A DNA stretch of 64,000 nucleotides from the NCBI RefSeq assembly GCF_005080685.1, contig NZ_CP039371.1, positions 4,898,001-4,962,000 of the forward strand. The letters are read 5' to 3'. The position numbers and the translations under genes are program-made. Positions within the stretch are counted from its first letter, which is position 1, and each line of letters begins with the position of its first letter. Positions 1-64,000 of the stretch are shown piece by piece. The DNA comes from Pseudomonas putida. GTDB lineage: Bacteria; Pseudomonadota; Gammaproteobacteria; Pseudomonadales; Pseudomonadaceae. The notes beneath the pieces are model-generated. The model was not told the DNA's origin and searched no databases. It worked only from the letters and a program-made list of their open reading frames with translations.

Positions 1-1
1 C

Positions 2-652
2 GCGCCGGGCTACGGCAACTCTGCAGCGCTGGCACAGGCCCGGCCTCGCGCCGAAGACTACGCCGGACGCCTGCAAAGCCTGCTCGATGCCCTGGATATC
101 GAACGCTGCGTGCTGGTGGGCCATTCGCTGGGCGCACTGACCGCCGCAGCCTTTGCCCAGCGCCACCCGCAGCGTGTCCAGCGGCTGGTGCTGCTCAGCC
201 CGGCACGCGGCTATGGCGCGCCGGCACAGGCCGAGCAAGGCCGCGCAGTGCGCGCCAAGCGCCTGGATGACCTGGCGCGGGTAGGGATCGCCGGCCTCGC
301 CGAAGCACGCAGCGCCAACCTGCTGTCACCTGCCGCCGACGCCCGCGCGCTGGCCTGGGTGCGCTGGAACATGGCCCGGCTCAACCCCCAGGGTTATCGC
401 CAGGCCATCGAGCTGCTGTGTGGCGATGCTTTGCTCGACCACCTGCCCCACAGCGTGCCCTGCGAGGTGCATTGCGGCAGTGCCGACGGCATCACCCGCC
501 CCGAGGACTGCCGCGCACTGGCTGAAGCCTTCGCGGCGCCCTTCAGCCTGATCAACGGCGCCGGCCATGCCTGCGCCATCGAACGACCCGAATTGGTGAC
601 CGAGCTCCTGGCCCGGGCACTGCAAGCCTCACTCACAGGTAGCCTGCAATGA
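2..652 (+). CDS. alpha/beta hydrolase, 5'-truncated by window edge
   Basis: The reading frame is open from base 2, so the true start lies upstream of the window; a GTG at 110 falls inside the fold and is not the start. The nucleophile elbow GHSLG lies about 40 codons in, the likely acid is the Asp of CGSADG, and the His of GAGHAC near the C-terminus completes a Ser-Asp-His triad. Next to ring-hydroxylating and extradiol dioxygenase genes, this class often hydrolyses the C-C bond of a meta-cleavage product, or an ester or lactone; that role is inference. Its stop overlaps the next start as ATGA (649-652), so translation is probably coupled to the IclR gene. Confidence 0.85.
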   Translation, partial: APGYGNSAALAQARPRAEDYAGRLQSLLDALDIERCVLVGHSLGALTAAAFAQRHPQRVQRLVLLSPARGYGAPAQAEQGRAVRAKRLDDLARVGIAGLAEARSANLLSPAADARALAWVRWNMARLNPQGYRQAIELLCGDALLDHLPHSVPCEVHCGSADGITRPEDCRALAEAFAAPFSLINGAGHACAIERPELVTELLARALQASLTGSLQ

Positions 653-1470
653 ACGATATGGATGCCTCGAAGGAAAACCAGGACAAGTACATTGTCCCCG
701 GCCTGGAGCGCGGCCTGTTGCTGCTGTGCGAATTCAGCCGGCAGAACCGCACCCTGACCGCACCGGAACTTGCGCGGCGCCTGTCACTGCCACGCTCGAC
801 CATCTTCCGCCTGCTGACCACCCTGGAAACCATGGGCTTCGTCAACCGCAGCGGCAACGAGTACCGCCTGGGCATGTCGGTGCTGCGCCTGGGCTTCGAA
901 TACCTGGCCTCGCTGGAGTTGACCGAACTCGGCCAACCGCTGCTGGCGCGGCTGTGCGACCACCTCAACTACCCGAGCAACCTGGTGGTCCGTGACGGTC
1001 GCTCGATCGTGTACGTGGCCAAGGTCTCGCCGCCCTCGGTGTTCTCCAGCGCTGTCACCGTCGGTACCCGCCTGCCCGCCCACGCCACCGTGCTTGGCCG
1101 GGTGCTGCTGGCCGACCTGAGCCTGGCCGAACTGCGCGAGCTGTACCCCGAGGAGCACCTGGAGCAGTACTCGCCAAGCACGCCGAAAACCGTGCTGGAA
1201 CTGTTCGACCTAGTCCAGGCCGATCGCCTGCGCGGTTATGTCAATGGCGAAGGTTTCTTCGAGTCGACCATCTCCACGGTCGCAGCGCCGGTTCGCGACG
1301 CCAGTGGCCGGGTGACTGCCGCCCTCGGCCTGACCATTCCCACCGTGCAGATCGGCCACGTCAACTTCGACAACCTGCTGGGCCAGGTACGCAGCAGCGC
1401 CGACGAACTGTCGCGGTTGCTCGACTACCGCCCAGGCTCGGGCCGCGTTACCGCGCTGATGAGGGATTGA
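649..1470 (+). CDS. IclR family transcriptional regulator
   Basis: A 273-aa protein of normal IclR length. Residues about 15-75 form the winged helix-turn-helix (LTAPELARRLSLPRSTIFRL) and residues about 90-262 the GAF-like effector domain, which contains the family-typical segments GTRLPAHATVLGRVLLA and AAPVRDASGRVTAALGL. IclR proteins usually control aromatic or short-chain acid catabolism and bind a pathway metabolite. The gene overlaps the upstream hydrolase stop by four bases and is followed one base later by the SDR, so it is embedded in the operon it probably controls. The effector is unknown. No clear operator is visible because the operon promoter lies left of the window. Confidence 0.9.
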   Translation: MNDMDASKENQDKYIVPGLERGLLLLCEFSRQNRTLTAPELARRLSLPRSTIFRLLTTLETMGFVNRSGNEYRLGMSVLRLGFEYLASLELTELGQPLLARLCDHLNYPSNLVVRDGRSIVYVAKVSPPSVFSSAVTVGTRLPAHATVLGRVLLADLSLAELRELYPEEHLEQYSPSTPKTVLELFDLVQADRLRGYVNGEGFFESTISTVAAPVRDASGRVTAALGLTIPTVQIGHVNFDNLLGQVRSSADELSRLLDYRPGSGRVTALMRD

Positions 1471-1471
1471 G

Positions 1472-2269
1472 ATGAATCTCTATTCACTGCATGACAGCAC
1501 CGCCATCGTCACCGGTGGCTCCTCCGGCATCGGCCTGGCGTGCGTCGAATCGCTGCTCGAAGCCGGCGCCCGGGTGGCCTTCTGCGGGCGCAACGGCGAA
1601 CGCCTGCGCAGCGCCGAAGCCAGCCTGCGCGAACGCTTCCCCCATGCGCGCCTGCTGGCACAGGTGTGTGACGTACTCGATGCCGAGGCGGTGCGCGCCT
1701 TCGCCGCGGCCAGCGAAGCCGAACTCGGCCCGGCACGGGTGCTGATCAACAACGCCGGCCAAGGCCGCGTGTCGACCTTTGCCGACACCACCGACGCCGC
1801 CTGGCAGGACGAGCTGCAACTGAAGTTCTTCTCGGTGATCAATCCGGTGCGGGCCTTCATGAACCAGCTGCAAGGCGAGGCCGGCGCGTCGATCGTCTGC
1901 GTCAACTCGCTACTGGCCAGCCAGCCCGAGCCGCACATGGTGGCGACCTCGGCGGCTCGGGCCGGGCTGAAGAACCTGGTGCGCTCGATGGCTTTCGAGT
2001 TCGCCGAACAGGACATCCGGGTCAACGGCATCCTCATCGGCCTGGTCGAGTCCGGCCAATGGCGCCGCCGTTTCGAAGCCCGTGACGAGCGGGCCCTGGA
2101 CTGGCGGCAATGGACCGCGCAACTGGCCCGCCGCAAGCAAATTCCCCTTGGCCGCCTGGGCCTGCCGAAAGAGGCCGCCCAAGCCATCTTGTTCCTCGCT
2201 TCGCCGCTGTCGTCCTACACCACCGGCAGTCATATCGATGTTTCTGGAGGCCTGTCCCGCCATGCGTAA
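1472..2269 (+). CDS. atypical short-chain dehydrogenase/reductase (SDR) lacking the usual Tyr/Lys
   Basis: A 265-aa classical-size SDR. The nucleotide-binding motif TGGSSGIG (about residues 14-21), the NNAG motif (about 91-94) and the C-terminal SSYTTGSHIDVSGG are all present. The active-site segment, normally YSASKAGL, reads TSAARAGL, so the catalytic Tyr and Lys positions carry Thr and Arg. It could be a divergent dehydrogenase with another proton relay or a non-catalytic paralogue. In a dioxygenase cluster the expected job would be oxidising a cis-dihydrodiol or an alcohol, but the missing residues weaken that. The ATG follows the IclR stop directly; the 3' end overlaps the next gene by 8 bases. 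Confidence 0.85.
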   Translation: MNLYSLHDSTAIVTGGSSGIGLACVESLLEAGARVAFCGRNGERLRSAEASLRERFPHARLLAQVCDVLDAEAVRAFAAASEAELGPARVLINNAGQGRVSTFADTTDAAWQDELQLKFFSVINPVRAFMNQLQGEAGASIVCVNSLLASQPEPHMVATSAARAGLKNLVRSMAFEFAEQDIRVNGILIGLVESGQWRRRFEARDERALDWRQWTAQLARRKQIPLGRLGLPKEAAQAILFLASPLSSYTTGSHIDVSGGLSRHA

Positions 2270-3944
2270 CGAAAACACTGTCACCGTGGGCGCGGTCATC
2301 ACCGCGTTTCTCGAGCAATGCGAGGTCAAGGCCGCATTCGGCGTGATCTCCATCCACAACATGCCGATCCTCGACGCCTTTGCCGTGCGCGGCAACATCC
2401 GCTTCGTCATGGCCCGCGGCGAAGCCGGCGCCACCAACATGGCCGACGCCTATGCCCGCAGCGTCGGCGGCCTGGGCGTGTGCCTGACCTCCACCGGCAC
2501 TGCCGCCGGCAACGCCGCCGGTGCCATGGTCGAAGCGCTGACCGCCGGCACGCCGCTGCTGCATATCACCGGCCAGATCGAAACGCCTTACCTGGACCAG
2601 GAGTTCGCCTACATCCACGAAGCACGCGATCAACTGACCATGCTCAAGGCCGTGTCCAAGGCCGCGTTCCGGGTGCGCAGCGTCGAGACCGCGCTGAGCA
2701 CCATCAAACTTGCCGTGCAGACCGCCCTGACCGCGCCGACCGGCCCGGTCAGCGTGGAAATCCCGATCGATATCCAGTCCACCTTCGTGCCCATGCCCGC
2801 CGACCTCACGCCGCTGCCGGTACCGGTCGCGGTGCCTGCACCGGAGGCGTTGGAGCAACTGGTCGCGCGCATGCTCAAAGCCAAGCGCCCGCTGCTGTGG
2901 CTCGGCGGCGGCGCGCGGCATGCCGGCAAGGCGGTCAAGCGCTTGCTGGACATGGGCGTGGGGGTCATCACCTCGACCCAGGGCCGCGGCGTGGTCAACG
3001 AAGACGACGAACGCTGCCTGGGCGCGTTTTCGCAAAATCGCCTGGTGGAAAACTTCATGCAGAGCTGCGACGCCCTGCTGATCGCAGGTTCGCGCCTGCG
3101 GAGCAACGAAACCTTCAAGTACGCCTTGAAACTGCCGGAAAACACCCTGCGCATCGACGCCAACCCGGCCATCGAAGGCCGCAGCTACTCCAGCGACCTG
3201 TTCGTCTGTGGCGATGCCGCGCTGACCCTCGACGCCCTCGCCGACCGCCTCGAAGGCCGCCTGCAGACCGACCCGCAGTTCCTTGTCGAACTCAAGGACG
3301 TGCGCAACAAGGCCCGCGCCGCGCTGATCGCCGACCTCGGCCCGTATGCCGCGATGGTCGAGCAACTGCAAGGCCAGACTGGGCGCAACTTCACCTGGGT
3401 ACGCGACGTGACCCTGTCCAACAGCATCTGGGGCAACCGTCTGCTCGACCTGTACCACCCGCAAGCCGGGGTACATGCCCTGGGCGGCGGCATCGGCCAG
3501 GGCCTGGCGATGGGTATCGGTGCCGGCATCGCCGCTGCCGAATACGACCCACAGCGCAAGGTGTTCGCCCTCGCCGGCGATGGCGGCTTCATCCTCAACC
3601 TAGGTGAGCTGGCGACCCTGGTGCAGGAAAAGGCCAACGTTGTGATCCTGCTGATGAACGACCAGCGCTACGGGGTGATCCGCAACATCCAGGACGCTAT
3701 CTATGGCGCCCGCCACGCCTACGTCGAGCTGCACACGCCGGACTACACCCAACTGGCCGAGTCCATGGGCATTCGCCATCGCCTGGTACGCGACCTCAAG
3801 GACTTCGGCGGCGTCCTGCAAGACGCCCTCGGCCAACCTGGGCCGTTCCTGCTGGAGGTGGACATGCTTGCGGTAGGCAACTTCGCCACCCAGTTCGCCG
3901 GCCCGCCCAACAGCGAGACCAAGGCCCAGAAGGCCACTGCCTGA
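2262..3944 (+). CDS. thiamine diphosphate-dependent enzyme (acetolactate synthase/decarboxylase family)
   Basis: A 560-aa ThDP enzyme with the usual three domains. The N-terminal Pyr domain carries the cofactor-activating Glu in ARGEAGATNMADAYAR (about residue 54). The C-terminal PP domain carries the Mg/ThDP motif starting AGDGGF near residue 437 and ending NDQRYG about 28 residues later. The start at 2262 has a good Shine-Dalgarno (GGAGG at 2246-2250) and overlaps the SDR stop; frame-open sequence further upstream is inside the SDR gene and is rejected. The family covers acetolactate synthases, benzoylformate decarboxylase and benzaldehyde lyase. No small subunit follows, so a catabolic 2-keto-acid decarboxylase or C-C lyase is more likely than Ilv synthesis. 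Substrate unknown. Confidence 0.85.
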   Translation: MRNENTVTVGAVITAFLEQCEVKAAFGVISIHNMPILDAFAVRGNIRFVMARGEAGATNMADAYARSVGGLGVCLTSTGTAAGNAAGAMVEALTAGTPLLHITGQIETPYLDQEFAYIHEARDQLTMLKAVSKAAFRVRSVETALSTIKLAVQTALTAPTGPVSVEIPIDIQSTFVPMPADLTPLPVPVAVPAPEALEQLVARMLKAKRPLLWLGGGARHAGKAVKRLLDMGVGVITSTQGRGVVNEDDERCLGAFSQNRLVENFMQSCDALLIAGSRLRSNETFKYALKLPENTLRIDANPAIEGRSYSSDLFVCGDAALTLDALADRLEGRLQTDPQFLVELKDVRNKARAALIADLGPYAAMVEQLQGQTGRNFTWVRDVTLSNSIWGNRLLDLYHPQAGVHALGGGIGQGLAMGIGAGIAAAEYDPQRKVFALAGDGGFILNLGELATLVQEKANVVILLMNDQRYGVIRNIQDAIYGARHAYVELHTPDYTQLAESMGIRHRLVRDLKDFGGVLQDALGQPGPFLLEVDMLAVGNFATQFAGPPNSETKAQKATA

Positions 3945-3954
3945 GGAACGCGCC

Positions 3955-4758
3955 ATGCTGCATATCACCATGATCGGCTGTGGCGCCATCGGCGTCGGCG
4001 TGCTGGAGCTGCTGGAGGCCGATCCGCAGTTGTGCGTCGATTCCGTGATCGCCTCGGCAGGTTCGGCAGAGCTGGTACGCCAGCGCCTGGCCAGCTTCAA
4101 ACGCCCGCCTCAGGTGCTGACGGCGCTGCCTGCCGACGCGCACCCCGACCTGCTGGTCGAGTGCGCAGGCCACCGCGCCATCGAGGAGCACGTCTTGCCG
4201 GCCCTGGAGCGCGGTATCGCCTGCCTGGTCGTCTCGGTGGGGGCGCTGTCGGAGCCCGGCCTGGTGGAACGCCTGGAGGCTGCCGCCGAACGTGGCAATA
4301 CCCGGATCGAACTGCTGCCGGGTGCCATTGGCGGTATCGATGCCCTGTCGGCCGCCAAGGTCGGTGGCCTGGATGCCGTCAGCTACACCGGCCGCAAGCC
4401 GGCCAAGGCCTGGAAGAACACGCCCGGTGAGCAGGCCTGTGACCTGGACAGCATCAGCGAAGCCACGGTGATCTTCCAGGGCAGCGCCCGCGAGGCTGCC
4501 CGCCTTTATCCAAAGAATGCCAACGTCGCGGCCACCCTGTCGCTGGCAGGCCTGGGCCTGGACCGCACGCAGGTGACCCTGATCGCCGACCCGCTGAGCG
4601 AGGAAAACGTGCACCAGGTCCAGGCCCGTGGCGCCTTCGGCGGTTTCGAGATGAGCCTGCGCGGCAAGCCTCTACAGGCCAACCCGAAGACCTCGGCGCT
4701 GACCGTGTACAGCGTGGTCCGCGCCCTGGGCAACCACGCCCATGCCATTTCCATCTAG
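3955..4758 (+). CDS. nadX: L-aspartate dehydrogenase (NadX family)
   Basis: A 267-aa NAD(P)-dependent amino acid dehydrogenase. The Rossmann motif GCGAIG is at about residues 9-14, the domain signature LLVECAGHRAIEEHVLPAL follows, and the ENVHQV segment contains the His taken as catalytic in this family. Biochemically studied members (Pseudomonas aeruginosa, Ralstonia) interconvert L-aspartate and iminoaspartate/oxaloacetate. Its place between a ThDP enzyme and an aldehyde dehydrogenase, away from NAD biosynthesis genes, suggests a catabolic role, possibly on an amine or imine intermediate; this is inference. The gap to the preceding gene is 10 bases, so it is co-transcribed. From memory, P. 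aeruginosa nadX also sits beside a decarboxylase, an SDR and an IclR gene. Confidence 0.8.
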   Translation: MLHITMIGCGAIGVGVLELLEADPQLCVDSVIASAGSAELVRQRLASFKRPPQVLTALPADAHPDLLVECAGHRAIEEHVLPALERGIACLVVSVGALSEPGLVERLEAAAERGNTRIELLPGAIGGIDALSAAKVGGLDAVSYTGRKPAKAWKNTPGEQACDLDSISEATVIFQGSAREAARLYPKNANVAATLSLAGLGLDRTQVTLIADPLSEENVHQVQARGAFGGFEMSLRGKPLQANPKTSALTVYSVVRALGNHAHAISI

Positions 4759-4768
4759 GGGATTGCCC

Positions 4769-6259
4769 ATGACACTGGAACAAAGCTTACCCATCTGCAT
4801 CGCCGGCACCTGGCGCCAGGGCGGTGGCGAGCGCTACGCCACCTGCTACCCGGCCACGGGCGAGCCGGTGGCCTGGCTCAACGCTGCCAGCCTGGACGAC
4901 GTCGAAGCCGCGGTGCAGGGTGCCCACCAGGCCTTCCTGCACAGCGGCTGGGCGCAGCGCAAGCCGCATGAACGCGCCGCCGTGCTGCTGCGCATCGCTG
5001 CGCTGATCCGCGAGCGCGCCGAGGAACTGGCGCAGTTGCAACGCCAGGACAATGGCAAGCCGATCGCCGAGACCCGCGCCCTGGTGGCCAGCGCCGCCGG
5101 CACCTTCCAGTTTTTCGCCGCAGCCTGCGAAACATTGGAAGAAACCATCACCCCATCGCGTGGCGACTTCCTCAGCATGAGCGTGTACGAGCCGATGGGC
5201 GTGGTCGCGGCGATCACGCCATGGAACTCGCCGATCGCCAGCGAAGCGCAAAAGGTCGCGCCGGCCCTGGCTGCCGGCAACGCCGTGGTGATCAAGCCTG
5301 CAGAAATCACGCCGCTGCTGGCCCTGCAACTGGCGCGCATCTGCGACGATGCCGGCCTGCCCAAGGGGCTGGTCAGCGTGCTGCCGGGCAAGGGCTCGCT
5401 GCTCGGCGACGCACTGACCCGCCACCCGCTGGTCAAGCGCGTGTCGTTCACCGGCGGCACCCGCACCGGCAAGCACATCGCCCATATCGCCGCCGACAAG
5501 ATGATGCCGGTGTCGCTGGAGTTGGGCGGCAAGTCGCCGACCATCGTGCTCGACGATGCCGACCTCGACCATGCCGTGGCCGGGGTGCTGTACGGCATCT
5601 TCAGCTCGTCCGGCGAAGCCTGTATCGCAGGTTCCCGGTTGTTCGTCGCCCGCGCGCTGTACGAGCCGTTCATGGCCCGCCTGAGCGCCGCCGCCGCGCA
5701 ACTGCGGGTGGGCGACCCGGCCGACGAACGCACGCAGATGGGCCCGCTGATCAGCGCCGCGCACCGCGAGTCGGTGGAGCGCTACGTAGCCCTGGGCCTG
5801 GCCGAAGGCGGCCGCCTGCGCCTGGGCGGCGAGCGCCCGCGTGGCGGGATGTTCGACCATGGCTACTTCTACCCACCGACCATTCTCGAAGGCCTGGGTA
5901 ACCAGCAGCAGGTGTGCCAGGAAGAGATCTTCGGCCCGGTGCTGGTGGCCATGCCTTTCGACAGCGAGCAAGCACTGATCGAGCAGGCCAACGACAGCCT
6001 GTACGCACTGGCCGCCGGTATCTGGAGCCGCGACTACAAGCGCGCCTGGGCGCTGGGGCGCAAGCTCCAGGCCGGCACGGTCTGGGTCAACACCTACAAG
6101 CAGTTTTCCATCTCGACGCCCTTCGGCGGCTGGCGTGACAGCGGCCTGGGCCGCGAAAAAGGCCGCCTGGGCATCCTGCAGTACATGGAACAGAAAAGCC
6201 TCTACTGGGGCATGAACGAACAACCGCTGGCCTGGGCCGGCGTGGAGGCAGGGCAATGA
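4769..6259 (+). CDS. NAD(P)-dependent aldehyde dehydrogenase
   Basis: A 496-aa ALDH-superfamily enzyme. The general-base Glu is in LELGGKSPTIVL (about residue 251) and the nucleophile Cys in SSGEACIAGS (about residue 285); TPWNSPIA and FTGGTRTGKHIA form the cofactor site. The start at 4769 is chosen because AGGGG lies just upstream; an earlier in-frame ATG at 4742 is inside nadX. The stop overlaps the next gene's start (ATGA, 6256-6259). It probably oxidises the aldehyde made by the neighbouring ThDP enzyme or by ring-cleavage product breakdown; the exact substrate cannot be read from sequence. Confidence 0.88.
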   Translation: MTLEQSLPICIAGTWRQGGGERYATCYPATGEPVAWLNAASLDDVEAAVQGAHQAFLHSGWAQRKPHERAAVLLRIAALIRERAEELAQLQRQDNGKPIAETRALVASAAGTFQFFAAACETLEETITPSRGDFLSMSVYEPMGVVAAITPWNSPIASEAQKVAPALAAGNAVVIKPAEITPLLALQLARICDDAGLPKGLVSVLPGKGSLLGDALTRHPLVKRVSFTGGTRTGKHIAHIAADKMMPVSLELGGKSPTIVLDDADLDHAVAGVLYGIFSSSGEACIAGSRLFVARALYEPFMARLSAAAAQLRVGDPADERTQMGPLISAAHRESVERYVALGLAEGGRLRLGGERPRGGMFDHGYFYPPTILEGLGNQQQVCQEEIFGPVLVAMPFDSEQALIEQANDSLYALAAGIWSRDYKRAWALGRKLQAGTVWVNTYKQFSISTPFGGWRDSGLGREKGRLGILQYMEQKSLYWGMNEQPLAWAGVEAGQ

Positions 6260-7224
6260 GCGTACTGGGCATCGACGAAGTCACCTATGGGGTCGAAGAC
6301 CTGGCCACCTGTGCGCGCTTCTTCGGCGATTGGGGCCTGACCCTGGTCAGCGAAGCACCCGACGAGGTCGTCTTCGAAACCCTCAATGGCTGCCGCGTAG
6401 TGCTGGCCGCCATCGACAAACCGGGGCTACCAGCGGCCATCGAGCCCGGCTCGACGGTACGCGAAGTCGTCTGGGGCGTAGCCAGCCAGGCCGACCTTGC
6501 GCTGTACAGCCAGCGCATCGCCAACGACCCAGGCTTCGTCGAAGGCAATGGCCGGGTCGGCTGCACCGACCCCAACGGCCTGGCGATCCGCTTGCAGGTC
6601 ACCCGCAAGCGGCCACTGGAGCTCGAGTGCAGCGGCCACAACACCTGGCAGACCAAGGGCCGGATCAACAAACCGGCACCCGTCTACGAGCGCGCCACGC
6701 CCATCGAAGTGGGCCACGTGGTGTTCTTCGTCAAGGACGTCAACGCCTGCGAAGCGTTCTACCACGAGCGCTTCGGCTTCCAGGCCTCGGACCGCTACCC
6801 CAACCGCGGCGCGTTCCTGCGCACCGCCGAGGAAGGCGGCCACCACGACCTGTTCATGCTGCAACTGCCGGCTCCGCGTGCCGGGCTGAACCACGTCGCC
6901 TTCACCGTGCGCGACCTGCACGAGGTGTTCGGCGGTGGCATGCACATCTCGCGCTGCGGCTGGGCCACCGAAATCGGCCCGGGCCGCCACCCGGTGTCCT
7001 CGGCATTCTTCTGGTACTTCAAGAACCCGGCCGGCGCACTGGTGGAGTACTACGCCGACGAAGACCAACTGACCGGCGAGTGGCAACCCCGCGAATTCGA
7101 ACCCGGGCCGACCGTCTTCGCCGAATGGGCGATTGCCGGCGGCATCGATGGCAATACCCGGCGCCAGCAGCATGTCGAGGCGCCACAAGGCAAGTTCCTC
7201 ACCGACAAACCAAAGAACAACTGA
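6256..7224 (+). CDS. two-domain type I extradiol ring-cleavage dioxygenase (VOC superfamily)
   Basis: A 322-aa protein made of two VOC repeats, the architecture of catechol 2,3-dioxygenase-type enzymes. The C-terminal repeat holds the full 2-His-1-carboxylate iron site: His in EVGHVVFFV (about 154), His in GLNHVAFTV (about 213) and Glu in LVEYYAD (about 264). The N-terminal repeat lacks it, as is normal. Known members open catecholic rings next to the diol using Fe(II) and O2. Coupled to the ALDH gene by an ATGA overlap and followed by a Rieske oxygenase, it indicates an aromatic or polycyclic ring-opening pathway. A non-oxygenase VOC activity remains possible, but the intact metal ligands argue for a real dioxygenase. 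Confidence 0.82.
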   Translation: MSVLGIDEVTYGVEDLATCARFFGDWGLTLVSEAPDEVVFETLNGCRVVLAAIDKPGLPAAIEPGSTVREVVWGVASQADLALYSQRIANDPGFVEGNGRVGCTDPNGLAIRLQVTRKRPLELECSGHNTWQTKGRINKPAPVYERATPIEVGHVVFFVKDVNACEAFYHERFGFQASDRYPNRGAFLRTAEEGGHHDLFMLQLPAPRAGLNHVAFTVRDLHEVFGGGMHISRCGWATEIGPGRHPVSSAFFWYFKNPAGALVEYYADEDQLTGEWQPREFEPGPTVFAEWAIAGGIDGNTRRQQHVEAPQGKFLTDKPKNN

Positions 7225-7234
7225 GGGCCATCCC

Positions 7235-7462
7235 ATGAGCGACACCGAGGTTTACCTGCAACCCCATCAGGCGCGCAAACGCCCCAACACGCCGTTCGAG
7301 GACCTGCTCGGCGATTCCATCGAGCGCGCCTACGGCAGCGGCGTGAGCGAATTGAGCGAGCTGCTCGCCCACCTCGACCTGGCCGGCCCGCCCTGCCCGC
7401 TGACCAGCGGCGAGTGGACCGAAGACGCATTCAAAACCCTGATGGCACGGCTGGGCGAATGA
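7235..7462 (+). CDS. small 75-aa protein between the dioxygenase genes
   Basis: A 75-aa acidic protein beginning MSDTEVYLQPHQARKR, with an N-terminal segment related to (RKRPNTPFEDLLGDSIERAY) and a C-terminal acidic helix. It starts 10 bases after the extradiol dioxygenase and ends 20 bases before the Rieske oxygenase, so it is an operon member. I recall similar proteins beside Rieske oxygenases being named 'recombinase-like helix-turn-helix' proteins; I cannot confirm that here. It has no signal peptide, no membrane span and no cysteines, so it is not a ferredoxin. It might be an oxygenase accessory or assembly factor; function unknown. Confidence 0.7.
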   Translation: MSDTEVYLQPHQARKRPNTPFEDLLGDSIERAYGSGVSELSELLAHLDLAGPPCPLTSGEWTEDAFKTLMARLGE

Positions 7463-7482
7463 CCCGCTGGAGGTAGAACACG

Positions 7483-8517
7483 ATGAACATGCAAATATCC
7501 GTGGACCCTGTTGAGCAACACCTGGCCAATGGCCTCAAAGACCTCTGGTTCCCCGTGCTGCCGTCGGAGCTGTTGACCGACCGGCCACGCTCGATCCGTC
7601 GCCTGGGCTACAAGATCGCCCTGTGGCGCGACAACGATGGCCGCGTCCACGCCCTCGAGGACCACTGCCCGCACCGAGGTGCGCCGCTGTCCCAGGGGCC
7701 GGTATTGGGTGACCGCCTGCAATGCCCTTATCACGGCATCGAAGTGCGCTGCGATGGCACCGTGACCAAGGTCCCCGGCAGCCCAGGCTGCAAGCTCGAA
7801 GGCAGCCGCCCGACGCGGATGTTCCATGCCCGCGAAGCCGCAGGGGCGATCTTCCTGTTCAACGCCACCGACCCGCACATTGCCGAACCGCCGGAGCTGG
7901 TGCTGCCTGAGGAGCTGACCTCGCCCGAGTGGAGCCACTTCCTCTGCTACACCGAGTGGAAGGGCGATTACCGCTACGTGCTGGACAACGTCATGGACCC
8001 GATGCACGGCACCTACCTGCACAAGATGTCGCACTCGATGAGCGAGGGCGAGGCGACCGCCAAGTTCGTCACCCGCGACACCGAGCAGGGTTTCTTCTTC
8101 GAGAAGGAAGGCCAGCGCGGGGTGAACTTCGACTGGACCGAATTCTTCGACAACGGCTGCCATTGGCTGCGCCTGGAAATCCCCTACCCGAAAACCGGCG
8201 GTCCAGGCGGCAACTTCACCATCATCGGCAGCTATACCCCGAGCAGCCGCGCCCTGTCGGCGGTGTTCCACTGGCGTGCACGGCCGCTCACCGGCTGGCA
8301 ACGCGACACCTGGCGGTTCCTCTACAAGAACCGCCTGGAAGCACGTCACTGGGCGGTGCTGGAACAGGACCGGGTGCTGCTGGAGTTCATGGAGTTCGAC
8401 GCCAACCAACGCGAGAACCTCTACCAGCACGACCTGGGCGTGGTGCGCCTGCGCCGCTTCCTCAAGGGAAAGGCCAAGGAGCAGTTGGCCCTGATCGAAG
8501 CGAAACAACTGGCCTGA
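7483..8517 (+). CDS. Rieske non-haem iron aromatic oxygenase, alpha subunit
   Basis: A 344-aa Rieske oxygenase. The [2Fe-2S] ligands are CPH (about residues 62-64) and, 16 residues later, CPYH (about 81-84). The mononuclear iron site is DNVMDPMHGTYLH, the D-x2-H-x4-H pattern that binds catalytic Fe. Length and layout resemble single-component alpha subunits such as VanA-type O-demethylases, which need no beta subunit, and none is encoded nearby. It would take electrons from the reductase encoded 8 bases downstream. Reactions of the group include O- and N-demethylation and monohydroxylation; which one applies is unknown. A Shine-Dalgarno GGAGGT precedes the ATG. Confidence 0.9.
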   Translation: MNMQISVDPVEQHLANGLKDLWFPVLPSELLTDRPRSIRRLGYKIALWRDNDGRVHALEDHCPHRGAPLSQGPVLGDRLQCPYHGIEVRCDGTVTKVPGSPGCKLEGSRPTRMFHAREAAGAIFLFNATDPHIAEPPELVLPEELTSPEWSHFLCYTEWKGDYRYVLDNVMDPMHGTYLHKMSHSMSEGEATAKFVTRDTEQGFFFEKEGQRGVNFDWTEFFDNGCHWLRLEIPYPKTGGPGGNFTIIGSYTPSSRALSAVFHWRARPLTGWQRDTWRFLYKNRLEARHWAVLEQDRVLLEFMEFDANQRENLYQHDLGVVRLRRFLKGKAKEQLALIEAKQLA

Positions 8518-8525
8518 GGTGCACG

Positions 8526-9485
8526 ATGTCCAATTCCTCCGTTATCAGCGCCCTGGTGCATACCCTGCGCTACGAGGCCGATGGCATCATCAGCGTCGAG
8601 CTGCGCCCGTGGGGCGATACCGTGTTCGCGCCGTTCGAGGCGGGCGCGCATATCGACCTGCACCTGCCCAACGGCCTGGTGCGCAGCTACTCGTTGCTCA
8701 ATGCGCCCAGCGAACAGGGGCGCTACGTGGTCGGCATCCTGCGTGACCGCGCCAGCCGCGGCGGCTCGCGCTATGTGCACGAGCAGTTGCGGGTGGGCAT
8801 GGAGCTGAGGATTTCCCAGCCTCGCAACAACTTCGCCCTCGACACCCACGCCAGTCATAGCGTGCTGGTGGCCGGCGGGATTGGCATCACGCCGATCTTC
8901 TGCATGTTCAACCGGCTGCTGGCGCTGGGTCGCTCGGCCGAGCTGATCTACTGCGCGCGCTCGCGGCGGGAGGCGGCGTTGCTGGAGCCGCTCGCCGCGC
9001 ACGGGGCGAAGGTGATCTACCACTTCAACGATGAGAAAGACGGGTTCCCGGACCTGGCCAAGTATCTGGCGGGGCGCTCGGTCGATAGCCACTTCTACTG
9101 TTGCGGGCCGACACCGATGCTCGACGCGTTCGAGCAGACGTGCGAGCAACTGGGCTATGCCCATGCGCATATCGAGCGCTTCAGCGCGGTGGAAGTGGAG
9201 GCTTCGCAGGATGCCCAGGCGAGCTATAGCGTCGAGCTGAGCAAGTCGGGCAAGACGCTTAGCGTCGAGCCTGGGTTGAACCTGCTGGACGTGCTGCTCG
9301 AGGCGGGTTGCGACATCGACTACAGCTGCCGCGAGGGCGTCTGCGGTTCGTGCGAGACGCGTGTGCTCGAAGGCGACATCGATCACCGCGACGGAGTACT
9401 GACCAAGGCCGAGCGCGCGGCCAATGGCTCGATGATGGTGTGTGTGTCCGGGTGCAAGAGCAAGCGCCTGGTGCTCGACCTTTGA
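8526..9485 (+). CDS. PDR/VanB-type oxygenase reductase (FMN, NAD, [2Fe-2S])
   Basis: A 319-aa three-domain reductase. It has an N-terminal flavin-binding barrel with RSYSLLNAPS (about 55-64), a NAD-binding domain with VAGGIGITPIFCM, and a C-terminal plant-type ferredoxin domain with CREGVCGSC and a fourth Cys in MMVCVSGC. This is the phthalate dioxygenase reductase/VanB order. It passes electrons from NADH to the Rieske oxygenase encoded directly upstream. The ATG at 8526 begins 8 bases after the oxygenase stop; the same frame stays open upstream inside the oxygenase gene, but only this start fits the domain layout. Confidence 0.9.
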   Translation: MSNSSVISALVHTLRYEADGIISVELRPWGDTVFAPFEAGAHIDLHLPNGLVRSYSLLNAPSEQGRYVVGILRDRASRGGSRYVHEQLRVGMELRISQPRNNFALDTHASHSVLVAGGIGITPIFCMFNRLLALGRSAELIYCARSRREAALLEPLAAHGAKVIYHFNDEKDGFPDLAKYLAGRSVDSHFYCCGPTPMLDAFEQTCEQLGYAHAHIERFSAVEVEASQDAQASYSVELSKSGKTLSVEPGLNLLDVLLEAGCDIDYSCREGVCGSCETRVLEGDIDHRDGVLTKAERAANGSMMVCVSGCKSKRLVLDL

Positions 9486-9492
9486 ATCGGTG

Positions 9493-9590
9493 CCGGCCCC
9501 TTCGCGGGACAAGCCCGCTCCCACAGGTTAGTCACGATAGCTGATACCTGTGCTGTACCTGTGGGAGCGGGCTTGTCCCGCGAAGAGGCC
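9493..9590. repeat. REP pair, GCGGG-type
   Basis: Two inverted copies (9493-9528 and 9557-9590) of the P. putida-type palindrome with core GCGGGACAAGCCCGC, tails facing inward, separated by about 28 bases. It lies between the reductase stop and the porin gene. Confidence 0.9.
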
Positions 9591-9725
9591 AGCACATCCA
9601 CCCCACAACCAAAATAACAAACCCCAGTCTTTCGCTTTCCACAGCCACTCCCGCTCAACACCCCCGCCCAGGGGTGAGGGATGGCTGTTGCCTGCGAAAA
9701 CTGCTCCAACCTTGCAGGGCACAGC

Positions 9726-10955
9726 ATGAAACGATTTGTGATTTCCCTTGGTATGGTTTTAGGCAGTTGCACCACCTTCGCATCCGAGCCCGGCCCCGCC
9801 GCCCCGGACCAGCCGCCGACGGCCCGCAAGCCGTTCCCGCACATCGCCTGGCGTAGCGACGACGGCCAGAGCAGCCTGGACATCGGCGGCGCGCTGCGGG
9901 TCAACTACCGCGACGAGCACTGGGACACCACCGAGAACAACGGCCGCTTCCTCTTCGATACCTTCCGCCTCGACGTCCAGGCCACGCACCGGCAGTTCTA
10001 CAGCGATGTCGGCTACTGGTTCCAGGACGACGGCAAGCGCTCCATCGACCGCGGCTTCGTCGGCTATCGCTTCGACGAACGCTCCAACCTGCAACTGGGC
10101 GCCCCGTTCAAACCGTTCGGCCTGGAGCCCTACCCACAGTTCGGCTGGAGCTATCACATCCCGTTCTTCATGGGCTATGGCGTCAGCGCCGGCACGGGCC
10201 TGAAATACAGCTACAAGGACAGCGCCTGGGACCTGCAACTGGGCTATTTCCCACGCATGCTGCCGACAGGCATCCGCTACTCACCGGAGGTCGGCCGCTA
10301 CAGCGACCTGGACGACAACGCCGTGGCCTTCACCCAGTCGCGCCAGGACAACGAAAAGCGCCACCAGGTCAACGCCCGGGTCGCCCGCACCTTTACCGGC
10401 GAAGGCTGGAAAACCGAAATCGGCGCCTCGCTGGCGGCCGCCGACCTGTACAACGCCACCACCCATGACGATGGCGACTACTGGGCTGGCGGCATCCATG
10501 CGCTGCTGAGCAGCGGCCCGTGGACCGTGACCGGCCAGGCCATCCGCTATGAATACGATCCGAAGAACCCGGCAGGCGTGAGCGACGACGCCGTGCTGAT
10601 GGGCGGCAACGGCCTGACCCCGGCCTACCTGATCGCCTCGAAGGCCACCATCGCCGCGCTCAACGTCGGCTACGACATCTACACCCCACGCCTGGGGCAG
10701 TTGAAGAAGGTCAAGTTGTACACCGACTACAGCCGCATGATGAAGGACAAGAGCGGCTGGGACGATTCGCAGATGTTCACGGTGGGCGCGCAGTTCCTGG
10801 CGATGCCGATCATGGCCTGGATCGACCTGACCTGGGCACGCAATGCCAACCCGTTTGGCGGCGCGCAGAACGGTACCGGGTGGACCAGTACCAATTCGGT
10901 GGGGAGCAACGACTGGTACTACCGGACCAATATCAACATCGGCTACTACTTCTGA
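9726..10955 (+). CDS. outer-membrane porin
   Basis: A 409-aa protein with a signal peptide (MKRFVISLGMVLGSCTTFAS), then alternating aromatic-rich beta segments typical of a porin barrel and a terminal Phe (INIGYYF), the usual outer-membrane assembly signal. Segments such as LDIGGALRVNYRD and LQLGAPFKPFGLEPY are typical of pseudomonad substrate-specific porins of the OprO/OprP-like fold; it does not look like OprD. It is the last gene of the catabolic cluster and probably admits the substrate, but a 240-base gap with a REP pair separates it from the reductase, so it may have its own promoter. An upstream in-frame ATG (9681) is rejected because it would bury the signal peptide. Confidence 0.82.
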   Translation: MKRFVISLGMVLGSCTTFASEPGPAAPDQPPTARKPFPHIAWRSDDGQSSLDIGGALRVNYRDEHWDTTENNGRFLFDTFRLDVQATHRQFYSDVGYWFQDDGKRSIDRGFVGYRFDERSNLQLGAPFKPFGLEPYPQFGWSYHIPFFMGYGVSAGTGLKYSYKDSAWDLQLGYFPRMLPTGIRYSPEVGRYSDLDDNAVAFTQSRQDNEKRHQVNARVARTFTGEGWKTEIGASLAAADLYNATTHDDGDYWAGGIHALLSSGPWTVTGQAIRYEYDPKNPAGVSDDAVLMGGNGLTPAYLIASKATIAALNVGYDIYTPRLGQLKKVKLYTDYSRMMKDKSGWDDSQMFTVGAQFLAMPIMAWIDLTWARNANPFGGAQNGTGWTSTNSVGSNDWYYRTNINIGYYF

Positions 10956-10974
10956 GAAGCGGGCCGATCCATAA

Positions 10975-11054
10975 GGCCTCATCGCCGGCAAGCCGGCTCC
11001 TACACGGATGGCATCGCGCACTTTCGTAGGAGCCGGCTTGCCGGCGATGGGGCC
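10975..11054. repeat. REP pair, GCCGGC-type
   Basis: Two inverted copies (10975-11004 and 11026-11054) of a second palindrome family, core ATCGCCGGCAAGCCGGCTCC, just after the porin gene. Possibly acts as a transcript end. Confidence 0.88.
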
Positions 11055-11115
11055 GCTACAGACAACCACGGCAAAGCCGACTACGATAGCCCGCCCCAAC
11101 AGCCGAACTGCGAAC

Positions 11116-11574
11116 ATGCCCTGCGACCACAAGATCGTCCTCTGGCGCCTGCAACAAGACGCCCAGGGCTACCCGCCCGCCTCGGTCGAAGGCCTGTGGG
11201 CCAAGCACACCGAAGCCGGTTTTCAGGTCGACAGCATCCCGTTCTATGCCTATGGCATCGCTCCCGGCGACACCATCGAGGTGTTCGAGGACGATGAGCA
11301 GTTGTGGTTCGAAAGCCTGCGCTGCAGTGGCGGAGCCTCGGTGTTCCGGATCCTGGTCAAGGCCCCCCACACCCTCGACCAGGTGCGTGCGGCCATCGAA
11401 GAGTTCGGCTGCCCCTGCCAGGCAGAGCCTGCGGTGAAGATGCTTGCCGTCGAGGTCCCGCCGTCGCGCACCCTCGATACCCTGCTCTACTACCTCCTGA
11501 CCCAGCGCGAAGCGGGCAGCCTGGACTTCGAGGAAGGCGTGTTGCGCCACGCCATCCCCGAAGAGTTCCACTAG
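11116..11574 (+). CDS. DUF4265-like cytosolic protein
   Basis: A 152-aa soluble protein starting MPCDHKIVLWRL. It has a conserved-looking core (IPFYAYGIAPGDTIEVFEDD, then GGASVFRILVK and DTLLYYLLTQREAGSLDFEEG) that I associate with the DUF4265 family, of unknown function. It has no signal peptide, membrane segment or catalytic motif that I recognise. The ATG at 11116 is preferred over upstream in-frame starts because the frame further 5' runs through the REP pair. The convergent EamA gene ends 5 bases away, so the two genes share their 3' boundary. Confidence 0.7.
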   Translation: MPCDHKIVLWRLQQDAQGYPPASVEGLWAKHTEAGFQVDSIPFYAYGIAPGDTIEVFEDDEQLWFESLRCSGGASVFRILVKAPHTLDQVRAAIEEFGCPCQAEPAVKMLAVEVPPSRTLDTLLYYLLTQREAGSLDFEEGVLRHAIPEEFH

Positions 11575-11578
11575 GGCC

Positions 11579-12460
11579 TCAAGCCTCGGCCAGCCGCGCC
11601 GCAGGCTTGCGGAACACGAACAACAAGCCGACCACGATCAGGCCCATCCCCAGCAGGCTGAGCGGTGCCAGCCGGTTGCCGAAGATCAGCAGGTCCATCA
11701 CTGCGGTCACCGCCGGCACCAGGTAGAACAGGCTGGTGACGTTGACCAGGTTGCCCCGAGCGATCAGCCGATACAGCAGCAGGGTCGCCAGCAGCGAGAC
11801 CACCAGCCCCATCCACAGCAGCGCGGCGACGAAGCTCCCGCTCCACTCGACGTGCAAGGGTTGCAGCGGTGCGAACAGCGCGCACATGGCGAACCCTGCC
11901 AGGTACTGCAACGGCAAGGTGCCCATGGGATTGTCGGTGATGCGTTTCTGCAGGATCGAGCCGAAGGTCATGCTGGCCAGCGCCAGCAGGGCGAACAGCA
12001 TGCCGAGCAGCGACACGCCGCCAAGGTTGATGCCCTGGTAGACCACCATCACCAACCCGCCGAGCCCCAGCCCCAGCCCGAACAGACGGCTCCAGGAGCG
12101 CTGGCGCTCCATCAGCACCACGGTGAGGATCGGTTGCACGCCCATCACCGTGGCCATCACCCCAGGGGTGACATGGGTGTCGAGCGCCAGCAGGTAGAAG
12201 ATCTGATACGCGCCAAGCAGCACGCAACCGGTACCCAGGGCCCGCAGTACCGCGCCGCGGCTACGCGGCCAGCGCAGGCCGAGCAGCGGGCCGATCAGCA
12301 ACAGCCCGGTCAGTGCCAGCGCCGAACGCAGCAGCAGGAAGGCGAAGGGGCTGGCCTGGGCAAGGCCAAGTTTGGAGACGATCGCCCCGCTGCTCCACAG
12401 CAGGACGAACAGGCTGGTCGTGGCCGCCGAGGCCACGGATGCTTTGTTGAAGACAGACAT
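11579..12460 (-). CDS. EamA-family drug/metabolite exporter
   Basis: A 293-aa inner-membrane protein with ten hydrophobic helices arranged as two EamA repeats (first about residues 10-145, second about 150-285), the standard DMT layout. Family members export amino acids, other metabolites or drugs; the substrate cannot be read here. The start at 12460 is preferred over an in-frame ATG at 12493 because AGGTGG lies 8 bases upstream. Between this start and the next gene lies a possible Val-rich leader peptide (12579-12689), which would fit control of an exporter by amino-acid supply; this is a hypothesis. Confidence 0.85.
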   Translation of the reverse strand: MSVFNKASVASAATTSLFVLLWSSGAIVSKLGLAQASPFAFLLLRSALALTGLLLIGPLLGLRWPRSRGAVLRALGTGCVLLGAYQIFYLLALDTHVTPGVMATVMGVQPILTVVLMERQRSWSRLFGLGLGLGGLVMVVYQGINLGGVSLLGMLFALLALASMTFGSILQKRITDNPMGTLPLQYLAGFAMCALFAPLQPLHVEWSGSFVAALLWMGLVVSLLATLLLYRLIARGNLVNVTSLFYLVPAVTAVMDLLIFGNRLAPLSLLGMGLIVVGLLFVFRKPAARLAEA

Positions 12461-12578
12461 GTATTGCCACCTGGTATTAGGCGAATGAGCCAAACGGCGG
12501 GCGCAAGCTTCAGCGAGGGAAGGTGCCGACCGTATTCAGTAGGTTTTGCGTAGGTGGAAGGATGCGGCGTGACGCCGA

Positions 12579-12689
12579 TCAGCCCAGCACGACCACGCAA
12601 GGAGGCGGAGCTACGCCGCCTACGACGCCACTGACAGGTGGTGGGTAGTGACTGATCATGACCGGCTGCTGACTGCCACGCACGACCAT
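12579..12689 (-). CDS. possible Val-rich leader peptide upstream of the EamA gene
   Basis: A 36-codon reading frame on the exporter's strand that ends 118 bases before its start. Ten of 36 residues are Val, and it ends CVVVLG before a TGA. Inside the coding sequence AGGCGG...CCGCCT can pair, and just after the stop CGGCGTCACGCCG can pair, the kind of alternative hairpins seen in attenuators. The start has only a weak ribosome site; a second in-frame ATG gives a 26-residue version beginning MISHYPPP. Unproven; it may be chance in a 450-base gap that otherwise holds only a REP pair. Confidence 0.4.
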   Translation of the reverse strand: MVVRGSQQPVMISHYPPPVSGVVGGVAPPPCVVVLG

Positions 12690-12824
12690 GCCCGCAACTG
12701 GCGCGAGGGCAAAGCTTGTGGTGGAAGGAGTGGCGGGCATGATGGAGGACTTTGCAGAGGGAAGTGGTTTGGAATATAGCGGTGAATCTGGGGTTGGGCA
12801 ATAGCCAGCCTTTGCGCTGCCTGA

Positions 12825-12904
12825 CCGGCCTCTTCGCGGGTAAACCCGCTCCTACAGGTACTGTGGGGTACCTGTAGGAGCGGGTTTACCCGCGAAGAGG
12901 CCGG
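12825..12904. repeat. REP pair, GCGGG-type
   Basis: Two inverted copies (12825-12859 and 12869-12904) with core GCGGGTAAACCCGC and only about 9 bases between them; together they could fold into one long hairpin. It sits just after the lpxO stop. Confidence 0.9.
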
Positions 12905-12912
12905 TACTGCAA

Positions 12913-13848
12913 TCAGAACAACCAGCGATACAACAGGAATGCGACCACCACCGCCAGCACCGGCCGCAGAATGCGGTAGGCCTTCGGATTGGCACGCTTG
13001 AACTGCTTCACGCGGGTGCTGATCTTGTTGCTGAAGCGCTTGCTCCAGGCGTACGCCTGGTTGATCCCGCCCACGCGCTCGTCATCGGTGTTCTGCGGCG
13101 CGGTGGCGCGGCCGAGGAAGGCACTGACCTTGCGGTTGATGCGGGTCATCAACGGACTGCTCAGCGGGCGCTCGATGTCGCAGAACAGGATCACCCGGGT
13201 CACGTCGGTTTCGTTCTTCACCCAATGCACGAAGGTTTCGTCGAACATCACATCCTCGCCATCACGCCAGGCGTAGGGCTGACCATCGACGTAGATGCGG
13301 CAAGCGTCGGAGTTCGGCGTCGACAGGCCCAGGTGATAACGCAGGGAGCCGGCGAACGGGTCGCGGTGCGGGTTGAGATGGCTGCCGCCAGGCAGCAGGG
13401 CGAACATCGCGCCCTTGACGTTGGGGATGCTGCTGACCAGTTCGACGGTTTTCGGGCACAGCGCCTCGGCCGAGGGCAGCGGTTTGTCGTACCACTTCAG
13501 GTAGAAGCGCTTCCAGCCCTTCTTGAAGAAGGAGCCGAAGCCCGCATCGTTGTCCTTCTCCGCCGCACGGATGTACCCCTCGTCGAACAGGCGCATGGCC
13601 TCCTCGCGGATCACCTGCCAGTTGTCCTTGAGCACGTCCAGCTCGGGAAAGCGCTGACGGTCCAGGTAGGGCTTGGACGGTACGCCAGAAAACAGGTACA
13701 TCAGGCTGTTATAAGGGGCGAACAGCGCCGAATGGTTGACGAACTGGCGCAATACCGGCAGGCGCGCCTTGCCACGCAGGTGCACGAACAGCACACTGGC
13801 GAAGAACACCAGCAGGACACCCGCCTTGGCGAGGAAGGAAAAGGTCAT
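12913..13848 (-). CDS. lpxO: lipid A hydroxylase LpxO (Asp/Asn beta-hydroxylase family)
   Basis: A 311-aa Fe(II)/2-oxoglutarate dioxygenase. An N-terminal membrane anchor (about residues 5-24) and a C-terminal hydrophobic tail (VLAVVVAFLLYRWLF) flank the cytoplasmic catalytic domain. Iron ligands are visible as HRD in LNPHRDPF and His in DETFVHWV; Arg in TRVILF would bind 2-oxoglutarate. LpxO adds a 2-hydroxyl to the secondary acyl chains of lipid A, as in Salmonella and Pseudomonas. It stands alone, with an AAGGAG ribosome site before the ATG at 13848. Another Asp/Asn hydroxylase substrate is possible, but anchor plus catalytic domain fit LpxO well. Confidence 0.85.
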   Translation of the reverse strand: MTFSFLAKAGVLLVFFASVLFVHLRGKARLPVLRQFVNHSALFAPYNSLMYLFSGVPSKPYLDRQRFPELDVLKDNWQVIREEAMRLFDEGYIRAAEKDNDAGFGSFFKKGWKRFYLKWYDKPLPSAEALCPKTVELVSSIPNVKGAMFALLPGGSHLNPHRDPFAGSLRYHLGLSTPNSDACRIYVDGQPYAWRDGEDVMFDETFVHWVKNETDVTRVILFCDIERPLSSPLMTRINRKVSAFLGRATAPQNTDDERVGGINQAYAWSKRFSNKISTRVKQFKRANPKAYRILRPVLAVVVAFLLYRWLF

Positions 13849-13920
13849 GCAACACTCCTTGGAAAGGAAACAGGCCAGCGCCGCCTGCTTCCAGAAAAAT
13901 CATCCGGCCATCATAAACCC

Positions 13921-13953
13921 ATCCCGCCCCGGTAAAAACAACCTGGGCGGGAT
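13921..13953. terminator. possible hairpin between cysK and lpxO
   Basis: ATCCCGCCC (13921-13929) pairs with GGGCGGGAT (13945-13953) around a 15-base loop, between the cysK stop and the lpxO start. No U-run follows on either strand, so it is only a weak terminator candidate. Confidence 0.3.
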
Positions 13954-14020
13954 CTCACTGATGAAGATTTTGCAATGAACCAGGCCGCCGAATGTTGCGC
14001 CGGATCAGCGGCAGGGCTGT

Positions 14021-14995
14021 TTACTGCTGGTTCTCCTGCTCGCTGAACAGGTCACTGAAGAGCATGCTCGACAGGTAGCGCTCACCGGAGTCGGGCAGGA
14101 TTACGACGATGGTCTTACCTTGCATCTCGGGTTTTTCGGCCAGACGCACCGCCGCTGCCATTGCCGCGCCACAGGAAATCCCGCAGAGGATGCCCTCCTC
14201 CTGCATCAGCCGGATGGCCATGGCCTTGGCCTCGTCATCGGTTACCGTCGCCACCTGGTCGACGATCGACAGGTCAAGGTTTTTCGGGATGAAACCGGCA
14301 CCGATGCCCTGGATCTTGTGCGGGCTGGGGGTCAGTTCCTGGCCGGCCAACGTCTGGGTGATCAGTGGCGAGCTCACCGGCTCCACCGCCACCGACAGGA
14401 TCGGCTTGCCCTGGGTGTGCTTGATGTAGCGCGACACACCGGTGATGGTGCCGCCAGTGCCCACGCCCGCCACCAGCACATCGACCGCGCCGTCGGTGTC
14501 GTTCCAGATTTCCGGGCCGGTGGTCTGCTCGTGGATGGCCGGGTTGGCCGGGTTTTCGAACTGGCCCGGCAGGAAGTACTGCGCAGGGTCCGAGGCAACG
14601 ATCTCGTTGGCCTTCTCGATGGCGCCTTTCATGCCCTTGGCCGGCTCGGTCAGCACCAGTTCGGCGCCCAGTGCCTTGAGCACCTTGCGTCGTTCCAGGC
14701 TCATCGAGGCCGGCATGGTCAGCATCAGCTTGTAGCCGCGTGCGGCCGCGACGAAGGCCAGGCCGATGCCAGTGTTGCCCGAGGTCGGCTCGACGATGGT
14801 CATGCCCGGCTTGAGCCTGCCGCTGCTTTCTGCGTCCCAGACCATGTTCGCGCCGATCCGGCATTTGACCGAATAGCCGGGGTTGCGCCCCTCGATCTTG
14901 GCCAGGATGGTCACCCCACGCGGGGCGATGCGGTTGATCTGCACCAGCGGGGTGTTGCCGATGGAATGGGCGTTGTCTGCGTAGATACGGCTCAT
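14021..14995 (-). CDS. cysK: cysteine synthase A (O-acetylserine sulfhydrylase)
   Basis: A 324-aa PLP enzyme that makes L-cysteine from O-acetyl-L-serine and sulfide. The N-terminal [13 protein letters not shown] is a family signature. The PLP Lys is in [14 protein letters not shown] (about residue 44), the substrate loop is [16 protein letters not shown] and the phosphate-binding GTGGTITG follows. CysK rather than CysM is supported by the SVKCRIG context and length. The start at 14995 has AAGGA seven bases upstream; six more codons to 15013 are possible but lack a site. Monocistronic, with a divergent DUF748 gene. Confidence 0.93.
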
Positions 14996-15140
14996 GGCAG
15001 GGTCCTTGAACATGAGAAGAAGCAGGGGGAAGACTTCAAGGGTAAGCCCGCCCCCTCACCCCGTAAAGCCCCGTGAAGCCCGTTCGAACTCAGCCGAACG
15101 GGCCGTGGTCAACCGCTCAACCCGTCGTGGAGATGCTCCG

Positions 15141-16214
15141 ATGAAAGCTCGTTATCGCTGGCCACTCGTCGGCCTGGCCAGCCTGATCGTGCTGCTGGTG
15201 GCCCTGCACCTGGCACTGCCCTACCTGGTGCGCGACTACCTGAACGACAAGCTGGCCGACATGGGCGAGTACCGTGGCCAGGTGGCCGATGTCGACCTGG
15301 CCTGGTGGCGCGGCGCCTACCAGATCAACGGCCTGCAGATCGTCAAGACCACCGGCAAGGTGCCGGTGCCGCTGCTCGACGCGCCGTTGATCGACCTGTC
15401 GGTAAGCTGGCACGCCCTGTGGTACGACAAGGCCGTGGTCGCCGAAGTGACCTTCGTGCACCCCGAGCTGAACTTCGTCGATGGCGGCAGCAAGCAGGCT
15501 TCGCAGACCGGTCAGGGCACCGACTGGCGCCAGCAGCTGGAAAAACTGCTGCCCATCACCCTCAACGAAGTGCGCATCGATGACGGCACCCTGACCTTTC
15601 GCAACTTCAACTCCAAGCCGCCGGTCGACCTCAAGGCCACCCAACTGCAGGCGAGCATCCGCAACCTGACCAACGTGCGCGACGAAAAGGGCCGGCGCGA
15701 CGCCAGCTTCGAAGCAACTGCCCTGTTGTTGGGCGACGCCAAGGTCGAGAGCCGCGCGACCTTCGACCCGTTCAGCGACTTCGACGACTTCGAGTTCCGC
15801 CTGCGCGCCACCGGCATCGAGCTGCGCCGGCTCAACGACTTCGCCAGCGCCTACGGCAAGTTCGACTTCAACGCAGGGCACGGTGACGTGGTGATCGAGG
15901 CCCAGGCCGAAAAGGGCCGGCTCAGCGGTTACATCAAGCCGTTGCTGCGCGATGTCGACGTGTTCGACTGGCAGCAGGACGTGAAGGAAAAGGACAAGGG
16001 TTTCTTCCGCTCGGTGTGGGAAGCGCTGGTGGGTGCGACCGAAACGGTGCTGAAAAACCAGCCGAAGAACCAGTTCGCCACCCGGGTGGAACTCAGTGGC
16101 AGTGTGCGCAAGCAGGATATCAGTGCCTTCGAGGCGTTCTTGCAGATATTGCGCAACGGCTTCATCCAGGCGTTCAACGCACGCTATGAGCAGCCAGCGC
16201 CGGATGCCGATTAG
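15141..16214 (+). CDS. DUF748-family membrane-anchored protein
   Basis: A 357-aa protein with one N-terminal membrane anchor (about residues 8-30) and a large periplasmic part built of beta-rich repeats. The DUF748/AsmA-like features are DVDLAWWRGAYQINGLQIVKTTGK and the repeated RIDDGTLTFRNFNSKPPVDL type segment. Relatives are thought to bridge or shuttle lipids across the periplasm, but that is family-level knowledge and not visible here. The ATG at 15141 directly precedes the anchor; an out-of-frame ATG at 15133 stops at once. Divergent from cysK and followed by a good terminator-like hairpin. Confidence 0.75.
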   Translation: MKARYRWPLVGLASLIVLLVALHLALPYLVRDYLNDKLADMGEYRGQVADVDLAWWRGAYQINGLQIVKTTGKVPVPLLDAPLIDLSVSWHALWYDKAVVAEVTFVHPELNFVDGGSKQASQTGQGTDWRQQLEKLLPITLNEVRIDDGTLTFRNFNSKPPVDLKATQLQASIRNLTNVRDEKGRRDASFEATALLLGDAKVESRATFDPFSDFDDFEFRLRATGIELRRLNDFASAYGKFDFNAGHGDVVIEAQAEKGRLSGYIKPLLRDVDVFDWQQDVKEKDKGFFRSVWEALVGATETVLKNQPKNQFATRVELSGSVRKQDISAFEAFLQILRNGFIQAFNARYEQPAPDAD

Positions 16215-16222
16215 ACCCGCGT

Positions 16223-16253
16223 GACCCGGTATTCAGGGTCTGAATGCCGGGTC
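16223..16253 (+). terminator. rho-independent terminator after the DUF748 gene
   Basis: GACCCGG-T-ATTCA (16223-16235) pairs with TGAAT-G-CCGGGTC (16241-16253) around a 5-base loop, followed by TGCGTTTT. It begins 9 bases after the stop codon. Confidence 0.65.
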
Positions 16254-16321
16254 TGCGTTTTCAGCCGTCAAACCCCGCGTTATAGTCGGGGGCAAATCAA
16301 CAAATAAGTTGTCTGTTCTGA

Positions 16322-16420
16322 CCCTTTCGCGGGACAAGCCCGCTCCCACAGCTTTCACCTCGGATTTCTGGAACGGTGATAGACCTGTGGGAGCGGGCTT
16401 GTCCCGCGAAAGGGCCGGCC
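16322..16420. repeat. REP pair, GCGGG-type
   Basis: Inverted copies at 16322-16351 and 16384-16420 with core GCGGGACAAGCCCGC, ending 26 bases before the MoxR start. Confidence 0.9.
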
Positions 16421-16446
16421 CAGACACTCCGCAGAGGAACCTCCCC

Positions 16447-17292
16447 ATGAAGTTCGAAGGCACCCGCGACTACGTCGCCACAGACGATCTGAAACTGGCG
16501 GTCAACGCGGCCATCACCCTCGAACGCCCGCTGCTGGTCAAGGGCGAGCCAGGCACCGGCAAGACCATGCTCGCCGAACAGCTCGCCGCCTCCTTCGGCG
16601 CCCGCCTGATCACCTGGCACATCAAGTCCACCACCAAGGCCCACCAGGGCCTGTACGAATACGATGCGGTGAGCCGCCTGCGCGACTCGCAACTGGGCGT
16701 GGACAAAGTCCACGACGTGCGCAACTACCTGAAGAAGGGCAAGCTGTGGGAAGCCTTCGAGGCCGACGAGCGGGTCATCCTGCTGATCGACGAAATCGAC
16801 AAAGCCGACATCGAGTTCCCCAACGACCTGTTGCAGGAACTCGACAAGATGGAGTTCTACGTCTACGAGATCGACGAGACCATCAAGGCCAAGCAGCGCC
16901 CGATCATCATCATCACCTCCAACAACGAAAAAGAGCTGCCCGACGCCTTCTTGCGCCGCTGTTTCTTCCACTACATCGCCTTCCCCGACCGCGAGACCCT
17001 GCAGCGCATCGTCGACGTGCACTACCCGAACATCAGCGAATCGCTGGTCAGCGAGGCTCTGGACGTGTTCTTCGACGTGCGCAAGGTGCCGGGCCTGAAG
17101 AAAAAGCCCTCCACCTCCGAGCTGGTCGACTGGCTCAAGCTGCTGATGGCCGACAACATCGGCGAAGCCGTGTTGCGTGAACGCGATCCGACCAAGGCCA
17201 TCCCGCCGCTGGCTGGCGCCCTGGTCAAGAACGAGCAGGACGTGCAACTGCTCGAGCGCCTGGCCTTCATGAGCCGGCGCGGCAACCGCTGA
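16447..17292 (+). CDS. MoxR family AAA+ ATPase
   Basis: A 281-aa AAA+ ATPase of the MoxR branch. Walker A is GEPGTGKT (about residues 35-42), Walker B LLIDEIDKAD (about 112-121), sensor 1 the ITSNNEKELPDAFLRR region with its arginine finger, and there is a C-terminal lid. MoxR proteins work with VWA-domain partners as chaperones that insert cofactors or remodel protein complexes. The next gene, 13 bases downstream, encodes such a partner, so the two form a pair. The target complex is unknown; no dehydrogenase gene lies next to them. Confidence 0.88.
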   Translation: MKFEGTRDYVATDDLKLAVNAAITLERPLLVKGEPGTGKTMLAEQLAASFGARLITWHIKSTTKAHQGLYEYDAVSRLRDSQLGVDKVHDVRNYLKKGKLWEAFEADERVILLIDEIDKADIEFPNDLLQELDKMEFYVYEIDETIKAKQRPIIIITSNNEKELPDAFLRRCFFHYIAFPDRETLQRIVDVHYPNISESLVSEALDVFFDVRKVPGLKKKPSTSELVDWLKLLMADNIGEAVLRERDPTKAIPPLAGALVKNEQDVQLLERLAFMSRRGNR

Positions 17293-17305
17293 CAGGAGGC
17301 GGGCC

Positions 17306-18484
17306 ATGCTCCTCAACCTGTTCAATGAAATGCGCGCAGCCAAGGTGCCGGTGTCGGTACGCGAGCTGCTCGACCTGCACCATGCCCTGCAAAAGCGCGT
17401 GGTGTTCGCCGACATGGACGAGTTCTACTACCTCGCCCGCGCCATCCTGGTGAAGGACGAACGCCATTTCGACAAGTTCGACCGAGCCTTCGCCGCCTAC
17501 TTCAAGGGCCTGGAAAACCTTGACCGACATATCGAGGCGCTGATCCCCGACGACTGGCTGCGCAAGGAGTTCGAGCGCTCGCTGAGCGATGAGGAACGCG
17601 CCCAGATCCAATCCCTTGGCGGCTTGGACAAGCTCATCGAGGAATTCAAGAAACGCCTCGAAGAGCAGAAGGAACGCCACGCCGGCGGCAACAAGTGGAT
17701 CGGCACCGGCGGTACCAGCCCGTTCGGTTCGGGCGGCTTCAACCCCGAGGGCGTGCGCGTGGGCGAGGCCGGCAAGCGCCAGGGCAAAGCCGTGAAGGTA
17801 TGGGACCTGCGCGAGTACAAGAACCTCGACGACCAGGTCGAACTCGGCACGCGCAACATCAAGCTGGCGTTGCGCCGGCTGCGCAAGTTCGCCCGCGAGG
17901 GCGCCGCCGAGGAGCTGGACATCGACGGCACCATCGATCACACCGCCCGGGACGCCGGGCTGCTGAACATCCAAATGCGCCCCGAGCGGCGCAACACCGT
18001 CAAGCTGCTATTGCTGTTCGACATCGGCGGCTCGATGGACGCCCACGTGCGGGTCTGCGAAGAGCTGTTCTCGGCCTGCAAGACCGAGTTCAAGCACCTG
18101 GAGTACTACTACTTCCACAACTTCGTCTACGAGTCGGTGTGGAAGAACAACCTGCGCCGTACTTCCGAGCGCTTTTCCACCTTCGACCTGCTGCACAAGT
18201 ACGGCGATGACTACAAGGTGGTGTTCGTCGGCGACGCCGCCATGGCGCCCTACGAGATCACCCAGCCCGGCGGCAGCGTCGAGCACTGGAACGAAGAGGC
18301 CGGGTATGTGTGGATGCAGCGCTTCATGGAGAAATTCAAGAAGATCATCTGGATCAACCCGTACCCGAAACAGACCTGGGAATACACCGCCTCGACCCAC
18401 CTGGTGCGTGACCTGATCGAAGACAAGATGTACCCGCTGACCCTGCAGGGGTTGGAAGATGGGATGCGTTACCTGTCCAAGTGA
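17306..18484 (+). CDS. VWA-domain protein (CoxE-like), MoxR partner
   Basis: A 392-aa cytosolic protein. The N-terminal half is helical and charged; a Gly-rich linker (GGNKWIGTGGTSPFGSGGFN, about residues 128-147) precedes the von Willebrand A domain (about 225-390). Its metal-dependent adhesion site reads LLFDIGGSMDAHV, with the DxGxS variant of the usual DxSxS. A strong AGGAGG lies 7 bases before the ATG. It should act with the MoxR ATPase encoded just upstream, recognising the client protein; this is inference from the well-known MoxR-VWA pairing. Confidence 0.85.
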   Translation: MLLNLFNEMRAAKVPVSVRELLDLHHALQKRVVFADMDEFYYLARAILVKDERHFDKFDRAFAAYFKGLENLDRHIEALIPDDWLRKEFERSLSDEERAQIQSLGGLDKLIEEFKKRLEEQKERHAGGNKWIGTGGTSPFGSGGFNPEGVRVGEAGKRQGKAVKVWDLREYKNLDDQVELGTRNIKLALRRLRKFAREGAAEELDIDGTIDHTARDAGLLNIQMRPERRNTVKLLLLFDIGGSMDAHVRVCEELFSACKTEFKHLEYYYFHNFVYESVWKNNLRRTSERFSTFDLLHKYGDDYKVVFVGDAAMAPYEITQPGGSVEHWNEEAGYVWMQRFMEKFKKIIWINPYPKQTWEYTASTHLVRDLIEDKMYPLTLQGLEDGMRYLSK

Positions 18485-18576
18485 TGTCGCCGGCAAGCCG
18501 GCTCCCACAGGTACTGCGCAGCCCTTGGGGCCTGTGGTGATCCTGTAGGAGCGGGCTTGTCCCGCGAAAGGGCCGG
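18485..18576. repeat. mixed REP pair (one of each family)
   Basis: The left element (18485-18511) has the GCCGGCAAGCCGGC core, while the right, inverted element (18542-18576) has the GCGGGCTTGTCCCGC core. Other well-preserved pairs in this window match within one family. Confidence 0.8.
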
Positions 18577-18593
18577 TACAGGCATCATGAAGC

Positions 18594-19115
18594 TCAGCGC
18601 CAGCTTTCCTTCACCGCCCGCCGCCGCCCACCGAGCATCACCCAGCCAATCCCCAGCAACAGACTCTCGACCACCAACGCCAGCACGAATCCGGCACCGA
18701 TCCCCCAGCCAATGGCCTCGGGCACCAGCAGGATCTGGTAGCTATAGCCATTGAGCGTCTCCTCGCGCAGCTGCGGGTCAGCCTGGGTCAACACATGCCA
18801 GGTACGGCTCACCCATGGGCCTTGCAGCGCCTGCCATTCATCCTCGAACAGCTGGTTGCGCAGCAACAGGCTCTCGATGCTGTTGGCATCGCTGTTGAAT
18901 ACCGGGTCGTCACTGGCGCGGTAATGCCGCAACAGCGCCTGCAGGTCGCCATTGAAGAAACGCTCGGCAGTCTGCTTGAAGCCATCGAGGGCTTGGCGCG
19001 ACTCGAACAGGTGCGCCTCGACCCGCTGGCTGTAATCGGTGATCAGCCCCGGGACCTGGATACCGGCCAGCAGGCCGAAGGTGAACAGCAGCAACCGCAG
19101 GTAACTTCTGAACAT
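18594..19115 (-). CDS. DUF2937-like inner-membrane protein
   Basis: A 173-aa protein with a hydrophobic N-terminal helix (LRLLLFTFGLLAGIQVPGL), a soluble helical middle (about 25-135) and a C-terminal membrane helix (IGWGIGAGFVLALVVESLLL) followed by a basic tail. The layout matches what I recall of DUF2937, of unknown function. AAGGA lies about 7 bases before the start. The start is 9 bases after the stop of the class II glutaminase gene, so it is third in a minus-strand operon with that gene and the membrane protein at 19913-20407. Confidence 0.65.
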   Translation of the reverse strand: MFRSYLRLLLFTFGLLAGIQVPGLITDYSQRVEAHLFESRQALDGFKQTAERFFNGDLQALLRHYRASDDPVFNSDANSIESLLLRNQLFEDEWQALQGPWVSRTWHVLTQADPQLREETLNGYSYQILLVPEAIGWGIGAGFVLALVVESLLLGIGWVMLGGRRRAVKESWR

Positions 19116-19124
19116 TCAGCGTCC

Positions 19125-19898
19125 TTAGCTCTGGCCGTGCGCCACGCACTCCCCGTGCCGCCACAAAGCCCACTGGCCCGGTTCGTAGCGGTGCCAGATC
19201 TCGTTCTCGGTGAGCGGCTCGGTGGCAATCACCGTGACCACGTCGTTGGGAGTGGTTTGCGTATGAAAATCGACGATCAGGTCGACATCCTTCAAGCGTG
19301 CAGCACCAAACGGTGCGCGGCGGGTGATGTGCACCAGCTTGGTCGTGCAGAAGCAGAACAGCCAGTCCCCGTCGCTGAGCAGGCAGTTGAACACACCCTT
19401 GCCGCGGTAAAGCGCACAAGCTTCGACCAGTACCGGCAGCAGCTGTTCCACTTCGACAGGCTCCGGGAAGGCGGCGCGGATGCGGTTGAGCAAGTCGCAG
19501 AACGCCGCTTCGCTGTCGGTGTCGCCCACGGGCCGGTAGAACGTGGTCTGGGCCTGGAAATCGGCCAGTTGGCCGTTGTGCGCGAAGCACCAGTTGCGGC
19601 CCCACATCTCGCGCACGAAGGGGTGGGTGTTGGACAGGCACACCCGGCCGACGTTGGCCTGGCGGATGTGGCCGATGACCACCTCGCTCTTGATCGGGTA
19701 GCGCTGCACCAGGTTGGCCACCTCCGACTCGCTGCTCGCCGCCGGGTCCTGGAACAGACGCAGGCCACGGCCTTCGTAGAAGCCGATGCCCCAACCATCA
19801 CGGTGCGGGCCGGTACGCCCGCCGCGCTGCATGAGGCCGGTGAAGCTGAAGACGATATCGGTGGGGACGTTGGCACTCATGCCCAGCAGTTCGCACAT
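19125..19898 (-). CDS. class II glutamine amidotransferase (YafJ-like)
   Basis: A 257-aa Ntn-type glutaminase domain protein. After removal of Met the catalytic Cys would be N-terminal (MCELLGMSAN). The other expected elements are DGWGIGFY, HIRQANVG and the oxyanion FAHNGQL. It is a stand-alone domain like E. coli YafJ, whose substrate is not known. It could release ammonia from glutamine or another gamma-glutamyl compound; no synthase partner is adjacent. Second gene of a three-gene minus-strand operon. Confidence 0.85.
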   Translation of the reverse strand: MCELLGMSANVPTDIVFSFTGLMQRGGRTGPHRDGWGIGFYEGRGLRLFQDPAASSESEVANLVQRYPIKSEVVIGHIRQANVGRVCLSNTHPFVREMWGRNWCFAHNGQLADFQAQTTFYRPVGDTDSEAAFCDLLNRIRAAFPEPVEVEQLLPVLVEACALYRGKGVFNCLLSDGDWLFCFCTTKLVHITRRAPFGAARLKDVDLIVDFHTQTTPNDVVTVIATEPLTENEIWHRYEPGQWALWRHGECVAHGQS

Positions 19899-19912
19899 GG
19901 GGCTGTCTCCGC

Positions 19913-20407
19913 TTACAGGCGCGGCTCGACCCGGCCACCGGCAGGCGCGGCAGCGGGCGGGTCGTCGCGGTAACGGTTGCGCGGCTCGGCAGCCAGCGGG
20001 GCGTCGACCAGCACCTGGTCATCTTCCTGCGCCCGGCGCTGGGCGGCGGCCTCGACCTGGGCGCGGCGCTCGCGGGCGCGCTTTTCCAGGGGCCAGCGCA
20101 GCACCACGAACAACAGGTACAGGGCGAAGGCGATCAGGCCATACATGGCGAAATCGGACACCGCACGCCAGGCGTTGTTGCCGACCTTGAAGGCGACGTC
20201 CAGCGCGGTGATGGCGATGGCCGGGGCGAAAGCCTCCTTGACCGGATCGACGATGGTCGGCGTCAGCAGCAACACCGCGACGATCACCCGCAGCGGTTCA
20301 CGCAGCCAGCGCCACATCCAGCCGGTGAGTTTGAAGCTCACCCAGAGGCAGCCCAGGGCGGCCAGGATATACAGGCCCCAGGCCAGGGTATAGTCGTTCT
20401 CGGTCAT
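19913..20407 (-). CDS. small inner-membrane protein with charged tail
   Basis: A 164-aa protein with about four hydrophobic segments (residues about 8-28, 40-58, 62-75 and 88-108) and a long hydrophilic Arg/Ala/Asp-rich C-terminal tail. I do not recognise a functional family, although homologues are sometimes labelled MFS without good reason given the size. First gene of the operon that continues with the class II glutaminase and DUF2937-like genes, 14 bases from the next start. No regulatory site is visible upstream. Confidence 0.65.
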   Translation of the reverse strand: MTENDYTLAWGLYILAALGCLWVSFKLTGWMWRWLREPLRVIVAVLLLTPTIVDPVKEAFAPAIAITALDVAFKVGNNAWRAVSDFAMYGLIAFALYLLFVVLRWPLEKRARERRAQVEAAAQRRAQEDDQVLVDAPLAAEPRNRYRDDPPAAAPAGGRVEPRL

Positions 20408-20500
20408 GGTGTTCGTGCAAGCCAGGCAAAGAGATGCCTATGATAAACACTTTTACGGGCGCAGGCAGTGTTTGCCTGCCCCCCGCCAACGAGATCACCG

Positions 20501-22543
20501 ATGCCGACCAAGCCGCAGCCCCCCATCGCCCGCCAGGACCAGGCCGCCGACCCCTACGCCTGGCTGCAACGCCGCGACGCCCCCGAGGTGCTCGAATACC
20601 TGCAGGCCGAAAACGCCTACCAGGAGGCCTGCCTGGCCGACCAGGCGCCCCTGCGCGAGCAGTTGTTCGAGGAAATCAAGGGCCGCATCAAGGAAACCGA
20701 CCTGTCGCTGCCCTCGCCGTGGGGGCCGTACCTCTATTACACCCGCACCACCGCTGGCGACGAGTACCCGCGCCACTACCGCTGCCCGCGCCCGGCCGAC
20801 GACTCGAACACGGTCGATGAAAGCCGCGAGCAACTGCTGCTCGATCCCAATGCCCTGGCCAATGGCGGCTTCCTCGCCCTCGGTGCGTTCAACGTCAGCC
20901 CCGATCATCGCCTGCTGGCCTACAGCCTGGACACCAGCGGCGACGAGATCTACACCCTGTACGTCAAGGACCTGGCCAGCGGCGAGGTGACCACCCTGCC
21001 CTTCGACGATTGCGACGGCAGCCTGACCTGGGCCAACGACAGCCAGACGCTGTTCTTCGCCGAGCTGGACGAAACCCACCGGCCCTGGCGCCTGCGCCGC
21101 CACACCCTGGGCGAGGCAGACGCGCATGACGTGTTCGAAGAACCGGACGGCCGATTCTTCCTGCATTGCTACCGGGCAAGCTCCGAGCGCCAGTTGGTGC
21201 TGTTGCTCAACAGCAAGACCACCAGCGAAGCCTGGGTGCTCGACGCCGAAACCCCATTGGCGCCGTTCGTCTGCCTGGCGGCGCGGGTCGAAGGCCATGA
21301 GTACTTCCCCGACCACGGCCAGCTTGACGGTCAATGGCGCTGGTTCATCCGCAGCAACCAGGACGGTATCAACTTCGCGCTGTACCAGGCCCCGGCCGAT
21401 CGTCCACCGACCCGCGAGCAGTGGCAGGTACTGGTCGCCCACCGCGACGAGGTGATGCTCGAAGGCCTGAGCCTGAACGCCGGGGCCCTGAGCCTGAGCC
21501 TGCGCGAAGGCGGCCTGCCGATCATCGAAGTGCGTCCCGCGGGCCTGCCGGCCTACCGGGTCGACCTGCCCGACGCGGCCTACAGCCTGTATGTGCAGGA
21601 CAGCCTGGAGTTCGCCAGCACCCGCATCCGCCTGCGCTACGAAGCGCTCAACCGCCCGGCCCAGGTACGCCAACTGACCCTGGCCACGGGTGAACAGGCG
21701 GTACTCAAGCAAACCCCGGTCCTCGGCCCGTTCGATGCCGACGACTATGTCAGCGAGCGCCTGTGGGCCACCGCGGCGGACGGCACGCAGGTGCCGATCA
21801 GCCTGGTGCGCCGGCGCGAGGACGTCGGCCAGGCCGTGCCACTCTACCTGTATGGCTACGGCGCCTATGGCGAAAGCCTCGATCCGTGGTTCTCGCATGC
21901 CCGCCTGAGCCTGCTGCAGCGTGGCGTGGGCTTCGCCATCGCCCATGTGCGCGGCGGCGGCGAAATGGGCGAGGCCTGGTACCGCGCCGGCAAGCAGGAG
22001 CACAAGCACAACAGCTTCGGCGACTTCATCGCCTGCGCCGAGCACCTCATCGCCCAGGGCGTGACCCATGCCGAGCGCCTGGCCATCAGCGGCGGCAGCG
22101 CCGGCGGCCTGCTGATGGGCGCGGTGCTCAACCTGCGCCCGGAACTGTTCCGCTGCGCCATCGCCGAAGTGCCATTTGTCGACGTGCTCAATACCATGCT
22201 CGACCCAGAGCTGCCGCTGACCGTCACCGAGTACGACGAGTGGGGCAATCCGGAGGACCCGCAGGTGCATGCGCGCATCAAGGCCTACGCGCCTTACGAG
22301 AACGTCCAGGCCCAGGCCTACCCGGCCATGCTGGTGGTGGCCGGCTACAACGACAGCCGCGTGCAGTACTGGGAAGCGGCCAAGTGGGTCGCGCGCCTGC
22401 GCACCCGCAAGACCGACGACAACCTGCTGTTGCTCAAGACCGAGATGGGCGCCGGGCACGGCGGCATGAGCGGGCGCTACCAGGGCCTGCGTGACGTGGC
22501 CCTGGAATATGCATTCGTGCTCAACGAACTGGGCGTGGTGTAA
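20501..22543 (+). CDS. ptrB: oligopeptidase B (prolyl oligopeptidase family S9A)
   Basis: A 680-aa cytosolic serine peptidase. The N-terminal two thirds form the beta-propeller and the C-terminal third the alpha/beta-hydrolase domain. The nucleophile Ser is in SGGSAGGLLMG, the acid Asp in GYNDSRVQYWE and the His in MGAGHGGMSGRY. Oligopeptidase B cleaves short peptides after Arg or Lys. Length and motif order match the family. The start at 20501 is preferred to an in-frame ATG at 20468, which would add an unsupported extension. Divergent from the membrane-protein operon on its left; convergent with a small proline-rich gene. Confidence 0.9.
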   Translation: MPTKPQPPIARQDQAADPYAWLQRRDAPEVLEYLQAENAYQEACLADQAPLREQLFEEIKGRIKETDLSLPSPWGPYLYYTRTTAGDEYPRHYRCPRPADDSNTVDESREQLLLDPNALANGGFLALGAFNVSPDHRLLAYSLDTSGDEIYTLYVKDLASGEVTTLPFDDCDGSLTWANDSQTLFFAELDETHRPWRLRRHTLGEADAHDVFEEPDGRFFLHCYRASSERQLVLLLNSKTTSEAWVLDAETPLAPFVCLAARVEGHEYFPDHGQLDGQWRWFIRSNQDGINFALYQAPADRPPTREQWQVLVAHRDEVMLEGLSLNAGALSLSLREGGLPIIEVRPAGLPAYRVDLPDAAYSLYVQDSLEFASTRIRLRYEALNRPAQVRQLTLATGEQAVLKQTPVLGPFDADDYVSERLWATAADGTQVPISLVRRREDVGQAVPLYLYGYGAYGESLDPWFSHARLSLLQRGVGFAIAHVRGGGEMGEAWYRAGKQEHKHNSFGDFIACAEHLIAQGVTHAERLAISGGSAGGLLMGAVLNLRPELFRCAIAEVPFVDVLNTMLDPELPLTVTEYDEWGNPEDPQVHARIKAYAPYENVQAQAYPAMLVVAGYNDSRVQYWEAAKWVARLRTRKTDDNLLLLKTEMGAGHGGMSGRYQGLRDVALEYAFVLNELGVV

Positions 22544-22549
22544 CGCCCG

Positions 22550-22831
22550 TCAGTCGTCGTCAGGGGCCGGCGCTTTCGGCGGATCCTGATGCAAGCCCGG
22601 CAGCGGCTGGTCCTTGGGCGGACCGGGCACCGGCATCGGCGGCAATAGCGGCGCGCCGGGCTGGCTGTCGTAGGCCTTGGGCGGCGTGCTTGGGGTGATC
22701 TGCGGGTACGGCGTGGGCGTCGGCGTGCCGGGCGCCCCGGGCACCGGTGTGGTAAGACGTGGCGGCGTGCTCGCGGCATAGGCCAGGGACACACCGGCTA
22801 CGAGCATCGCGGCGAGGATCGCACGAAACAT
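22550..22831 (-). CDS. proline-rich secreted or periplasmic small protein
   Basis: A 93-aa protein with a clear signal peptide (MFRAILAAMLVAGVSLAYAA) and a mature part that is about one third Pro, with PTPTPYPQITPSTPP-like repeats and an acidic end (APAPDDD). It should be exported and largely unstructured, perhaps cell-wall associated. I do not recognise a family. The start at 22831 is chosen because it begins the signal peptide; the frame stays open upstream to 22921. Convergent with ptrB, whose stop is 6 bases away. Confidence 0.65.
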   Translation of the reverse strand: MFRAILAAMLVAGVSLAYAASTPPRLTTPVPGAPGTPTPTPYPQITPSTPPKAYDSQPGAPLLPPMPVPGPPKDQPLPGLHQDPPKAPAPDDD

Positions 22832-22961
22832 CAGCAACCTCCTGTCGGTAACCTTCCTACAGGCTACGCCGATATTCGCGTTTTCGCCTGTCCGCCTGCC
22901 CGGCAAGCGCGCTAGACTCAAGCCATAACCGTCATTGCCTGATTACAACGAAGGAAACACC

Positions 22962-23333
22962 ATGAGCTCGGCCTCTACTTCCGCCGCCACCGCCCGCCTC
23001 GACCGCATCCTCGCCGACGCCAAGCGCGACAAGGAAATGGGCTACCGCGACAAGGCGCTGAAAATGTACCCGCACGTCTGCGGCCGTTGCGCCCGCGAGT
23101 TCTCCGGCAAGCGCCTGAGCGAACTGACCGTGCACCACCGTGACCACAACCACGACAACAACCCCCAGGACGGCTCCAACTGGGAGCTGCTGTGCCTGTA
23201 CTGCCACGACAACGAGCACTCGCGCTATACCGACCAGCAGTACTTCAGCGAAGGCTCCACCAGCACCCCGAGCATCGCCAAGGCCACCCACAACCCGTTT
23301 GCCGGGCTGGCGGGGCTGCTGAAGAAAGACTGA
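22962..23333 (+). CDS. yajD: YajD-type HNH nuclease family protein
   Basis: A 123-aa protein with an HNH fold. The zinc-like Cys pair is in HVCGRCAREF and the second pair in LLCLYCHDNEH. The core motif LTVHHRDHNHDNNPQDGSN supplies the His and Asn residues. This matches the conserved YajD proteins of gamma-proteobacteria, whose biological role is not established. AAGGAAA lies upstream of the ATG at 22962. It is a stand-alone gene, not part of a restriction or phage module. Confidence 0.85.
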   Translation: MSSASTSAATARLDRILADAKRDKEMGYRDKALKMYPHVCGRCAREFSGKRLSELTVHHRDHNHDNNPQDGSNWELLCLYCHDNEHSRYTDQQYFSEGSTSTPSIAKATHNPFAGLAGLLKKD

Positions 23334-23369
23334 CCATCGATTCGCCCCCCGCTGCTACCGGGCAGCCCG

Positions 23370-23375
23370 TATAAT
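23370..23375 (+). promoter_or_regulatory. -10 box of the SPOUT methyltransferase promoter
   Basis: A perfect TATAAT lies 30 bases before the GTG start of the methyltransferase gene. No good -35 box is visible at the right distance. Confidence 0.45.
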
Positions 23376-23404
23376 CGCGCTTTTTTCCCGAAGGGCCCCG
23401 GTAC

Positions 23405-23875
23405 GTGGCAAACAAACGATACAGCTGCATCGGCCTGTTCAACCCCAAGTCTGCGGAGAACGTCGGTTCGGTGATGCGCGCGGCGGGTTGCTACGGCGTC
23501 AACTCGGTGTTCTACACCGGCAAGCGTTATGAGCGGGCGCGTGACTTCGTCACCGACACCAAGCGAGTGCATTACGACATTCCGCTGATCGGCATCGACG
23601 ACTTGCAGCGCATCATTCCCCTGGGCTGCACGCCTGTCGCGGTGGAACTGGTCGAGGGCGCCCGGCCACTGCCCGAATACACCCACCCCGACCGCGCCAT
23701 CTATATCTTCGGGCCGGAGGACGGTTCGTTGAGCGAGGAAGTGCGCGGGTGGTGCGAAGAGACCATCTACATCCCCACCGAAGGTTGCATGAACTTGGCG
23801 GCGACGGTGAACGTGGTGCTGTATGACCGGCTGGCCAAGGGGCTCAATACCCGCTCAGGGCCCAAGTTCAAGTAG
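23405..23875 (+). CDS. SPOUT (TrmH-type) RNA 2'-O-methyltransferase
   Basis: A 156-aa minimal SPOUT methyltransferase. The trefoil-knot SAM site is visible as IYIFGPEDGSLSEE (motif 2) and MNLAATVNVVLYDRL (motif 3), with the N-terminal NPKSAENVGSVMRAAGCYG carrying the Asn/Arg motif 1. Such small members methylate ribose at the tRNA anticodon loop or another structured RNA; this one may be TrmL-like, but the substrate is not certain from sequence. It starts with GTG, preceded by a TATAAT box at 23370. Confidence 0.85.
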   Translation: MANKRYSCIGLFNPKSAENVGSVMRAAGCYGVNSVFYTGKRYERARDFVTDTKRVHYDIPLIGIDDLQRIIPLGCTPVAVELVEGARPLPEYTHPDRAIYIFGPEDGSLSEEVRGWCEETIYIPTEGCMNLAATVNVVLYDRLAKGLNTRSGPKFK

Positions 23876-23903
23876 ACGAAAAAGGCCGGCCTTGCGTTGC
23901 CTG

Positions 23904-24003
23904 GGCCGGCCTCTTCGCGGGACAAGCCCGCTCCCACAGGTACACCGTTGTCTTCAGGACAAAGGCGATTCTGTAGGAGCGGGCTTGTCCCGCGAAGAGG
24001 CCA
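23904..24003. repeat. REP pair, GCGGG-type
   Basis: Inverted copies at 23904-23941 and 23970-24003 with core GCGGGACAAGCCCGC, between the convergent methyltransferase and aldehyde dehydrogenase genes. Confidence 0.9.
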
Positions 24004-24068
24004 GTCCAGACACCACAAGACCGGCCAGGTGCCGAACTCCGTCAGAACAGCACCGTCCAGCGATCAGA

Positions 24069-25559
<1,491 letters not shown>

Positions 25560-25572
25560 TTTTCCGGCCTCC

Positions 25573-26466
25573 CTATTTGATCTGTGCGATGGTGGCTTTC
25601 AGTTCGGTGACCACGCGCTTGAGCTCCTGCTTCTCGGCCTCATCGAGGTCGTACAGCGGCTTGCGCACACCACCGGTCTTCAGGCCGTTCAGCGCCACAC
25701 CGTTCTTGATCGCCTGAACGAACTTGCCACCTTCGAGGAAGTCCATCAGCGGCATCATGGCGGCCATGATCTTGCGGCCTTTGTCGAAGTCCTTCTCGAT
25801 CACACAGGCTTCATACAGGGCCACGTGCTCGCGCGGGATGAAGTTGGAGCCGGCGCAGACCCAGCTCTTGGCGCCCCAGGCGAAGAATTCCAGGGCCTGG
25901 TCGTCCCAACCGCAGGACAGCTGGATGTTCGGACGCTGGATGGCCAGGCGGTGCAGTTGGGCCATGTCACCGGAGCTTTCCTTGATGGCGACGATGTTCT
26001 TCACGTCGGCGACGGCGTCGAAGAATGCTTCGCCCATGCTCACGCTCATGCGGCCTGGGTAGTTGTAGAGCATGATCGGCAGGTCGGCGGCGGCGTCGAC
26101 GGCTTTGACGTGCAGGGCGATTTCCTGCTGGGTCGGCAACGCGTACGGCGGAGTGCCCACCAACAGCGCGTCGGCCTTGATCTCCTTGGCGTGCTGGGCG
26201 AAGGCCACAGCGTCTTCGGTGCGGATACCGCCGGTACCGACGATCAGCGGCAGGCGACCGTTCAACACGTCCTTGGCCTGGGCGGCCAGCTCGACGCGCT
26301 CCTGGGCGGTGTGAGCGTAGTACTCGCCAGTGGTGCCGCCGATGATGACGCCATGGATTTTCGACTCGACCAGGTACTCGAGGACCTCGGCAAATGCCGC
26401 CTTGTCGATCGAGCCGTCCGCAGCCAGCGGAGTGATTGCCGGGGTGTAGATGCCTTCGAATTTCAC
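25573..26466 (-). CDS. DapA-family lyase (dihydrodipicolinate synthase-like)
   Basis: A 297-aa class I Schiff-base TIM-barrel enzyme. The GGTTGEYY loop, the catalytic Tyr in MLYNYPGR and the Schiff-base Lys in VAIKESSGD are present. A GTG start at 26466 is preferred: GGAG lies 8 bases upstream and the protein begins at the usual KFEGIYTP. An ATG 20 codons earlier (26526) has no ribosome site. It is too divergent in context to be biosynthetic DapA. With FAD oxidoreductase and ALDH genes it is more likely a catabolic aldolase, dehydratase or deaminase, like the one in the hydroxyproline pathway at 51841. Confidence 0.85.
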   Translation of the reverse strand: MKFEGIYTPAITPLAADGSIDKAAFAEVLEYLVESKIHGVIIGGTTGEYYAHTAQERVELAAQAKDVLNGRLPLIVGTGGIRTEDAVAFAQHAKEIKADALLVGTPPYALPTQQEIALHVKAVDAAADLPIMLYNYPGRMSVSMGEAFFDAVADVKNIVAIKESSGDMAQLHRLAIQRPNIQLSCGWDDQALEFFAWGAKSWVCAGSNFIPREHVALYEACVIEKDFDKGRKIMAAMMPLMDFLEGGKFVQAIKNGVALNGLKTGGVRKPLYDLDEAEKQELKRVVTELKATIAQIK

Positions 26467-26531
26467 GGTTGGTTCTCCAGTGCGTGGATCAGTGTTGTAA
26501 AGGCCGGAGCGGATCCGGGTTGTCATTGGGT

Positions 26532-27860
26532 TCAGTTCAGCGCAGCCGCTTCTTGCAGGTTGAGCGAGCGGGTTTCCGGGGCCAGGGCCACCGAGAAGGC
26601 CAGGCCGACGAAGGTCACCACGGCGGCGGCGTACATGGTGGCGCCGATGCCGTAGCTATCCAGGGCGATCGGTACCAGCCAGGTGCCGACCGCGGCACCG
26701 ATGCGCGACATCGAGGTGCCCACGCCCACGGCGCCGGCACGGATTTCGGTAGGGAACAGTTCGTTGGGGTAGACCAGCTGCAATACCTGAGCGCCGCCGA
26801 TGAACAACGCATAGGCACCGAACAACACCAGGATCAGCATCTCGTTGCCGTCGCTGAAGGCGCCCAGCCCCAGCAGCGCCAGCCCCGACCAGAAGAAGCT
26901 GTGCAGCAGCGTGGTGCGCCGGCCGATGCTATTGAGCAGGCGGGTGCCGATGATGCAGCCGACCACGAACAGGCAGGTGATGGCGACCGAGCCGATGGAC
27001 GCCCAGTCACCCTTGAGGTGCAGCGCCGCCAGCACTTTCGGCGCGAAGGCATAGACCGCGAACACCGGGATCACCGAGCAGGTCCAGAACAGGGTGACGA
27101 ACAACATGCGCTTACCGTAACCGGAGTGCAGCAGGCTCATGAAAGACAGCTTGCGGGTCTTGGGCTCCTCCGGCAGGTTACGCAGCGAGAAGTCGTTGCC
27201 ATAGACCCGCTTGATCACCTGTTCGGCTTCGGCCGAGCGGCCTTTGCTGATCAGCCAGCGCGGCGACTCCGGGGTACCGATGCGCAGGGCGAACAGGATC
27301 GCCCCGATCACCGCGGCGCTGGCCAGTACCAGGCGCCAGGCGTCGTCACCACCATGACGCAGGATGGCCTCGCCGATCATGTAGGCGGCAGCGGCACCAG
27401 CGAACCACAGCACGGTCAAGGTCGCCAGGCGTGGGCCACGGTTCTTCTTGGGCAGGAACTCCACCAGCAGCGAAGTGGCCACTGGATATTCGATACCCAC
27501 CGCAATGCCGATGGTGAAGCGCAACAGGAACAAGGCCAGGGCCGACTCGACCCAGAGCTGGGCCAGCGAAGCCAGCATGAACAGGACCGGACCTACGAAG
27601 AACACGCGCTTGCGACCGAAATGGTCAGTCAGCCAGCCCCCGAGGAAGCCACCGAAGAAGATGCCGATCAGTGCCGAAGCAGCGATCATGCCCTGCCAGA
27701 AACTGCTCAAATCAAGGCCAGCGGACATCTGCACCATCGCCACGCCGATAATGCTCAGCACGTAGCCATCGACGAACGAACCGCCCCCTGAGCGCAGGGT
27801 CAGCAATTGGTGAAAACGGTTGATCGGCACATCTTCAACGGAAATATTCGGGTTTTTCAT
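26532..27860 (-). CDS. MFS transporter (sugar/organic-acid porter type)
   Basis: A 442-aa inner-membrane permease with twelve hydrophobic helices. The loop 2-3 motif is DHFGRKRVFFVG and the second-half equivalent is NSIGRRTTLLHS. It presumably imports the substrate of the surrounding catabolic operon by proton symport; this is inference from position. Start ATG at 27860 with AGGT about 9 bases upstream. A 178-base gap with two inverted repeats separates it from the FAD oxidoreductase gene, so an internal promoter may exist here. Confidence 0.88.
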   Translation of the reverse strand: MKNPNISVEDVPINRFHQLLTLRSGGGSFVDGYVLSIIGVAMVQMSAGLDLSSFWQGMIAASALIGIFFGGFLGGWLTDHFGRKRVFFVGPVLFMLASLAQLWVESALALFLLRFTIGIAVGIEYPVATSLLVEFLPKKNRGPRLATLTVLWFAGAAAAYMIGEAILRHGGDDAWRLVLASAAVIGAILFALRIGTPESPRWLISKGRSAEAEQVIKRVYGNDFSLRNLPEEPKTRKLSFMSLLHSGYGKRMLFVTLFWTCSVIPVFAVYAFAPKVLAALHLKGDWASIGSVAITCLFVVGCIIGTRLLNSIGRRTTLLHSFFWSGLALLGLGAFSDGNEMLILVLFGAYALFIGGAQVLQLVYPNELFPTEIRAGAVGVGTSMSRIGAAVGTWLVPIALDSYGIGATMYAAAVVTFVGLAFSVALAPETRSLNLQEAAALN

Positions 27861-27916
27861 TGTTGTACCTACGACATCTCTATTGCGTTTATTCAGGGCG
27901 AGCGAGTCCGCGAAAC

Positions 27917-27932
27917 CTAAACTTGCGTTTAG
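27917..27932. promoter_or_regulatory. inverted repeat upstream of the MFS gene
   Basis: CTAAAC-TTGC-GTTTAG, a perfect 6-4-6 inverted repeat about 57 bases before the MFS start. It differs from the TAGAC sites upstream of gntR, so another regulator may bind. Confidence 0.4.
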
Positions 27933-27940
27933 TCCCGTTT

Positions 27941-27962
27941 GATCGAACTGCCTGCTTCGATC
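27941..27962. promoter_or_regulatory. second inverted repeat upstream of the MFS gene
   Basis: GATCGAA-N8-TTCGATC, a perfect 7-base inverted repeat. There is no T-run on the minus strand, so an operator is likelier than a terminator. Confidence 0.35.
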
Positions 27963-28038
27963 ATGTTTTCGGGCAAGCCGCGCCCGTGCCAGGTTTTTAC
28001 CTAGCCTGTGTCGTGCATGTGTTCAGAACTTCCTGAAA

Positions 28039-29358
28039 TCAGCTTTCCTTGCCGGCGCGGAATTGCCCCCACATCAGGTTGGCGTTCAAGCCCAGGGAAA
28101 CCAAGGGCTGCGGTGGATTCGCACAAGGCCCGGGGGCATTGAGCAGAAACTCGATCAATGCGTTCTTGTCGCCAGCCAGCCAATCTGCGAGCAACTTTCC
28201 GGTGACCGTGCCACGGGTCACGCCAAGTCCATTGCAGCACAAGGCGCCATAGACATTGGGTGCCAACTTGCCAAAGAAGCCCATGTGGTTGCGCGACAGG
28301 GCAAGTGCGCCACCCCAGGTATATTCGAAGTTCACCCCGGGCAACATCGGGAAGCGGCGGGCGAAGGAATCGCGATGGCGCTCGACGAAGCGCTCGAGGT
28401 ATTTACGGTTGCCACGCCCATCGGGGTTGTAGCTGAAGCTGTTGCGAATCAGCAGGCGGTTGTCGACGGTCCGGCGCAGGGTGGTGCCGAACGGGTCAGC
28501 TGGAATCACGCCCCAGAACGGCTTGCCGCCCAGGCGCGCCTGCTCGTCCTCGGTCAGCGGCCGGGTGATGCTGCCGTAGGTGAACACCGGCAGCATGCGG
28601 CCCTTGAGGAAGCCGAAACTCATGCCGAAAGCATTGGTGGTCAGCACCAGGTTGTCAGCGGTGATCGACCCGTTGGCGTGCCGCAGCACCACTTTGTCGC
28701 CGTAGTCGACTTCGGTGATTGGCGTGTGCTCGTACAGCGAGACGTTGCTCGGCAGGCTGTCGGCCAGGCCTTTGACCAGCGCCGAAGGCTGCAGCAGCGC
28801 GGTGCCGGGAGTGAACAGGCCCTTGCGGTAGAAGTGGGTGCCGATGTGCTCGGGCAGGTCGCGCCCTTCGATCACCTCGTAGGGCTGGTCGAGTTTGTCC
28901 AGGCCACGGCGGTAGGCGTCGAGCACGGCGATGCCGCGGTCTTCGATGGCAGCCTGGTACTTGCCGCAATGGCGGAACTGGCACTCGATGCCATGGCGGT
29001 CGATCAGCTCCTTGAGGAACGATTGGCCGCCCAGATTGAGCTTGAGTACGGTCTTGGCGATATCGATGTCGCCGATGTAGTCCTCGGCACCGATGTCATG
29101 GGGCAAATCGATGGCGAAGCCGGCATTGCGCCCGGAGGTGCCGAAACCGACCTCCTGGGCCTCGATCAACACGATCTCGTCGTCGGGAAAGTTCGTCGCC
29201 AATTGGCGTGCCGCCGCCAGCCCGGTAAAGCCAGCGCCTACCACTACCCAGCGGGCCTTGCTGTGGCCGCTGTGCGCCGGCCGTGGGGTGCGTGGCGCGC
29301 TGAGGTGATACCAACCACAGGTGGCATCATCGGCAGGTAACGAACTTATTTTTGTCAT
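28039..29358 (-). CDS. FAD-dependent amine/amino-acid oxidoreductase (DAO family, PuuB/OrdL-like)
   Basis: A 439-aa DAO-superfamily flavoenzyme. The FAD-binding motif VVGAGFTGLAAARQL is at about residues 38-52 after a short N-terminal extension, followed by the acidic strand end IVLIEAQEVGFGTSGRNAGF. The C-terminal GALCCNGLGVTRG loop fits the flavin site. Relatives oxidise gamma-glutamylputrescine, secondary amines or imino acids to imines. It is second in an operon whose further enzymes are DapA-like and an ALDH, the same set as the hydroxyproline route. The substrate is unknown; an amine or cyclic imino acid is likely. The start at 29358 has only a weak ribosome site. Confidence 0.82.
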   Translation of the reverse strand: MTKISSLPADDATCGWYHLSAPRTPRPAHSGHSKARWVVVGAGFTGLAAARQLATNFPDDEIVLIEAQEVGFGTSGRNAGFAIDLPHDIGAEDYIGDIDIAKTVLKLNLGGQSFLKELIDRHGIECQFRHCGKYQAAIEDRGIAVLDAYRRGLDKLDQPYEVIEGRDLPEHIGTHFYRKGLFTPGTALLQPSALVKGLADSLPSNVSLYEHTPITEVDYGDKVVLRHANGSITADNLVLTTNAFGMSFGFLKGRMLPVFTYGSITRPLTEDEQARLGGKPFWGVIPADPFGTTLRRTVDNRLLIRNSFSYNPDGRGNRKYLERFVERHRDSFARRFPMLPGVNFEYTWGGALALSRNHMGFFGKLAPNVYGALCCNGLGVTRGTVTGKLLADWLAGDKNALIEFLLNAPGPCANPPQPLVSLGLNANLMWGQFRAGKES

Positions 29359-29418
29359 GTCACTAACCTGGATCGTGTTGTTGTCGAGCGATCGCGCCGG
29401 TGGCGACGATCTGATACT

Positions 29419-30144
29419 TCATATCTGAATCGGTACATCCAACCCTTGCGGGGCCGCGTATTCGGCCATGCGCCGACGCGACAGCTCGAAGTGCTCGCGC
29501 ACCAGCTGCCCGGCGCTCTGCGGATCACGCCGCTCGATGGCCTGGATCATCTGTTCGTGCTGTTCGCAGGCCAATTCGAGGTCGCGCTGCATGTCGTCGG
29601 TGGTCGGGTGGCGGTAGAAGATCTTGCCCAGGCGGGTATGGTCGATCAGCAGTCGACGCAAGCTGGGCATGAGGTATTCGTTGTGCGCCATCTTGCCGAT
29701 CTCGAGGTGGAAGGCGTCGTTGTAGAGCACGCGGTTTTCCACGTCGCGCTCTTCGATGGCCTGGCGGAACATGGCCTGGATCATCTTGAGCGCTTCGATC
29801 TCGATTTCACTGGCGTTGGTCGCGGCCAGCTGGGTGGTGGCGACATAGATGAGCGGAGCGGCAACGAAGAAGCTGTGCAGCGATTCGTGGTTCATCGCGG
29901 CGACACGCGGGGCGCGGTTGGCTTCGAGTTCGATGTAGCCTTCAGCGGCGATCTGGCGCAGCAGCTCACGAACGGGGGGGCGCGACAGGCCGAATTCGTC
30001 ACACAGGGCCAGCTCGTCGACCACAGCGCCTGGGGCCAGCTCCATGCTGAGGATCCGGCGGCGCAGCGCTTCGGCGAGGACCGCCTTGCGGTCTGGCGGC
30101 GCTTCGGCGACGGGGGCGCTGATGGGTTGAGCGGTGGCTTTCAT
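29419..30144 (-). CDS. GntR family regulator (FadR/FCD subfamily)
   Basis: A 241-aa regulator. The N-terminal winged helix holds GAVVDELALCDEFGLSRPPVRELLRQIAAEGYIELE, and the all-helical FCD effector domain (about 95-220) carries the metal-site pattern, with NDAFHLEIGKMAHNEYL and the later HEQMIQAIERRD. The start at 30144 is preferred: GAAGG lies five bases upstream, while the ATG at 30165 lacks a site and touches the palindrome at 30165-30177. First gene of the minus-strand operon and probably its repressor, with the two TAGAC palindromes upstream as operators. Confidence 0.85.
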   Translation of the reverse strand: MKATAQPISAPVAEAPPDRKAVLAEALRRRILSMELAPGAVVDELALCDEFGLSRPPVRELLRQIAAEGYIELEANRAPRVAAMNHESLHSFFVAAPLIYVATTQLAATNASEIEIEALKMIQAMFRQAIEERDVENRVLYNDAFHLEIGKMAHNEYLMPSLRRLLIDHTRLGKIFYRHPTTDDMQRDLELACEQHEQMIQAIERRDPQSAGQLVREHFELSRRRMAEYAAPQGLDVPIQI

Positions 30145-30164
30145 GGCGGCCTTCTTTGTTGTCA

Positions 30165-30177
30165 TAGACTTTGTCTA
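30165..30177. promoter_or_regulatory. probable GntR operator 1
   Basis: TAGAC-TTT-GTCTA, a perfect 5-3-5 inverted repeat 21 bases upstream of the preferred gntR start. Its half-sites match those of the site at 30207. Confidence 0.6.
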
Positions 30178-30206
30178 CTATTTGTATAACGACTATATGG
30201 CACTGT

Positions 30207-30221
30207 TAGACAATCTGTCTA
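30207..30221. promoter_or_regulatory. probable GntR operator 2
   Basis: TAGACA-ATC-TGTCTA, a perfect 6-3-6 inverted repeat, centred 43 bases from operator 1 (about four helical turns), so both could be bound on one face. The rest of the gap up to 30383 shows nothing. Confidence 0.6.
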
Positions 30222-30383
30222 CAGCGATTTCGATGAACGGCAAAAATCTCTGGGGGCCTTGCTTCTAGAGGGTTTCAGCGATTTTTCAGGGGTGATTAAA
30301 CACGCCCGTGGCTGCATTGCCAAACCGGACGGGAAATTATCCAGACAAGACACCCTCGATGAAATGCGACAACAGTTCCGACC

Positions 30384-30465
30384 TTTTCGCGGGTAAGCCC
30401 TCGCCTACACGTCCTTCAGGGCAATGGGATACCTGTAGGAGCGGGTTTACCCGCGAAGAGGCCGG
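30384..30465. repeat. REP pair, GCGGG-type, left copy degenerate
   Basis: The right copy (30431-30465) is intact with core GCGGGTTTACCCGC. The left copy (30384-30410) has lost part of its palindrome (GCGGGTAAGCCCTCGC). Confidence 0.8.
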
Positions 30466-30472
30466 AACAAAC

Positions 30473-30498
30473 AAAAAAGCCACCTGCACAGAGGTGGC
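30473..30498 (-). terminator. rho-independent terminator of the permease gene
   Basis: GCCACCT (30479-30485) pairs with AGGTGGC (30492-30498). On the minus strand the hairpin is followed by six T (30478-30473). It lies 23 bases after the permease stop. Confidence 0.85.
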
Positions 30499-30521
30499 TT
30501 CCTTCCAGACAATCGACGGTC

Positions 30522-31919
30522 TCAAGCCGCCGCCAACGCCTCCCGGCGCGCATGCCGCTTACTGGTGATCACCCCCAGGCACAGGATCACCAACGCCAGC
30601 GCCAAGGTCAGCGACACCTCCATGCGGTGCTGCGGCATCACGAACATGGTGCCCAGGGCGAACACGATGAAGCCGATCACCGCGTACGTCAGCCATGGGT
30701 ACAACCACATGCGGAAGGCGATCTCGACATTCTGCCGCTGCAAGAGGGCGCGCATGCGCAGTTGCGAGAAGGCAATGGCCAGGTATACCAGCAGCGCGAT
30801 CGAACCGGAGCTTGCCAGCAGGAAGGCGAACACCTCGGCCGGGGCGAAGTAGTTGACGATGGTCGCCAGCATGCCGATCAGCGTGCTGCCGATCACTGCG
30901 GCGCGTGGCACGCCAACCTTGGAGGTGCGCTGGATGAAGCCCGGCGCATCACCACGCTTGCTCAGCGAATAAAGCATCCGCGAAGAAATGTAGATGGAAG
31001 AGTTCAGGCAACTGGCCACCGCCACCAACACCACCATGTCCACCAGCAGCTTGGCGTAGGGAATGTTCATGATTTCCAGCGCACGCTGGTAGGAGCCCTG
31101 CACCGGCAGCAGCGGATCGTTCCACGGCACCACCGAGATGATCACGAAGATCGACAGCAGGTAGAACACGCTGATCCGCCAGATCACCGAACGGGTCGCC
31201 TTGGCGATGTTGCGCGCCGGATCCTTGGATTCGGACGCGGCGATGGTCACGGCCTCGGTGCCCAGGTAGCTGAACATCGTGGTGAGCAAGGCGCCGATGA
31301 TCGCCGTCCAGCCGTTGGGCATGAACCCGCCCTGCTCCGCCAGCAGGCGCTGCAGGCCACTTACCTCGCGCCCTGGTAAAGCGCCTGCCAGGGCAAATGC
31401 GCCCAGTGCGATGAAGGCGACGATGGCGATGACCTTGAGCATGGCGAACCAGAACTCGAACTCGCCGTACTTGGCCACGCTGAACAGGTTGGTGGCGGTC
31501 AGCAGCACGGTCATGCTCAAGGCGAAGAACCAGGCATCGACCTGCGGGAACCAGTTATTGAGTACCACGCCGGCGGCGATGGCTTCGATGGGAATCACCA
31601 ACACCCAGAACCACCAGTACAACCAACCGATGGTGAAGCCGGCCCAACGCCCGATGGCGCGGTCGGCATAGGTGGAGAACGAGCCGGTGTCGGGGCTGGC
31701 GACGGCCATTTCACCGAGCATCCGCATCACCAGCACCACCAGCGTACCGGCCAGGGCATAGGCCACGATGGCCGCGGGCCCGGCTGCAGCGATGGCGTGG
31801 CCGGAGCCTACGAACAACCCGGCGCCGATGACCCCGGCAATGGAAAGCATGGTCACATGGCGTTGCTTGAAGCCTTGCGCCAGCTGATTGCCGGCGCCAC
31901 TCGCGCTTGTCATTGTCAT
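30522..31919 (-). CDS. amino-acid permease, AAT/APC family (GabP-like)
   Basis: A 465-aa permease with twelve hydrophobic helices. The first is the family's GVIGAGLFVGSG segment, the substrate-binding unwound helix, with TEAVTIAASESKDPARNI following helix 6. Overall it resembles GABA permease GabP, but the substrate is not certain. The start at 31919 (or an in-frame ATG two codons later) is chosen since both follow AGG-rich sequence and put the protein at normal length; the frame stays open to 32054 without support. It ends at a strong terminator and is separate from the GntR operon. Confidence 0.85.
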   Translation of the reverse strand: MTMTSASGAGNQLAQGFKQRHVTMLSIAGVIGAGLFVGSGHAIAAAGPAAIVAYALAGTLVVLVMRMLGEMAVASPDTGSFSTYADRAIGRWAGFTIGWLYWWFWVLVIPIEAIAAGVVLNNWFPQVDAWFFALSMTVLLTATNLFSVAKYGEFEFWFAMLKVIAIVAFIALGAFALAGALPGREVSGLQRLLAEQGGFMPNGWTAIIGALLTTMFSYLGTEAVTIAASESKDPARNIAKATRSVIWRISVFYLLSIFVIISVVPWNDPLLPVQGSYQRALEIMNIPYAKLLVDMVVLVAVASCLNSSIYISSRMLYSLSKRGDAPGFIQRTSKVGVPRAAVIGSTLIGMLATIVNYFAPAEVFAFLLASSGSIALLVYLAIAFSQLRMRALLQRQNVEIAFRMWLYPWLTYAVIGFIVFALGTMFVMPQHRMEVSLTLALALVILCLGVITSKRHARREALAAA

Positions 31920-32194
31920 CCTGGTCCCTGCTGTTGTTTTCTTTGTGTGGGGGGACGTGAAGCTCCTGGATCGAAACCCAGCGTGGATGAGCTTCGCGCT
32001 GGGCCACGTTAATCCAGGCGGGCAACGGCTCAGTTGCCTCAATCCGCCACGCACTTGACCAGAACGGACATCGACCTGGGCAAGAGGCCCATTGCAGAGC
32101 CTTCGCGCGAAGTCAGCCTACCGTTTGGCATGCCGAAGGAACGGCGGCGGTGCCTGGCAGGTCAGCTGCTTACACTTCACACGGAGACCTCGCC

Positions 32195-32536
32195 ATGCTG
32201 GATATCCATAGCGCTGCAACCTCGCGGGACCACAATGTCCATGGGCTGGAACGGGCAAGTTCCCTTGCCGGGGGCGCCCTGATGATCAGCAAGGGGCTGC
32301 GTCACGGCGGCCTGCTGGGGCTGCTGCAGATCGCGGTGGGCGGCCTGGCGCTGGCGCGGGGCGTCAGCGGGCATTGCTCGACCAAGGCCTGGTGGCAACG
32401 CCATCGTCAGGAATACAACGGTTTGAAGGCGGACATCGAGCGCAGCGCCGAGGAGCTCAAGGCGTTGAAAGACAGCGCCAAGGCGGCGACTGAGGGGGTG
32501 ACGGTGACGGGTAAGGATCCGTTGGCGGCTGGCTGA
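32195..32536 (+). CDS. small YgaP-like (DUF2892-type) membrane protein
   Basis: A 113-aa protein with a hydrophobic stretch (about residues 40-56, GLLGLLQIAVGGLALARGV) followed by GHCSTKAWW, then an amphipathic helix rich in Glu, Lys and Ala. The glycine-rich N-terminal LAGGALMISKGLRHGG and the GHC end resemble DUF2892/YgaP-type inner-membrane domains; function unknown. CGGAGA precedes the ATG at 32195. Divergent from the permease; the 275-base gap between them shows no clear site. Confidence 0.65.
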   Translation: MLDIHSAATSRDHNVHGLERASSLAGGALMISKGLRHGGLLGLLQIAVGGLALARGVSGHCSTKAWWQRHRQEYNGLKADIERSAEELKALKDSAKAATEGVTVTGKDPLAAG

Positions 32537-32550
32537 GGACGGAGTGCCTG

Positions 32551-32633
32551 TGCCGGCCTCTTCGCGGGTAAACCCGCTCCTACAGGATCAACGGTGACCT
32601 TGTAGGTGCGGGCTTGCCCGCGAATAGGCCGGC
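32551..32633. repeat. REP pair, GCGGG-type
   Basis: Inverted copies at 32551-32586 and 32599-32633; the right copy is slightly degenerate (TAGGTGCGGG, GCGAATAGG). It lies between two convergent genes. Confidence 0.85.
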
Positions 32634-32652
32634 ACAGGCGAATGAGGTGTCG

Positions 32653-33861
32653 CTACCGCAACACCTTGCTCTGCAACACCTCGGAACGCCGCCCCAGCAC
32701 ATTCTCGCTGATCTGCACGAATTCCTCGGTACTCACACTGGGCAAGCGCATCAAGGCCTGGGCCACATCGTCCAGCGAGCGCTTGGCCTGGGTATGGATG
32801 CGGATTTCCTTGTCCAGCGCCTGCAACAGCAGGATACCCCGCGCCACCTGCGCCGGCGTCGCCTGCGCGCCGCGCAGTTCGGTCACCTTGGCCGCACGCT
32901 TCTGCAGGCGTGCCTGCCACACCTCGTAACGGTCGTCGCTGATGCCACCCGCCCGGCGCAACAACTCGTTGGCGTAATAGTCGGTCAGGCTCTCGCCCAG
33001 CCAATCGCTGCCGGCACGTGGGCGAATCTGCGCGAAAAGCTGCACCAGCTCCCGCAACAGCGGGCTGCTGCCGTTCTCGCTGACCATCGGCCTTGCGCTG
33101 TGCAGGTACAACGAACCGTGCGCTGCCATGGCGCCGCGCCACATGCCGTCACGCGCACCCACCAACAGCACCTTCGGCGGGTTGCGTGGGAACACCGCCT
33201 GCAGGTGCGGCCAGACGAACGTGAGCAAGGTCAGGCTGTCCATCCGCCGCATGCCCTGGCCCACGGGCGCGGCCACGGTCACGTCGGTATCGCCCAGGCG
33301 CGCACGGCGGCTGCCCAGGTCGCCGGCCAGCATCCAGCCGGTCGGGCGGTCGAACAGGCGCGATACGTTGTCGATGCGGAATTTGTCCTTGCCGATACGC
33401 GGCCAGGAGGTCTCGATGCTCTTCCAGTCCTCGGGCAGGTCGAAGGCCAGGCGCGCCACCAGCTCGGTGCCGTCCTGCTGATCGAGGCGTGCCGGAGGCA
33501 CCAGCTGATCACCGAGGAACAACGCCCAATGCGGTGTCATCCGCGAGGAATAGGCCCCACTGCGCAGGCGCTGGTCCAGCTGCACCCGGTAGCTGAGGCT
33601 GGTCTTGCCGGCCGCCGGGTGCCACACCCCGCGCTCGCCCTGCTGCTGCCACTGACCGTCGGCGAGAAAACCGCTGTACGCCCCGCTCTTGCCCAGGTCG
33701 AAGTCCAGGCTGCGCACGGCACTGCCCTCGGACAGGGTCAGGCGGACCTCGGCCTGGCCATTGGCCGGCAGCAGGCGTACCTGGTAATCAAGGTCGACTT
33801 TCTTGGCCCAGGCTGGGGAGCAGGCGAAAAGGCACAGGAGCAACAACCGCTGGCAACGCAT
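32653..33861 (-). CDS. M61-like peptidase homologue with a destroyed HExxH site
   Basis: A 402-aa secreted protein with a signal peptide (MRCQRLLLLCLFACSPAWA). The N-terminal beta domain and the later DWLGESLTDYYANELLRRAG match the fold of M61/M1 metallopeptidases (usually W-x-GE-x-LT-x-YYA). Where the zinc motif HExxH is expected, upstream of that segment, the sequence reads LLRELVQLF: Glu is kept but both His are replaced. It is probably a non-catalytic family member in the periplasm, perhaps peptide-binding or structural. It has good reading-frame integrity, so it is not a decaying pseudogene. Downstream of ycgN on the same strand. Confidence 0.7.
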   Translation of the reverse strand: MRCQRLLLLCLFACSPAWAKKVDLDYQVRLLPANGQAEVRLTLSEGSAVRSLDFDLGKSGAYSGFLADGQWQQQGERGVWHPAAGKTSLSYRVQLDQRLRSGAYSSRMTPHWALFLGDQLVPPARLDQQDGTELVARLAFDLPEDWKSIETSWPRIGKDKFRIDNVSRLFDRPTGWMLAGDLGSRRARLGDTDVTVAAPVGQGMRRMDSLTLLTFVWPHLQAVFPRNPPKVLLVGARDGMWRGAMAAHGSLYLHSARPMVSENGSSPLLRELVQLFAQIRPRAGSDWLGESLTDYYANELLRRAGGISDDRYEVWQARLQKRAAKVTELRGAQATPAQVARGILLLQALDKEIRIHTQAKRSLDDVAQALMRLPSVSTEEFVQISENVLGRRSEVLQSKVLR

Positions 33862-33902
33862 TGAGAAACTCCTTGTATCGCGAAGGCGACGGCCACGCCG
33901 CG

Positions 33903-34352
33903 TTAGCTGGCGCGGAAAATCAGGTGATCTTCCCAGTCGTCTTCGTCCACGTCATGTTCGCTGAGCATACGCCCTGACTGGGAAATGCGCTGCTCATGCA
34001 CCTGCGAACGATCACCGCAGACCAGGTGGTGCCAGGCCGGCAGGTCCTTGCCTTCGCTGACCAGGCGGTAGCCGCAGGTGCTCGGCAGCCACCTGAACTG
34101 GTCGGCCTTGCCCGGGGTGAGCTGGATACAGTCCGGCACCTGGGCGAAACGGTTAGGGTAGTCGCTGCACTGGCAAGTCTGCAGGTCGAGCAGCTTGCAG
34201 GCGATGCGCGTGTAGTAGACGCTGTTGTCGTCCTCGTCCTCGAGCTTCTGCAGGCAGCACAGCCCGCAGCCGTCGCACAGCGACTCCCACTCTTGCGGGT
34301 CGAGTTGTTCGAGGGTCTTGCGCCGCCAGAACGGCGCGCTGTCAGCGATCAT
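33903..34352 (-). CDS. ycgN: YcgN/UPF0260 cysteine-cluster protein
   Basis: A 149-aa protein with the [11 protein letters not shown] cluster near residue 30, a further [10 protein letters not shown] and later Cys residues in STCGYR and LVCGD. These could bind a zinc or iron-sulfur centre as in the CxxCxxCC family; the role is unknown. The start at 34352 ([11 protein letters not shown]) gives the length I remember for UPF0260 proteins and has CAGGA upstream; an ATG seven codons earlier at 34373 lacks a site. Divergent from the nitroreductase gene. Confidence 0.85.
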
Positions 34353-34495
34353 CACACGGGTTTCCTGCTTCATCTTGAGTCCGCGGCGCGCGGCGGCGCC
34401 AGTCTAGAGCCTGGCCTTCGGCAATGCCAGACCGCTTGTCAGTCGCGACGGGAGGCAGTAGCGTGCGTTTTTCCCGTCCGTTTGCAGGAGCAGCC

Positions 34496-35088
34496 ATGAG
34501 CGCCCCCCCCGCATTGCCGATTACGCCATCGACGAGCAGTTCATCAACCGCTGGTCGCCGCGTGCCTTCACCGCCGAGCCGATCAGCGAAGAAACCCTGC
34601 TGAGCTTCCTCGAAGCTGCGCGCTGGGCGCCTTCGGCCTACAACTCGCAGCCTTGGCGCTTCCTTTATGCCCGCCGCGACACGCCGAATTGGGAGCGTTA
34701 CCTGAGCCTGCTGGTGCCGTTCAACCGCAGCTGGGCGCAGCAGGCGTCGGCGCTGGTGGTGATCATTTCCAAGACCACATTTGCAGCTCCGGGCGGGACG
34801 GAAGAAAAACCGGCCCTGTGGCATACCTTCGACACCGGCTCCGCCTGGGGCCATTTGGCCCTGCAGGCCAGCATCAGCGGTTGGCATACCCATGGCATGG
34901 CCGGGTTCGACAAGGACCTCGCACGCCAGGAGCTGAAGGTACCGGAAGGCTATGAGCTGCATGCCATGGTGGCGATCGGCAAGCTGGGCGACAAGGCCAG
35001 CCTCGACGAAGCGCTGCAGGCCCGTGAAGTGCCGAGCCCGCGTCGGCCGCTGAGCGAGTTGGCGGCTGAAGGGGATTTCAGCCTGTAA
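34496..35088 (+). pseudogene. nitroreductase family protein, frameshifted at a C8 tract
   Basis: The ATG at 34496 has a perfectly spaced GGAG, but after MSAPP the frame runs into a stop within 40 codons. The next frame, open from 34513 to the stop at 35088 with no start codon of its own in the first 200 bases, encodes a full FMN nitroreductase: IADYAIDEQFINRWSPRAF, then AARWAPSAYNSQPWRF, and a normal C-terminus. Adding one C to the run 34503-34510 joins the two into a 197-aa protein of family length. Either a sequencing/assembly error or a real frameshift. Nitroreductases reduce nitro groups or quinones with NAD(P)H. Confidence 0.85.
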
Positions 35089-35097
35089 TTTTGTGTT

Positions 35098-35129
35098 GGC
35101 CTCTTCGCGGGCAAGCCCGCGAAGAGGCC
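35098..35129. repeat. collapsed REP hairpin between convergent genes
   Basis: GGCCTCTTCGCGGGC and its exact reverse complement are separated by only two bases; the outer REP arms are kept and the inner tails (CTCCTACAGG) are missing. It could end transcription of both flanking convergent genes. Confidence 0.8.
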
Positions 35130-35146
35130 GGCATTGACACTACGCG

Positions 35147-36079
35147 TCAATAACCGCGCTCGAAGTCCACTTCACCCCGCACCGCCTGCCCCGCCGCATA
35201 CGCCCGAGCATTCTCGACGAACAACCGCACCATCGCCAAAGGCGAGGTCGGCGCCGAGCTGTGCCCGGTCAGCAACAGCCCCCAGGCCGTCCAGAACGGA
35301 TGACGCTGGGGCAGCGGCTCCTGCCGGCAGACGTCGATCACCGCACCGGCCAGATGCCCCTGTTTCAACGCCTCGACCAGGTCGGCATCGACCACCGCTA
35401 CGCCGCGCCCGGCATTGATGAACAGCGCACTGGGCTTGAAGCACTTGAATAACGCAGCGTCGTAGATGTCATGGGTGACCGGGGTATCCGGCAGCAGGTT
35501 CAGCACATAGTCGACCTGGCCAACCAGGCGCGGCAACGCGTCCAGCCCCGCCACCTCGACGAACGGCGCCAGCTCGCGGGCACTGCTGGCCACGCCGTAC
35601 AGGGTGACGCCGAACGGCTGCAGGAACTGCGCCACGCGCAGGCCGATATCGCCGGTACCGACGATCAGCACCTTGCGCCCTTCCAGGGTCAGCCCCGGGC
35701 GATCGTCCCAGCGCCGCTCCACCTGGCTGACCAGGCGCGACAACACCTCGCGCTCGTGGCCGAGCATGTAGGTGAGCATGTACTCGGCCATCACCTGGCC
35801 AAAGATGCCCACGGCGCGGCTCAGCCGGTAATCGCGAGGCAGCCCCTGGGCCAGCAGCGGGGTGATGCCGGCCCAGGTCGACTGCATCCACTGCGGCTTG
35901 TGGCCCTGGCGCAGCAGGGTCGCAAGCAGGTCCGGCTGGCCGAGCCAGACCGGGCATTGTGGCGCCAGGCGCGCCAGTTCGGCGGAATCACCGCTGGTGA
36001 GGATTTCCAGGTCCGGCGCCGCCTCGCCCAGCAGGCGAGCGTAGTTGGCGTGATCCTGTTCGACGATCAGAACGCGCAT
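35147..36079 (-). CDS. D-2-hydroxyacid dehydrogenase (GhrA-like)
   Basis: A 310-aa NAD(P)-dependent enzyme. The Rossmann motif is VLIVGTGDIGLRVAQFL (about residues 140-156), followed by NLLPDTPVTHDIYD, the INAGRG loop with the catalytic Arg region, and Glu and His positions in CRQEPLPQRHPFW and GHSSAPT. This is the glyoxylate/hydroxypyruvate reductase A pattern. It probably reduces 2-keto acids such as glyoxylate. The start at 36079 begins at the typical RVLIVEQD strand; an ATG eight codons upstream is less likely. A hairpin separates it from ycgL. Confidence 0.85.
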   Translation of the reverse strand: MRVLIVEQDHANYARLLGEAAPDLEILTSGDSAELARLAPQCPVWLGQPDLLATLLRQGHKPQWMQSTWAGITPLLAQGLPRDYRLSRAVGIFGQVMAEYMLTYMLGHEREVLSRLVSQVERRWDDRPGLTLEGRKVLIVGTGDIGLRVAQFLQPFGVTLYGVASSARELAPFVEVAGLDALPRLVGQVDYVLNLLPDTPVTHDIYDAALFKCFKPSALFINAGRGVAVVDADLVEALKQGHLAGAVIDVCRQEPLPQRHPFWTAWGLLLTGHSSAPTSPLAMVRLFVENARAYAAGQAVRGEVDFERGY

Positions 36080-36106
36080 CGAGAAGACAACCTTGGCAGA
36101 CACAAC

Positions 36107-36129
36107 GGTGGCCCGACACGCGGGCCACC
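36107..36129 (-). terminator. hairpin between ycgL and the hydroxyacid dehydrogenase gene
   Basis: GGTGGCCCG (36107-36115) pairs with CGGGCCACC (36121-36129) around five bases. On the minus strand it is followed by GTTGTG, a weak U-tract, so at best a partial terminator. Confidence 0.4.
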
Positions 36130-36154
36130 TGGCAAAAAGAGATGAGCCGGCCGG

Positions 36155-36448
36155 TCAGGCCGGGTCGTTACGGCGCAGCAGCTCTTCGGGAAGGTGCTCG
36201 ATGTACTCGTCATCGGGCGGCGGCATCTGCAGGTGATAACCTTGCGTGTCGAGGTTTTCCAGCACCTTGGCGATGTCTTCGCGGGCCAGCTTGCGCTCGG
36301 GGCTGAGCACCAGGTCGAAGGCATGCACCGGGGTGCCGAAGAACGGCAGCAGGCCTTCGGGTACGCGCTCCAGGCCCTCGGCCTTGAGCACGTAGAGGTA
36401 CATTTCGTTCTTGCGGGGGCTCTTGTAGATCGAGCAGATACGTTTCAT
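36155..36448 (-). CDS. ycgL: YcgL domain protein
   Basis: A 97-aa cytosolic protein beginning [20 protein letters not shown] and including the [19 protein letters not shown] core, which match the YcgL family seen next to RNase D in gamma-proteobacteria. No enzymatic activity is known to me; links to RNA turnover are guesses from gene pairing. The start overlaps the rnd stop by four bases (ATGA, 36445-36448), so it is translated from the same mRNA. Confidence 0.88.
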
Positions 36449-37578
36449 CGGGTCTCTCCGGCGCCTGCCAGGTCATCGAGCAGGGCCTGGCCCATGCGCT
36501 CACGGCGCCAGCCGCGCAGCGCATCGGGCAGTTGGTAGGGGCCGTTGGGGTAGCCGCTCTTGAGCAGGGCTTCCAGGGCCTTCTTGCGCAGCATCAGCTC
36601 GGGGGCGATGCCCAGGCGCTCACCCTCGGCCTGGCCAATGGCGCGCAGGCGCTTGAGGATGCCGGCGGCCTCGATCGGCAGCGGCTCGGGCAACGCCTGC
36701 GGCCACTGCTCGGCAGGCAGGCCGGCAGCGTGCTTGATCAGCTTGAGCAGTGTCTCGCCGTCCTGGCGAATGGTGCGCGGGTGCATCTCGTCGATCTTGG
36801 CCAGGGCCGACAGGTTGTCCGGCTGGTTCTTGGCCATTGGCCACAACGAATGCTCCTTGAGGATGCGATTGCGTGGCACGTCGCGGCTGCGCGCTTCACG
36901 CTCGCGCCAGGCGCAGAGCTCGCGCAGCACCGCCAGTTGCTGGGGCGAGAGCTTCCAGGCCAGCTTGACGTCGCGGTACAGGGTTTGCGGCTCGACTTCA
37001 CGGCGCAGGGCAGCGACCAGCTCGGCACCGTCCTCCAGCACCCAGGCGTACTTGTCGTCGGACAGGCGCGGGCGCAGGGCGGCGAACAGCTCGGCCAGGT
37101 GCACGGCGTCTTCGGCGGCGTAGCTGACCTGGGTATCGGACAGCGGACGCTGCAGCCAGTCGGAGCGGGTTTCGCCCTTGGGCAGCTCGATACCGAGCAC
37201 ATCCTGCACCAGGCGCGAATAGCCCATGGAGAAGCCCAGGTTCAGGTAGCCCCCCGCCAGCTGCGTGTCGAACAACGGCTGTGGCAGCTTGCCGGTCAGG
37301 CGCAGCAGGACCTCAAGGTCTTCGCTGCAGGCATGCAGCACCTTGACCACACCGCTGTCTTCCAGCAAATCGGCCAGGGGCTGCCAGTTCCTGATGGTCA
37401 GCGGGTCGATGAGAAAGGCGCGCTGGCCATCACCGACCTGCACCAGGCCGGCCTTGGGGTAGAAGGTGTCGACCCGCATGAATTCGGTGTCGAGCGCGAC
37501 GAAGGGCAAGTCGTGCCAGGCACGGCAGTGTTCGGCCAGGGTCTGGTCGTCACGTATCCAGTGTATTTCTATGGCCAC
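36445..37578 (-). CDS. rnd: ribonuclease D
   Basis: A 377-aa 3'-to-5' exoribonuclease that trims tRNA and other stable RNA precursors. The DEDD catalytic residues are visible: [10 protein letters not shown] (D and E), [12 protein letters not shown] (D) and YAAEDAVHL (Tyr-x3-Asp). An HRDC domain follows (about residues 215-290) with a second helical domain at the end, giving normal RNase D length. It starts with GTG at 37578. Overlaps ycgL at its 3' end. Confidence 0.93.
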
Positions 37579-37698
37579 GAGGCTCTCCCACTATCATTGG
37601 CGCGCAGTATATACGGCGCAGCCACTGCGGGTGAAACCTGCGCCATCCCTTGCTTCGATAAACGGCATCGGCAACCGCCGATACCGGGCCAAGCCAGA

Positions 37699-39336
37699 TC
37701 AGCGATCGGCGGCCAGCCACGGCCGGCAACTGGCGAACATGTCCAGCGAGCGCTGGTAGACCTCGGTGCGCACCTGCAACAGGCCGAGCATCGAGTGGAA
37801 CAGGTTGTCCTGGGACAGCGGCGCGTCGCTCAGGCGGGCCAGGCAACCGGTGTCCAGGCCGAAGTCCTGCTGGTAGCTGTCGGAGAACCAGGTCAGCAGC
37901 GGCACGTGCTTCTGTTGCTCCGGCGCCATCATGTAGGGCGTGCCGTGCAAATACAGGTTGTATTCGCCCAGCGACTCGCCATGGTCGGACAGGTAGATCA
38001 TCGCCGTGTCGACCTTGTCCTGATGGCTGCGCAGGGTATCGATCAGCTTGGCCAACAGCGTGTCGGTGTAGGCCAGGGTATTGTCGTAGGCGTTGACGAT
38101 GTCCTGCTGGCTGCACTGGTCCAGGGCATTGCTGCGGCAAACCGGGGTGAACGGCTCGGCGCCTGCCGGGTAGCGCTTGAAGTACTCGGGGCCGTGGCTG
38201 CCCATCTGGTGCAGCACCAGCACGGTGTCCTTGTCGAGGTTGTCGATCAGCTCGCCGAGGCCCTGCAGGAGGATTTCGTCATGGCACTCGCCCTCGCTGC
38301 ACAGCGCCGGGTCCTTGAGGTTGCTGACATCGATGAACTGCACGCGGTCGCAGGTGCCCTTGCAGCCGGACTGGTTGTCCCGCCACTGCACGGCAAGGCC
38401 TGCGCGCTGGAGGATATCGAGCAGGCCCTCGCGGTTCTTGGCCACGCGTGCGTCGTAGTCCTTGCGGCCCATCCCGGAGAACATGCACGGCACCGACACG
38501 GCGGTCTCGGTGCCGCACGAGTGGACGTCGCTGAACGCCAGCAGGCCTTGTTCCTTGGCAAGCTTGGGCGTGGTATCGCGGGCATAGCCAAGCACGCCGA
38601 AATGATCCGCCCGCGCACTCTCACCCACCACCAGCACGGTCAGCGACTTGCGCTCGTGGCGCTGCCAGGCCGCGTCGCGCTGGGCATCCTCGCCGTAGGC
38701 TTCGAATGGCCGGGCCGCGGTGCCCACGCGCTCGCTGACATAACCGAAGGAAGCGCCGACGATATTGCTGGGCGTCAGCATCAGGCGCAATTCGTGGTGA
38801 TTGCGCAACAACGACGACAGCCCCTGGTAGTTGACCAGCGCCACCGCCCCCAGGGCGACCACGCAGGACGCGCCGACCACCAGCTTGCCCAGCAGCTCGC
38901 GGTGCCAGGGGCGATAGGCGATAGGCGCCTTCCACAGCACTACCGAGGGCAGAACCCCGAGCAGCAGGATATAACCGGCAAACTTCAGCGATAACAAGTC
39001 GCGCACTTCCGACACATTGGTTTCGGCGATATTGCGAAACATGCCGGCATCAATAAGCACGCCATATTGATTCATGAAGTAAGCCACGCCCGCACCGCTC
39101 ATGAACAACACAATGAGCACCGGTTTCAATACATAACGGAAGGCCAACAGCGTGAGGATCAGGTTGAACGCGAAGAACATCATCACGGCGAACGCCAGGC
39201 TCAACCACAGCCCCGCCAGACCTGCGGGCACCACCTGGCTCAGGTGCTGCCAGAGAAACACATTGAAGCCAATCAGCAGGTAAAGGCTGGCCAACAGCGT
39301 GACCCATTCAGTCCGCAGGGATTTGATTTTGTGCAT
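37699..39336 (-). CDS. eptA: lipid A phosphoethanolamine transferase
   Basis: A 545-aa inner-membrane enzyme. Five N-terminal membrane helices (about residues 10-175) precede a periplasmic alkaline-phosphatase-fold domain. The catalytic Thr lies in SCGTETAVSVPCMF, preceded by the metal-site LVVGESARADHFG, and a second metal site is in YLSDHGESLGEYNLYLHG. Several Cys pairs typical of EptA disulfides are present. It adds phosphoethanolamine to lipid A, which in relatives such as MCR proteins lowers polymyxin binding. The start at 39336 places the first helix correctly; nine upstream codons lack support. No two-component system is adjacent. Confidence 0.9.
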   Translation of the reverse strand: MHKIKSLRTEWVTLLASLYLLIGFNVFLWQHLSQVVPAGLAGLWLSLAFAVMMFFAFNLILTLLAFRYVLKPVLIVLFMSGAGVAYFMNQYGVLIDAGMFRNIAETNVSEVRDLLSLKFAGYILLLGVLPSVVLWKAPIAYRPWHRELLGKLVVGASCVVALGAVALVNYQGLSSLLRNHHELRLMLTPSNIVGASFGYVSERVGTAARPFEAYGEDAQRDAAWQRHERKSLTVLVVGESARADHFGVLGYARDTTPKLAKEQGLLAFSDVHSCGTETAVSVPCMFSGMGRKDYDARVAKNREGLLDILQRAGLAVQWRDNQSGCKGTCDRVQFIDVSNLKDPALCSEGECHDEILLQGLGELIDNLDKDTVLVLHQMGSHGPEYFKRYPAGAEPFTPVCRSNALDQCSQQDIVNAYDNTLAYTDTLLAKLIDTLRSHQDKVDTAMIYLSDHGESLGEYNLYLHGTPYMMAPEQQKHVPLLTWFSDSYQQDFGLDTGCLARLSDAPLSQDNLFHSMLGLLQVRTEVYQRSLDMFASCRPWLAADR

Positions 39337-39622
39337 GGATTCGCAATCAAGAGTAATTATCAACCCGCGCTGAAGTGCACACCGCGGAAAGTTGAGCGAA
39401 CTCTAGAAAGGGGGCCATCAATTTTTCGTGAAAAAGACGGTAACAAATTCGTGAATCAAGGCGGGGCTCGATTAAATGTCGTTCATTAAGACGGGCAGGC
39501 GCAGCGTGGCGTACGCATCGCGGTCCGACAACCGACGCCAGTCCGTCAGCCCCCAGATGCGCAAAGGCGGCTATCCTCAAAGGTCAGGACACCTACCGAC
39601 AACCCCTGACAGAGGTGAAGAA

Positions 39623-39859
39623 ATGCCAGTTCCGCATGATTTGCTCGCTGACCTGCACGTTACCGCTGACACATTCCAAGCTTTGATCGACGAGAATGAA
39701 GACCTGCAGAAGCTGCACAAGGAATACAACGCCAAGGACAAGCAGGTAGTGGCCGCCGAAGGCAATGGCACCAACGACGAAGCGGTCAACCGCCTGCGCA
39801 AGGAACGGTTGCTGATCAAAGACAAGATCGAGCGGATCGTCCATCCGCCGAAATCCTGA
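39623..39859 (+). CDS. YdcH-like DUF465 small helical protein
   Basis: A 78-aa charged, all-helical protein (MPVPHDLLADLHVTADTFQALI, then DLQKLHKEYNAKDKQV and NRLRKERLLIKDKIERIVHPP). It matches the DUF465/YdcH pattern of an antiparallel helical hairpin; function unknown. AGAGGTGAAG lies before the ATG at 39623, and the frame upstream of it is not credible coding sequence. Divergent from eptA. The 286-base gap between the two holds an AT-rich stretch near 39420-39440, but no site I can name. Confidence 0.8.
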   Translation: MPVPHDLLADLHVTADTFQALIDENEDLQKLHKEYNAKDKQVVAAEGNGTNDEAVNRLRKERLLIKDKIERIVHPPKS

Positions 39860-39880
39860 TGGTCCTCCATTGAATTCAAC

Positions 39881-39947
39881 GGCCCCATCGCCGGCAAGCC
39901 GGTTCCTACGAACCTCCTGTAGGAGCCGGCTTGCCGGCGATAGGGCC
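39881..39947. repeat. REP pair, GCCGGC-type
   Basis: Inverted copies at 39881-39909 and 39916-39947 with core GCCGGCAAGCCGG, only six bases apart, able to fold as one long hairpin between convergent genes. Confidence 0.88.
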
Positions 39948-39954
39948 AGCAGCA

Positions 39955-41124
39955 TCATCGCGCGACCGAAGCCTTGAGCGCCCCATCCAGGTCGTCGATC
40001 AGATCCCGATGATCCTCGATCCCCACCGACAACCGCAGCAGGTTCTCGCTGATGCCCATGGCCCCCTTCTGCGCCGGGCTCAACGACACGTGCGACATGC
40101 TCCACGAGTGGTTGATCATGCTCTCCACCCCGCCCAGCGAATCGGCCAGGACGAAGATCTGCAGTGCCTCGACCAGGCGGTTGAGCGCCGCCCGGTCGCC
40201 CTTGACCTTCATCGCCACCACCGCCCCGCCGCTGCGCATCTGCTGCTTGCACAACGCGTGCTGCGGGTGGCTGGGCAGCCCTGGGTAGTACACCTGCTCG
40301 ATCTGCCCGTGGCCTTCGAGAAAGCGCGCCACTTCCAGGGCGTTGGCGCACTGGCGCTCCATACGCACGTCCAGGGTCTTCAGCCCGCGCAAGGCCAGGT
40401 AGCAGTCGAACGGCCCCTGCACCGCGCCCACCGCCATGCTGATGCGCCGCAGGCGGGCCAGCAGCGCGTCGTTGGCCGCCACCACCACGCCGCCGGTGAG
40501 GTCGGAATGGCCACCGATGTACTTGCTCGCCGAATGCATGACCAAATCCACGCCGAGGCTGATCGGCCGCTGGTTCCAGGGCGAGCAGAAGGTGTTGTCG
40601 ATGCAGGTGAGGATGCCGCGGGCTCGCGCCAGGTCGCACACCGCCTTGATGTCCACCAGGTGCAACAGCGGGTTGGTCGGCGACTCGATCCAGATCAGCT
40701 GGGTCTCGGGCCGGATCGCCGCAGCCACGGCGTCGAGGTCATTGAGATCGACATAGGTGGTGGTCAGGCCCGAGGTGCGCCCACGGAAGTCTTCGAGGAT
40801 ACGGAACGTGCCACCGTACACGCCGTTCATCACCACCACGTGGGCATCCTTGGGCAGCAGTTCCAGTACCGTGGCGGTCGCGTTCACGCCCGAGGCGCAG
40901 GCCACCGCGCCAACACCTTCCTCGAGCGAGGCCACACAGGTTTCATATGCATGACGGGTGGGGTTGCCGACGCGGCTGTAGGAGTATTCAGGGCGATCGT
41001 CCAGGTCTCGCTTGATGAACGAGCTGGCGGTAACGATGGCAGGGAAGATCGCGTTGTCGGCGACGCTGAACTGCTCGCCGGCGTGGATGGTGCGGGTGGC
41101 GAACTGGCGCGGCTTGTCGGACAT
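39955..41124 (-). CDS. cystathionine gamma-synthase/lyase-type PLP enzyme
   Basis: A 389-aa Cys/Met-metabolism PLP enzyme. The N-terminal SYSRVGNPTRHAYE, the CASGVNATATVLELL region and the PLP Lys in MHSASKYIGGHSDLTGG are clear, with the C-terminal ESMINHSWSMSH. The family includes cystathionine gamma-synthase, gamma-lyase and methionine gamma-lyase, which are hard to separate by eye, so no symbol is given. The divergent Lrp/AsnC gene next door suggests control by an amino acid, as for methionine gamma-lyase in P. putida; inference. The start at 41124 is chosen over an ATG four codons upstream. Confidence 0.85.
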   Translation of the reverse strand: MSDKPRQFATRTIHAGEQFSVADNAIFPAIVTASSFIKRDLDDRPEYSYSRVGNPTRHAYETCVASLEEGVGAVACASGVNATATVLELLPKDAHVVVMNGVYGGTFRILEDFRGRTSGLTTTYVDLNDLDAVAAAIRPETQLIWIESPTNPLLHLVDIKAVCDLARARGILTCIDNTFCSPWNQRPISLGVDLVMHSASKYIGGHSDLTGGVVVAANDALLARLRRISMAVGAVQGPFDCYLALRGLKTLDVRMERQCANALEVARFLEGHGQIEQVYYPGLPSHPQHALCKQQMRSGGAVVAMKVKGDRAALNRLVEALQIFVLADSLGGVESMINHSWSMSHVSLSPAQKGAMGISENLLRLSVGIEDHRDLIDDLDGALKASVAR

Positions 41125-41248
41125 GGTCGGGCCCATTGGCAGGAGTGGATGTACAACTATCGCACACGCACGGGGACGCAGCCCCGTGCAGGAAATTTTT
41201 CTCTCACTGGAGTACGCTGAGGAATATTTTTCTTGGGTTCAACGCGCC

Positions 41249-41710
41249 ATGGACAGTTTCGACCAGCACATCCTGACCTTGCTTCAGCGCGACGCCTCCA
41301 TTTCGCTCAAGGACCTGGCCGAGTCGGTCAACCTGTCCACCACGCCCTGCTGGAAGCGGGTCAAGCGCCTGGAGGAAGACGGCTACATTCTAGGCCGCGT
41401 GGCCTTGCTCGACCCGACGCGGCTGGGCTTGGGCCTGACCGTGTTCGTCCAGCTCAAGACCCAGCGCCACGACAGCGCCTGGCTGGAGCAGTTCGCCAAG
41501 ACGGTGCGCGGTTTCGAGGAAGTGATGGAGTTCTACCGTATGTCCGGTGACTGGGACTACATGCTGCGGGTGGTGGTGGGCGATATCGCGGCCTATGACC
41601 GCTTTTACAAGAAGCTGATCACCTGCACCGAGGGGCTTTCCAACATCACCTCCAGTTTTGCCATGGAGCAGATGAAGTACACCACGGCGTTGCCGGTGCA
41701 CCGGCCTTGA
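41249..41710 (+). CDS. Lrp/AsnC family transcriptional regulator
   Basis: A 153-aa Lrp-type regulator. The N-terminal HTH (DQHILTLLQRDASISLKDLA, then NLSTTPCWKRVKRLEEDGYI) is followed by a RAM ligand domain (about residues 65-145, with MSGDWDYMLRVVVGDIAAYDRF). It is divergent from the PLP enzyme gene with a 124-base shared upstream region and is its likely regulator, responding to an amino acid. The start at 41249 gives the standard family length. Confidence 0.9.
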   Translation: MDSFDQHILTLLQRDASISLKDLAESVNLSTTPCWKRVKRLEEDGYILGRVALLDPTRLGLGLTVFVQLKTQRHDSAWLEQFAKTVRGFEEVMEFYRMSGDWDYMLRVVVGDIAAYDRFYKKLITCTEGLSNITSSFAMEQMKYTTALPVHRP

Positions 41711-41727
41711 GCGGGCTTCGCCAACCT

Positions 41728-41803
41728 GGCCTCATCGCCGGCAAGCCGGCTCCTACAGGGGTTGTGGTGATCCGGTAGGAGCCGGCTTGCCGGTGATGAG
41801 GCC
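41728..41803. repeat. REP pair, GCCGGC-type
   Basis: Inverted copies at 41728-41759 and 41773-41803 between the convergent Lrp and molybdopterin oxidoreductase genes. Confidence 0.88.
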
Positions 41804-41818
41804 AGTCCAGACAACCTA

Positions 41819-44149
41819 TCAATCAGCCGCCAGCACCGCCTCGATCCGATTCCCCGCCTTGGCCTTTTCCAACCGGATCGCCACGAACTTGGACGTCGGC
41901 GTGTAGGTGCCCTCGCCATAGCTCTCCAGCGGCACCAGCGGGTTGGTCTCGGGATAGTAGGCCGCTGCCTGCCCGTCGGGGATGTCGTAGGGCACCAGGC
42001 GGAACCCCGATACCCGTCGCTCCACGCCGTCCTCCCAGAGCGAAACCAGGTCCACATGCTCGCCGGGCTCGAAGCCCAGCCGACGGATGTCCGCTTCGCT
42101 GACGAAGACCACCTCACGCAGGCCGAACACGCCGCGATAACGATCATCGAGCCCATACAGGGTGGTGTTGTACTGGTCGTGCGAGCGCATGGTCTGCAGG
42201 ATCAGGTCCGGTTTGTCGCCACGCGCCAGCACCTGGGCATTGACCAGTTCCTCAGGCAAGGCATGGGGCATGAAGCGGGCCTTGCCGGTGGCCGTGCGCC
42301 AGTTGCGCTCGGCGGCGCTGTTGCCCAGGTGGAAGCCACCGGGGTGTTGCAGACGCTGGTTGAAGTCGGCAAAACCGGGGATGACGTCGGCGATCATGTC
42401 GCGAATGCGGTTGTAGTCCGCCACCGCGTATTCCCAGTCGATCGGCTGGTTGCCGAGCGTCGCCTTGGCCATACCCGCCACGATCCACGGCTCCGAACGC
42501 ATATGCGCCGAACGCGGACGCAGTTGGCCATTGGAGATGTGCACCATGCTGAACGTGTCTTCCACGGTCACGCCCTGCGGCCCTTCGGCCTGCATGTCGA
42601 TTTCGGTACGGCCCAGGCAGGGCAGGATCAATGCATCGCGGCCAGTGACCAGGTGCGAGCGGTTGAGCTTGGTGGAAATCTGCACGGTCAGCGCGCAGTT
42701 GCGCAGCGCCGCGTGGGTGCGCGGGGTGTCTGGCGTGGCCTGGGCGAAGTTGCCGCCCAGAGCGACGAAGACCTTGGCCCGCCCTTCCTCCATGGCCTTG
42801 ATCGCCAGGACCGCGTTATGCCCGTGGGCACGCGGCACGCGGAACTGAAAGCGTCGTTCCAGGGCATCGAGCAGCGCCGCCTTGGGCTTCTCGTCGATGC
42901 CCATGGTGCGGTCACCCTGCACGTTGCTGTGGCCGCGCACTGGCGACAGGCCGGCACCGGGCTTGCCAACGTTGCCGCGCAAAAGCTGCAGGTTGACGAT
43001 TTCCTGCACGGTCGGCACCGAATGGCGGTGCTGGGTGACGCCCATGGCCCAGCACATGATCACCCGCTCGGCCTTGCGGTACATGCGCGCGGCCAGCTCG
43101 ATCTCGGCCAGGGTCAGGCCGGACTGCTTGACGATGTGCTCCCACGGGGTGGCATCGACCGCCGCCAGGTAGGCATCGACGCCCGAGGTGTGTTCGGCGA
43201 TGAAGGCATGGTCGAATACCGCCGGCTCGCCCTTGGCCTGGGCTTCGCGCTCCCACTGCAAGAGGAACTTGGCCATGCCGCGCAGGGCCGCCATGTCGCC
43301 GCCAAGGGCCGGGCGGAAATAGGCATTGGTGGTCGGTTCGGAGCCGTTGCTGAGCATCTCCAGGGGGTGTTGCGGGTGCTGGAAACGCTCCAGGCCACGC
43401 TCCTTGAGCGGGTTGAAGCACACCACCTGGGCACCGCGCTTGACCGCCTCGCGCAGCGGTTCGAGCATACGTGGGTGGTTGGTGCCGGGGTTCTGGCCGA
43501 TGACGAAGATCGCATCGGCCAGCTCCAGGTCATGGAACACCACGGTGCCCTTGCCGACACCGAGGGTTTCCGACATGCCGGCACCGCTGGCCTCGTGGCA
43601 CATGTTCGAGCAGTCGGGGAAATTGTTGGTGCCATAGGCGCGCACGAACAACTGATAGAGGAACGCTGCCTCGTTGCTGGCCCGCCCGGAGGTGTAGAAC
43701 TCGGCCTCGTCGGGGGATTGGAGCGCCCGCAGGTGGCCGGCGATCAGCTCGAATGCCTCTTGCCAGGAGGTCTCGACATAGTGGTCGGTGGCAGCGTCGT
43801 AACGCATTGGATGGGTCAGGCGGCCCTGGTATTCGAGCCAGTAGTCGGTCTGCTCGAGGAGCGCGCTGACGCTGTATCTGGCGAAGAACGCCGGGTCCAC
43901 CGAGCGCCCGGTGGCTTCCCAGTTGACCGCCTTGGCGCCGTTCTCGCAGAACTTGACCATGTCGCTTTCCGGCGATTCGCCCCAGGCGCAGCCGGGGCAG
44001 TCGAAGCCGCCGTTCTGGTTGGTCTTGAGCATGGCCCGCAGGTTCTTGAAGGCGTTGTCGCTGCCCAGCCAGCTCTTGGTCACGCTCTTGAGCGCGCCCC
44101 AGCCGGCGGCAGGTCCTTTGTAGTCCCTGATGTGTTGGTCATTGCTCAT
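41819..44149 (-). CDS. FdhF/YdeP-type molybdopterin oxidoreductase
   Basis: A 776-aa molybdopterin enzyme of the YdeP group. The N-terminal Cys cluster is GGFDCPGCAWGE with a further Cys in VKFCENGA. The body carries MPT-binding segments such as FVIGQNPGTNHPRM and ALGGNFAQATPDTP, and the C-terminal domain has TMRSHDQYNTTLYG. E. coli YdeP is linked to acid resistance, and others act as formate-dehydrogenase-like enzymes; the substrate here is unknown. The start at 44149 has GAGGAAG upstream, better than the ATG five codons earlier. Divergent from moaA, which makes its cofactor. Confidence 0.88.
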   Translation of the reverse strand: MSNDQHIRDYKGPAAGWGALKSVTKSWLGSDNAFKNLRAMLKTNQNGGFDCPGCAWGESPESDMVKFCENGAKAVNWEATGRSVDPAFFARYSVSALLEQTDYWLEYQGRLTHPMRYDAATDHYVETSWQEAFELIAGHLRALQSPDEAEFYTSGRASNEAAFLYQLFVRAYGTNNFPDCSNMCHEASGAGMSETLGVGKGTVVFHDLELADAIFVIGQNPGTNHPRMLEPLREAVKRGAQVVCFNPLKERGLERFQHPQHPLEMLSNGSEPTTNAYFRPALGGDMAALRGMAKFLLQWEREAQAKGEPAVFDHAFIAEHTSGVDAYLAAVDATPWEHIVKQSGLTLAEIELAARMYRKAERVIMCWAMGVTQHRHSVPTVQEIVNLQLLRGNVGKPGAGLSPVRGHSNVQGDRTMGIDEKPKAALLDALERRFQFRVPRAHGHNAVLAIKAMEEGRAKVFVALGGNFAQATPDTPRTHAALRNCALTVQISTKLNRSHLVTGRDALILPCLGRTEIDMQAEGPQGVTVEDTFSMVHISNGQLRPRSAHMRSEPWIVAGMAKATLGNQPIDWEYAVADYNRIRDMIADVIPGFADFNQRLQHPGGFHLGNSAAERNWRTATGKARFMPHALPEELVNAQVLARGDKPDLILQTMRSHDQYNTTLYGLDDRYRGVFGLREVVFVSEADIRRLGFEPGEHVDLVSLWEDGVERRVSGFRLVPYDIPDGQAAAYYPETNPLVPLESYGEGTYTPTSKFVAIRLEKAKAGNRIEAVLAAD

Positions 44150-44204
44150 GCGGTGCTTCCTCACGCTCGGTGCTTTTATTCAGCCTATTGAGCGTGGCGG
44201 GAAG

Positions 44205-44219
44205 GCGTCCAATCGAAAT
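44205..44219. promoter_or_regulatory. shared 15-base motif, copy 1 (YdeP-type gene/moaA promoter region)
   Basis: GCGTCCAATCGAAAT occurs here and again at 47110-47124 upstream of the LysR gene; the bases just before it are also similar. Probable LysR binding site. The rest of the 340-base gap up to moaA holds only a degenerate REP pair. Confidence 0.6.
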
Positions 44220-44266
44220 ACCTTACGGCGTGATAGGCGGTTTCGATCATGGCTCTGGAACTGCGT

Positions 44267-44363
44267 TGCTTCTTTCGCGGGCAAGCCCGCACCTACAGGT
44301 AGAGCGGTGCACACGAGAACAGCGCAATACCCTGTAGGATCGGGTTTACCCGCGAAGCAGCCA
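44267..44363. repeat. degenerate REP pair, GCGGG-type
   Basis: Left copy at 44267-44300, right copy at 44330-44363 with several substitutions (CTGTAGGATCGGG, GCGAAGCAGCC). Confidence 0.75.
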
Positions 44364-44489
44364 CCACCGTGGTTAAACCGAAAACCTTGATAGATGCCAT
44401 TGATCAACCAGTCGGGGAAAGCAATTTGACGGAGATGGCCGCAGGTTATAGCTTGGACTCAATAGTCCTACCCCGAGTCGAGCGAGTAC

Positions 44490-45494
44490 GTGGAACAGAA
44501 CAGCCGGGCCCTGATCGACGGCTTCAACCGGAAAATCGACTACCTGCGGATGTCGGTCACGGACCGCTGCGACTTCCGTTGCGTGTACTGCATGGCCGAA
44601 GACATGCAGTTTCTGCCGCGCCAGCAGATTCTCAGCCTCGAAGAACTGTTCCAGGTCGCCGAGCGCTTCGTCGCCCTCGGCACTCGCAAGATCCGCCTCA
44701 CCGGCGGCGAGCCACTGGTGCGCCAGGGCATCGTCGACCTGTGCCAGCGCATCGCCGCCCTGCCCGGGCTGCGCGAACTGTGCATGACCAGCAACGGCTC
44801 GCAGCTTGGCCACCTGGCCCAACCGCTGTTCGACGCAGGTGTAACGCGCCTGAACATCAGCCTCGACAGCCTCGATGCCGCGCGCTTCAAGCAGCTCACC
44901 CGCACCGGCGACCTCGACCAGGTGATTGCCGGCATCGACGCCGCACGCCGCGCCGGCTTCCAGCGCACCAAGATCAACTGCGTCGTGCTCAAGGGCCGCA
45001 ATGACCATGAGCTGGTCGACCTGGTGCGCTTCGCCATCGACCGCGAACTGGACATCACCTTCATCGAAGAGATGCCGCTGGGCGTGATCAGCGAGCATGA
45101 GCGCGGCGAGTCGTTCTGTTCCAGCGACGAAGTCCGCGCACGGCTGGCCGAGCGCTTCACCCTGATCGAGTCGGCCGAGTCCTCCCAGGGCCCGGCTCGT
45201 TACTGGCGCCTGGCCGAATCCGCGCACACCCGTGTCGGATTCATCTCGCCACATAGCCATAACTTCTGCGCCACCTGCAATCGTGTGCGCCTGACCGTCG
45301 AAGGCCGGCTGCTGCTGTGCCTGGGCAACGAGCATTCGATGGACCTCAAGCAGGTGCTGCGCGCGCACCCCGGCGATGCCGAACGCCTGGAAAAGGCCAT
45401 CCGCGACTCCCTGCACCTCAAGCCCTACCGCCACCACTTCGAGGTCGGTGGCGAGGTGCAGATCCTGCGCTTCATGAACATGACCGGCGGCTGA
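44490..45494 (+). CDS. moaA: GTP 3',8-cyclase MoaA
   Basis: A 334-aa radical SAM enzyme that starts molybdenum cofactor synthesis by converting GTP to 3',8-cyclo-7,8-dihydro-GTP. The radical SAM cluster is CDFRCVYC (about residues 25-32), followed by [10 protein letters not shown]. The second [4Fe-4S] site has Cys residues in [12 protein letters not shown] and LLLCLG. The GTG start at 44490 gives the expected N-terminus ([17 protein letters not shown] follows). It lies divergent from the molybdopterin oxidoreductase gene, suggesting it supplies that enzyme. Confidence 0.93.
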
Positions 45495-45514
45495 CAGGCT
45501 GTCTCTGGAATTCC

Positions 45515-46414
45515 ATGATCGTCCACCCCCACCCGGATGTGCTGCGCGTGCTGTTCACCCTCAAGGGATCGATCGTCAAGCGCATCGCCCTGCGTTGCCT
45601 GATGGTCACACTTCTGGCCGCATTGATCGTGCTGGTCGAGCGGCATTTCCCGGCCTTTTTCTATCCGGTCAGCGCCACCCCGTTCACCCTGCTCGGGCTG
45701 TCGTTGTCGATCTTCATGAGCTTTCGCAACAACGCCTGCTACGACCGTTGGTGGGAAGGGCGCAAGGCCTGGGGGCAAATGATCATCGAGATCCGCTCGT
45801 TCGCCCGGGAAAGCGTGGCGATCGCCGACCCGCAGCAGCGCCACGCCATGCTCCGCGAACTGTGCGGCTTTGCCCATGCATTGAATGCCAGGCTGCGCGG
45901 TGAGGACGAACTGGCCGCTGCCCGCCCCTGGCTCGCCGACGCGGCGGCGCTGAGCCCACATAACGTCTGCGACGGCATCTTGCGCGAGGTTGGCGGGCGC
46001 TGCTCGCGGCTGGCCGAACTGCAGTCGATCAGCGAGTGGCGCTACACCTTGCTGGAACAGCGCCTGGTGGGGCTGGCCCAGGTGCAGGCGACGTGCGAGC
46101 GGATCAAAGGCACGCCGCTGCCCTTCCCCTACACCCTGCTGCTGCATCGCACCATCTACATCTTCTGCCTGCTGCTGCCGTTCGCCCTGGCCGAGCCGCT
46201 GGGCTGGCTGGCACCGTTGTTCACCACCATCGTCGGGTACACCTTCTTCGGGCTCGATGCCATCGGCAATGAGCTGGAAGACCCGTTCGGGCGAGACGAG
46301 AACGACCTGCCGACCGATGCCATGGTGCGCACCATCGAGCGGGATGTGTTGTCGGCGCTGGGAGAGAAAGAGCTGCCGCCGGCGTTGCAGCCGGTCGAGT
46401 ATGTGTTGAGCTGA
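45515..46414 (+). CDS. bestrophin-family (YneE-like) membrane protein
   Basis: A 299-aa inner-membrane protein. Two N-terminal helices (about residues 25-70), the conserved FRNNACYDRWWEGRKAWGQM region and two further helices (about 205-245, PYTLLLHRTIYIFCLLLPFAL) match the bacterial bestrophin/UPF0187 family, followed by the acidic gate-region sequence NELEDPFGRDENDLP. Bacterial members can be ion channels; the physiological ion is not certain. It begins 20 bases after moaA, so co-transcription is likely, though a molybdenum link is not established. Confidence 0.83.
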   Translation: MIVHPHPDVLRVLFTLKGSIVKRIALRCLMVTLLAALIVLVERHFPAFFYPVSATPFTLLGLSLSIFMSFRNNACYDRWWEGRKAWGQMIIEIRSFARESVAIADPQQRHAMLRELCGFAHALNARLRGEDELAAARPWLADAAALSPHNVCDGILREVGGRCSRLAELQSISEWRYTLLEQRLVGLAQVQATCERIKGTPLPFPYTLLLHRTIYIFCLLLPFALAEPLGWLAPLFTTIVGYTFFGLDAIGNELEDPFGRDENDLPTDAMVRTIERDVLSALGEKELPPALQPVEYVLS

Positions 46415-46432
46415 AACCAGAGGACACCTGCT

Positions 46433-46512
46433 CCGGCCCTATCGCCGGCAAGCCGGCTCCTACAGGGTCCACGCTCTAGAGGTAGGAGCCGGCTTGCCGG
46501 CGATAGAACCGG
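46433..46512. repeat. REP pair, GCCGGC-type
   Basis: Inverted copies at 46433-46466 and 46481-46512 between the convergent bestrophin and moaB genes. Confidence 0.88.
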
Positions 46513-46518
46513 AACTGA

Positions 46519-47058
46519 TCAGCCCCGGCTCGGGCAAGCACCGATGGGCTTGAGGTGCTTGACGAAGTTGCAAGGCCGATGCCGCGCATCAAGCTGCTCC
46601 GCGAGAATCCCCTCCCAGGCTGTGCGGCAGGCCCCGGTCGACCCCGGCAGGCAGCACACCAGGGTGCCGTTGGCCATGCCCGCCAGCGCCCGGCTCTGCA
46701 CCGTCGAACTGCCGATATCGAGGATCGACAAGGCACGGAACAACTCGCCGAAGCCATCGATACGCCGATCCAGCAAGCATTCCACCGCCTCCGGCGTGCT
46801 GTCGCGCCCGGTGAAGCCGGTACCACCGGTAATCAGCACCACCTGCACGTGGTCATCGGCAATCCAGGTGGCGACCTGGGCGCGGATCTTGTACAGATCG
46901 TCCTTGAGCAATGCGCGCGAAACCAGGCGGTGGCCGACTTCCAGCGAGCGGCTGGCCAGCAGCTCGCCGGAGGTGTCGTTGTCGTAGGTTCGGGTGTCGC
47001 TGACGGTCAGCACGGCGATGTTGAGCGGTACGAAGACCGCGTCGGGTTGGACGCGCAC
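46519..47058 (-). CDS. moaB: molybdenum cofactor biosynthesis protein MoaB
   Basis: A 179-aa MoaB/MogA-fold protein that binds molybdopterin and can adenylylate it before metal insertion. Motifs are PLNIAVLTVSDTRTYDNDTSG at the N-terminus, VLITGGTGFTGRDSTPEAV in the pterin-binding centre and CLPGSTGACRTAWEGI at the end. The start is GTG at 47058, with AAGGAG seven bases upstream. Divergent from the LysR gene, whose promoter region carries the same 15-base motif as the moaA/oxidoreductase promoter. Confidence 0.92.
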   Translation of the reverse strand: MRVQPDAVFVPLNIAVLTVSDTRTYDNDTSGELLASRSLEVGHRLVSRALLKDDLYKIRAQVATWIADDHVQVVLITGGTGFTGRDSTPEAVECLLDRRIDGFGELFRALSILDIGSSTVQSRALAGMANGTLVCCLPGSTGACRTAWEGILAEQLDARHRPCNFVKHLKPIGACPSRG

Positions 47059-47109
47059 GATGAAGCTCCTTCAATGGCATGGTCGCCACGCTAGGTGCAT
47101 GGCCCCGGT

Positions 47110-47124
47110 GCGTCCAATCGAAAT
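47110..47124. promoter_or_regulatory. shared 15-base motif, copy 2 (moaB/lysR promoter region)
   Basis: A second exact copy of GCGTCCAATCGAAAT, between the moaB start and the LysR start. In both regions the motif lies between a leftward and a rightward gene in the same orientation. Confidence 0.6.
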
Positions 47125-47198
47125 GGCGTACCGGCCGATCAATGACATCTATCGCAGACGTGGGTTATGGTCTGCACAACCAGACGCCAGGCACCTCC

Positions 47199-48119
47199 AT
47201 GGACATCAAGCAGCTCAAGTTCCTCATCGCCCTCGACCAGACCCGCCACTTCGGCCAGGCCGCGGCGCTGTGCCACATCACCCAGCCGACACTGTCGATG
47301 CGCCTGCGCAACCTGGAGGATGAACTGGACCTGGTGCTGGTCAAGCGCGGCCAGCGTTTCGAAGGTTTCACCGAAGCCGGCGAACGCATCCTGGCCTGGG
47401 CCCGCACCCTGCTCGCGGCCCACGACGGCCTGCAGGCCGAGGCTGCCAGCTGTCGCGGCCAGGTGGTCGGCAGCCTGCGCCTGGGCACGGTACCGCTGGC
47501 CAGCTTCAACCCCATGCACCTGCTGTTGCCACTGCGCGAAAAGTACCCCGAGCTGCAGTTCCAGCTCAGTTCGCACAGCACCGAGCAGATCATCGATGGC
47601 CTGAGCCGTAACCAGCTCGACCTGGGTATCTGCTACCTCGACCAGGTCAATGCCAGTTTCTTCGAAGTCATCGAGTTGGGCACCACCACCATGGGCCTGC
47701 TGCATGACACCCGGCACTTCCAGTTCGAGCAGGAGCAACTGCAATGGAACGTCCTGGCCGGCATTCCGCTCGGGCTGCTGAGCAAGGGCATGCACTACCG
47801 CCAGTCCCTGGACCTGAGTTTCCGTAGCCGTGGCCTGGAACCACTGGCCGTGCTCGAAAGCGACTCCAGCTTCCAGCTGATCCAGGCCATCACCACCGGC
47901 GTGTGCTGCGCGGTGATGCCACTGGACTGCGGCCTGGAAGACCTCAGCGAACACCTGCGCATCATCCCCATTGCCGATGCCAGCATCCACAGCCCGGTCG
48001 GCTTGCTGCTGCGCCGCAGCGAGCCACGCTCGGCCATCGCCGAGCAGTGTTTCGCCGAGGCACGTGCGCTGTTCAGCCCGACTGATCGGCGGTTGCCTGG
48101 CGGTACTGGCGGGGCGTGA
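47199..48119 (+). CDS. LysR family transcriptional regulator
   Basis: A 306-aa LysR-type regulator. The N-terminal winged HTH (MDIKQLKFLIALDQTRHFGQ, then ITQPTLSMRLRNLEDEL) is followed by a periplasmic-binding-protein-like effector domain (about residues 90-300). It is divergent from moaB and probably controls moaB, itself and, through the matching motif at 44205, the molybdopterin oxidoreductase/moaA pair. The effector is unknown. Its last 47 bases overlap the 3' end of the convergent AraC gene. The start at 47199 gives standard length; the longer frame to 47079 runs through the motif. Confidence 0.88.
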   Translation: MDIKQLKFLIALDQTRHFGQAAALCHITQPTLSMRLRNLEDELDLVLVKRGQRFEGFTEAGERILAWARTLLAAHDGLQAEAASCRGQVVGSLRLGTVPLASFNPMHLLLPLREKYPELQFQLSSHSTEQIIDGLSRNQLDLGICYLDQVNASFFEVIELGTTTMGLLHDTRHFQFEQEQLQWNVLAGIPLGLLSKGMHYRQSLDLSFRSRGLEPLAVLESDSSFQLIQAITTGVCCAVMPLDCGLEDLSEHLRIIPIADASIHSPVGLLLRRSEPRSAIAEQCFAEARALFSPTDRRLPGGTGGA

Positions 48120-48855
48120 AGCCGGTGAGTTGCTTGAACTGCCGGCTGAACGCACTGTGGTCGGTGTAGCCGCAACGCAAGGCCACTTCGGTGATCGGCA
48201 GGTCCGAGTGCAATAGCCTGTGCGCGTGCTCCAGCCGCGCCTTGTGGATCATCTGCCGAGGCGTGAGGTGAAACACCCGCTTGCAGTAGCGCTCCAGTTG
48301 CGCGACGGAGATGCCCGCGATGCGCGTCAGCTCGCCCATGCTGATCGGTTGGTGAAAGTGCTGGCGGATGTGCTCATCCACTGCGGCCAGGCGCTGGTAG
48401 GCCGGGTGGCTGTCGGCGGCTGACTGCAGGTCGACCGAAATACCCACCAGGCCGATGATCTCGCCTGCCGGATTGCGCAGCGGGCGCTTGTGGGTGAGGC
48501 ACCAGCCGGCTTCGCGGCTGCCGTACAGGTGCAGTTCGAGCTGGTCCTCCAGTACCCGTCCCTCTTCCAATACACGGCGGTCCTGCTCGGTGTACCCGGG
48601 CCCCAGTTGCACCGGGAACACTTCGGCGCTGGTCTTGCCCAGCAGGGGTTGCAAGCGCTTGAGGCCGCAGCGCTGGACCAGGGTGGTGTTGGCCAGCACG
48701 TAGCGGGCCTCGGCATCCTTGATGAAGATCGCCGCGTTGGGGATGGTGTCGAGGATCGGCAGAAGCAGGGACACACTGGCCAGCAACGCCTCCAGCGTGG
48801 CGGGGCGCAGGTGGTCGAGGGACTGGTACAGGGTTGCCAGGGGGGTGTTGGTCAT
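48073..48855 (-). CDS. AraC family regulator with PAS-like sensor, hydroxyproline cluster
   Basis: A 260-aa regulator. A PAS-like sensor (about residues 35-140, with AAIFIKDAEARYVLANTTLVQRC and the conserved ETGEIIGLVGI-type strand reading NPAGEIIGLVGISVDL) precedes a C-terminal double HTH of AraC type (ISMGELTRIAGISVAQLERY, then EVALRCGYTDHSAFSRQFKQ and FTPRQYR). Divergent from the permease and hydroxyproline genes and therefore their likely activator. The start at 48855 has GAGG just upstream; 48864 is a possible alternative. Overlaps the LysR gene tail-to-tail by 47 bases. Confidence 0.82.
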   Translation of the reverse strand: MTNTPLATLYQSLDHLRPATLEALLASVSLLLPILDTIPNAAIFIKDAEARYVLANTTLVQRCGLKRLQPLLGKTSAEVFPVQLGPGYTEQDRRVLEEGRVLEDQLELHLYGSREAGWCLTHKRPLRNPAGEIIGLVGISVDLQSAADSHPAYQRLAAVDEHIRQHFHQPISMGELTRIAGISVAQLERYCKRVFHLTPRQMIHKARLEHAHRLLHSDLPITEVALRCGYTDHSAFSRQFKQLTGFTPRQYRQATADQSG

Positions 48856-48876
48856 CTGCCTCATCTCGGGTGGCTG

Positions 48877-48976
48877 GGCCGGCCTCTTCGCGGGCAAGCC
48901 CGCTCCTACAGGAACACCACAGTTTTCAAAGCCTGTATGGATCATGTGGGAGCGGGCTTGCCCGCGAAGAGGCCGG
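48877..48976. repeat. REP pair, GCGGG-type
   Basis: Inverted copies at 48877-48912 and 48944-48976, inside the region between the AraC gene and the permease gene. The remaining bases to 49234 should hold the cluster promoter, but I see no clear -24/-12 or -35/-10 pair. Confidence 0.9.
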
Positions 48977-49234
48977 CACTACTCGTAAATTACTCAAACC
49001 CTTGCGCGGTATGCCCTACAGCCTATCCATACGCCTTCCAGCGCCGCCAGCGTTTTTCGCAATTGTGCCGATTTCGTCATGCACCCTGCCGAAAACCATC
49101 AAGAACACTCCCCCCTTGTCGGTCCACTCTATGCCCCACGCAAGCCGCCCGACACCTACAAGAGCGCGGCCGCATCAAGCTGCAAAACGTGACATCAGAC
49201 CTGCCTATCCAATAACCAACAAAAAGGCGAACCC

Positions 49235-50848
49235 ATGTCAGGCAAATTCAAGAAACAGCTGTCATTGCTCGACCTCACCTTCATCGGCCTCGGCGCCATC
49301 TTCGGCTCCGGCTGGTTGTTCGCCGCCAGCCACGTCTCGGCCATCGCCGGCCCGGCCGGTATCCTCTCCTGGTTTCTCGGCGGTTTCGCCGTGCTGTTGC
49401 TGGGCATCGTCTACTGCGAGCTCGGCGCCGCCCTGCCACGCGCCGGTGGCGTGGTGCGCTACCCGGTGTACTCGCATGGCCCGCTGCTCGGCTACCTGAT
49501 GGGCTTCATCACCCTGATCGCCTTCTCCAGCCTGATCGCCATCGAAGTGGTCGCCTCGCGCCAGTATGCCGCGGCCTGGTTTCCCGGGCTGACCCAGGCC
49601 GGCTCCAGCGACCCTACCGCACTCGGCTGGCTGGTGCAGTTCGCCTTGCTCGGGCTGTTCTTCCTGCTCAACTACCGCAGCGTGAAGACCTTCGCCAAGG
49701 CCAACAACCTGGTCAGCGTGTTCAAGTTCATCGTGCCGCTGCTGGTGATCGGTGTGCTGTTCACCTTCTTCAAACCGGAAAACTTCACCGTCCAGGGCTT
49801 TGCCCCGTTCGGCTTGTCCGGCGTGGAAATGGCCGTGTCGGCCGGCGGCATCATCTTCGCCTACCTGGGCCTGACGCCGATCATCTCGGTGGCCAGCGAG
49901 GTGAAGAACCCGCAACGCACCATTCCCATCGCGCTGATTCTCTCGGTGCTGCTGTCCACGGCGATCTACGCCTTGCTGCAACTGGCTTTCCTCGGCAGCG
50001 TGCCGACCGAAATGCTCGCCAATGGCTGGGCCGCGGTGACCAAGGAGCTGGCCCTGCCCTACCGCGATATCGCCCTGGCCCTGGGCGTGGGCTGGCTGGC
50101 CTACCTGGTGGTGGCAGACGCGGTGATCTCGCCCAGCGGCTGCGGCAACATCTACATGAACGCCACCCCACGCGTGGTCTACGGCTGGGCCCAGACCGGC
50201 ACCTTCTTCAGGTACTTCACCCGCATCGACGCGCAATCGGGCATCCCGCGCCCGGCACTGTGGCTGACCTTCGGCCTGGCGGTGTTCTGGACCCTGCCGT
50301 TCCCATCCTGGGAAGCCTTGATCAACGTCGTCTCGGCAGCGCTGGTGCTGAGCTACGCCGTGGCCCCGGTCAGCGTCGCAGCCCTGCGCCGCAACGCGCC
50401 CGACATGCCGCGCCCGTTCCGGGTCAAGGGCATGAATGTGCTCGGCCCGCTGTCGTTCATCATCGCCGCGCTGATCGTCTACTGGTCCGGCTGGAACACC
50501 GTGTCGTGGCTGCTGGCCCTGCAGATCGTGATGTTCGTGCTGTACCTGCTGTGCGGCCGCTTCGTGCCGACCCAGCACCTGTCGCTGGCCCAGCAAGTGC
50601 GCTCGTCGGCCTGGCTGATCGGCTTCTATGGCGTGACCATCCTGCTTTCCTGGCTGGGCAGCTTCGGCGGCCTGGGCGTGATCGGTCACCCGCTCGACAC
50701 CGTGGCCGTGGCCGCCTGCGCCCTGGGCATCTACTACTGGGGCGCCGCGACCGGCGTGCCGGCCCACCTGGTGCGCCTGGAAGGCGAGGACGAAAGCGAA
50801 GCCTCAGCCGACACCTATGCCGGCCACCCTGCAGCCGCCGCCTCCTGA
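49235..50848 (+). CDS. APC superfamily amino-acid permease (probable hydroxyproline uptake)
   Basis: A 537-aa permease with about twelve to thirteen membrane helices, beginning with the unwound-helix motif [33 protein letters not shown] follows helix 6 as in APC transporters. It is first in the hydroxyproline operon, 23 bases before the epimerase, and so is the likely uptake system for trans-4-hydroxyproline; this is inference from position. A Shine-Dalgarno-like AAAGGCGA lies before the ATG. Confidence 0.85.
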
Positions 50849-50871
50849 ACTTTCACGCAATGGACAACCCC

Positions 50872-51798
50872 ATGAAACAGATCCACGTCATCGACTCGCA
50901 TACCGGCGGTGAACCGACCCGCCTGGTGATGAAAGGTTTCCCGGCACTGCAGGGTCGCAGCATGGCCGAGCAGCGCGACGAACTGCGCGAGCTGCACGAC
51001 CATTGGCGGCGCGCCTGCCTGCTGGAGCCACGCGGCAACGATGTGCTGGTGGGCGCGTTGTACTGCCCGCCGGTCTCGGCAGATGCCACCTGCGGGGTGA
51101 TCTTCTTCAACAACGCCGGCTACCTGAACATGTGCGGCCACGGCACCATCGGCCTGGTTGCCTCCCTGCAGCACCTGGGCCTGATCGAACCCGGCGAGCA
51201 CAGGATCGACACCCCGGTCGGCCAAGTCAGCGCGACCCTGCACGAAGACGGCGCGATCACCATCGGCAACGTGCCGTCCTATCGCTACCGCCAGCAGGTT
51301 GCGGTCGAGGTGCCCGGCCATGGCGTGGTGCATGGCGATATCGCCTGGGGTGGCAACTGGTTCTTCCTGGTTGCCCAACACGGCCAGCGCATCGAGCTTG
51401 CCAACCGCGATGCCCTCACCGACTACACCTGGGCCATGCTCAAGGCCCTCGAAGCACAGGGCATCACCGGCGAAAACGGTGCGCCCATCGACCATGTCGA
51501 GCTGTTCGCCGACGACCCCGACGCCGACAGCCGCAACTTCGTCATGTGCCCGGGCAAGGCCTACGACCGCTCGCCTTGCGGCACCGGTACCAGCGCCAAG
51601 CTGGCGTGCCTGGCCGCCGACGGCAAGCTCGGCGAAGGCCAGACCTGGGTCCAGGCCAGTATCACCGGCAGCCAGTTCCAGGGCCGCTACCAACGCGACG
51701 GCGAACGCATTCGCCCGTTCATCACCGGCCGCGCCTACATGACCGCCGACAGCACCCTGCTGATCGACGAACAGGATCCGTTCGCCTGGGGCATCTGA
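50872..51798 (+). CDS. lhpA: 4-hydroxyproline 2-epimerase
   Basis: A 308-aa proline-racemase-family enzyme that converts trans-4-hydroxy-L-proline to cis-4-hydroxy-D-proline. Two catalytic Cys residues are present, in [10 protein letters not shown] (about residue 88) and [11 protein letters not shown] (about residue 236), together with [13 protein letters not shown] at the N-terminus. Both cysteines present distinguishes it from the dehydratase type with Thr. The start at 50872 gives the usual length; an ATG four codons earlier is possible. Second gene of the pathway operon. Confidence 0.92.
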
Positions 51799-51840
51799 CC
51801 CGGCTTTTTTCCCAATTGAATAGCGCTAGGAGTGACAACC

Positions 51841-52788
51841 ATGACCGACAACATCTTCACCGGCTGCATGCCCGCCCTGATGACCCCGTGCACCACCGAG
51901 CGCAAGCCGGACTTCGACGCCCTGGTGCGCAAGGGCCGCGAACTGATCGAGGCCGGCATGAGCGCCGTGGTCTACTGCGGATCGATGGGCGACTGGCCGC
52001 TGCTGACCGAGGCCGAGCGCCAGGAAGGCGTGGCGCGCCTGGTAGCCGCCGGCATTCCGACCATCGTCGGCACGGGCGCTGTGAACACCCGTGAGGCGGT
52101 ATCGCATGCCGCCCATGCCGCCAAGGTCGGCGCCGCTGGCCTGATGGTCATCCCCCGGGTGCTCAGCCGCGGCGCCTCGCTGATCGCCCAGAAGCACCAT
52201 TTCTCGGCGATCCTCGCGGCCGCGCCGAAACTGCCAGCGGTGATCTACAACAGCCCCTACTACGGCTTCGCCACCCGCGCCGACCTGTTCTTCGAACTGC
52301 GTCGCGAATACCCCAACCTGATCGGCTTCAAGGAGTTCGGCGGCGGCGCCGACCTGCGCTATGCCGCCGAGCACATCACCTCCAAGGACGACGACGTGAC
52401 GCTGATGGTCGGCGTCGACACCCAGGTGGTGCATGGCTTCGTCAACTGTGCGGCCACCGGCGCCATCACCGGTATCGGCAACGCACTGCCGCGTGAAGTG
52501 CTGCAACTGGTGAGCCTGAGCAAGCAGGCCGCCAAGGGCGACGCCCGCGCTCGCCGCCTGGCGCGTGAACTGGAGTCGGCGCTGGCAGTGCTGTCGTCGT
52601 TCGATGAAGGCTGCGACCTGGTGCTGTACTACAAGCACTTGATGGTGCTCAACGGCGACCGCGAGTACGGCCTGCATTTCAACGAAACCGATGTCCTCAC
52701 CGACGCCCAGCGCAACTATGCCGAGCAGCAGTACGCGCTGTTCCGCACCTGGTACGCCAGCTGGTCGGCGGAGCAGAACCTGGCCTGA
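51841..52788 (+). CDS. lhpC: DapA-family enzyme, probable 1-pyrroline-4-hydroxy-2-carboxylate deaminase
   Basis: A 315-aa class I aldolase-fold enzyme. YCGSMGDWPLL replaces the usual GTTGE loop, the Tyr is in VIYNSPYYGF and the Schiff-base Lys in LIGFKEFGGGADL. In the known hydroxyproline route a DapA-family deaminase turns pyrroline-4-hydroxy-2-carboxylate into 2-ketoglutarate semialdehyde and ammonia. Position between the epimerase and the semialdehyde dehydrogenase makes that role highly probable. AGGAG lies 8 bases before the ATG at 51841. Confidence 0.87.
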   Translation: MTDNIFTGCMPALMTPCTTERKPDFDALVRKGRELIEAGMSAVVYCGSMGDWPLLTEAERQEGVARLVAAGIPTIVGTGAVNTREAVSHAAHAAKVGAAGLMVIPRVLSRGASLIAQKHHFSAILAAAPKLPAVIYNSPYYGFATRADLFFELRREYPNLIGFKEFGGGADLRYAAEHITSKDDDVTLMVGVDTQVVHGFVNCAATGAITGIGNALPREVLQLVSLSKQAAKGDARARRLARELESALAVLSSFDEGCDLVLYYKHLMVLNGDREYGLHFNETDVLTDAQRNYAEQQYALFRTWYASWSAEQNLA

Positions 52789-52803
52789 GGCGCAGAGCAC
52801 ACG

Positions 52804-52837
52804 CCCTGTGGGAGCGGGCTTGTCCGCCCCCACAGGG
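52804..52837. repeat. fused or truncated REP element
   Basis: CCCTGTGGG (52804-52812) and its reverse complement (52829-52837) flank a shortened GCGGGCTTGTCCGC core. A whole pair seems reduced to a single symmetric element between two operon genes. Confidence 0.7.
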
Positions 52838-52884
52838 ATCGCCTCGGCTTCAAGATCTTTACTCCTGAATTCAAAGGACGTTCC

Positions 52885-54462
52885 ATGACCCTCACAGGCA
52901 ACCTGCTGATCGGCCAACGCGCCGTGCCCGGCAGCCGCGACGCGATCCGCGCCATCGATCCGGCCAGCAACCAGGCCCTCGAACCCGCCTACGCCGGCGG
53001 CACCGCCGAACACGTGGCCCAGGCCTGTGCACTCGCCTGGGCGGCGTTCGACGCTTACCGCGAGACATCGCTGGAACAACGCGCCCACTTTCTTGACACC
53101 ATCGCCAGCCAGATCGAAGCACTTGGCGATACCCTGATCGACCGCGTCGTCGCTGAGAGCGGCCTGCCCAAGGCACGCATCCAGGGCGAACGCGGCCGCA
53201 CCTGCGGGCAACTGCGCACCTTCGCCCGTGTGGTGCGCAGCGGCGAATGGCTCGACGTGCGGGTCGACAATGCCCAGCCAACGCGCCAACCCCTGCCCCG
53301 CGCCGACCTGCGCCAGCGCCAGGTAGCCCTGGGACCGGTGGCGGTGTTCGGTGCCAGCAACTTCCCCCTGGCCTTCTCGGTGGCCGGCGGCGATACGGCC
53401 TCGGCCCTGGCGGCTGGCTGCCCGGTGGTGGTCAAGGCCCATGGTGCGCACCCCGGCACCAGCGAGCTGGTCGGCCAGGCCGTGGCCCGCGCAGTGCAAC
53501 TCTGCGACCTGCCCGAAGGTGTGTTCTCGCTGTTGTACGGCGCAGGCCGTGAGGTCGGCATGGCCCTGGTCCGCGACCCTCGGATCAAGGCGGTTGGCTT
53601 CACCGGGTCGCGCAGCGGTGGCATCGCCCTGTGCCAGGCAGCCCAGGCCCGCCCGGAACCGATCCCGGTGTACGCGGAGATGAGCTCGATCAACCCGGTG
53701 TTCCTCTTCGACGCAGCGCTACAGGCCCGTGGCGAAGCCCTGACACAAGGCTTCGTCGCCTCGCTGACCCAAGGTGCCGGGCAGTTCTGCACCAACCCCG
53801 GTTTGGTGATCGCCCGCCAGGGGCCTGCGCTGCAGCGCTTCATCGCCAACGCCAGCGAGCAGGTGCGCCAGGCCGCCGCACAGACCATGCTGACCCCTGG
53901 CATAGCCGATGCCTACCAGGCCGGTGTCGGCGCGCTGGCCGACAACACCAACGCCGAGGTGGCCGCCAGCGGCCAACCGCAACACGGGCCTAACCAGTGT
54001 CAGGCGCAACTGTTCGTGACCAACGCCGTGGCGTTTCTCAGCGATCCGGCGCTGCAAGCCGAAGTGTTCGGCGCGGCTTCCCTGGTGGTGGCCTGCGACA
54101 GCGATGAGCAAGTACGCCAGGTGGCCGAACACCTGGAAGGCCAGTTGACCGCCACGCTGCACCTGGACGATGGCGATATCGAGCGCGCCCGCGAGCTGGT
54201 GCCGACGCTGGAGCGCAAGGCCGGGCGAATCCTGGTCAACGGCTGGCCGACCGGGGTCGAGGTGTGCGACGCGATGGTCCACGGCGGGCCCTTCCCGGCC
54301 ACCTCCGATGCCCGCAGCACCTCGGTGGGCACCGCCGCGATCCTGCGCTTCCTGCGCCCGGTGTGTTACCAGGACTTCCCCGACGCCCTGCTGCCTGTGG
54401 CACTCCAGCATGGCAACCCGCTGCAGCTGCGGCGCCTGCTCGACGGCCAACGGGAAGCCTGA
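52885..54462 (+). CDS. 2-ketoglutarate semialdehyde dehydrogenase
   Basis: A 525-aa NADP-type ALDH. The general-base Glu is in [15 protein letters not shown] and the nucleophile Cys in [33 protein letters not shown] and [11 protein letters not shown] form the cofactor site. Length and motifs fit the ketoglutarate-semialdehyde dehydrogenases of hydroxyproline, arabinose and glucarate catabolism. It would produce 2-ketoglutarate, which enters the TCA cycle. A GTG-rich upstream frame is absent, and the ATG at 52885 follows AAAGGACG. Confidence 0.9.
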
Positions 54463-54465
54463 ACC

Positions 54466-55716
54466 ATGGTCCAAGCCCTGCAGGATACCGATATCGCCGT
54501 GGTCGGCGCCGGCATCGTCGGCGTCGCCTGCGCCCTGCAACTGGCCCGCCAGGGACGCCGGGTGGTGCTCGTCGATCGCGACGAACCCGGCCAGGGCGCG
54601 TCCTACGGCAACGCCGGGCACCTGGCCACCGAGCAGGTGTTCCCGATCGCCGACCTGTCGATCCTCAAGCGCCTGCCCCGCATGTTGCTCGACCCGATGG
54701 GCCCGCTGCGCCTGGACTGGAAATACCTGCCCAAGGCCATGCCCTGGTTCGCCCGGCTACTGCTCAACCTGCGCCCGGCGCCTTTCCAGCGCAGCGTGGC
54801 GGGTATCCGCGCACTGAACGAAGGCAGCCTGGGGGCCTGGCGACGGTTGCTGGAGTCGATCGGGCGCAGCGCGTTGTTCAAGGAGGATGGCTCGTTGCTG
54901 GTGTTCGAAAAGCCCGAGTCGCGCCAGGTGCTGGAAGCCCTGCGGGTGCGCATGCAGCAGCAGGATGTAGCGGTGGACCTGTGGTCGGCCGACAACGTGC
55001 GCGAAGCCGCCCCGCAATTGAATCCGGCGTTGCTCGGTGGCCTGTTCTTCCCCGCGACCGGGCACTTCATCGACCCGTACCGCGTGGTCCGCGAACTGTT
55101 CGAGGCCGCCAGGGCCAGTGGCGTGCGCTTCTTGCGCGCCGAGGTCGATGGCGGCCAGGTCAATGCCGCCGGTGTCAGCCTGGCGAGTAGCCTGGGCATG
55201 CTCCAGGCACGCCAGGTACTGGTCAGTTGCGGCGCGCATTCGGCTCGGCTGGCAGCGGCACTGACCGGTAAACGCGTACCGCTGGATACCGAACGTGGCT
55301 ATCACCTGATGTTGCCAGGGGAGCATCAACGCTTGCCGTTCGCCGTCACATCCTTGGAGCGCAAGTTCATCATGACGCCGATGGCCGATGGCCTGCGTCT
55401 GGCTGGCACGGTGGAGTTCGCCGGGCTGAACGCACCGCCTAGCATGCAGCGGGCTTGGCAGTTGCACCGGTTGAGCGAAGGGCTGTTTCGGGATGACCTG
55501 AATGCCGAGGGCGCGACGCCGTGGATGGGTTTCAGGCCGTCGTTACCGGACTCGCTGCCGGTGATCGACCGGGTGTGTGATGGGCGCGTGTTGCTCGCGT
55601 TCGGGCATCAGCATCTGGGGCTGACCCAGGCGGCGGTGACGGCGCAATGGGTGGGACGTCTGGCCGAGCAAGCCGGTGGGCCCGAGATGCAGGCCTACCG
55701 GTTGGATCGGTTTTGA
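54466..55716 (+). CDS. FAD-dependent D-hydroxyproline dehydrogenase (DAO family)
   Basis: A 416-aa flavoenzyme. The FAD motif is VVGAGIVGVACALQLARQG (about residues 10-28) with the acidic strand end VVLVDRDEPGQGASYGNAGH; the C-terminal GHQHLGLTQAAVTAQ fits the DadA/DAO fold. In this operon it should oxidise cis-4-hydroxy-D-proline to pyrroline-4-hydroxy-2-carboxylate. It is the single-subunit type rather than the heteromeric LhpBEF type. It starts 3 bases after the dehydrogenase stop, so it is tightly coupled. Confidence 0.87.
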   Translation: MVQALQDTDIAVVGAGIVGVACALQLARQGRRVVLVDRDEPGQGASYGNAGHLATEQVFPIADLSILKRLPRMLLDPMGPLRLDWKYLPKAMPWFARLLLNLRPAPFQRSVAGIRALNEGSLGAWRRLLESIGRSALFKEDGSLLVFEKPESRQVLEALRVRMQQQDVAVDLWSADNVREAAPQLNPALLGGLFFPATGHFIDPYRVVRELFEAARASGVRFLRAEVDGGQVNAAGVSLASSLGMLQARQVLVSCGAHSARLAAALTGKRVPLDTERGYHLMLPGEHQRLPFAVTSLERKFIMTPMADGLRLAGTVEFAGLNAPPSMQRAWQLHRLSEGLFRDDLNAEGATPWMGFRPSLPDSLPVIDRVCDGRVLLAFGHQHLGLTQAAVTAQWVGRLAEQAGGPEMQAYRLDRF

Positions 55717-55732
55717 GCTCGGGGCCGCCGTG

Positions 55733-55800
55733 CGGCCCAATCGCCGGCAAGCCGGCTCCTACAAGATCGGTGTAGGAGCCGGCTTGCCGGCGATTGGGCT
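55733..55800. repeat. REP pair, GCCGGC-type, near-perfect palindrome
   Basis: Inverted copies at 55733-55763 and 55770-55800, six bases apart, forming an almost perfect palindrome of over 60 bases. It separates the convergent D-hydroxyproline dehydrogenase and xenA genes. Confidence 0.9.
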
Positions 55801-55820
55801 GCAAAGCAGCCCCGACGACC

Positions 55821-56912
55821 TCAGCGATACCGCTCGAGCCAATGCGCGTAGGGCGCCGGCAGGGTCCAGGACGGTTTCTCGACACCCAGTTCCTTGGCCG
55901 CGAAATACGCCCAATGCGGATCGGCCAGGTGCGCACGGCCCACCGACACCAGGTCGAGCTGGTTGGCCTGCAGCGCGCCTTCTGCCAGTTGCGGCGTACC
56001 GAAGCCCCAGGCCGAGGTCACCGGCAAGCCAGCCTCGCGGCGCACGCGCTCGGCAATCGGCCCCATGAATGCCGGGCCCCACGGAATGCTGGCGTCCGGG
56101 ATGGTGAAGCCGACGCTGACGCTCAGCAGGTCAAGCCCGCCCGCCTTGAAGCGACGTGCCAGTTCGATCGACTCTTGCAGGGTCTGCTCATCGCGGCCGT
56201 CATACTCCAGCACGCCGAAACGGGCGGTCAGCGGCAGGTTCTCCGGCCAGACCTCACGCACGGCTGCGAGGGTTTCCAAGAGGAAGCGGCTGCGGTTCTC
56301 GAAGCTGCCACCATAGGCATCGGTGCGCTTGTTGGAGTGCTCGGAGAAGAAGCTCTGGCCCAGGTAGCCATGGGCAAAGTGCAGTTCGATCCACTCGAAA
56401 CCGGCGTCGCGGGCACGGCGTGCGGCATCGACGAAGTCCTGCTTGACCCGGGCGATGTCGTCCAGGGTCATCTCGCGCGGCACTTTCGGCAGGTGGGCAC
56501 CGAACGCGATGGCCGAAGGGGCGATGGTTTCCCAGCCACGGGCATCGTCGGCAGCGATATGGTCGTCACCTTCCCAGGGGCGATTGGCGCTGGCCTTGCG
56601 CCCGGCGTGGGCAATCTGGATGCCCGGCACGGAACCGGCCGCCTTGATCGCCTGCACCACCGGGACGAAGGCCTGGGCATGGGCATCGCTCCAGATACCG
56701 GCGCAACCGGGGGTGATACGCCCTTCCGGCGCCACTGCGGTAGCCTCGACCACCAGCAGGCCAGCACCACCCCGGGCCATGCCGGCCAGGTGCACGTGGT
56801 GCCAGTCGTTGATCATGCCGTCCTCGGCCATGTACTGGCACATCGGCGGAATGGCGATGCGGTTGCGCAGGGTGACGTCCTTGAGGGTGTAGGGTTCGAA
56901 CAGTGCGGACAT
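55821..56912 (-). CDS. xenA: xenobiotic reductase XenA (old yellow enzyme family)
   Basis: A 363-aa FMN enzyme that I recognise as very close to XenA of P. putida. It reduces nitrate esters, nitro compounds and enones with NADPH. Visible features: IPPMCQYMAEDGMINDWH with the XenA Cys near residue 25, the substrate His pair region QIAHAGRKAS, the HFAHGYLGQSFFS strand and the C-terminal phosphate site AWGFGTPQLAEG. The start at 56912 gives exactly the known length. Divergent from an ArsR gene across a perfect 24-base palindrome, so probably repressed by it. Confidence 0.95.
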   Translation of the reverse strand: MSALFEPYTLKDVTLRNRIAIPPMCQYMAEDGMINDWHHVHLAGMARGGAGLLVVEATAVAPEGRITPGCAGIWSDAHAQAFVPVVQAIKAAGSVPGIQIAHAGRKASANRPWEGDDHIAADDARGWETIAPSAIAFGAHLPKVPREMTLDDIARVKQDFVDAARRARDAGFEWIELHFAHGYLGQSFFSEHSNKRTDAYGGSFENRSRFLLETLAAVREVWPENLPLTARFGVLEYDGRDEQTLQESIELARRFKAGGLDLLSVSVGFTIPDASIPWGPAFMGPIAERVRREAGLPVTSAWGFGTPQLAEGALQANQLDLVSVGRAHLADPHWAYFAAKELGVEKPSWTLPAPYAHWLERYR

Positions 56913-56940
56913 GGGCAAGCTCCCGGTGTGTCTGAATACG

Positions 56941-56964
56941 ATAGTTCGATCATAATCGAACTAT
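56941..56964. promoter_or_regulatory. perfect 10-4-10 palindrome between xenA and arsR
   Basis: ATAGTTCGAT-CATA-ATCGAACTAT lies 28 bases upstream of the xenA start and just before or at the arsR start. Likely operator of the adjacent ArsR-family repressor. Confidence 0.75.
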
Positions 56965-56989
56965 GGCAATAATGGAAACCCTCGTTATC

Positions 56990-57298
56990 ATGTCGACCAT
57001 GCGAGCCTACAAACATCCCAATTCAGAAGACCTGATCCTCGAACGCGTGCTGTACGCCCTGAGCGACCCGGTGCGCCTGGGCATCGTCCGCCACCTGGCC
57101 GGCGTGGCCGAGGCCAGCTGCGGCGAGCTGGACGGCGGCCGGCCGAAGTCGAGCATGTCCCATCACTTTCGCGTGCTGCGTGACGCGGGGCTGGTGCAGA
57201 CCCGCAATGTCGGCACCACCCACATGAATTCATTGCGCAGCGAAATGCTCGACGAGCGGTTTCCGGGATTGCTGGAGTGCATTCTGCGCCAGCGCTGA
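56990..57298 (+). CDS. ArsR family transcriptional regulator
   Basis: A small winged-helix repressor: VLYALSDPVRLGIVRHLAG, the recognition helix region RPKSSMSHHFRVLRDAGLV and the wing QTRNVGTTHMNSLRSEML. It lacks the metal-binding ELCVC motif of metal sensors, so it more likely senses an organic or redox signal. The start is uncertain: ATGs at 56963, 56972, 56990 and 56999 are all in frame and none has a good ribosome site. The first lies inside the palindrome, so 56990 (102 aa) is given. Probably autoregulated together with xenA. Confidence 0.8.
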   Translation: MSTMRAYKHPNSEDLILERVLYALSDPVRLGIVRHLAGVAEASCGELDGGRPKSSMSHHFRVLRDAGLVQTRNVGTTHMNSLRSEMLDERFPGLLECILRQR

Positions 57299-57337
57299 TG
57301 CCTGTGCGGGCCCCTTCGCGCTGTATCTGTGGCCACT

Positions 57338-57484
57338 GTGTGCGGGCTTGTCCCGCGAATGGGGGCGACGCGGTGAATGGCACAGGCTTGGCCGGTGTTC
57401 GCGGGACAAGCCCGCTCCAACAGTGGCCAGTTAAATCAATGAGTTTGGTTTATTCTGAGTGCGGGCTTGCCCGCGAAGAGGCCT
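57338..57484. repeat. three degenerate REP copies
   Basis: GCGGG-type cores at about 57338-57364, 57388-57428 and 57459-57484, each with losses in the tails; an odd-numbered cluster unlike the pairs elsewhere. Confidence 0.75.
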
Positions 57485-57502
57485 GCACAAACACAGCCAG
57501 TG

Positions 57503-58113
57503 CTATTGCTTGCACAGCGCAAACCGACACACCTGCCCTCCCCTCAACATGCATTCCTCATGGCTGACCTCGGCGCCCCCAGCGCCCCGATCAACGCCAA
57601 GTCCAGCTCGCACACCAGCGGATGCGCCTTGGCCAGGTCATGGAACACGCAGTTGTGCGCAACGATCTGCGTCTCCCCCGTCGAACGGAAGAACACCTCG
57701 GCCTCGTAGCCAGCGGCGTTCATGTGCTCGACGATACGCGGCTCATCCACCACCTCATGCTCCAGGTCCGCCGCCAGCTTGCGCCCTAGCTCGCGCATCA
57801 ACGCCCGCAGCGCGTCCTGGCCGAGCAGCCCGGCCACTTCACCGATCAACAGGTTGGCAAGCAGCGGATACTGGCGCGGAAACAGCTCACACCCCTGCTC
57901 GCTCAATCGATGCAACTGCTCCGGGCGCCGTCCGGTGGGCCGGGTGTCGCCACGTTCGACCAGGCCGTCGCGCTCCAGCGCGGCCAGGTGCTGGCGCACC
58001 GCCGTGCGGGTGATCGACAAGACCTGCGCCAGGTCGTCGATGCTCATGCCTGCCGGCTGGCGCAACAACGCGTGGAGCAGGTCCTGCTGGGTACGGCCCA
58101 GGCCTTCGAGCAT
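57503..58113 (-). pseudogene. Cys-rich HTH regulator (SufR-like), frameshifted near its 3' end
   Basis: As read, the gene stops at 57544 and gives 189 aa ending GAPRSAMRNAC. Adding one base to the C5 run (57576-57580) instead extends it to a stop at 57503 and restores GGAEVSHEECMLRGGQVCRF, a C-terminus with two further Cys. The full 203-aa protein has an N-terminal winged HTH (LAQVLSITRTAVRQHLAALE) and four C-terminal Cys spaced x12, x19, x7, like iron-sulfur regulators of the SufR group. The start overlaps the stop of the upstream gene (TGATG, 58111-58115). Confidence 0.8.
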
Positions 58114-58763
58114 CAGACTTTGTCCGGGAACTGCTTCACCAGCGCTGCGGCCAGGGCGTCGGAGAGCGTGAGGATATGCTCGCGCATCATGCTCCAGGTG
58201 CGCGCCTCGCCCGCGTAGTCAGCGTCGGCCAACTGATCGATCTGCGCCACATGATGACCGCCGTGGGCAACGAGCAACGGCATCAACGCGGCATGGCTCA
58301 GGTAAGGGTTGGCCTTGGAGAGAAAATCGGCAATAGCCCGAGCATTGCTGGACAACTCGTCGATGGCGGCCTGGGCGCCCTTCTTGTCCTTGGCCACGGT
58401 GGCATCGCTGTAATGCTTGATCGCGCCCCAATGGCCAGCCAGCAGCTGGAGCAACTGATCGGCAGCGGGTTGCCCGTACAACGGCGCGATGCTGTTGGCG
58501 ATACGTTTGGCATCTGCCACCACTTCGCTAGCGGCGACCTCGGCCTGCTTGGCATTGCCGGCCTGGTTGGCGATGGCGTAGTTACGCACCCAGAAGATGT
58601 GCTCGACCCATAAATCGCGCAGCGTCATGCGGGTGGTCGCGGCGGGTTGTTCGAGCGCGGTGGCGGGGGGCGGGGTGGTGGGCGTGGCCGAGGAGTAGCT
58701 CTGGCTCCATACGGGCTGCGCGCACAGGGCGGTCAGCAGCAGTGCGGCGATCTTGATGTTCAT
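58113..58763 (-). CDS. periplasmic helical protein with conserved-looking histidines
   Basis: A 216-aa exported protein. The signal peptide is MNIKIAALLLTALCAQPVWS, followed by a Pro/Thr-rich linker and an all-helical domain (about residues 45-216). His residues recur in helices: LWVEHIFWVRN, AGHWGAIKHY, VAHGGHHVAQI and MMREHIL. A four-helix bundle binding a metal or cofactor is plausible, but I do not recognise a named family. It is translationally coupled (TGATG) to the Cys-rich regulator, which may sense the same stress or ligand. The start at 58763 is set by the signal peptide. Confidence 0.65.
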   Translation of the reverse strand: MNIKIAALLLTALCAQPVWSQSYSSATPTTPPPATALEQPAATTRMTLRDLWVEHIFWVRNYAIANQAGNAKQAEVAASEVVADAKRIANSIAPLYGQPAADQLLQLLAGHWGAIKHYSDATVAKDKKGAQAAIDELSSNARAIADFLSKANPYLSHAALMPLLVAHGGHHVAQIDQLADADYAGEARTWSMMREHILTLSDALAAALVKQFPDKV

Positions 58764-58876
58764 GACAGCACCCTCCTGGAGGGGATCGACTGACAATATT
58801 AATTTAAGCATCAAAATATGTTTTTATCGGGCCGCTCCGGGGTTTCCGATCAGTGGTTTTGTAGGATAACGGCAAC

Positions 58877-58907
58877 AAAAAAGCCACGAGGTCACCCCCG
58901 TGGCTTT
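58877..58907 (-). terminator. rho-independent terminator of mqo
   Basis: AAAGCCACG (58880-58888) pairs with CGTGGCTTT (58899-58907); on the minus strand a T-run follows. It lies 21 bases after the mqo stop. Confidence 0.85.
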
Positions 58908-58927
58908 CGCTCACAACAGGCTACTGC

Positions 58928-60565
58928 TTACAGCGCCATGTCGTTCTCAGGCTTGCTTTCAACCGGCTGGCTCGGCGCAACGGTGGTACCGACGCTGTCG
59001 TCGATCACCGGCGGCTTCTCCAGCTGCAGCACTTCGGCGGTGTAGTTCCACTCTTTCTGGGTGGCCGCTGCCGAGTCGTTCAGCTTGGTGCCGTAGCTCG
59101 GCACGATTTCCTTGATCTTGGCCTGCCACTCTGGGGTCGCGACCTTCTCCTTGAACACGGTTTCCAGCACGTTGAGCATGATCGGCGCGGCAGTCGAAGC
59201 ACCTGGCGAGGCGCCCAGCAGACCGGCGATGGTGCGGTCCTGCGAGGCAACCACTTCGGTGCCCAGCTTGAGCACGCCGCCCTTCTCTGCGTCACGCTTG
59301 ATGATCTGCACGCGCTGGCCTGCTTGCCACAGCTTCCAGTCTTCCTTCTTGGCGTTCGGGAAGTAGGTGCGCAGCGCTTCGAAGCGATCGTCATCCGACA
59401 GCATCAGCTGGCCGGCGAGGTATTCCACCAGCGGGTACTGCTCGATACCGACCTTGGTCATCGGCCACACGTTGTGCATCGTGGTGCTGCCCAGCAGGTC
59501 CAGGTACGAGCCGTTCTTCAGGAACTTGGTCGAGAAGGTGGCGAATGGCCCGAACAGGATCACGCGCTTGCCATCGAGCACGCGGGTATCCAGGTGCGGC
59601 ACCGACATGGGTGGCGCGCCGGTCGAGGCGATGCCGTAGGCCTTGGCCATGTGCTGCATGGCAACGGTCGGGTTCTCGGTTACCAGGAACGAGCCACCTA
59701 CCGGGAAGCCTGCGTATTCCTTGGCTTGCGGAATGCCCGACTTCTGCAGCAGCTTCAGCGCGCCGCCGCCGGCACCGATGAACAGGAACTTAGCGTCGGT
59801 GGCCGATTCGGTACCGTCCTTGAGGTTCTTGTACTCGACGTGCCACGAGCCGTCTTCGTTGCGGGTGATGTCCTGCACTTCGCTGGACAGCTTCAGGTCG
59901 AAGTTCTTCTGGGTCTGCAGGTGGCCGACGAACTGACGGGTGATCTCACCGAAGTTGACGTCGGTGCCGATCGGCGTCCAGGTCACGGCCAGCTTCTGGT
60001 TCGGGTCACGCCCTTCCATCATCAGCGGGACCCACTTGGCGATCTGCGCGTGGTCCTCGGAGAACTGCATTGGGCGGAACAGCGGGCTGGCCTGCAGGGC
60101 GTCGTAGCGCTTCTTGAGGAACTTGATGTTGTCGTCGCCCCACACGAAGCTCATGTGCGGGGTGGTGTTGATGAAGGAGTGCGGGTTCTTCAACACGCCC
60201 TGGCGAACCTGCCAGGACCAGAACTGACGGGAAATCTGGAAGGCTTCGTTGATCTCGATGGCCTTGGAGATGTTGACGTTGCCGTCTTTGTCTTCCGGGG
60301 TGTAGTTCAGTTCGGCCAGCGCGGAGTGGCCGGTACCGGCGTTGTTCCAGCCGTTGGAGCTTTCTTCGGCGACGCCGTCCAGACGCTCGACCATCTCCAT
60401 CGACCAGCTCGGCTCCAGCTCGTGCAGCCACACGGCCAGGGTGGAGCTCATGATGCCGCCGCCGACCAGCAGCACATCGACTTTCTTGGTTTCTTCGGCG
60501 TGCGCCTGCATGAAGCTTGCAGCGACAGCCAGACCCAGCAAGGTTTTGCCAGCTTTCTTGAACAT
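58928..60565 (-). CDS. mqo: malate:quinone oxidoreductase with N-terminal signal-like sequence
   Basis: A 545-aa FAD enzyme that oxidises L-malate to oxaloacetate and passes electrons to quinone. The FAD motif [22 protein letters not shown] lies at about residues 29-50, after an extra N-terminal segment ([23 protein letters not shown]) that looks like a cleavable signal peptide. Cytosolic Mqo proteins lack this, so the enzyme may act at or across the membrane. Other features are [20 protein letters not shown] and the C-terminal [17 protein letters not shown]. Followed by a good terminator; monocistronic. Confidence 0.9.
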
Positions 60566-60918
60566 TGAAAAATCCAGTCAGTAGAACAGGTGGGTGGGCC
60601 TGTGGCTGGCCCAGGTGTTTCGTGTTCTTCCGCGCAGGCTTTTTGTGGTCATTGTTCAGCGGCTAGAGAACCAGAAAACGACCCAGGCTTTTGTCGAATT
60701 GACCTACAGCGCTGAATCGTTTCGCCGATTGTAACCGAAATGCCAGTACAAACAAATTGCCCGGCGGCGCGTCAAGACGACAGGTTGTCCCAGCGACAGT
60801 TTGTCTCTATGGGTGGCCACGAGTAGCCATTTTGAGCAGTTGCGCACATTGAAAACCTAGCTAGCGCGGGCGATAGTTCGCAGTCCTACTTCGTTCTTGC
60901 CCTACCAGGAGTCTGTCC
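60566..60918. other. 353-base gap between mqo and the LysE gene
   Basis: No gene, repeat or convincing promoter is seen. It should hold the divergent promoters of mqo and the LysE-type exporter. It is more AT-rich near 60680-60770 than its surroundings. Confidence 0.5.
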
Positions 60919-61536
60919 ATGCTCGGCGTCACCGACTACGGCGCGTTCGTCATCGCCTTCATCATCGTCCTGGCCATCCCCGGCCCGGGCAACTTCGCCC
61001 TGATCACCGCTACTGGCAAGGGCGGCATCAAGGCGGGCATGGCCGCCACCTGCGGCGTGATCCTCGGTGACCAGGTGCTGCTGTGGCTGGCGGTGGCGGG
61101 CGTGGCGACCTTGCTCGCCGCCTACCCTGCCGCGTTTCATGTGGTGCAATGGGCCGGTGCGGCCTACCTGGCGTACCTGGGCCTGCGCATGCTGCTGAGC
61201 AAGCCGGGCGGCGCACCACGCGCCAGCCGCATGGACAACGGCCATTACCTGCGCCAGACGATGATGATCACCCTGCTAAACCCCAAGGCGATCATGTTCT
61301 ACATGGCGTTCTTCCCACTGTTCGTCGACCCGGTGAAGCACCAGGGCTTGGTGACCTTCGGCTTCATGGCGGTGACGGTGGCAGTGGTGACCTTCCTTTA
61401 TGGGCTGATTGCCGTGGTGCTGACCCACATGCTGGCTGAGCGCATGCGCGCCAGTCCGCGGATTTCCAATATGTTCGAGCGATTGGCGGGGGCTTGTCTG
61501 GTGGGGTTTGGGATCAAGTTGGCGGCGATGCGGTGA
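60919..61536 (+). CDS. LysE/RhtB family amino-acid exporter
   Basis: A 205-aa inner-membrane protein with six hydrophobic helices. The family signature VLAIPGPGNFALITATGKGG lies in the first loop (about residues 20-39) and LLNPKAIMFYMAFFPLFVD in the middle. RhtB/LysE proteins export amino acids such as threonine, homoserine, leucine or lysine; the substrate is not known. CAGGAG precedes the ATG at 60919. Its likely promoter region is shared with the divergent mqo gene. Confidence 0.87.
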   Translation: MLGVTDYGAFVIAFIIVLAIPGPGNFALITATGKGGIKAGMAATCGVILGDQVLLWLAVAGVATLLAAYPAAFHVVQWAGAAYLAYLGLRMLLSKPGGAPRASRMDNGHYLRQTMMITLLNPKAIMFYMAFFPLFVDPVKHQGLVTFGFMAVTVAVVTFLYGLIAVVLTHMLAERMRASPRISNMFERLAGACLVGFGIKLAAMR

Positions 61537-61610
61537 TGGGGCGGTTCCGATGGGACCACCGTAAAGATGATTGACCCAAAAGCAGCACCAGGACGCTGGC
61601 CCTGAGTCGG

Positions 61611-61699
61611 AGTTTTTCCCATCCCAAGTAGTCCATTTCTGGATTGTCATTCCTGCCAAGTGGGTCCGTTGCGACCGCATGGGTTTCGGCCTAGGCTCG
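61611..61699 (+). repeat. promoter-leader repeat, copy A
   Basis: About 90 bases related to 62235-62325. Shared blocks in order: AGTTTTT-CCCAT, GTAGTCC, TTTCTG, CTGCCAA, TTGC and CCTAG-CTCG. It precedes the HTH gene at 61780. Confidence 0.75.
61669..61697 (+). promoter_or_regulatory. predicted sigma-70 promoter of the HTH gene
   Basis: -35 TTGCGA (61669-61674), 17-base spacer, -10 TAGGCT (61692-61697). The related promoter at 62294-62322 has the same spacing, which supports both. Confidence 0.55.
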
Positions 61700-61743
61700 T
61701 CTGGACCTCGAACGGCGGGACGACACAGAGGCATTAGACGAGC
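61695..61743 (+). other. long-range hairpin in the leader of the HTH gene
   Basis: GCTCGTCT (61695-61702) pairs with AGACGAGC (61736-61743), with an inner CCTC/GAGG pair. Structure in the 5' leader; part of the stem overlaps the predicted -10 box, so it may instead be an operator-like symmetry. Confidence 0.45.
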
Positions 61744-61779
61744 GAAGGAAATCCTTCACGCTCTGCGAGGTAAACGACA

Positions 61780-62127
61780 ATGAGCGAGCAATCTCACCCC
61801 GAAGACATGCCAATCCTGAATCTGGATTTGAGCAAAACCCAGCGCTTCGAGGCCTCGAGCTTCCTCGATAGCCCAGAAACCATCGCCGCCTTTCTAGCAG
61901 AAGCGATGAAGGCAAATGACGCTCAGATCCTCATGCACGCCTTGGAAGAGGTGGCGAAGGCCAAAGGTGTCAGCCAATTTGCCCACGATGCTGGGGTTAA
62001 CCGTGAGTCTCTCTACAAGACCCTCAAGGGAGGCAACAAAACACGGTTCGCAACGATCCAGAAATTGCTGTTGGCTCTCGGCGTGGAACTGACAGTCAAA
62101 CCTCTTGAAAGAGCCTCTGCTTCGTAA
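61780..62127 (+). CDS. HTH antidote-like protein (HigA/addiction-module type), no toxin seen
   Basis: A 115-aa protein whose C-terminal half (about residues 35-110) is the antitoxin-type HTH of addiction modules: SPETIAAFLAEAMKANDAQI, then HALEEVAKAKGVSQFAHDAG, NRESLYKTLKGGNKTRFATI and LGVELTVKPL. The N-terminal 30 residues are an extra, more polar segment. A RelE/HigB-type toxin gene normally precedes it, but the 240 upstream bases contain only a promoter-like repeat and a hairpin, so it is an orphan, perhaps a plain regulator. AGGTAA precedes the ATG. Confidence 0.78.
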   Translation: MSEQSHPEDMPILNLDLSKTQRFEASSFLDSPETIAAFLAEAMKANDAQILMHALEEVAKAKGVSQFAHDAGVNRESLYKTLKGGNKTRFATIQKLLLALGVELTVKPLERASAS

Positions 62128-62234
62128 GCCTGCAGCGTTACGCTTCCCCTGAATAGGGTTGGATTCGGTGCGGCGAGGGGTTGGTTTTATACGCAATGTG
62201 TAAATTCGGCGCTGCAAATCCAGCCATTTTTCTC

Positions 62235-62325
62235 AGTTTTTTCCCATTTCCTGTAGTCCGTTTCTGAAACATACTTCCATCGCTGCCAAACCATTGCTAC
62301 TGCTGTGATGGGGACCTAGTCTCGG
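62235..62325 (+). repeat. promoter-leader repeat, copy B
   Basis: The counterpart of 61611-61699, same block order with small insertions, in front of the structured leader of the DUF6124-like gene. Confidence 0.75.
62294..62322 (+). promoter_or_regulatory. predicted sigma-70 promoter of the DUF6124-like gene
   Basis: -35 TTGCTA (62294-62299), 17-base spacer, -10 TAGTCT (62317-62322). Transcription would start near 62329, exactly at the first leader hairpin (GTCGCTG/CAGCGAC, 62329-62348). Confidence 0.55.
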
Positions 62326-62393
62326 GATGTCGCTGGCAAAACAGCGACCGGCTTTGACAGGCCGACCCTATCTCAGACACGCGCAAGCGCTAT

Positions 62394-62471
62394 GGCGGCT
62401 GTGCGCGGGGCACCTTCGTGTGCGCCGAGTCACTCTGGGATCCTCGGTCTGTCAACCCGCGTACAGCTGCC
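62394..62471 (+). ncRNA. structured leader RNA with three-way junction (C4-RNA-like)
   Basis: GGCGGCTGT (62394-62402) pairs with ACAGCTGCC (62463-62471), and the following CGCGGG pairs with CCCGCG, giving a closing stem of about 15 pairs. Inside are two hairpins, GCAC/GTGC (about 62410-62423) and CCGAG/CTCGG (about 62425-62447). With the upstream hairpins at 62329-62348 and 62349-62364 it forms most of a roughly 200-base leader. Shape and terminal stem remind me of the C4 antisense RNA family, but that identification is from memory. Could act in cis on the following gene or as a separate small RNA. Confidence 0.6.
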
Positions 62472-62525
62472 ACCTTCTTGTTTGACAGCAAGCTTGTGGT
62501 AGCCCCACTGATCCCAGAGGTGCAT

Positions 62526-62792
62526 ATGCGCAAGACAGTCCCCGATCCACCCGCTTCTTCCCTCGAATCCTCCGTCGCCCTGCAAGACGCACTCGTGCAG
62601 GCATCGGAGCACGTTCTCTGTGCCCTGTCCGTCGCGAGTCAATCCGTGATGCTCAACCCTGTCAGCCCGAGCTCGAAGATCATGCGAGCCGTGATCCATG
62701 AGATGGCGGCGGTGCAGGCCTTGTTGGACTCTGCAGAAGAGCATGCACAGATGCGAGCGCATCTGCCGACCGAGCCGCGAACGCTGCATTAA
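62526..62792 (+). CDS. DUF6124-like small pseudomonad protein
   Basis: An 88-aa protein with a short polar N-terminus (MRKTVPDPPASSLESSVALQ) and a helical core (ALVQASEHVLCALSVASQSV, then RAVIHEMAAVQALLDSAEEH). It matches the small multi-copy pseudomonad proteins I know as DUF6124, function unknown. AGAGG lies 5 bases before the ATG at 62526. Preceded by a long structured leader, which suggests control at the RNA level. It resembles the DUF3077-like protein encoded next in general plan (a helical core with an ALL-DxAE end). Confidence 0.75.
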   Translation: MRKTVPDPPASSLESSVALQDALVQASEHVLCALSVASQSVMLNPVSPSSKIMRAVIHEMAAVQALLDSAEEHAQMRAHLPTEPRTLH

Positions 62793-62809
62793 GTGATGTG
62801 TTGTCTGGG

Positions 62810-62940
62810 CGGGCCTCTTCGCGGGACAAGCCCGCTCCCACAGAATCACCACAATCCCCAAAGCAGCGGAGGGTCAACATAATCCTCTACAACAACGGGG
62901 TACTTGTGGGAGCGGGCTTGTCCCGCGAAAGGGCCCGCCC
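62810..62940. repeat. REP pair, GCGGG-type, widely spaced
   Basis: Inverted copies at 62810-62843 and 62902-62940 with core GCGGGACAAGCCCGC and an unusually long spacer of about 58 bases, between the two small-protein genes. Confidence 0.88.
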
Positions 62941-62971
62941 AGACAACCAAATTATCGAAGGGAGATCGACA

Positions 62972-63241
62972 ATGACCACAAACGCCGTAACACCCGGCGA
63001 AACCTGCTTCTACCAAGGCGAAGGCCAAACCCAACCGCTGTTCCGCATCGAACCGGGCATCAACTGCCAGTTCGCCCGCGAACAAGCCTCGGAATTGATG
63101 GGCTACGCACGGGACATGACCCTGGATGGCCTGATGGAGCGAAACCACAATCTGATCTGGGCCTCGTACTACCTCAACGCCTTGGCCAAGGCGCTGCTCG
63201 ACGATGCCGAAATCGGGCTCATGAAATCAGAAAACCCATAA
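62972..63241 (+). CDS. DUF3077-like small pseudomonad protein
   Basis: An 89-aa protein: polar N-terminus ending PLFRIEPGINCQFAREQASE, then a helical core (LMGYARDMTLDGLMERNHNL) and a C-terminal helix with LNALAKALLDDAE. This is the DUF3077 pattern, a Pseudomonas-specific family without known function. AAGGGAG precedes the ATG at 62972. A strong terminator follows at once, so the gene is a monocistronic unit unless transcription reads through from the DUF6124-like gene across the REP pair. Confidence 0.78.
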   Translation: MTTNAVTPGETCFYQGEGQTQPLFRIEPGINCQFAREQASELMGYARDMTLDGLMERNHNLIWASYYLNALAKALLDDAEIGLMKSENP

Positions 63242-63246
63242 CGAAA

Positions 63247-63276
63247 AAGCCCCGCAGACGTTAATCTGCGGGGCTT
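63247..63276 (+). terminator. rho-independent terminator after the DUF3077-like gene
   Basis: AAGCCCCGCAGA (63247-63258) pairs with TCTGCGGGGCTT (63265-63276) around six bases, followed by CATCTTGT. It begins 6 bases after the stop. Confidence 0.85.
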
Positions 63277-63285
63277 CATCTTGTA

Positions 63286-63311
63286 TGGCGGAGAGATAGG
63301 GATTTGAACCC
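63286..63311 (-). other. tRNA-Ser-type 3' end without a tRNA: probable island attachment site
   Basis: On the minus strand 63311-63286 reads as a tRNA 3' part: T-loop GGGTTCAAATCCC, then TATCTCTCCG and CCA. The 5' parts (acceptor GGAGAGA, D-arm, anticodon arm) are missing in the bases that follow (63312 on). Such fragments are made when an integrative element inserts into a tRNA 3' end. Because the CCA side faces left, the element should lie to the right, where the IS element also sits. No integrase gene is inside the window. Confidence 0.65.
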
Positions 63312-63440
63312 GCCCGACTTGCTCGGTAGGCCGTTACAGGCCAGTAAAAACGGTTATCCTCACGTGATCAAATGGCCCATCCGCGCCTAAAGCGTCCCAG
63401 AATTTGCCCTAAATTTGTCTTAAAAGTATCTACGGTACTA

Positions 63441-64000
63441 GGCCCTGTACGAAATCCCGAGAAACCCAATCGCCGCCCCTCGAACGCTGAGTTTTTGTAG
63501 AGCCCCACGCCATCGACGGAAAGGAATGCTGTGATGGCAAAGCGTTACGAACTCTCGGACGAGGCTTGGGCTGTGGTCTCCGATCTCTTCATCGAAATTC
63601 ATGGCCGAGGGAGGCCACGCCTGAGCGACCGGCTGATGCTCAATGGCATGCTCTGGGTGCTTTGTTCAGGCGCTGCGTGCGCGAGATATGCCGGAACGCT
63701 TCGGCCCATGGTCAACGGTCTATCAGCGGTTCCGGGGTTGGCGAAACCGGGGCACGTTCGATCAGATGCTCAAACTCTTGCATCTGAGATTGAATGAGCA
63801 AGGCCTGATCGATCTGCAAACCTGGATGATCGACTCAACCGCTGTACGCGCAACCCGAGCCTCTTCTGGTGCCGGGAAAAAAGGGGGCCTGACGAGCCTG
63901 CCGATCACGCTTTAGGCCGCAGTCGTGGCGGACTAACAACCAAGATCCATATGCTCTGCGACGCCAACGGGACACCGTTGCGCTTCCTCCTCTCTGGCGG
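63441..64000 (+). mobile_element. IS5-family insertion sequence (IS427-like), left part
   Basis: The left end is placed near 63441, where GGCCCTGTACGAAATCCCGA begins directly after CTA, in the position of a terminal inverted repeat; the right end is beyond the window. It encodes an IS5-type DDE transposase in two overlapping frames. The bases between 63312 and 63440 show no gene and belong to the flanking sequence. Confidence 0.7.
63534..64000 (+). pseudogene. IS5-family transposase, frameshifted and cut by window edge
   Basis: The start (MAKRYELSDEAWAVVSDLF, LSDRLMLNGMLWVLCSGAA) is a typical IS427-group OrfA. After about 43 codons a mutation near 63671-63683 (GCGTGCGCGAGATATG, where homologues encode AWRDMPER) shifts the frame; the next frame continues RDMPERFGPWSTVYQRFRGW to IDSTAVRATRASSGAGKKGG. 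A second shift at the A6G run near 63878-63884 would lead by -1 slippage into ADHALGRSRGGLTTKIHM, the usual OrfB; that one is probably natural. The first shift makes this copy likely inactive. Confidence 0.8.

Follow-up and report, generated by a model that had tools for sequence, protein, structure and literature searches.

In the kynurenate (quinoline) pathway the ring is dihydroxylated and the diol dehydrogenated; extradiol cleavage, reduction of the side chain, decarboxylation and oxidation of the aldehyde follow in this order. As part of tryptophan breakdown in Pseudomonas it is reportedly biochemistry of the 1960s, due to Hayaishi, Taniuchi and co-workers, and the end products in crude extracts are said to have been glutamate, alanine and acetate. 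Classical catechol meta-cleavage combines a Rieske oxygenase, a VOC extradiol enzyme, an aldehyde dehydrogenase (ALDH) and an MCP-type hydrolase with a 2-oxopent-4-enoate hydratase and an aldolase. The Hayaishi and Taniuchi work on Pseudomonas is cited in PMC5610271 and PMC11354673, and the accessible text of the former credits 7,8-dihydroxykynurenate to Taniuchi and Hayaishi (1963) and names P. fluorescens. Lumichrome/riboflavin catabolism by the Lum pathway of Nocardioides simplex, so far as its accessible description goes, employs a Mo hydroxylase, Rieske and extradiol dioxygenases and a ThDP decarboxylase, together with features of its own (a ThDP enzyme of two subunits that works on the heterocycle, an alpha/beta Rieske enzyme, a P450 and amide hydrolases), yields acetoacetate and pyruvate, and shows no NadX in that part of the text (PMC12746152). 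The aspartate dehydrogenases KpnAspDH and DelAspDH were studied for aspartate production, in the accessible text without gene context (PMC5554190).

The window analysed here, a stretch of 64,000 nucleotides from Pseudomonas putida, carries eleven co-oriented + strand genes at positions 2 to 10955, as delineated by open reading frames and family searches. Their successive gaps are -4, 1, -8, 10, 7, -4, 10, 20, 8 and 195 bp, so that the overlaps and very short gaps described in the earlier note are real everywhere except before the last gene. Five further cluster genes, for an ABC transporter, a short-chain dehydrogenase (SDR1) and a cupin, lie immediately to the left, bringing the total to 16 and placing about 4.2 kb of the cluster outside the window. 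The 16-gene order is kept in 40 of 43 Pseudomonas-type loci, and the remaining three run off their contigs; a grouping this constant is not chance. The block as such recurs in many soil bacteria. Searches of one open-access library, outside which most subscription papers lie, found neither a gene assignment for the kynurenate pathway nor a paper assigning the genes of this cluster, in keeping with the earlier expectation of a conserved but unassigned locus.

From genes, families, active-site motifs, synteny and modules, which are directly observed, we infer a substrate, a set of reactions and their order, end products, regulation and uptake. An N-heteroaromatic pathway is the best reading of the cluster, as the earlier note's suggestion of a nitrogen-containing aromatic substrate anticipated. 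More narrowly, we propose, with a probability of roughly 60%, that the cluster catabolizes a quinoline-2-carboxylate, kynurenate (4-hydroxyquinoline-2-carboxylate) being the likeliest one. Each of the six recorded kynurenate steps has its enzyme class in the cluster (Rieske, SDR1, VOC, SDR2, ThDP, ALDH), and the order of classes is the same.

The Rieske oxygenase alpha subunit (7483–8517; PF00355, 74 bits) has an intact 2Fe–2S motif (C62-H64/C81-H84) and mononuclear iron motif (D172-x2-H175-x4-H180), and is followed by a VanB-like reductase (8526–9485; an NAD-binding domain, then a C-terminal 2Fe–2S domain, by family searches), the pair that the earlier note described as a full oxygenase system. 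Together they would act as kynurenate 7,8-dioxygenase, forming the 7,8-dihydrodiol that SDR1, outside the window, may oxidize to 7,8-dihydroxykynurenate. In 13 of 81 loci, none from Pseudomonas, SDR1 stands directly 3′ of the Rieske gene, the position expected for a dihydrodiol dehydrogenase; in Pseudomonas it sits upstream in the operon. A small HTH_62 protein of 75 aa (7235–7462; PF20552, 89 bits) is encoded within 250 bp 5′ of the Rieske gene in 74 of 75 cases. The type I (VOC) extradiol dioxygenase (6256–7224) retains the H-H-E iron site reported in the earlier note (H154, H213, E264), with H245 within a GPGRH motif; its alignment to 3b59 spans all three ligands with the same residues aligned, and that to homoprotocatechuate dioxygenase spans the last two only. 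As a putative 7,8-dihydroxykynurenate 8,8a-dioxygenase, it would cut C8–C8a to give 5-(3-carboxy-3-oxopropenyl)-4,6-dihydroxypicolinate.

SDR2 (1472–2269; PRK07062 type, NF005468 at 444 bits, cut-off 266) might then reduce the double bond of the propenyl side chain. SDRs are an unusual choice as enone reductases, and the assignment of either SDR to its step is best taken as provisional. The ThDP-dependent enzyme (2262–3944; PRK07064 type), whose gene starts at the ATG at 2262 and not with the long GTG open reading frame at 2082, carries the motif residues E54, GDGGF at 439 and N466, and would decarboxylate the 2-oxo acid of the resulting 4-aryl-2-oxobutanoate side chain. Finally, the ALDH (4766–6259; Aldedh, 556 bits; no specific model reaching its cut-off among the best 25 of 43) could oxidize the formylethyl side chain to 5-(2-carboxyethyl)-4,6-dihydroxypicolinate. 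An IclR-family regulator resembling PcaR, PcaU and PobR (649–1470; TIGR02431 at 174 bits, under its cut-off of 285) probably controls the genes, and the ABC transporter and the porin may take up the substrate. The putative outer-membrane porin (9681–10955, start more likely 9726) follows a 195-bp intergenic stretch (9486–9680) in which a REP-like inverted repeat was read from the sequence; no Pfam family was found for it, and the label comes from a signal-like N-terminus and its place in the cluster. Around it, no promoter-like site and one terminator-like site were found, neither result exceeding shuffled sequence.

The cupin, hydrolase and NadX fall outside the recorded kynurenate scheme, and we know of no published step for this lower half. 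The alpha/beta hydrolase, of C–C/MCP type (BphD/MhpC/HsaD/PcaD-like by family and solved-relative matches), is represented in the window by its 3′ part (2–652); the full protein has 288 aa and its gene starts about 215 bp to the left. Its best solved relative is BphD at 67 bits, followed by enol-lactonase, HsaD and MhpC, and S114, D234 and H261 form a candidate triad. The cupin and this hydrolase might open the pyridine ring and split C4–C5, the hydrolase's part being hydrolytic C–C cleavage of the ring once opened, to give glutarate and iminosuccinate. The cupin step is a guess: sequence matches are weak (best, quercetinase QueD at 27.5 bits), and its AlphaFold model is unusable for function because the mean pLDDT is 59.9. 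NadX (3955–4758; L-aspartate dehydrogenase family, NF009827 at 464 bits, cut-off 226) would serve as an iminosuccinate reductase that captures the ring nitrogen as L-aspartate. It is a predicted aspartate dehydrogenase, and the activity is known for a cluster ortholog, KpnAspDH, which as a purified enzyme is credited with 26.5 U/mg in oxaloacetate amination (PMC5554190), is 42% identical to the window's NadX, and has termini matching those of the Klebsiella cluster's NadX.

The NadX and hydrolase genes form a separable module. Thirteen genomes lack NadX near the VOC gene; twelve of them carry it elsewhere, each time in a block with the hydrolase and an IclR gene (12/12), and one (G922) has no NadX at all. 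In a genome whose VOC protein is identical to a named Delftia acidovorans protein, this block adjoins the upper block. The earlier note placed the ThDP enzyme and NadX outside standard meta-cleavage routes, and the cluster has them instead of the hydratase and aldolase. They are not odd additions but would fit two halves of one route, the former decarboxylating a 2-oxo-acid side chain once the ring is cleaved, the latter retaining the ring's nitrogen in aspartate. The note's alternative, a route releasing a 2-keto acid and an amine, does not agree with the kynurenate reading, on which neither would be released as such. The note named a hydrolase, which is truncated at the window edge, and a porin, which is best kept as putative, and did not name the IclR, SDR and HTH_62 genes.

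In 4 of 75 loci, with L134 and L140 still among the 75, the upper genes have a neighbour from one and the same Mo-hydroxylase ortholog group (63–87% identical). At 67% identity or more, the enzyme occurs in 4 of 12 cluster genomes versus 0 of 68 others (p 3e-4), a comparison confounded by relatedness, genome size and how the query was found, with three of the four genomes already known from the neighbour count. The 80 genomes were 12 of 13 VOC carriers (G517 left out) and 68 others taken from the same draw at handle-number steps; weaker matches (40–44%) come from G1015 in the group of 68, and from G942, G959 (as a second copy) and G1133 in the group of 12. The nearest solved relative is 4-hydroxybenzoyl-CoA reductase at 438 bits, ahead of quinoline 2-oxidoreductase at 268, which weighs against the kynurenate reading. 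CO-dehydrogenase-type subunits align with the FAD subunit over its whole length, the beta subunit of 4-hydroxybenzoyl-CoA reductase in separate pieces only, and nearest structure is not diagnostic of substrate here. Conversion of quinaldate to kynurenate by hydroxylation at position 4 would be a fitting role for the enzyme. The combined proposal, of kynurenate-pathway genes joined to an undescribed lower route (cupin, C–C hydrolase and aspartate dehydrogenase, from a 4,6-dihydroxypicolinate to glutarate and L-aspartate via iminosuccinate) and fed from quinaldate by a peripheral Mo hydroxylase, is tentative, and we put it at a little under even odds.

Could another substrate explain the same genes? 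A different N-heteroaromatic carboxylate (xanthurenate, quinaldate, 8-hydroxyquinaldate or an alkaloid-derived quinoline) would follow the same logic, with the benzenoid ring cleaved, the ThDP enzyme decarboxylating and aspartate formed, and the Mo-hydroxylase association and NadX block suit any carboxylated carbon beside a ring nitrogen, not kynurenate alone. Clusters L130, L136, L137 and L158 of the 81-locus presence table lack SDR1 and could act on a ring already hydroxylated; SDR1 is nonetheless found in all 43 Pseudomonas-type loci, and kynurenate is the natural compound whose recorded steps use all the classes in order, so we regard another quinoline as unlikely. SDR2 is absent from L047, L158, L162 and L163, and ALDH from L047 and L163; together with the missing SDR1 or NadX in some clusters, these losses count against the kynurenate reading. 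The identity thresholds for presence are the analyst's choice; L134 (a repeat of L047), L140 (VOC 39%) and L048 (3.6 kb) were dropped, absences in L127, L156 and L159 are meaningless because these loci end before further genes could appear, and L010 and L248, whose contigs have the same length, probably come from a single genome. Also weighing against kynurenate, linkage to tryptophan-to-kynurenine genes, which would be supportive but is not required, was not found in the window's own genome or in sets of 39 and 12 cluster genomes. Tryptophan dioxygenase (PF03301) is absent from the own genome (0/1) and present in 22 of the 39 and 8 of the 12, at least about 130 kb from the cluster where the contig is shared (8 genomes) and otherwise on another contig. 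EC 1.14.99.2 was sought as a listed orphan enzyme in PMC1940265, whose accessible text gave 1.14.99.22 and 1.14.99.24, and no support.

A homocyclic aromatic acid of lignin or methoxylated type, broken down through O-demethylation, meta-cleavage and decarboxylation of the side chain while NadX merely assimilates ammonia into oxaloacetate, would suit the VanB-like reductase and the Rieske protein's nearest solved relative, dicamba O-demethylase (DdmC; 72 bits, residues 17–183 only), as well as its VanA_C match at 31 bits. We consider this quite improbable: the hydratase and aldolase of the classical meta route are missing from the 16 conserved genes, NadX travels with the hydrolase and cupin, Mo-hydroxylase genes neighbour the upper genes, and the dehydrogenase follows the Rieske gene directly in the 13 loci mentioned. 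Should the ThDP protein instead be a carboligase or C–C hydrolase, the route would differ after ring cleavage. Acetolactate synthases (158 bits) are its nearest solved sequences and cyclohexane-1,2-dione hydrolase also matches (99 bits), but its own model, NF005470 (cut-off 495), fits at 867 bits, the first model after it to name a reaction describes a 2-oxo acid decarboxylase (for 5-guanidino-2-oxopentanoate, at 244 bits and under its cut-off of 500), and an ALDH gene accompanies the ThDP gene in 78 of 81 loci, which makes this alternative very unlikely. The Lum pathway was rejected as an identity and kept as an analogy, since the P450 LumU, the amide hydrolases and the two-subunit ThDP decarboxylase are missing from the conserved set.

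If the kynurenate reading is true, genes would be at hand for enzyme activities reportedly described in the 1960s, genomes and metagenomes could be scored for kynurenate removal, and aspartate dehydrogenases so far studied as catalysts would gain a catabolic reason, which would explain their presence in bacteria such as Klebsiella, Acinetobacter and Pseudomonas. Even with a different quinoline, a conserved 16-gene N-heteroaromatic pathway becomes directly testable. Kynurenate is described as a neuroactive and immune-active tryptophan product (PMC11354673; PMC5770815), made also by yeast (PMC5610271) and P. aeruginosa (PMC4938989). In a kynU mutant of P. aeruginosa kynurenate builds up, reaching 100 uM at 24 h (PMC4938989), which speaks against the proposal, although that strain's cluster is outside the loci covered here. 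As to the similar P. aeruginosa group that the earlier note mentioned, the protein database lists under the name P. aeruginosa a NadX (P0198) that is 79% identical. Its neighbourhood is outside the loci covered; the genome sample drawn contained no identical match to it (best 89%). The loci reached through relatives of that protein keep the 16-gene order in 8 of 8 cases, and there, as in the Pseudomonas-type loci, the position of the putative porin gene is conserved.

The catabolic genes at the left window edge are known enzyme families assembled in an unusual, conserved combination. Gene calls and profile matches place eleven co-oriented genes at this end, in the order α/β hydrolase (cut by the edge), IclR, an SDR gene termed SDR2 (1472–2269, + strand), ThDP enzyme (PRK07064 type), NadX (L-aspartate dehydrogenase family), ALDH, VOC (type I extradiol dioxygenase), HTH_62 protein, Rieske alpha, VanB-like reductase and putative porin. 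Neighbors overlap or lie at most 20 bp apart, except the porin gene, which is 195 bp distant and separated from the reductase gene by a REP-like inverted repeat (about 9497–9585); the porin gene may have its own promoter. Reading 12 kb leftward in the 6.6-Mb host genome, where the window spans 4898001–4962000, adds five genes, encoding an ABC transporter ATPase, an NMT1/SsuA-type substrate-binding protein, a permease, a further SDR (SDR1) and a cupin, the last ending 4 bp 5′ of the hydrolase gene. Since these five join the eleven inside the window, the cluster comprises 16 genes; the earlier note, which had claimed an eleven-gene catabolic cluster, was right and understated the case. Downstream lie what is, from the look of the protein, likely an aspartyl/asparaginyl beta-hydroxylase (12913–13848, − strand) and, farther away, an amino acid permease with another ALDH (49235–54459, + strand).

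A query with the ThDP protein returned 46 loci. All 16 genes occur in identical order in 40 of the 43 Pseudomonas-type loci (two of which carry other titles), the other three running off a contig, and the full order recurs in 8/8 loci drawn from the family's other genera or species, one of them probably from the same genome as another locus, L010. The cluster is thus one conserved unit. P. fluorescens FW300-N2E3 (L051) is a strain with the whole set of 16. Its distribution is patchy: NadX orthologs occur in 12/149 genomes of the genus and 26/398 of the family, VOC in 25/268 genomes of the family of a Burkholderiaceae bacterium (L053) and 13/399 of its order, and the ThDP protein in 1/369 genomes sampled across the class, namely the window's own. 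All 11 core genes are present in 61 of 81 loci, which are not independent and include stretches incomplete at their ends. In the Klebsiella, Acinetobacter and Caballeronia versions, a ferredoxin and an FAD reductase replace the VanB-like reductase; a rearranged Novosphingobium cluster has an FAD-reductase match of only 34%, and a search of it for a ferredoxin found none. In L030, L042, L245 and other loci, an extra same-strand open frame of about 380–420 codons separates the VOC gene from the HTH_62 gene, and the permease query gives three separate consecutive matches (87–91%) in L031, possibly a local duplication or an assembly effect. Caballeronia sp. NK8 plasmid pNK84 (L006) carries, beside a complete cluster, a shorter one (21.2–32 kb) with porin, ferredoxin, HTH_62, Rieske, ThDP, VOC, molybdenum hydroxylase and CoxG genes, the ferredoxin and HTH_62 proteins having the same accessions in both copies.

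Bacterial kynurenate breakdown proceeds through the 7,8-dihydrodiol to 7,8-dihydroxykynurenate, whose 8,8a extradiol cleavage yields 5-(3-carboxy-3-oxopropenyl)-4,6-dihydroxypicolinate; reduction, decarboxylation to a formylethyl compound and oxidation to a carboxyethyl compound follow. Each of these steps can be paired with a single enzyme, in turn the Rieske oxygenase, SDR1, VOC, SDR2, the ThDP enzyme and the ALDH, and SDR1 lies directly 3′ of the Rieske gene in 13/81 loci, none of them Pseudomonas. We infer that 5-(2-carboxyethyl)-4,6-dihydroxypicolinate would then undergo ring amide hydrolysis and C4–C5 cleavage to glutarate and iminosuccinate, the latter, a substrate reduced by an aspartate dehydrogenase, passing to NadX. 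The hydrolase resembles C–C hydrolases from ring-cleavage routes. A kynurenate degradation pathway has been suggested in P. fluorescens, in a passage citing a 1963 paper on 7,8-dihydroxykynurenate (PMC5610271), and a 1961 tracer study is cited in PMC11354673.

The genes for these later steps can stand apart. NadX, hydrolase and cupin are all missing beside the Rieske–VOC–ALDH–ThDP–SDR2 part in five loci (L130, L131, L132, L136 and L137), and L158 lacks these three as well. Among 13 genomes, those of these six loci plus seven relatives, 12 have a NadX ortholog (61–68% identity), by coordinates never less than 16 kb from the VOC gene; in the exception, G922, a search at E up to 1e-30 gave none. 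Between the two parts lie 16 kb in G718 and more than 1 Mb in five other genomes; in six they are on separate contigs. Hydrolase and IclR genes accompany NadX in all 12, and the cupin gene adjoins this block in nine and stands roughly 1 to 2 kb away in two, the remaining contig starting at the hydrolase. One genome, which encodes a VOC with the same sequence as a named Delftia acidovorans protein, has two adjoining blocks, reductase–Rieske–HTH_62–VOC–ALDH–ThDP–SDR2–IclR–SDR1 followed by NadX–IclR–hydrolase–cupin. NadX, hydrolase and mostly cupin thus form a lower module.

Window NadX exceeds the cut-off of its own NCBIfam model and is 79% identical to a protein named P. aeruginosa; judged by sequence, it is a real member of the aspartate dehydrogenase family. 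The purified L-aspartate dehydrogenases KpnAspDH and DelAspDH aminate oxaloacetate at 26.5 and 32.8 U/mg, respectively, according to PMC5554190. The termini encoded by the KpnAspDH primers match NadX of the Klebsiella cluster, which is 42% identical to window NadX. Of the 75 Rieske genes in the 81 loci, 74 have a gene for the HTH_62 (PF20552) protein (7235–7462 in the window) at most 250 bp away on their 5′ side; the protein may assist this Rieske subfamily as an accessory factor or in maturation.

Pointing to a nitrogen-containing ring, a molybdenum hydroxylase gene stands beside the upper genes in the shorter NK8 cluster, in L158 and in L162, directly adjoining the Rieske gene in the latter two; in L157 the distance is roughly 5 kb. 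The NK8 enzyme may have a feeder role, making kynurenate from quinaldate. The four large subunits form one ortholog group (63–87% identical); two other loci of 75 have only distant superfamily members. The FAD subunit of the NK8 enzyme gives full-length alignments to subunits of CO dehydrogenase and 6-hydroxypseudooxynicotine dehydrogenase but fragmentary ones to the beta subunit of 4-hydroxybenzoyl-CoA reductase, which argues for an oxidative hydroxylase, although the large subunit, to the contrary, best matches the alpha subunit of 4-hydroxybenzoyl-CoA reductase. An ortholog at at least 67% identity occurs in 4/12 cluster genomes versus 0/68 others, a contrast weaker than its one-sided Fisher p of 0.0003 suggests, because three of the four positives were already known from cluster neighborhoods and the test ignores relatedness and genome size. 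The only new positive comes from the Delftia genome; there the gene is set apart, with MarR-like and TctC-like neighbors that by eye resemble those beside the L157 gene.

That the substrate is an N-heteroaromatic compound is well supported; for kynurenate in particular, the probability is put at roughly 0.6. Against kynurenate, a tryptophan dioxygenase gene is absent from the window's genome, and none was found near the cluster in the other cluster genomes examined (sets of 39 and 12). SDR1, SDR2 or ALDH is missing from some clusters among the 81 loci, which also counts against this substrate, as does the build-up of kynurenate in a P. aeruginosa kynU mutant described in a passage of PMC4938989. 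A listing in PMC5757984 places A. baumannii A1S_0956 to A1S_0958 among mucin-responsive genes, with values (given here without their column heading) of 2.2 to 2.4 and annotations as L-aspartate dehydrogenase, betaine-aldehyde dehydrogenase and acetolactate synthase. The order of the annotations suggests that these genes are this cluster in A. baumannii; the mucin response does not point particularly to kynurenate.

In L214 and L215 (genomes G715 and G717), a different molybdenum hydroxylase has a second NadX paralog (46%) roughly 4 kb away; L215 further contains an ALDH (65%) and a ThDP protein (59%). These genes may belong to a sister pathway that acts on some other pyridine or quinoline acid. 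Such a paralog lies 15–49 kb from a tryptophan dioxygenase gene in five genomes (G710, G712, G715, G717 and G718).
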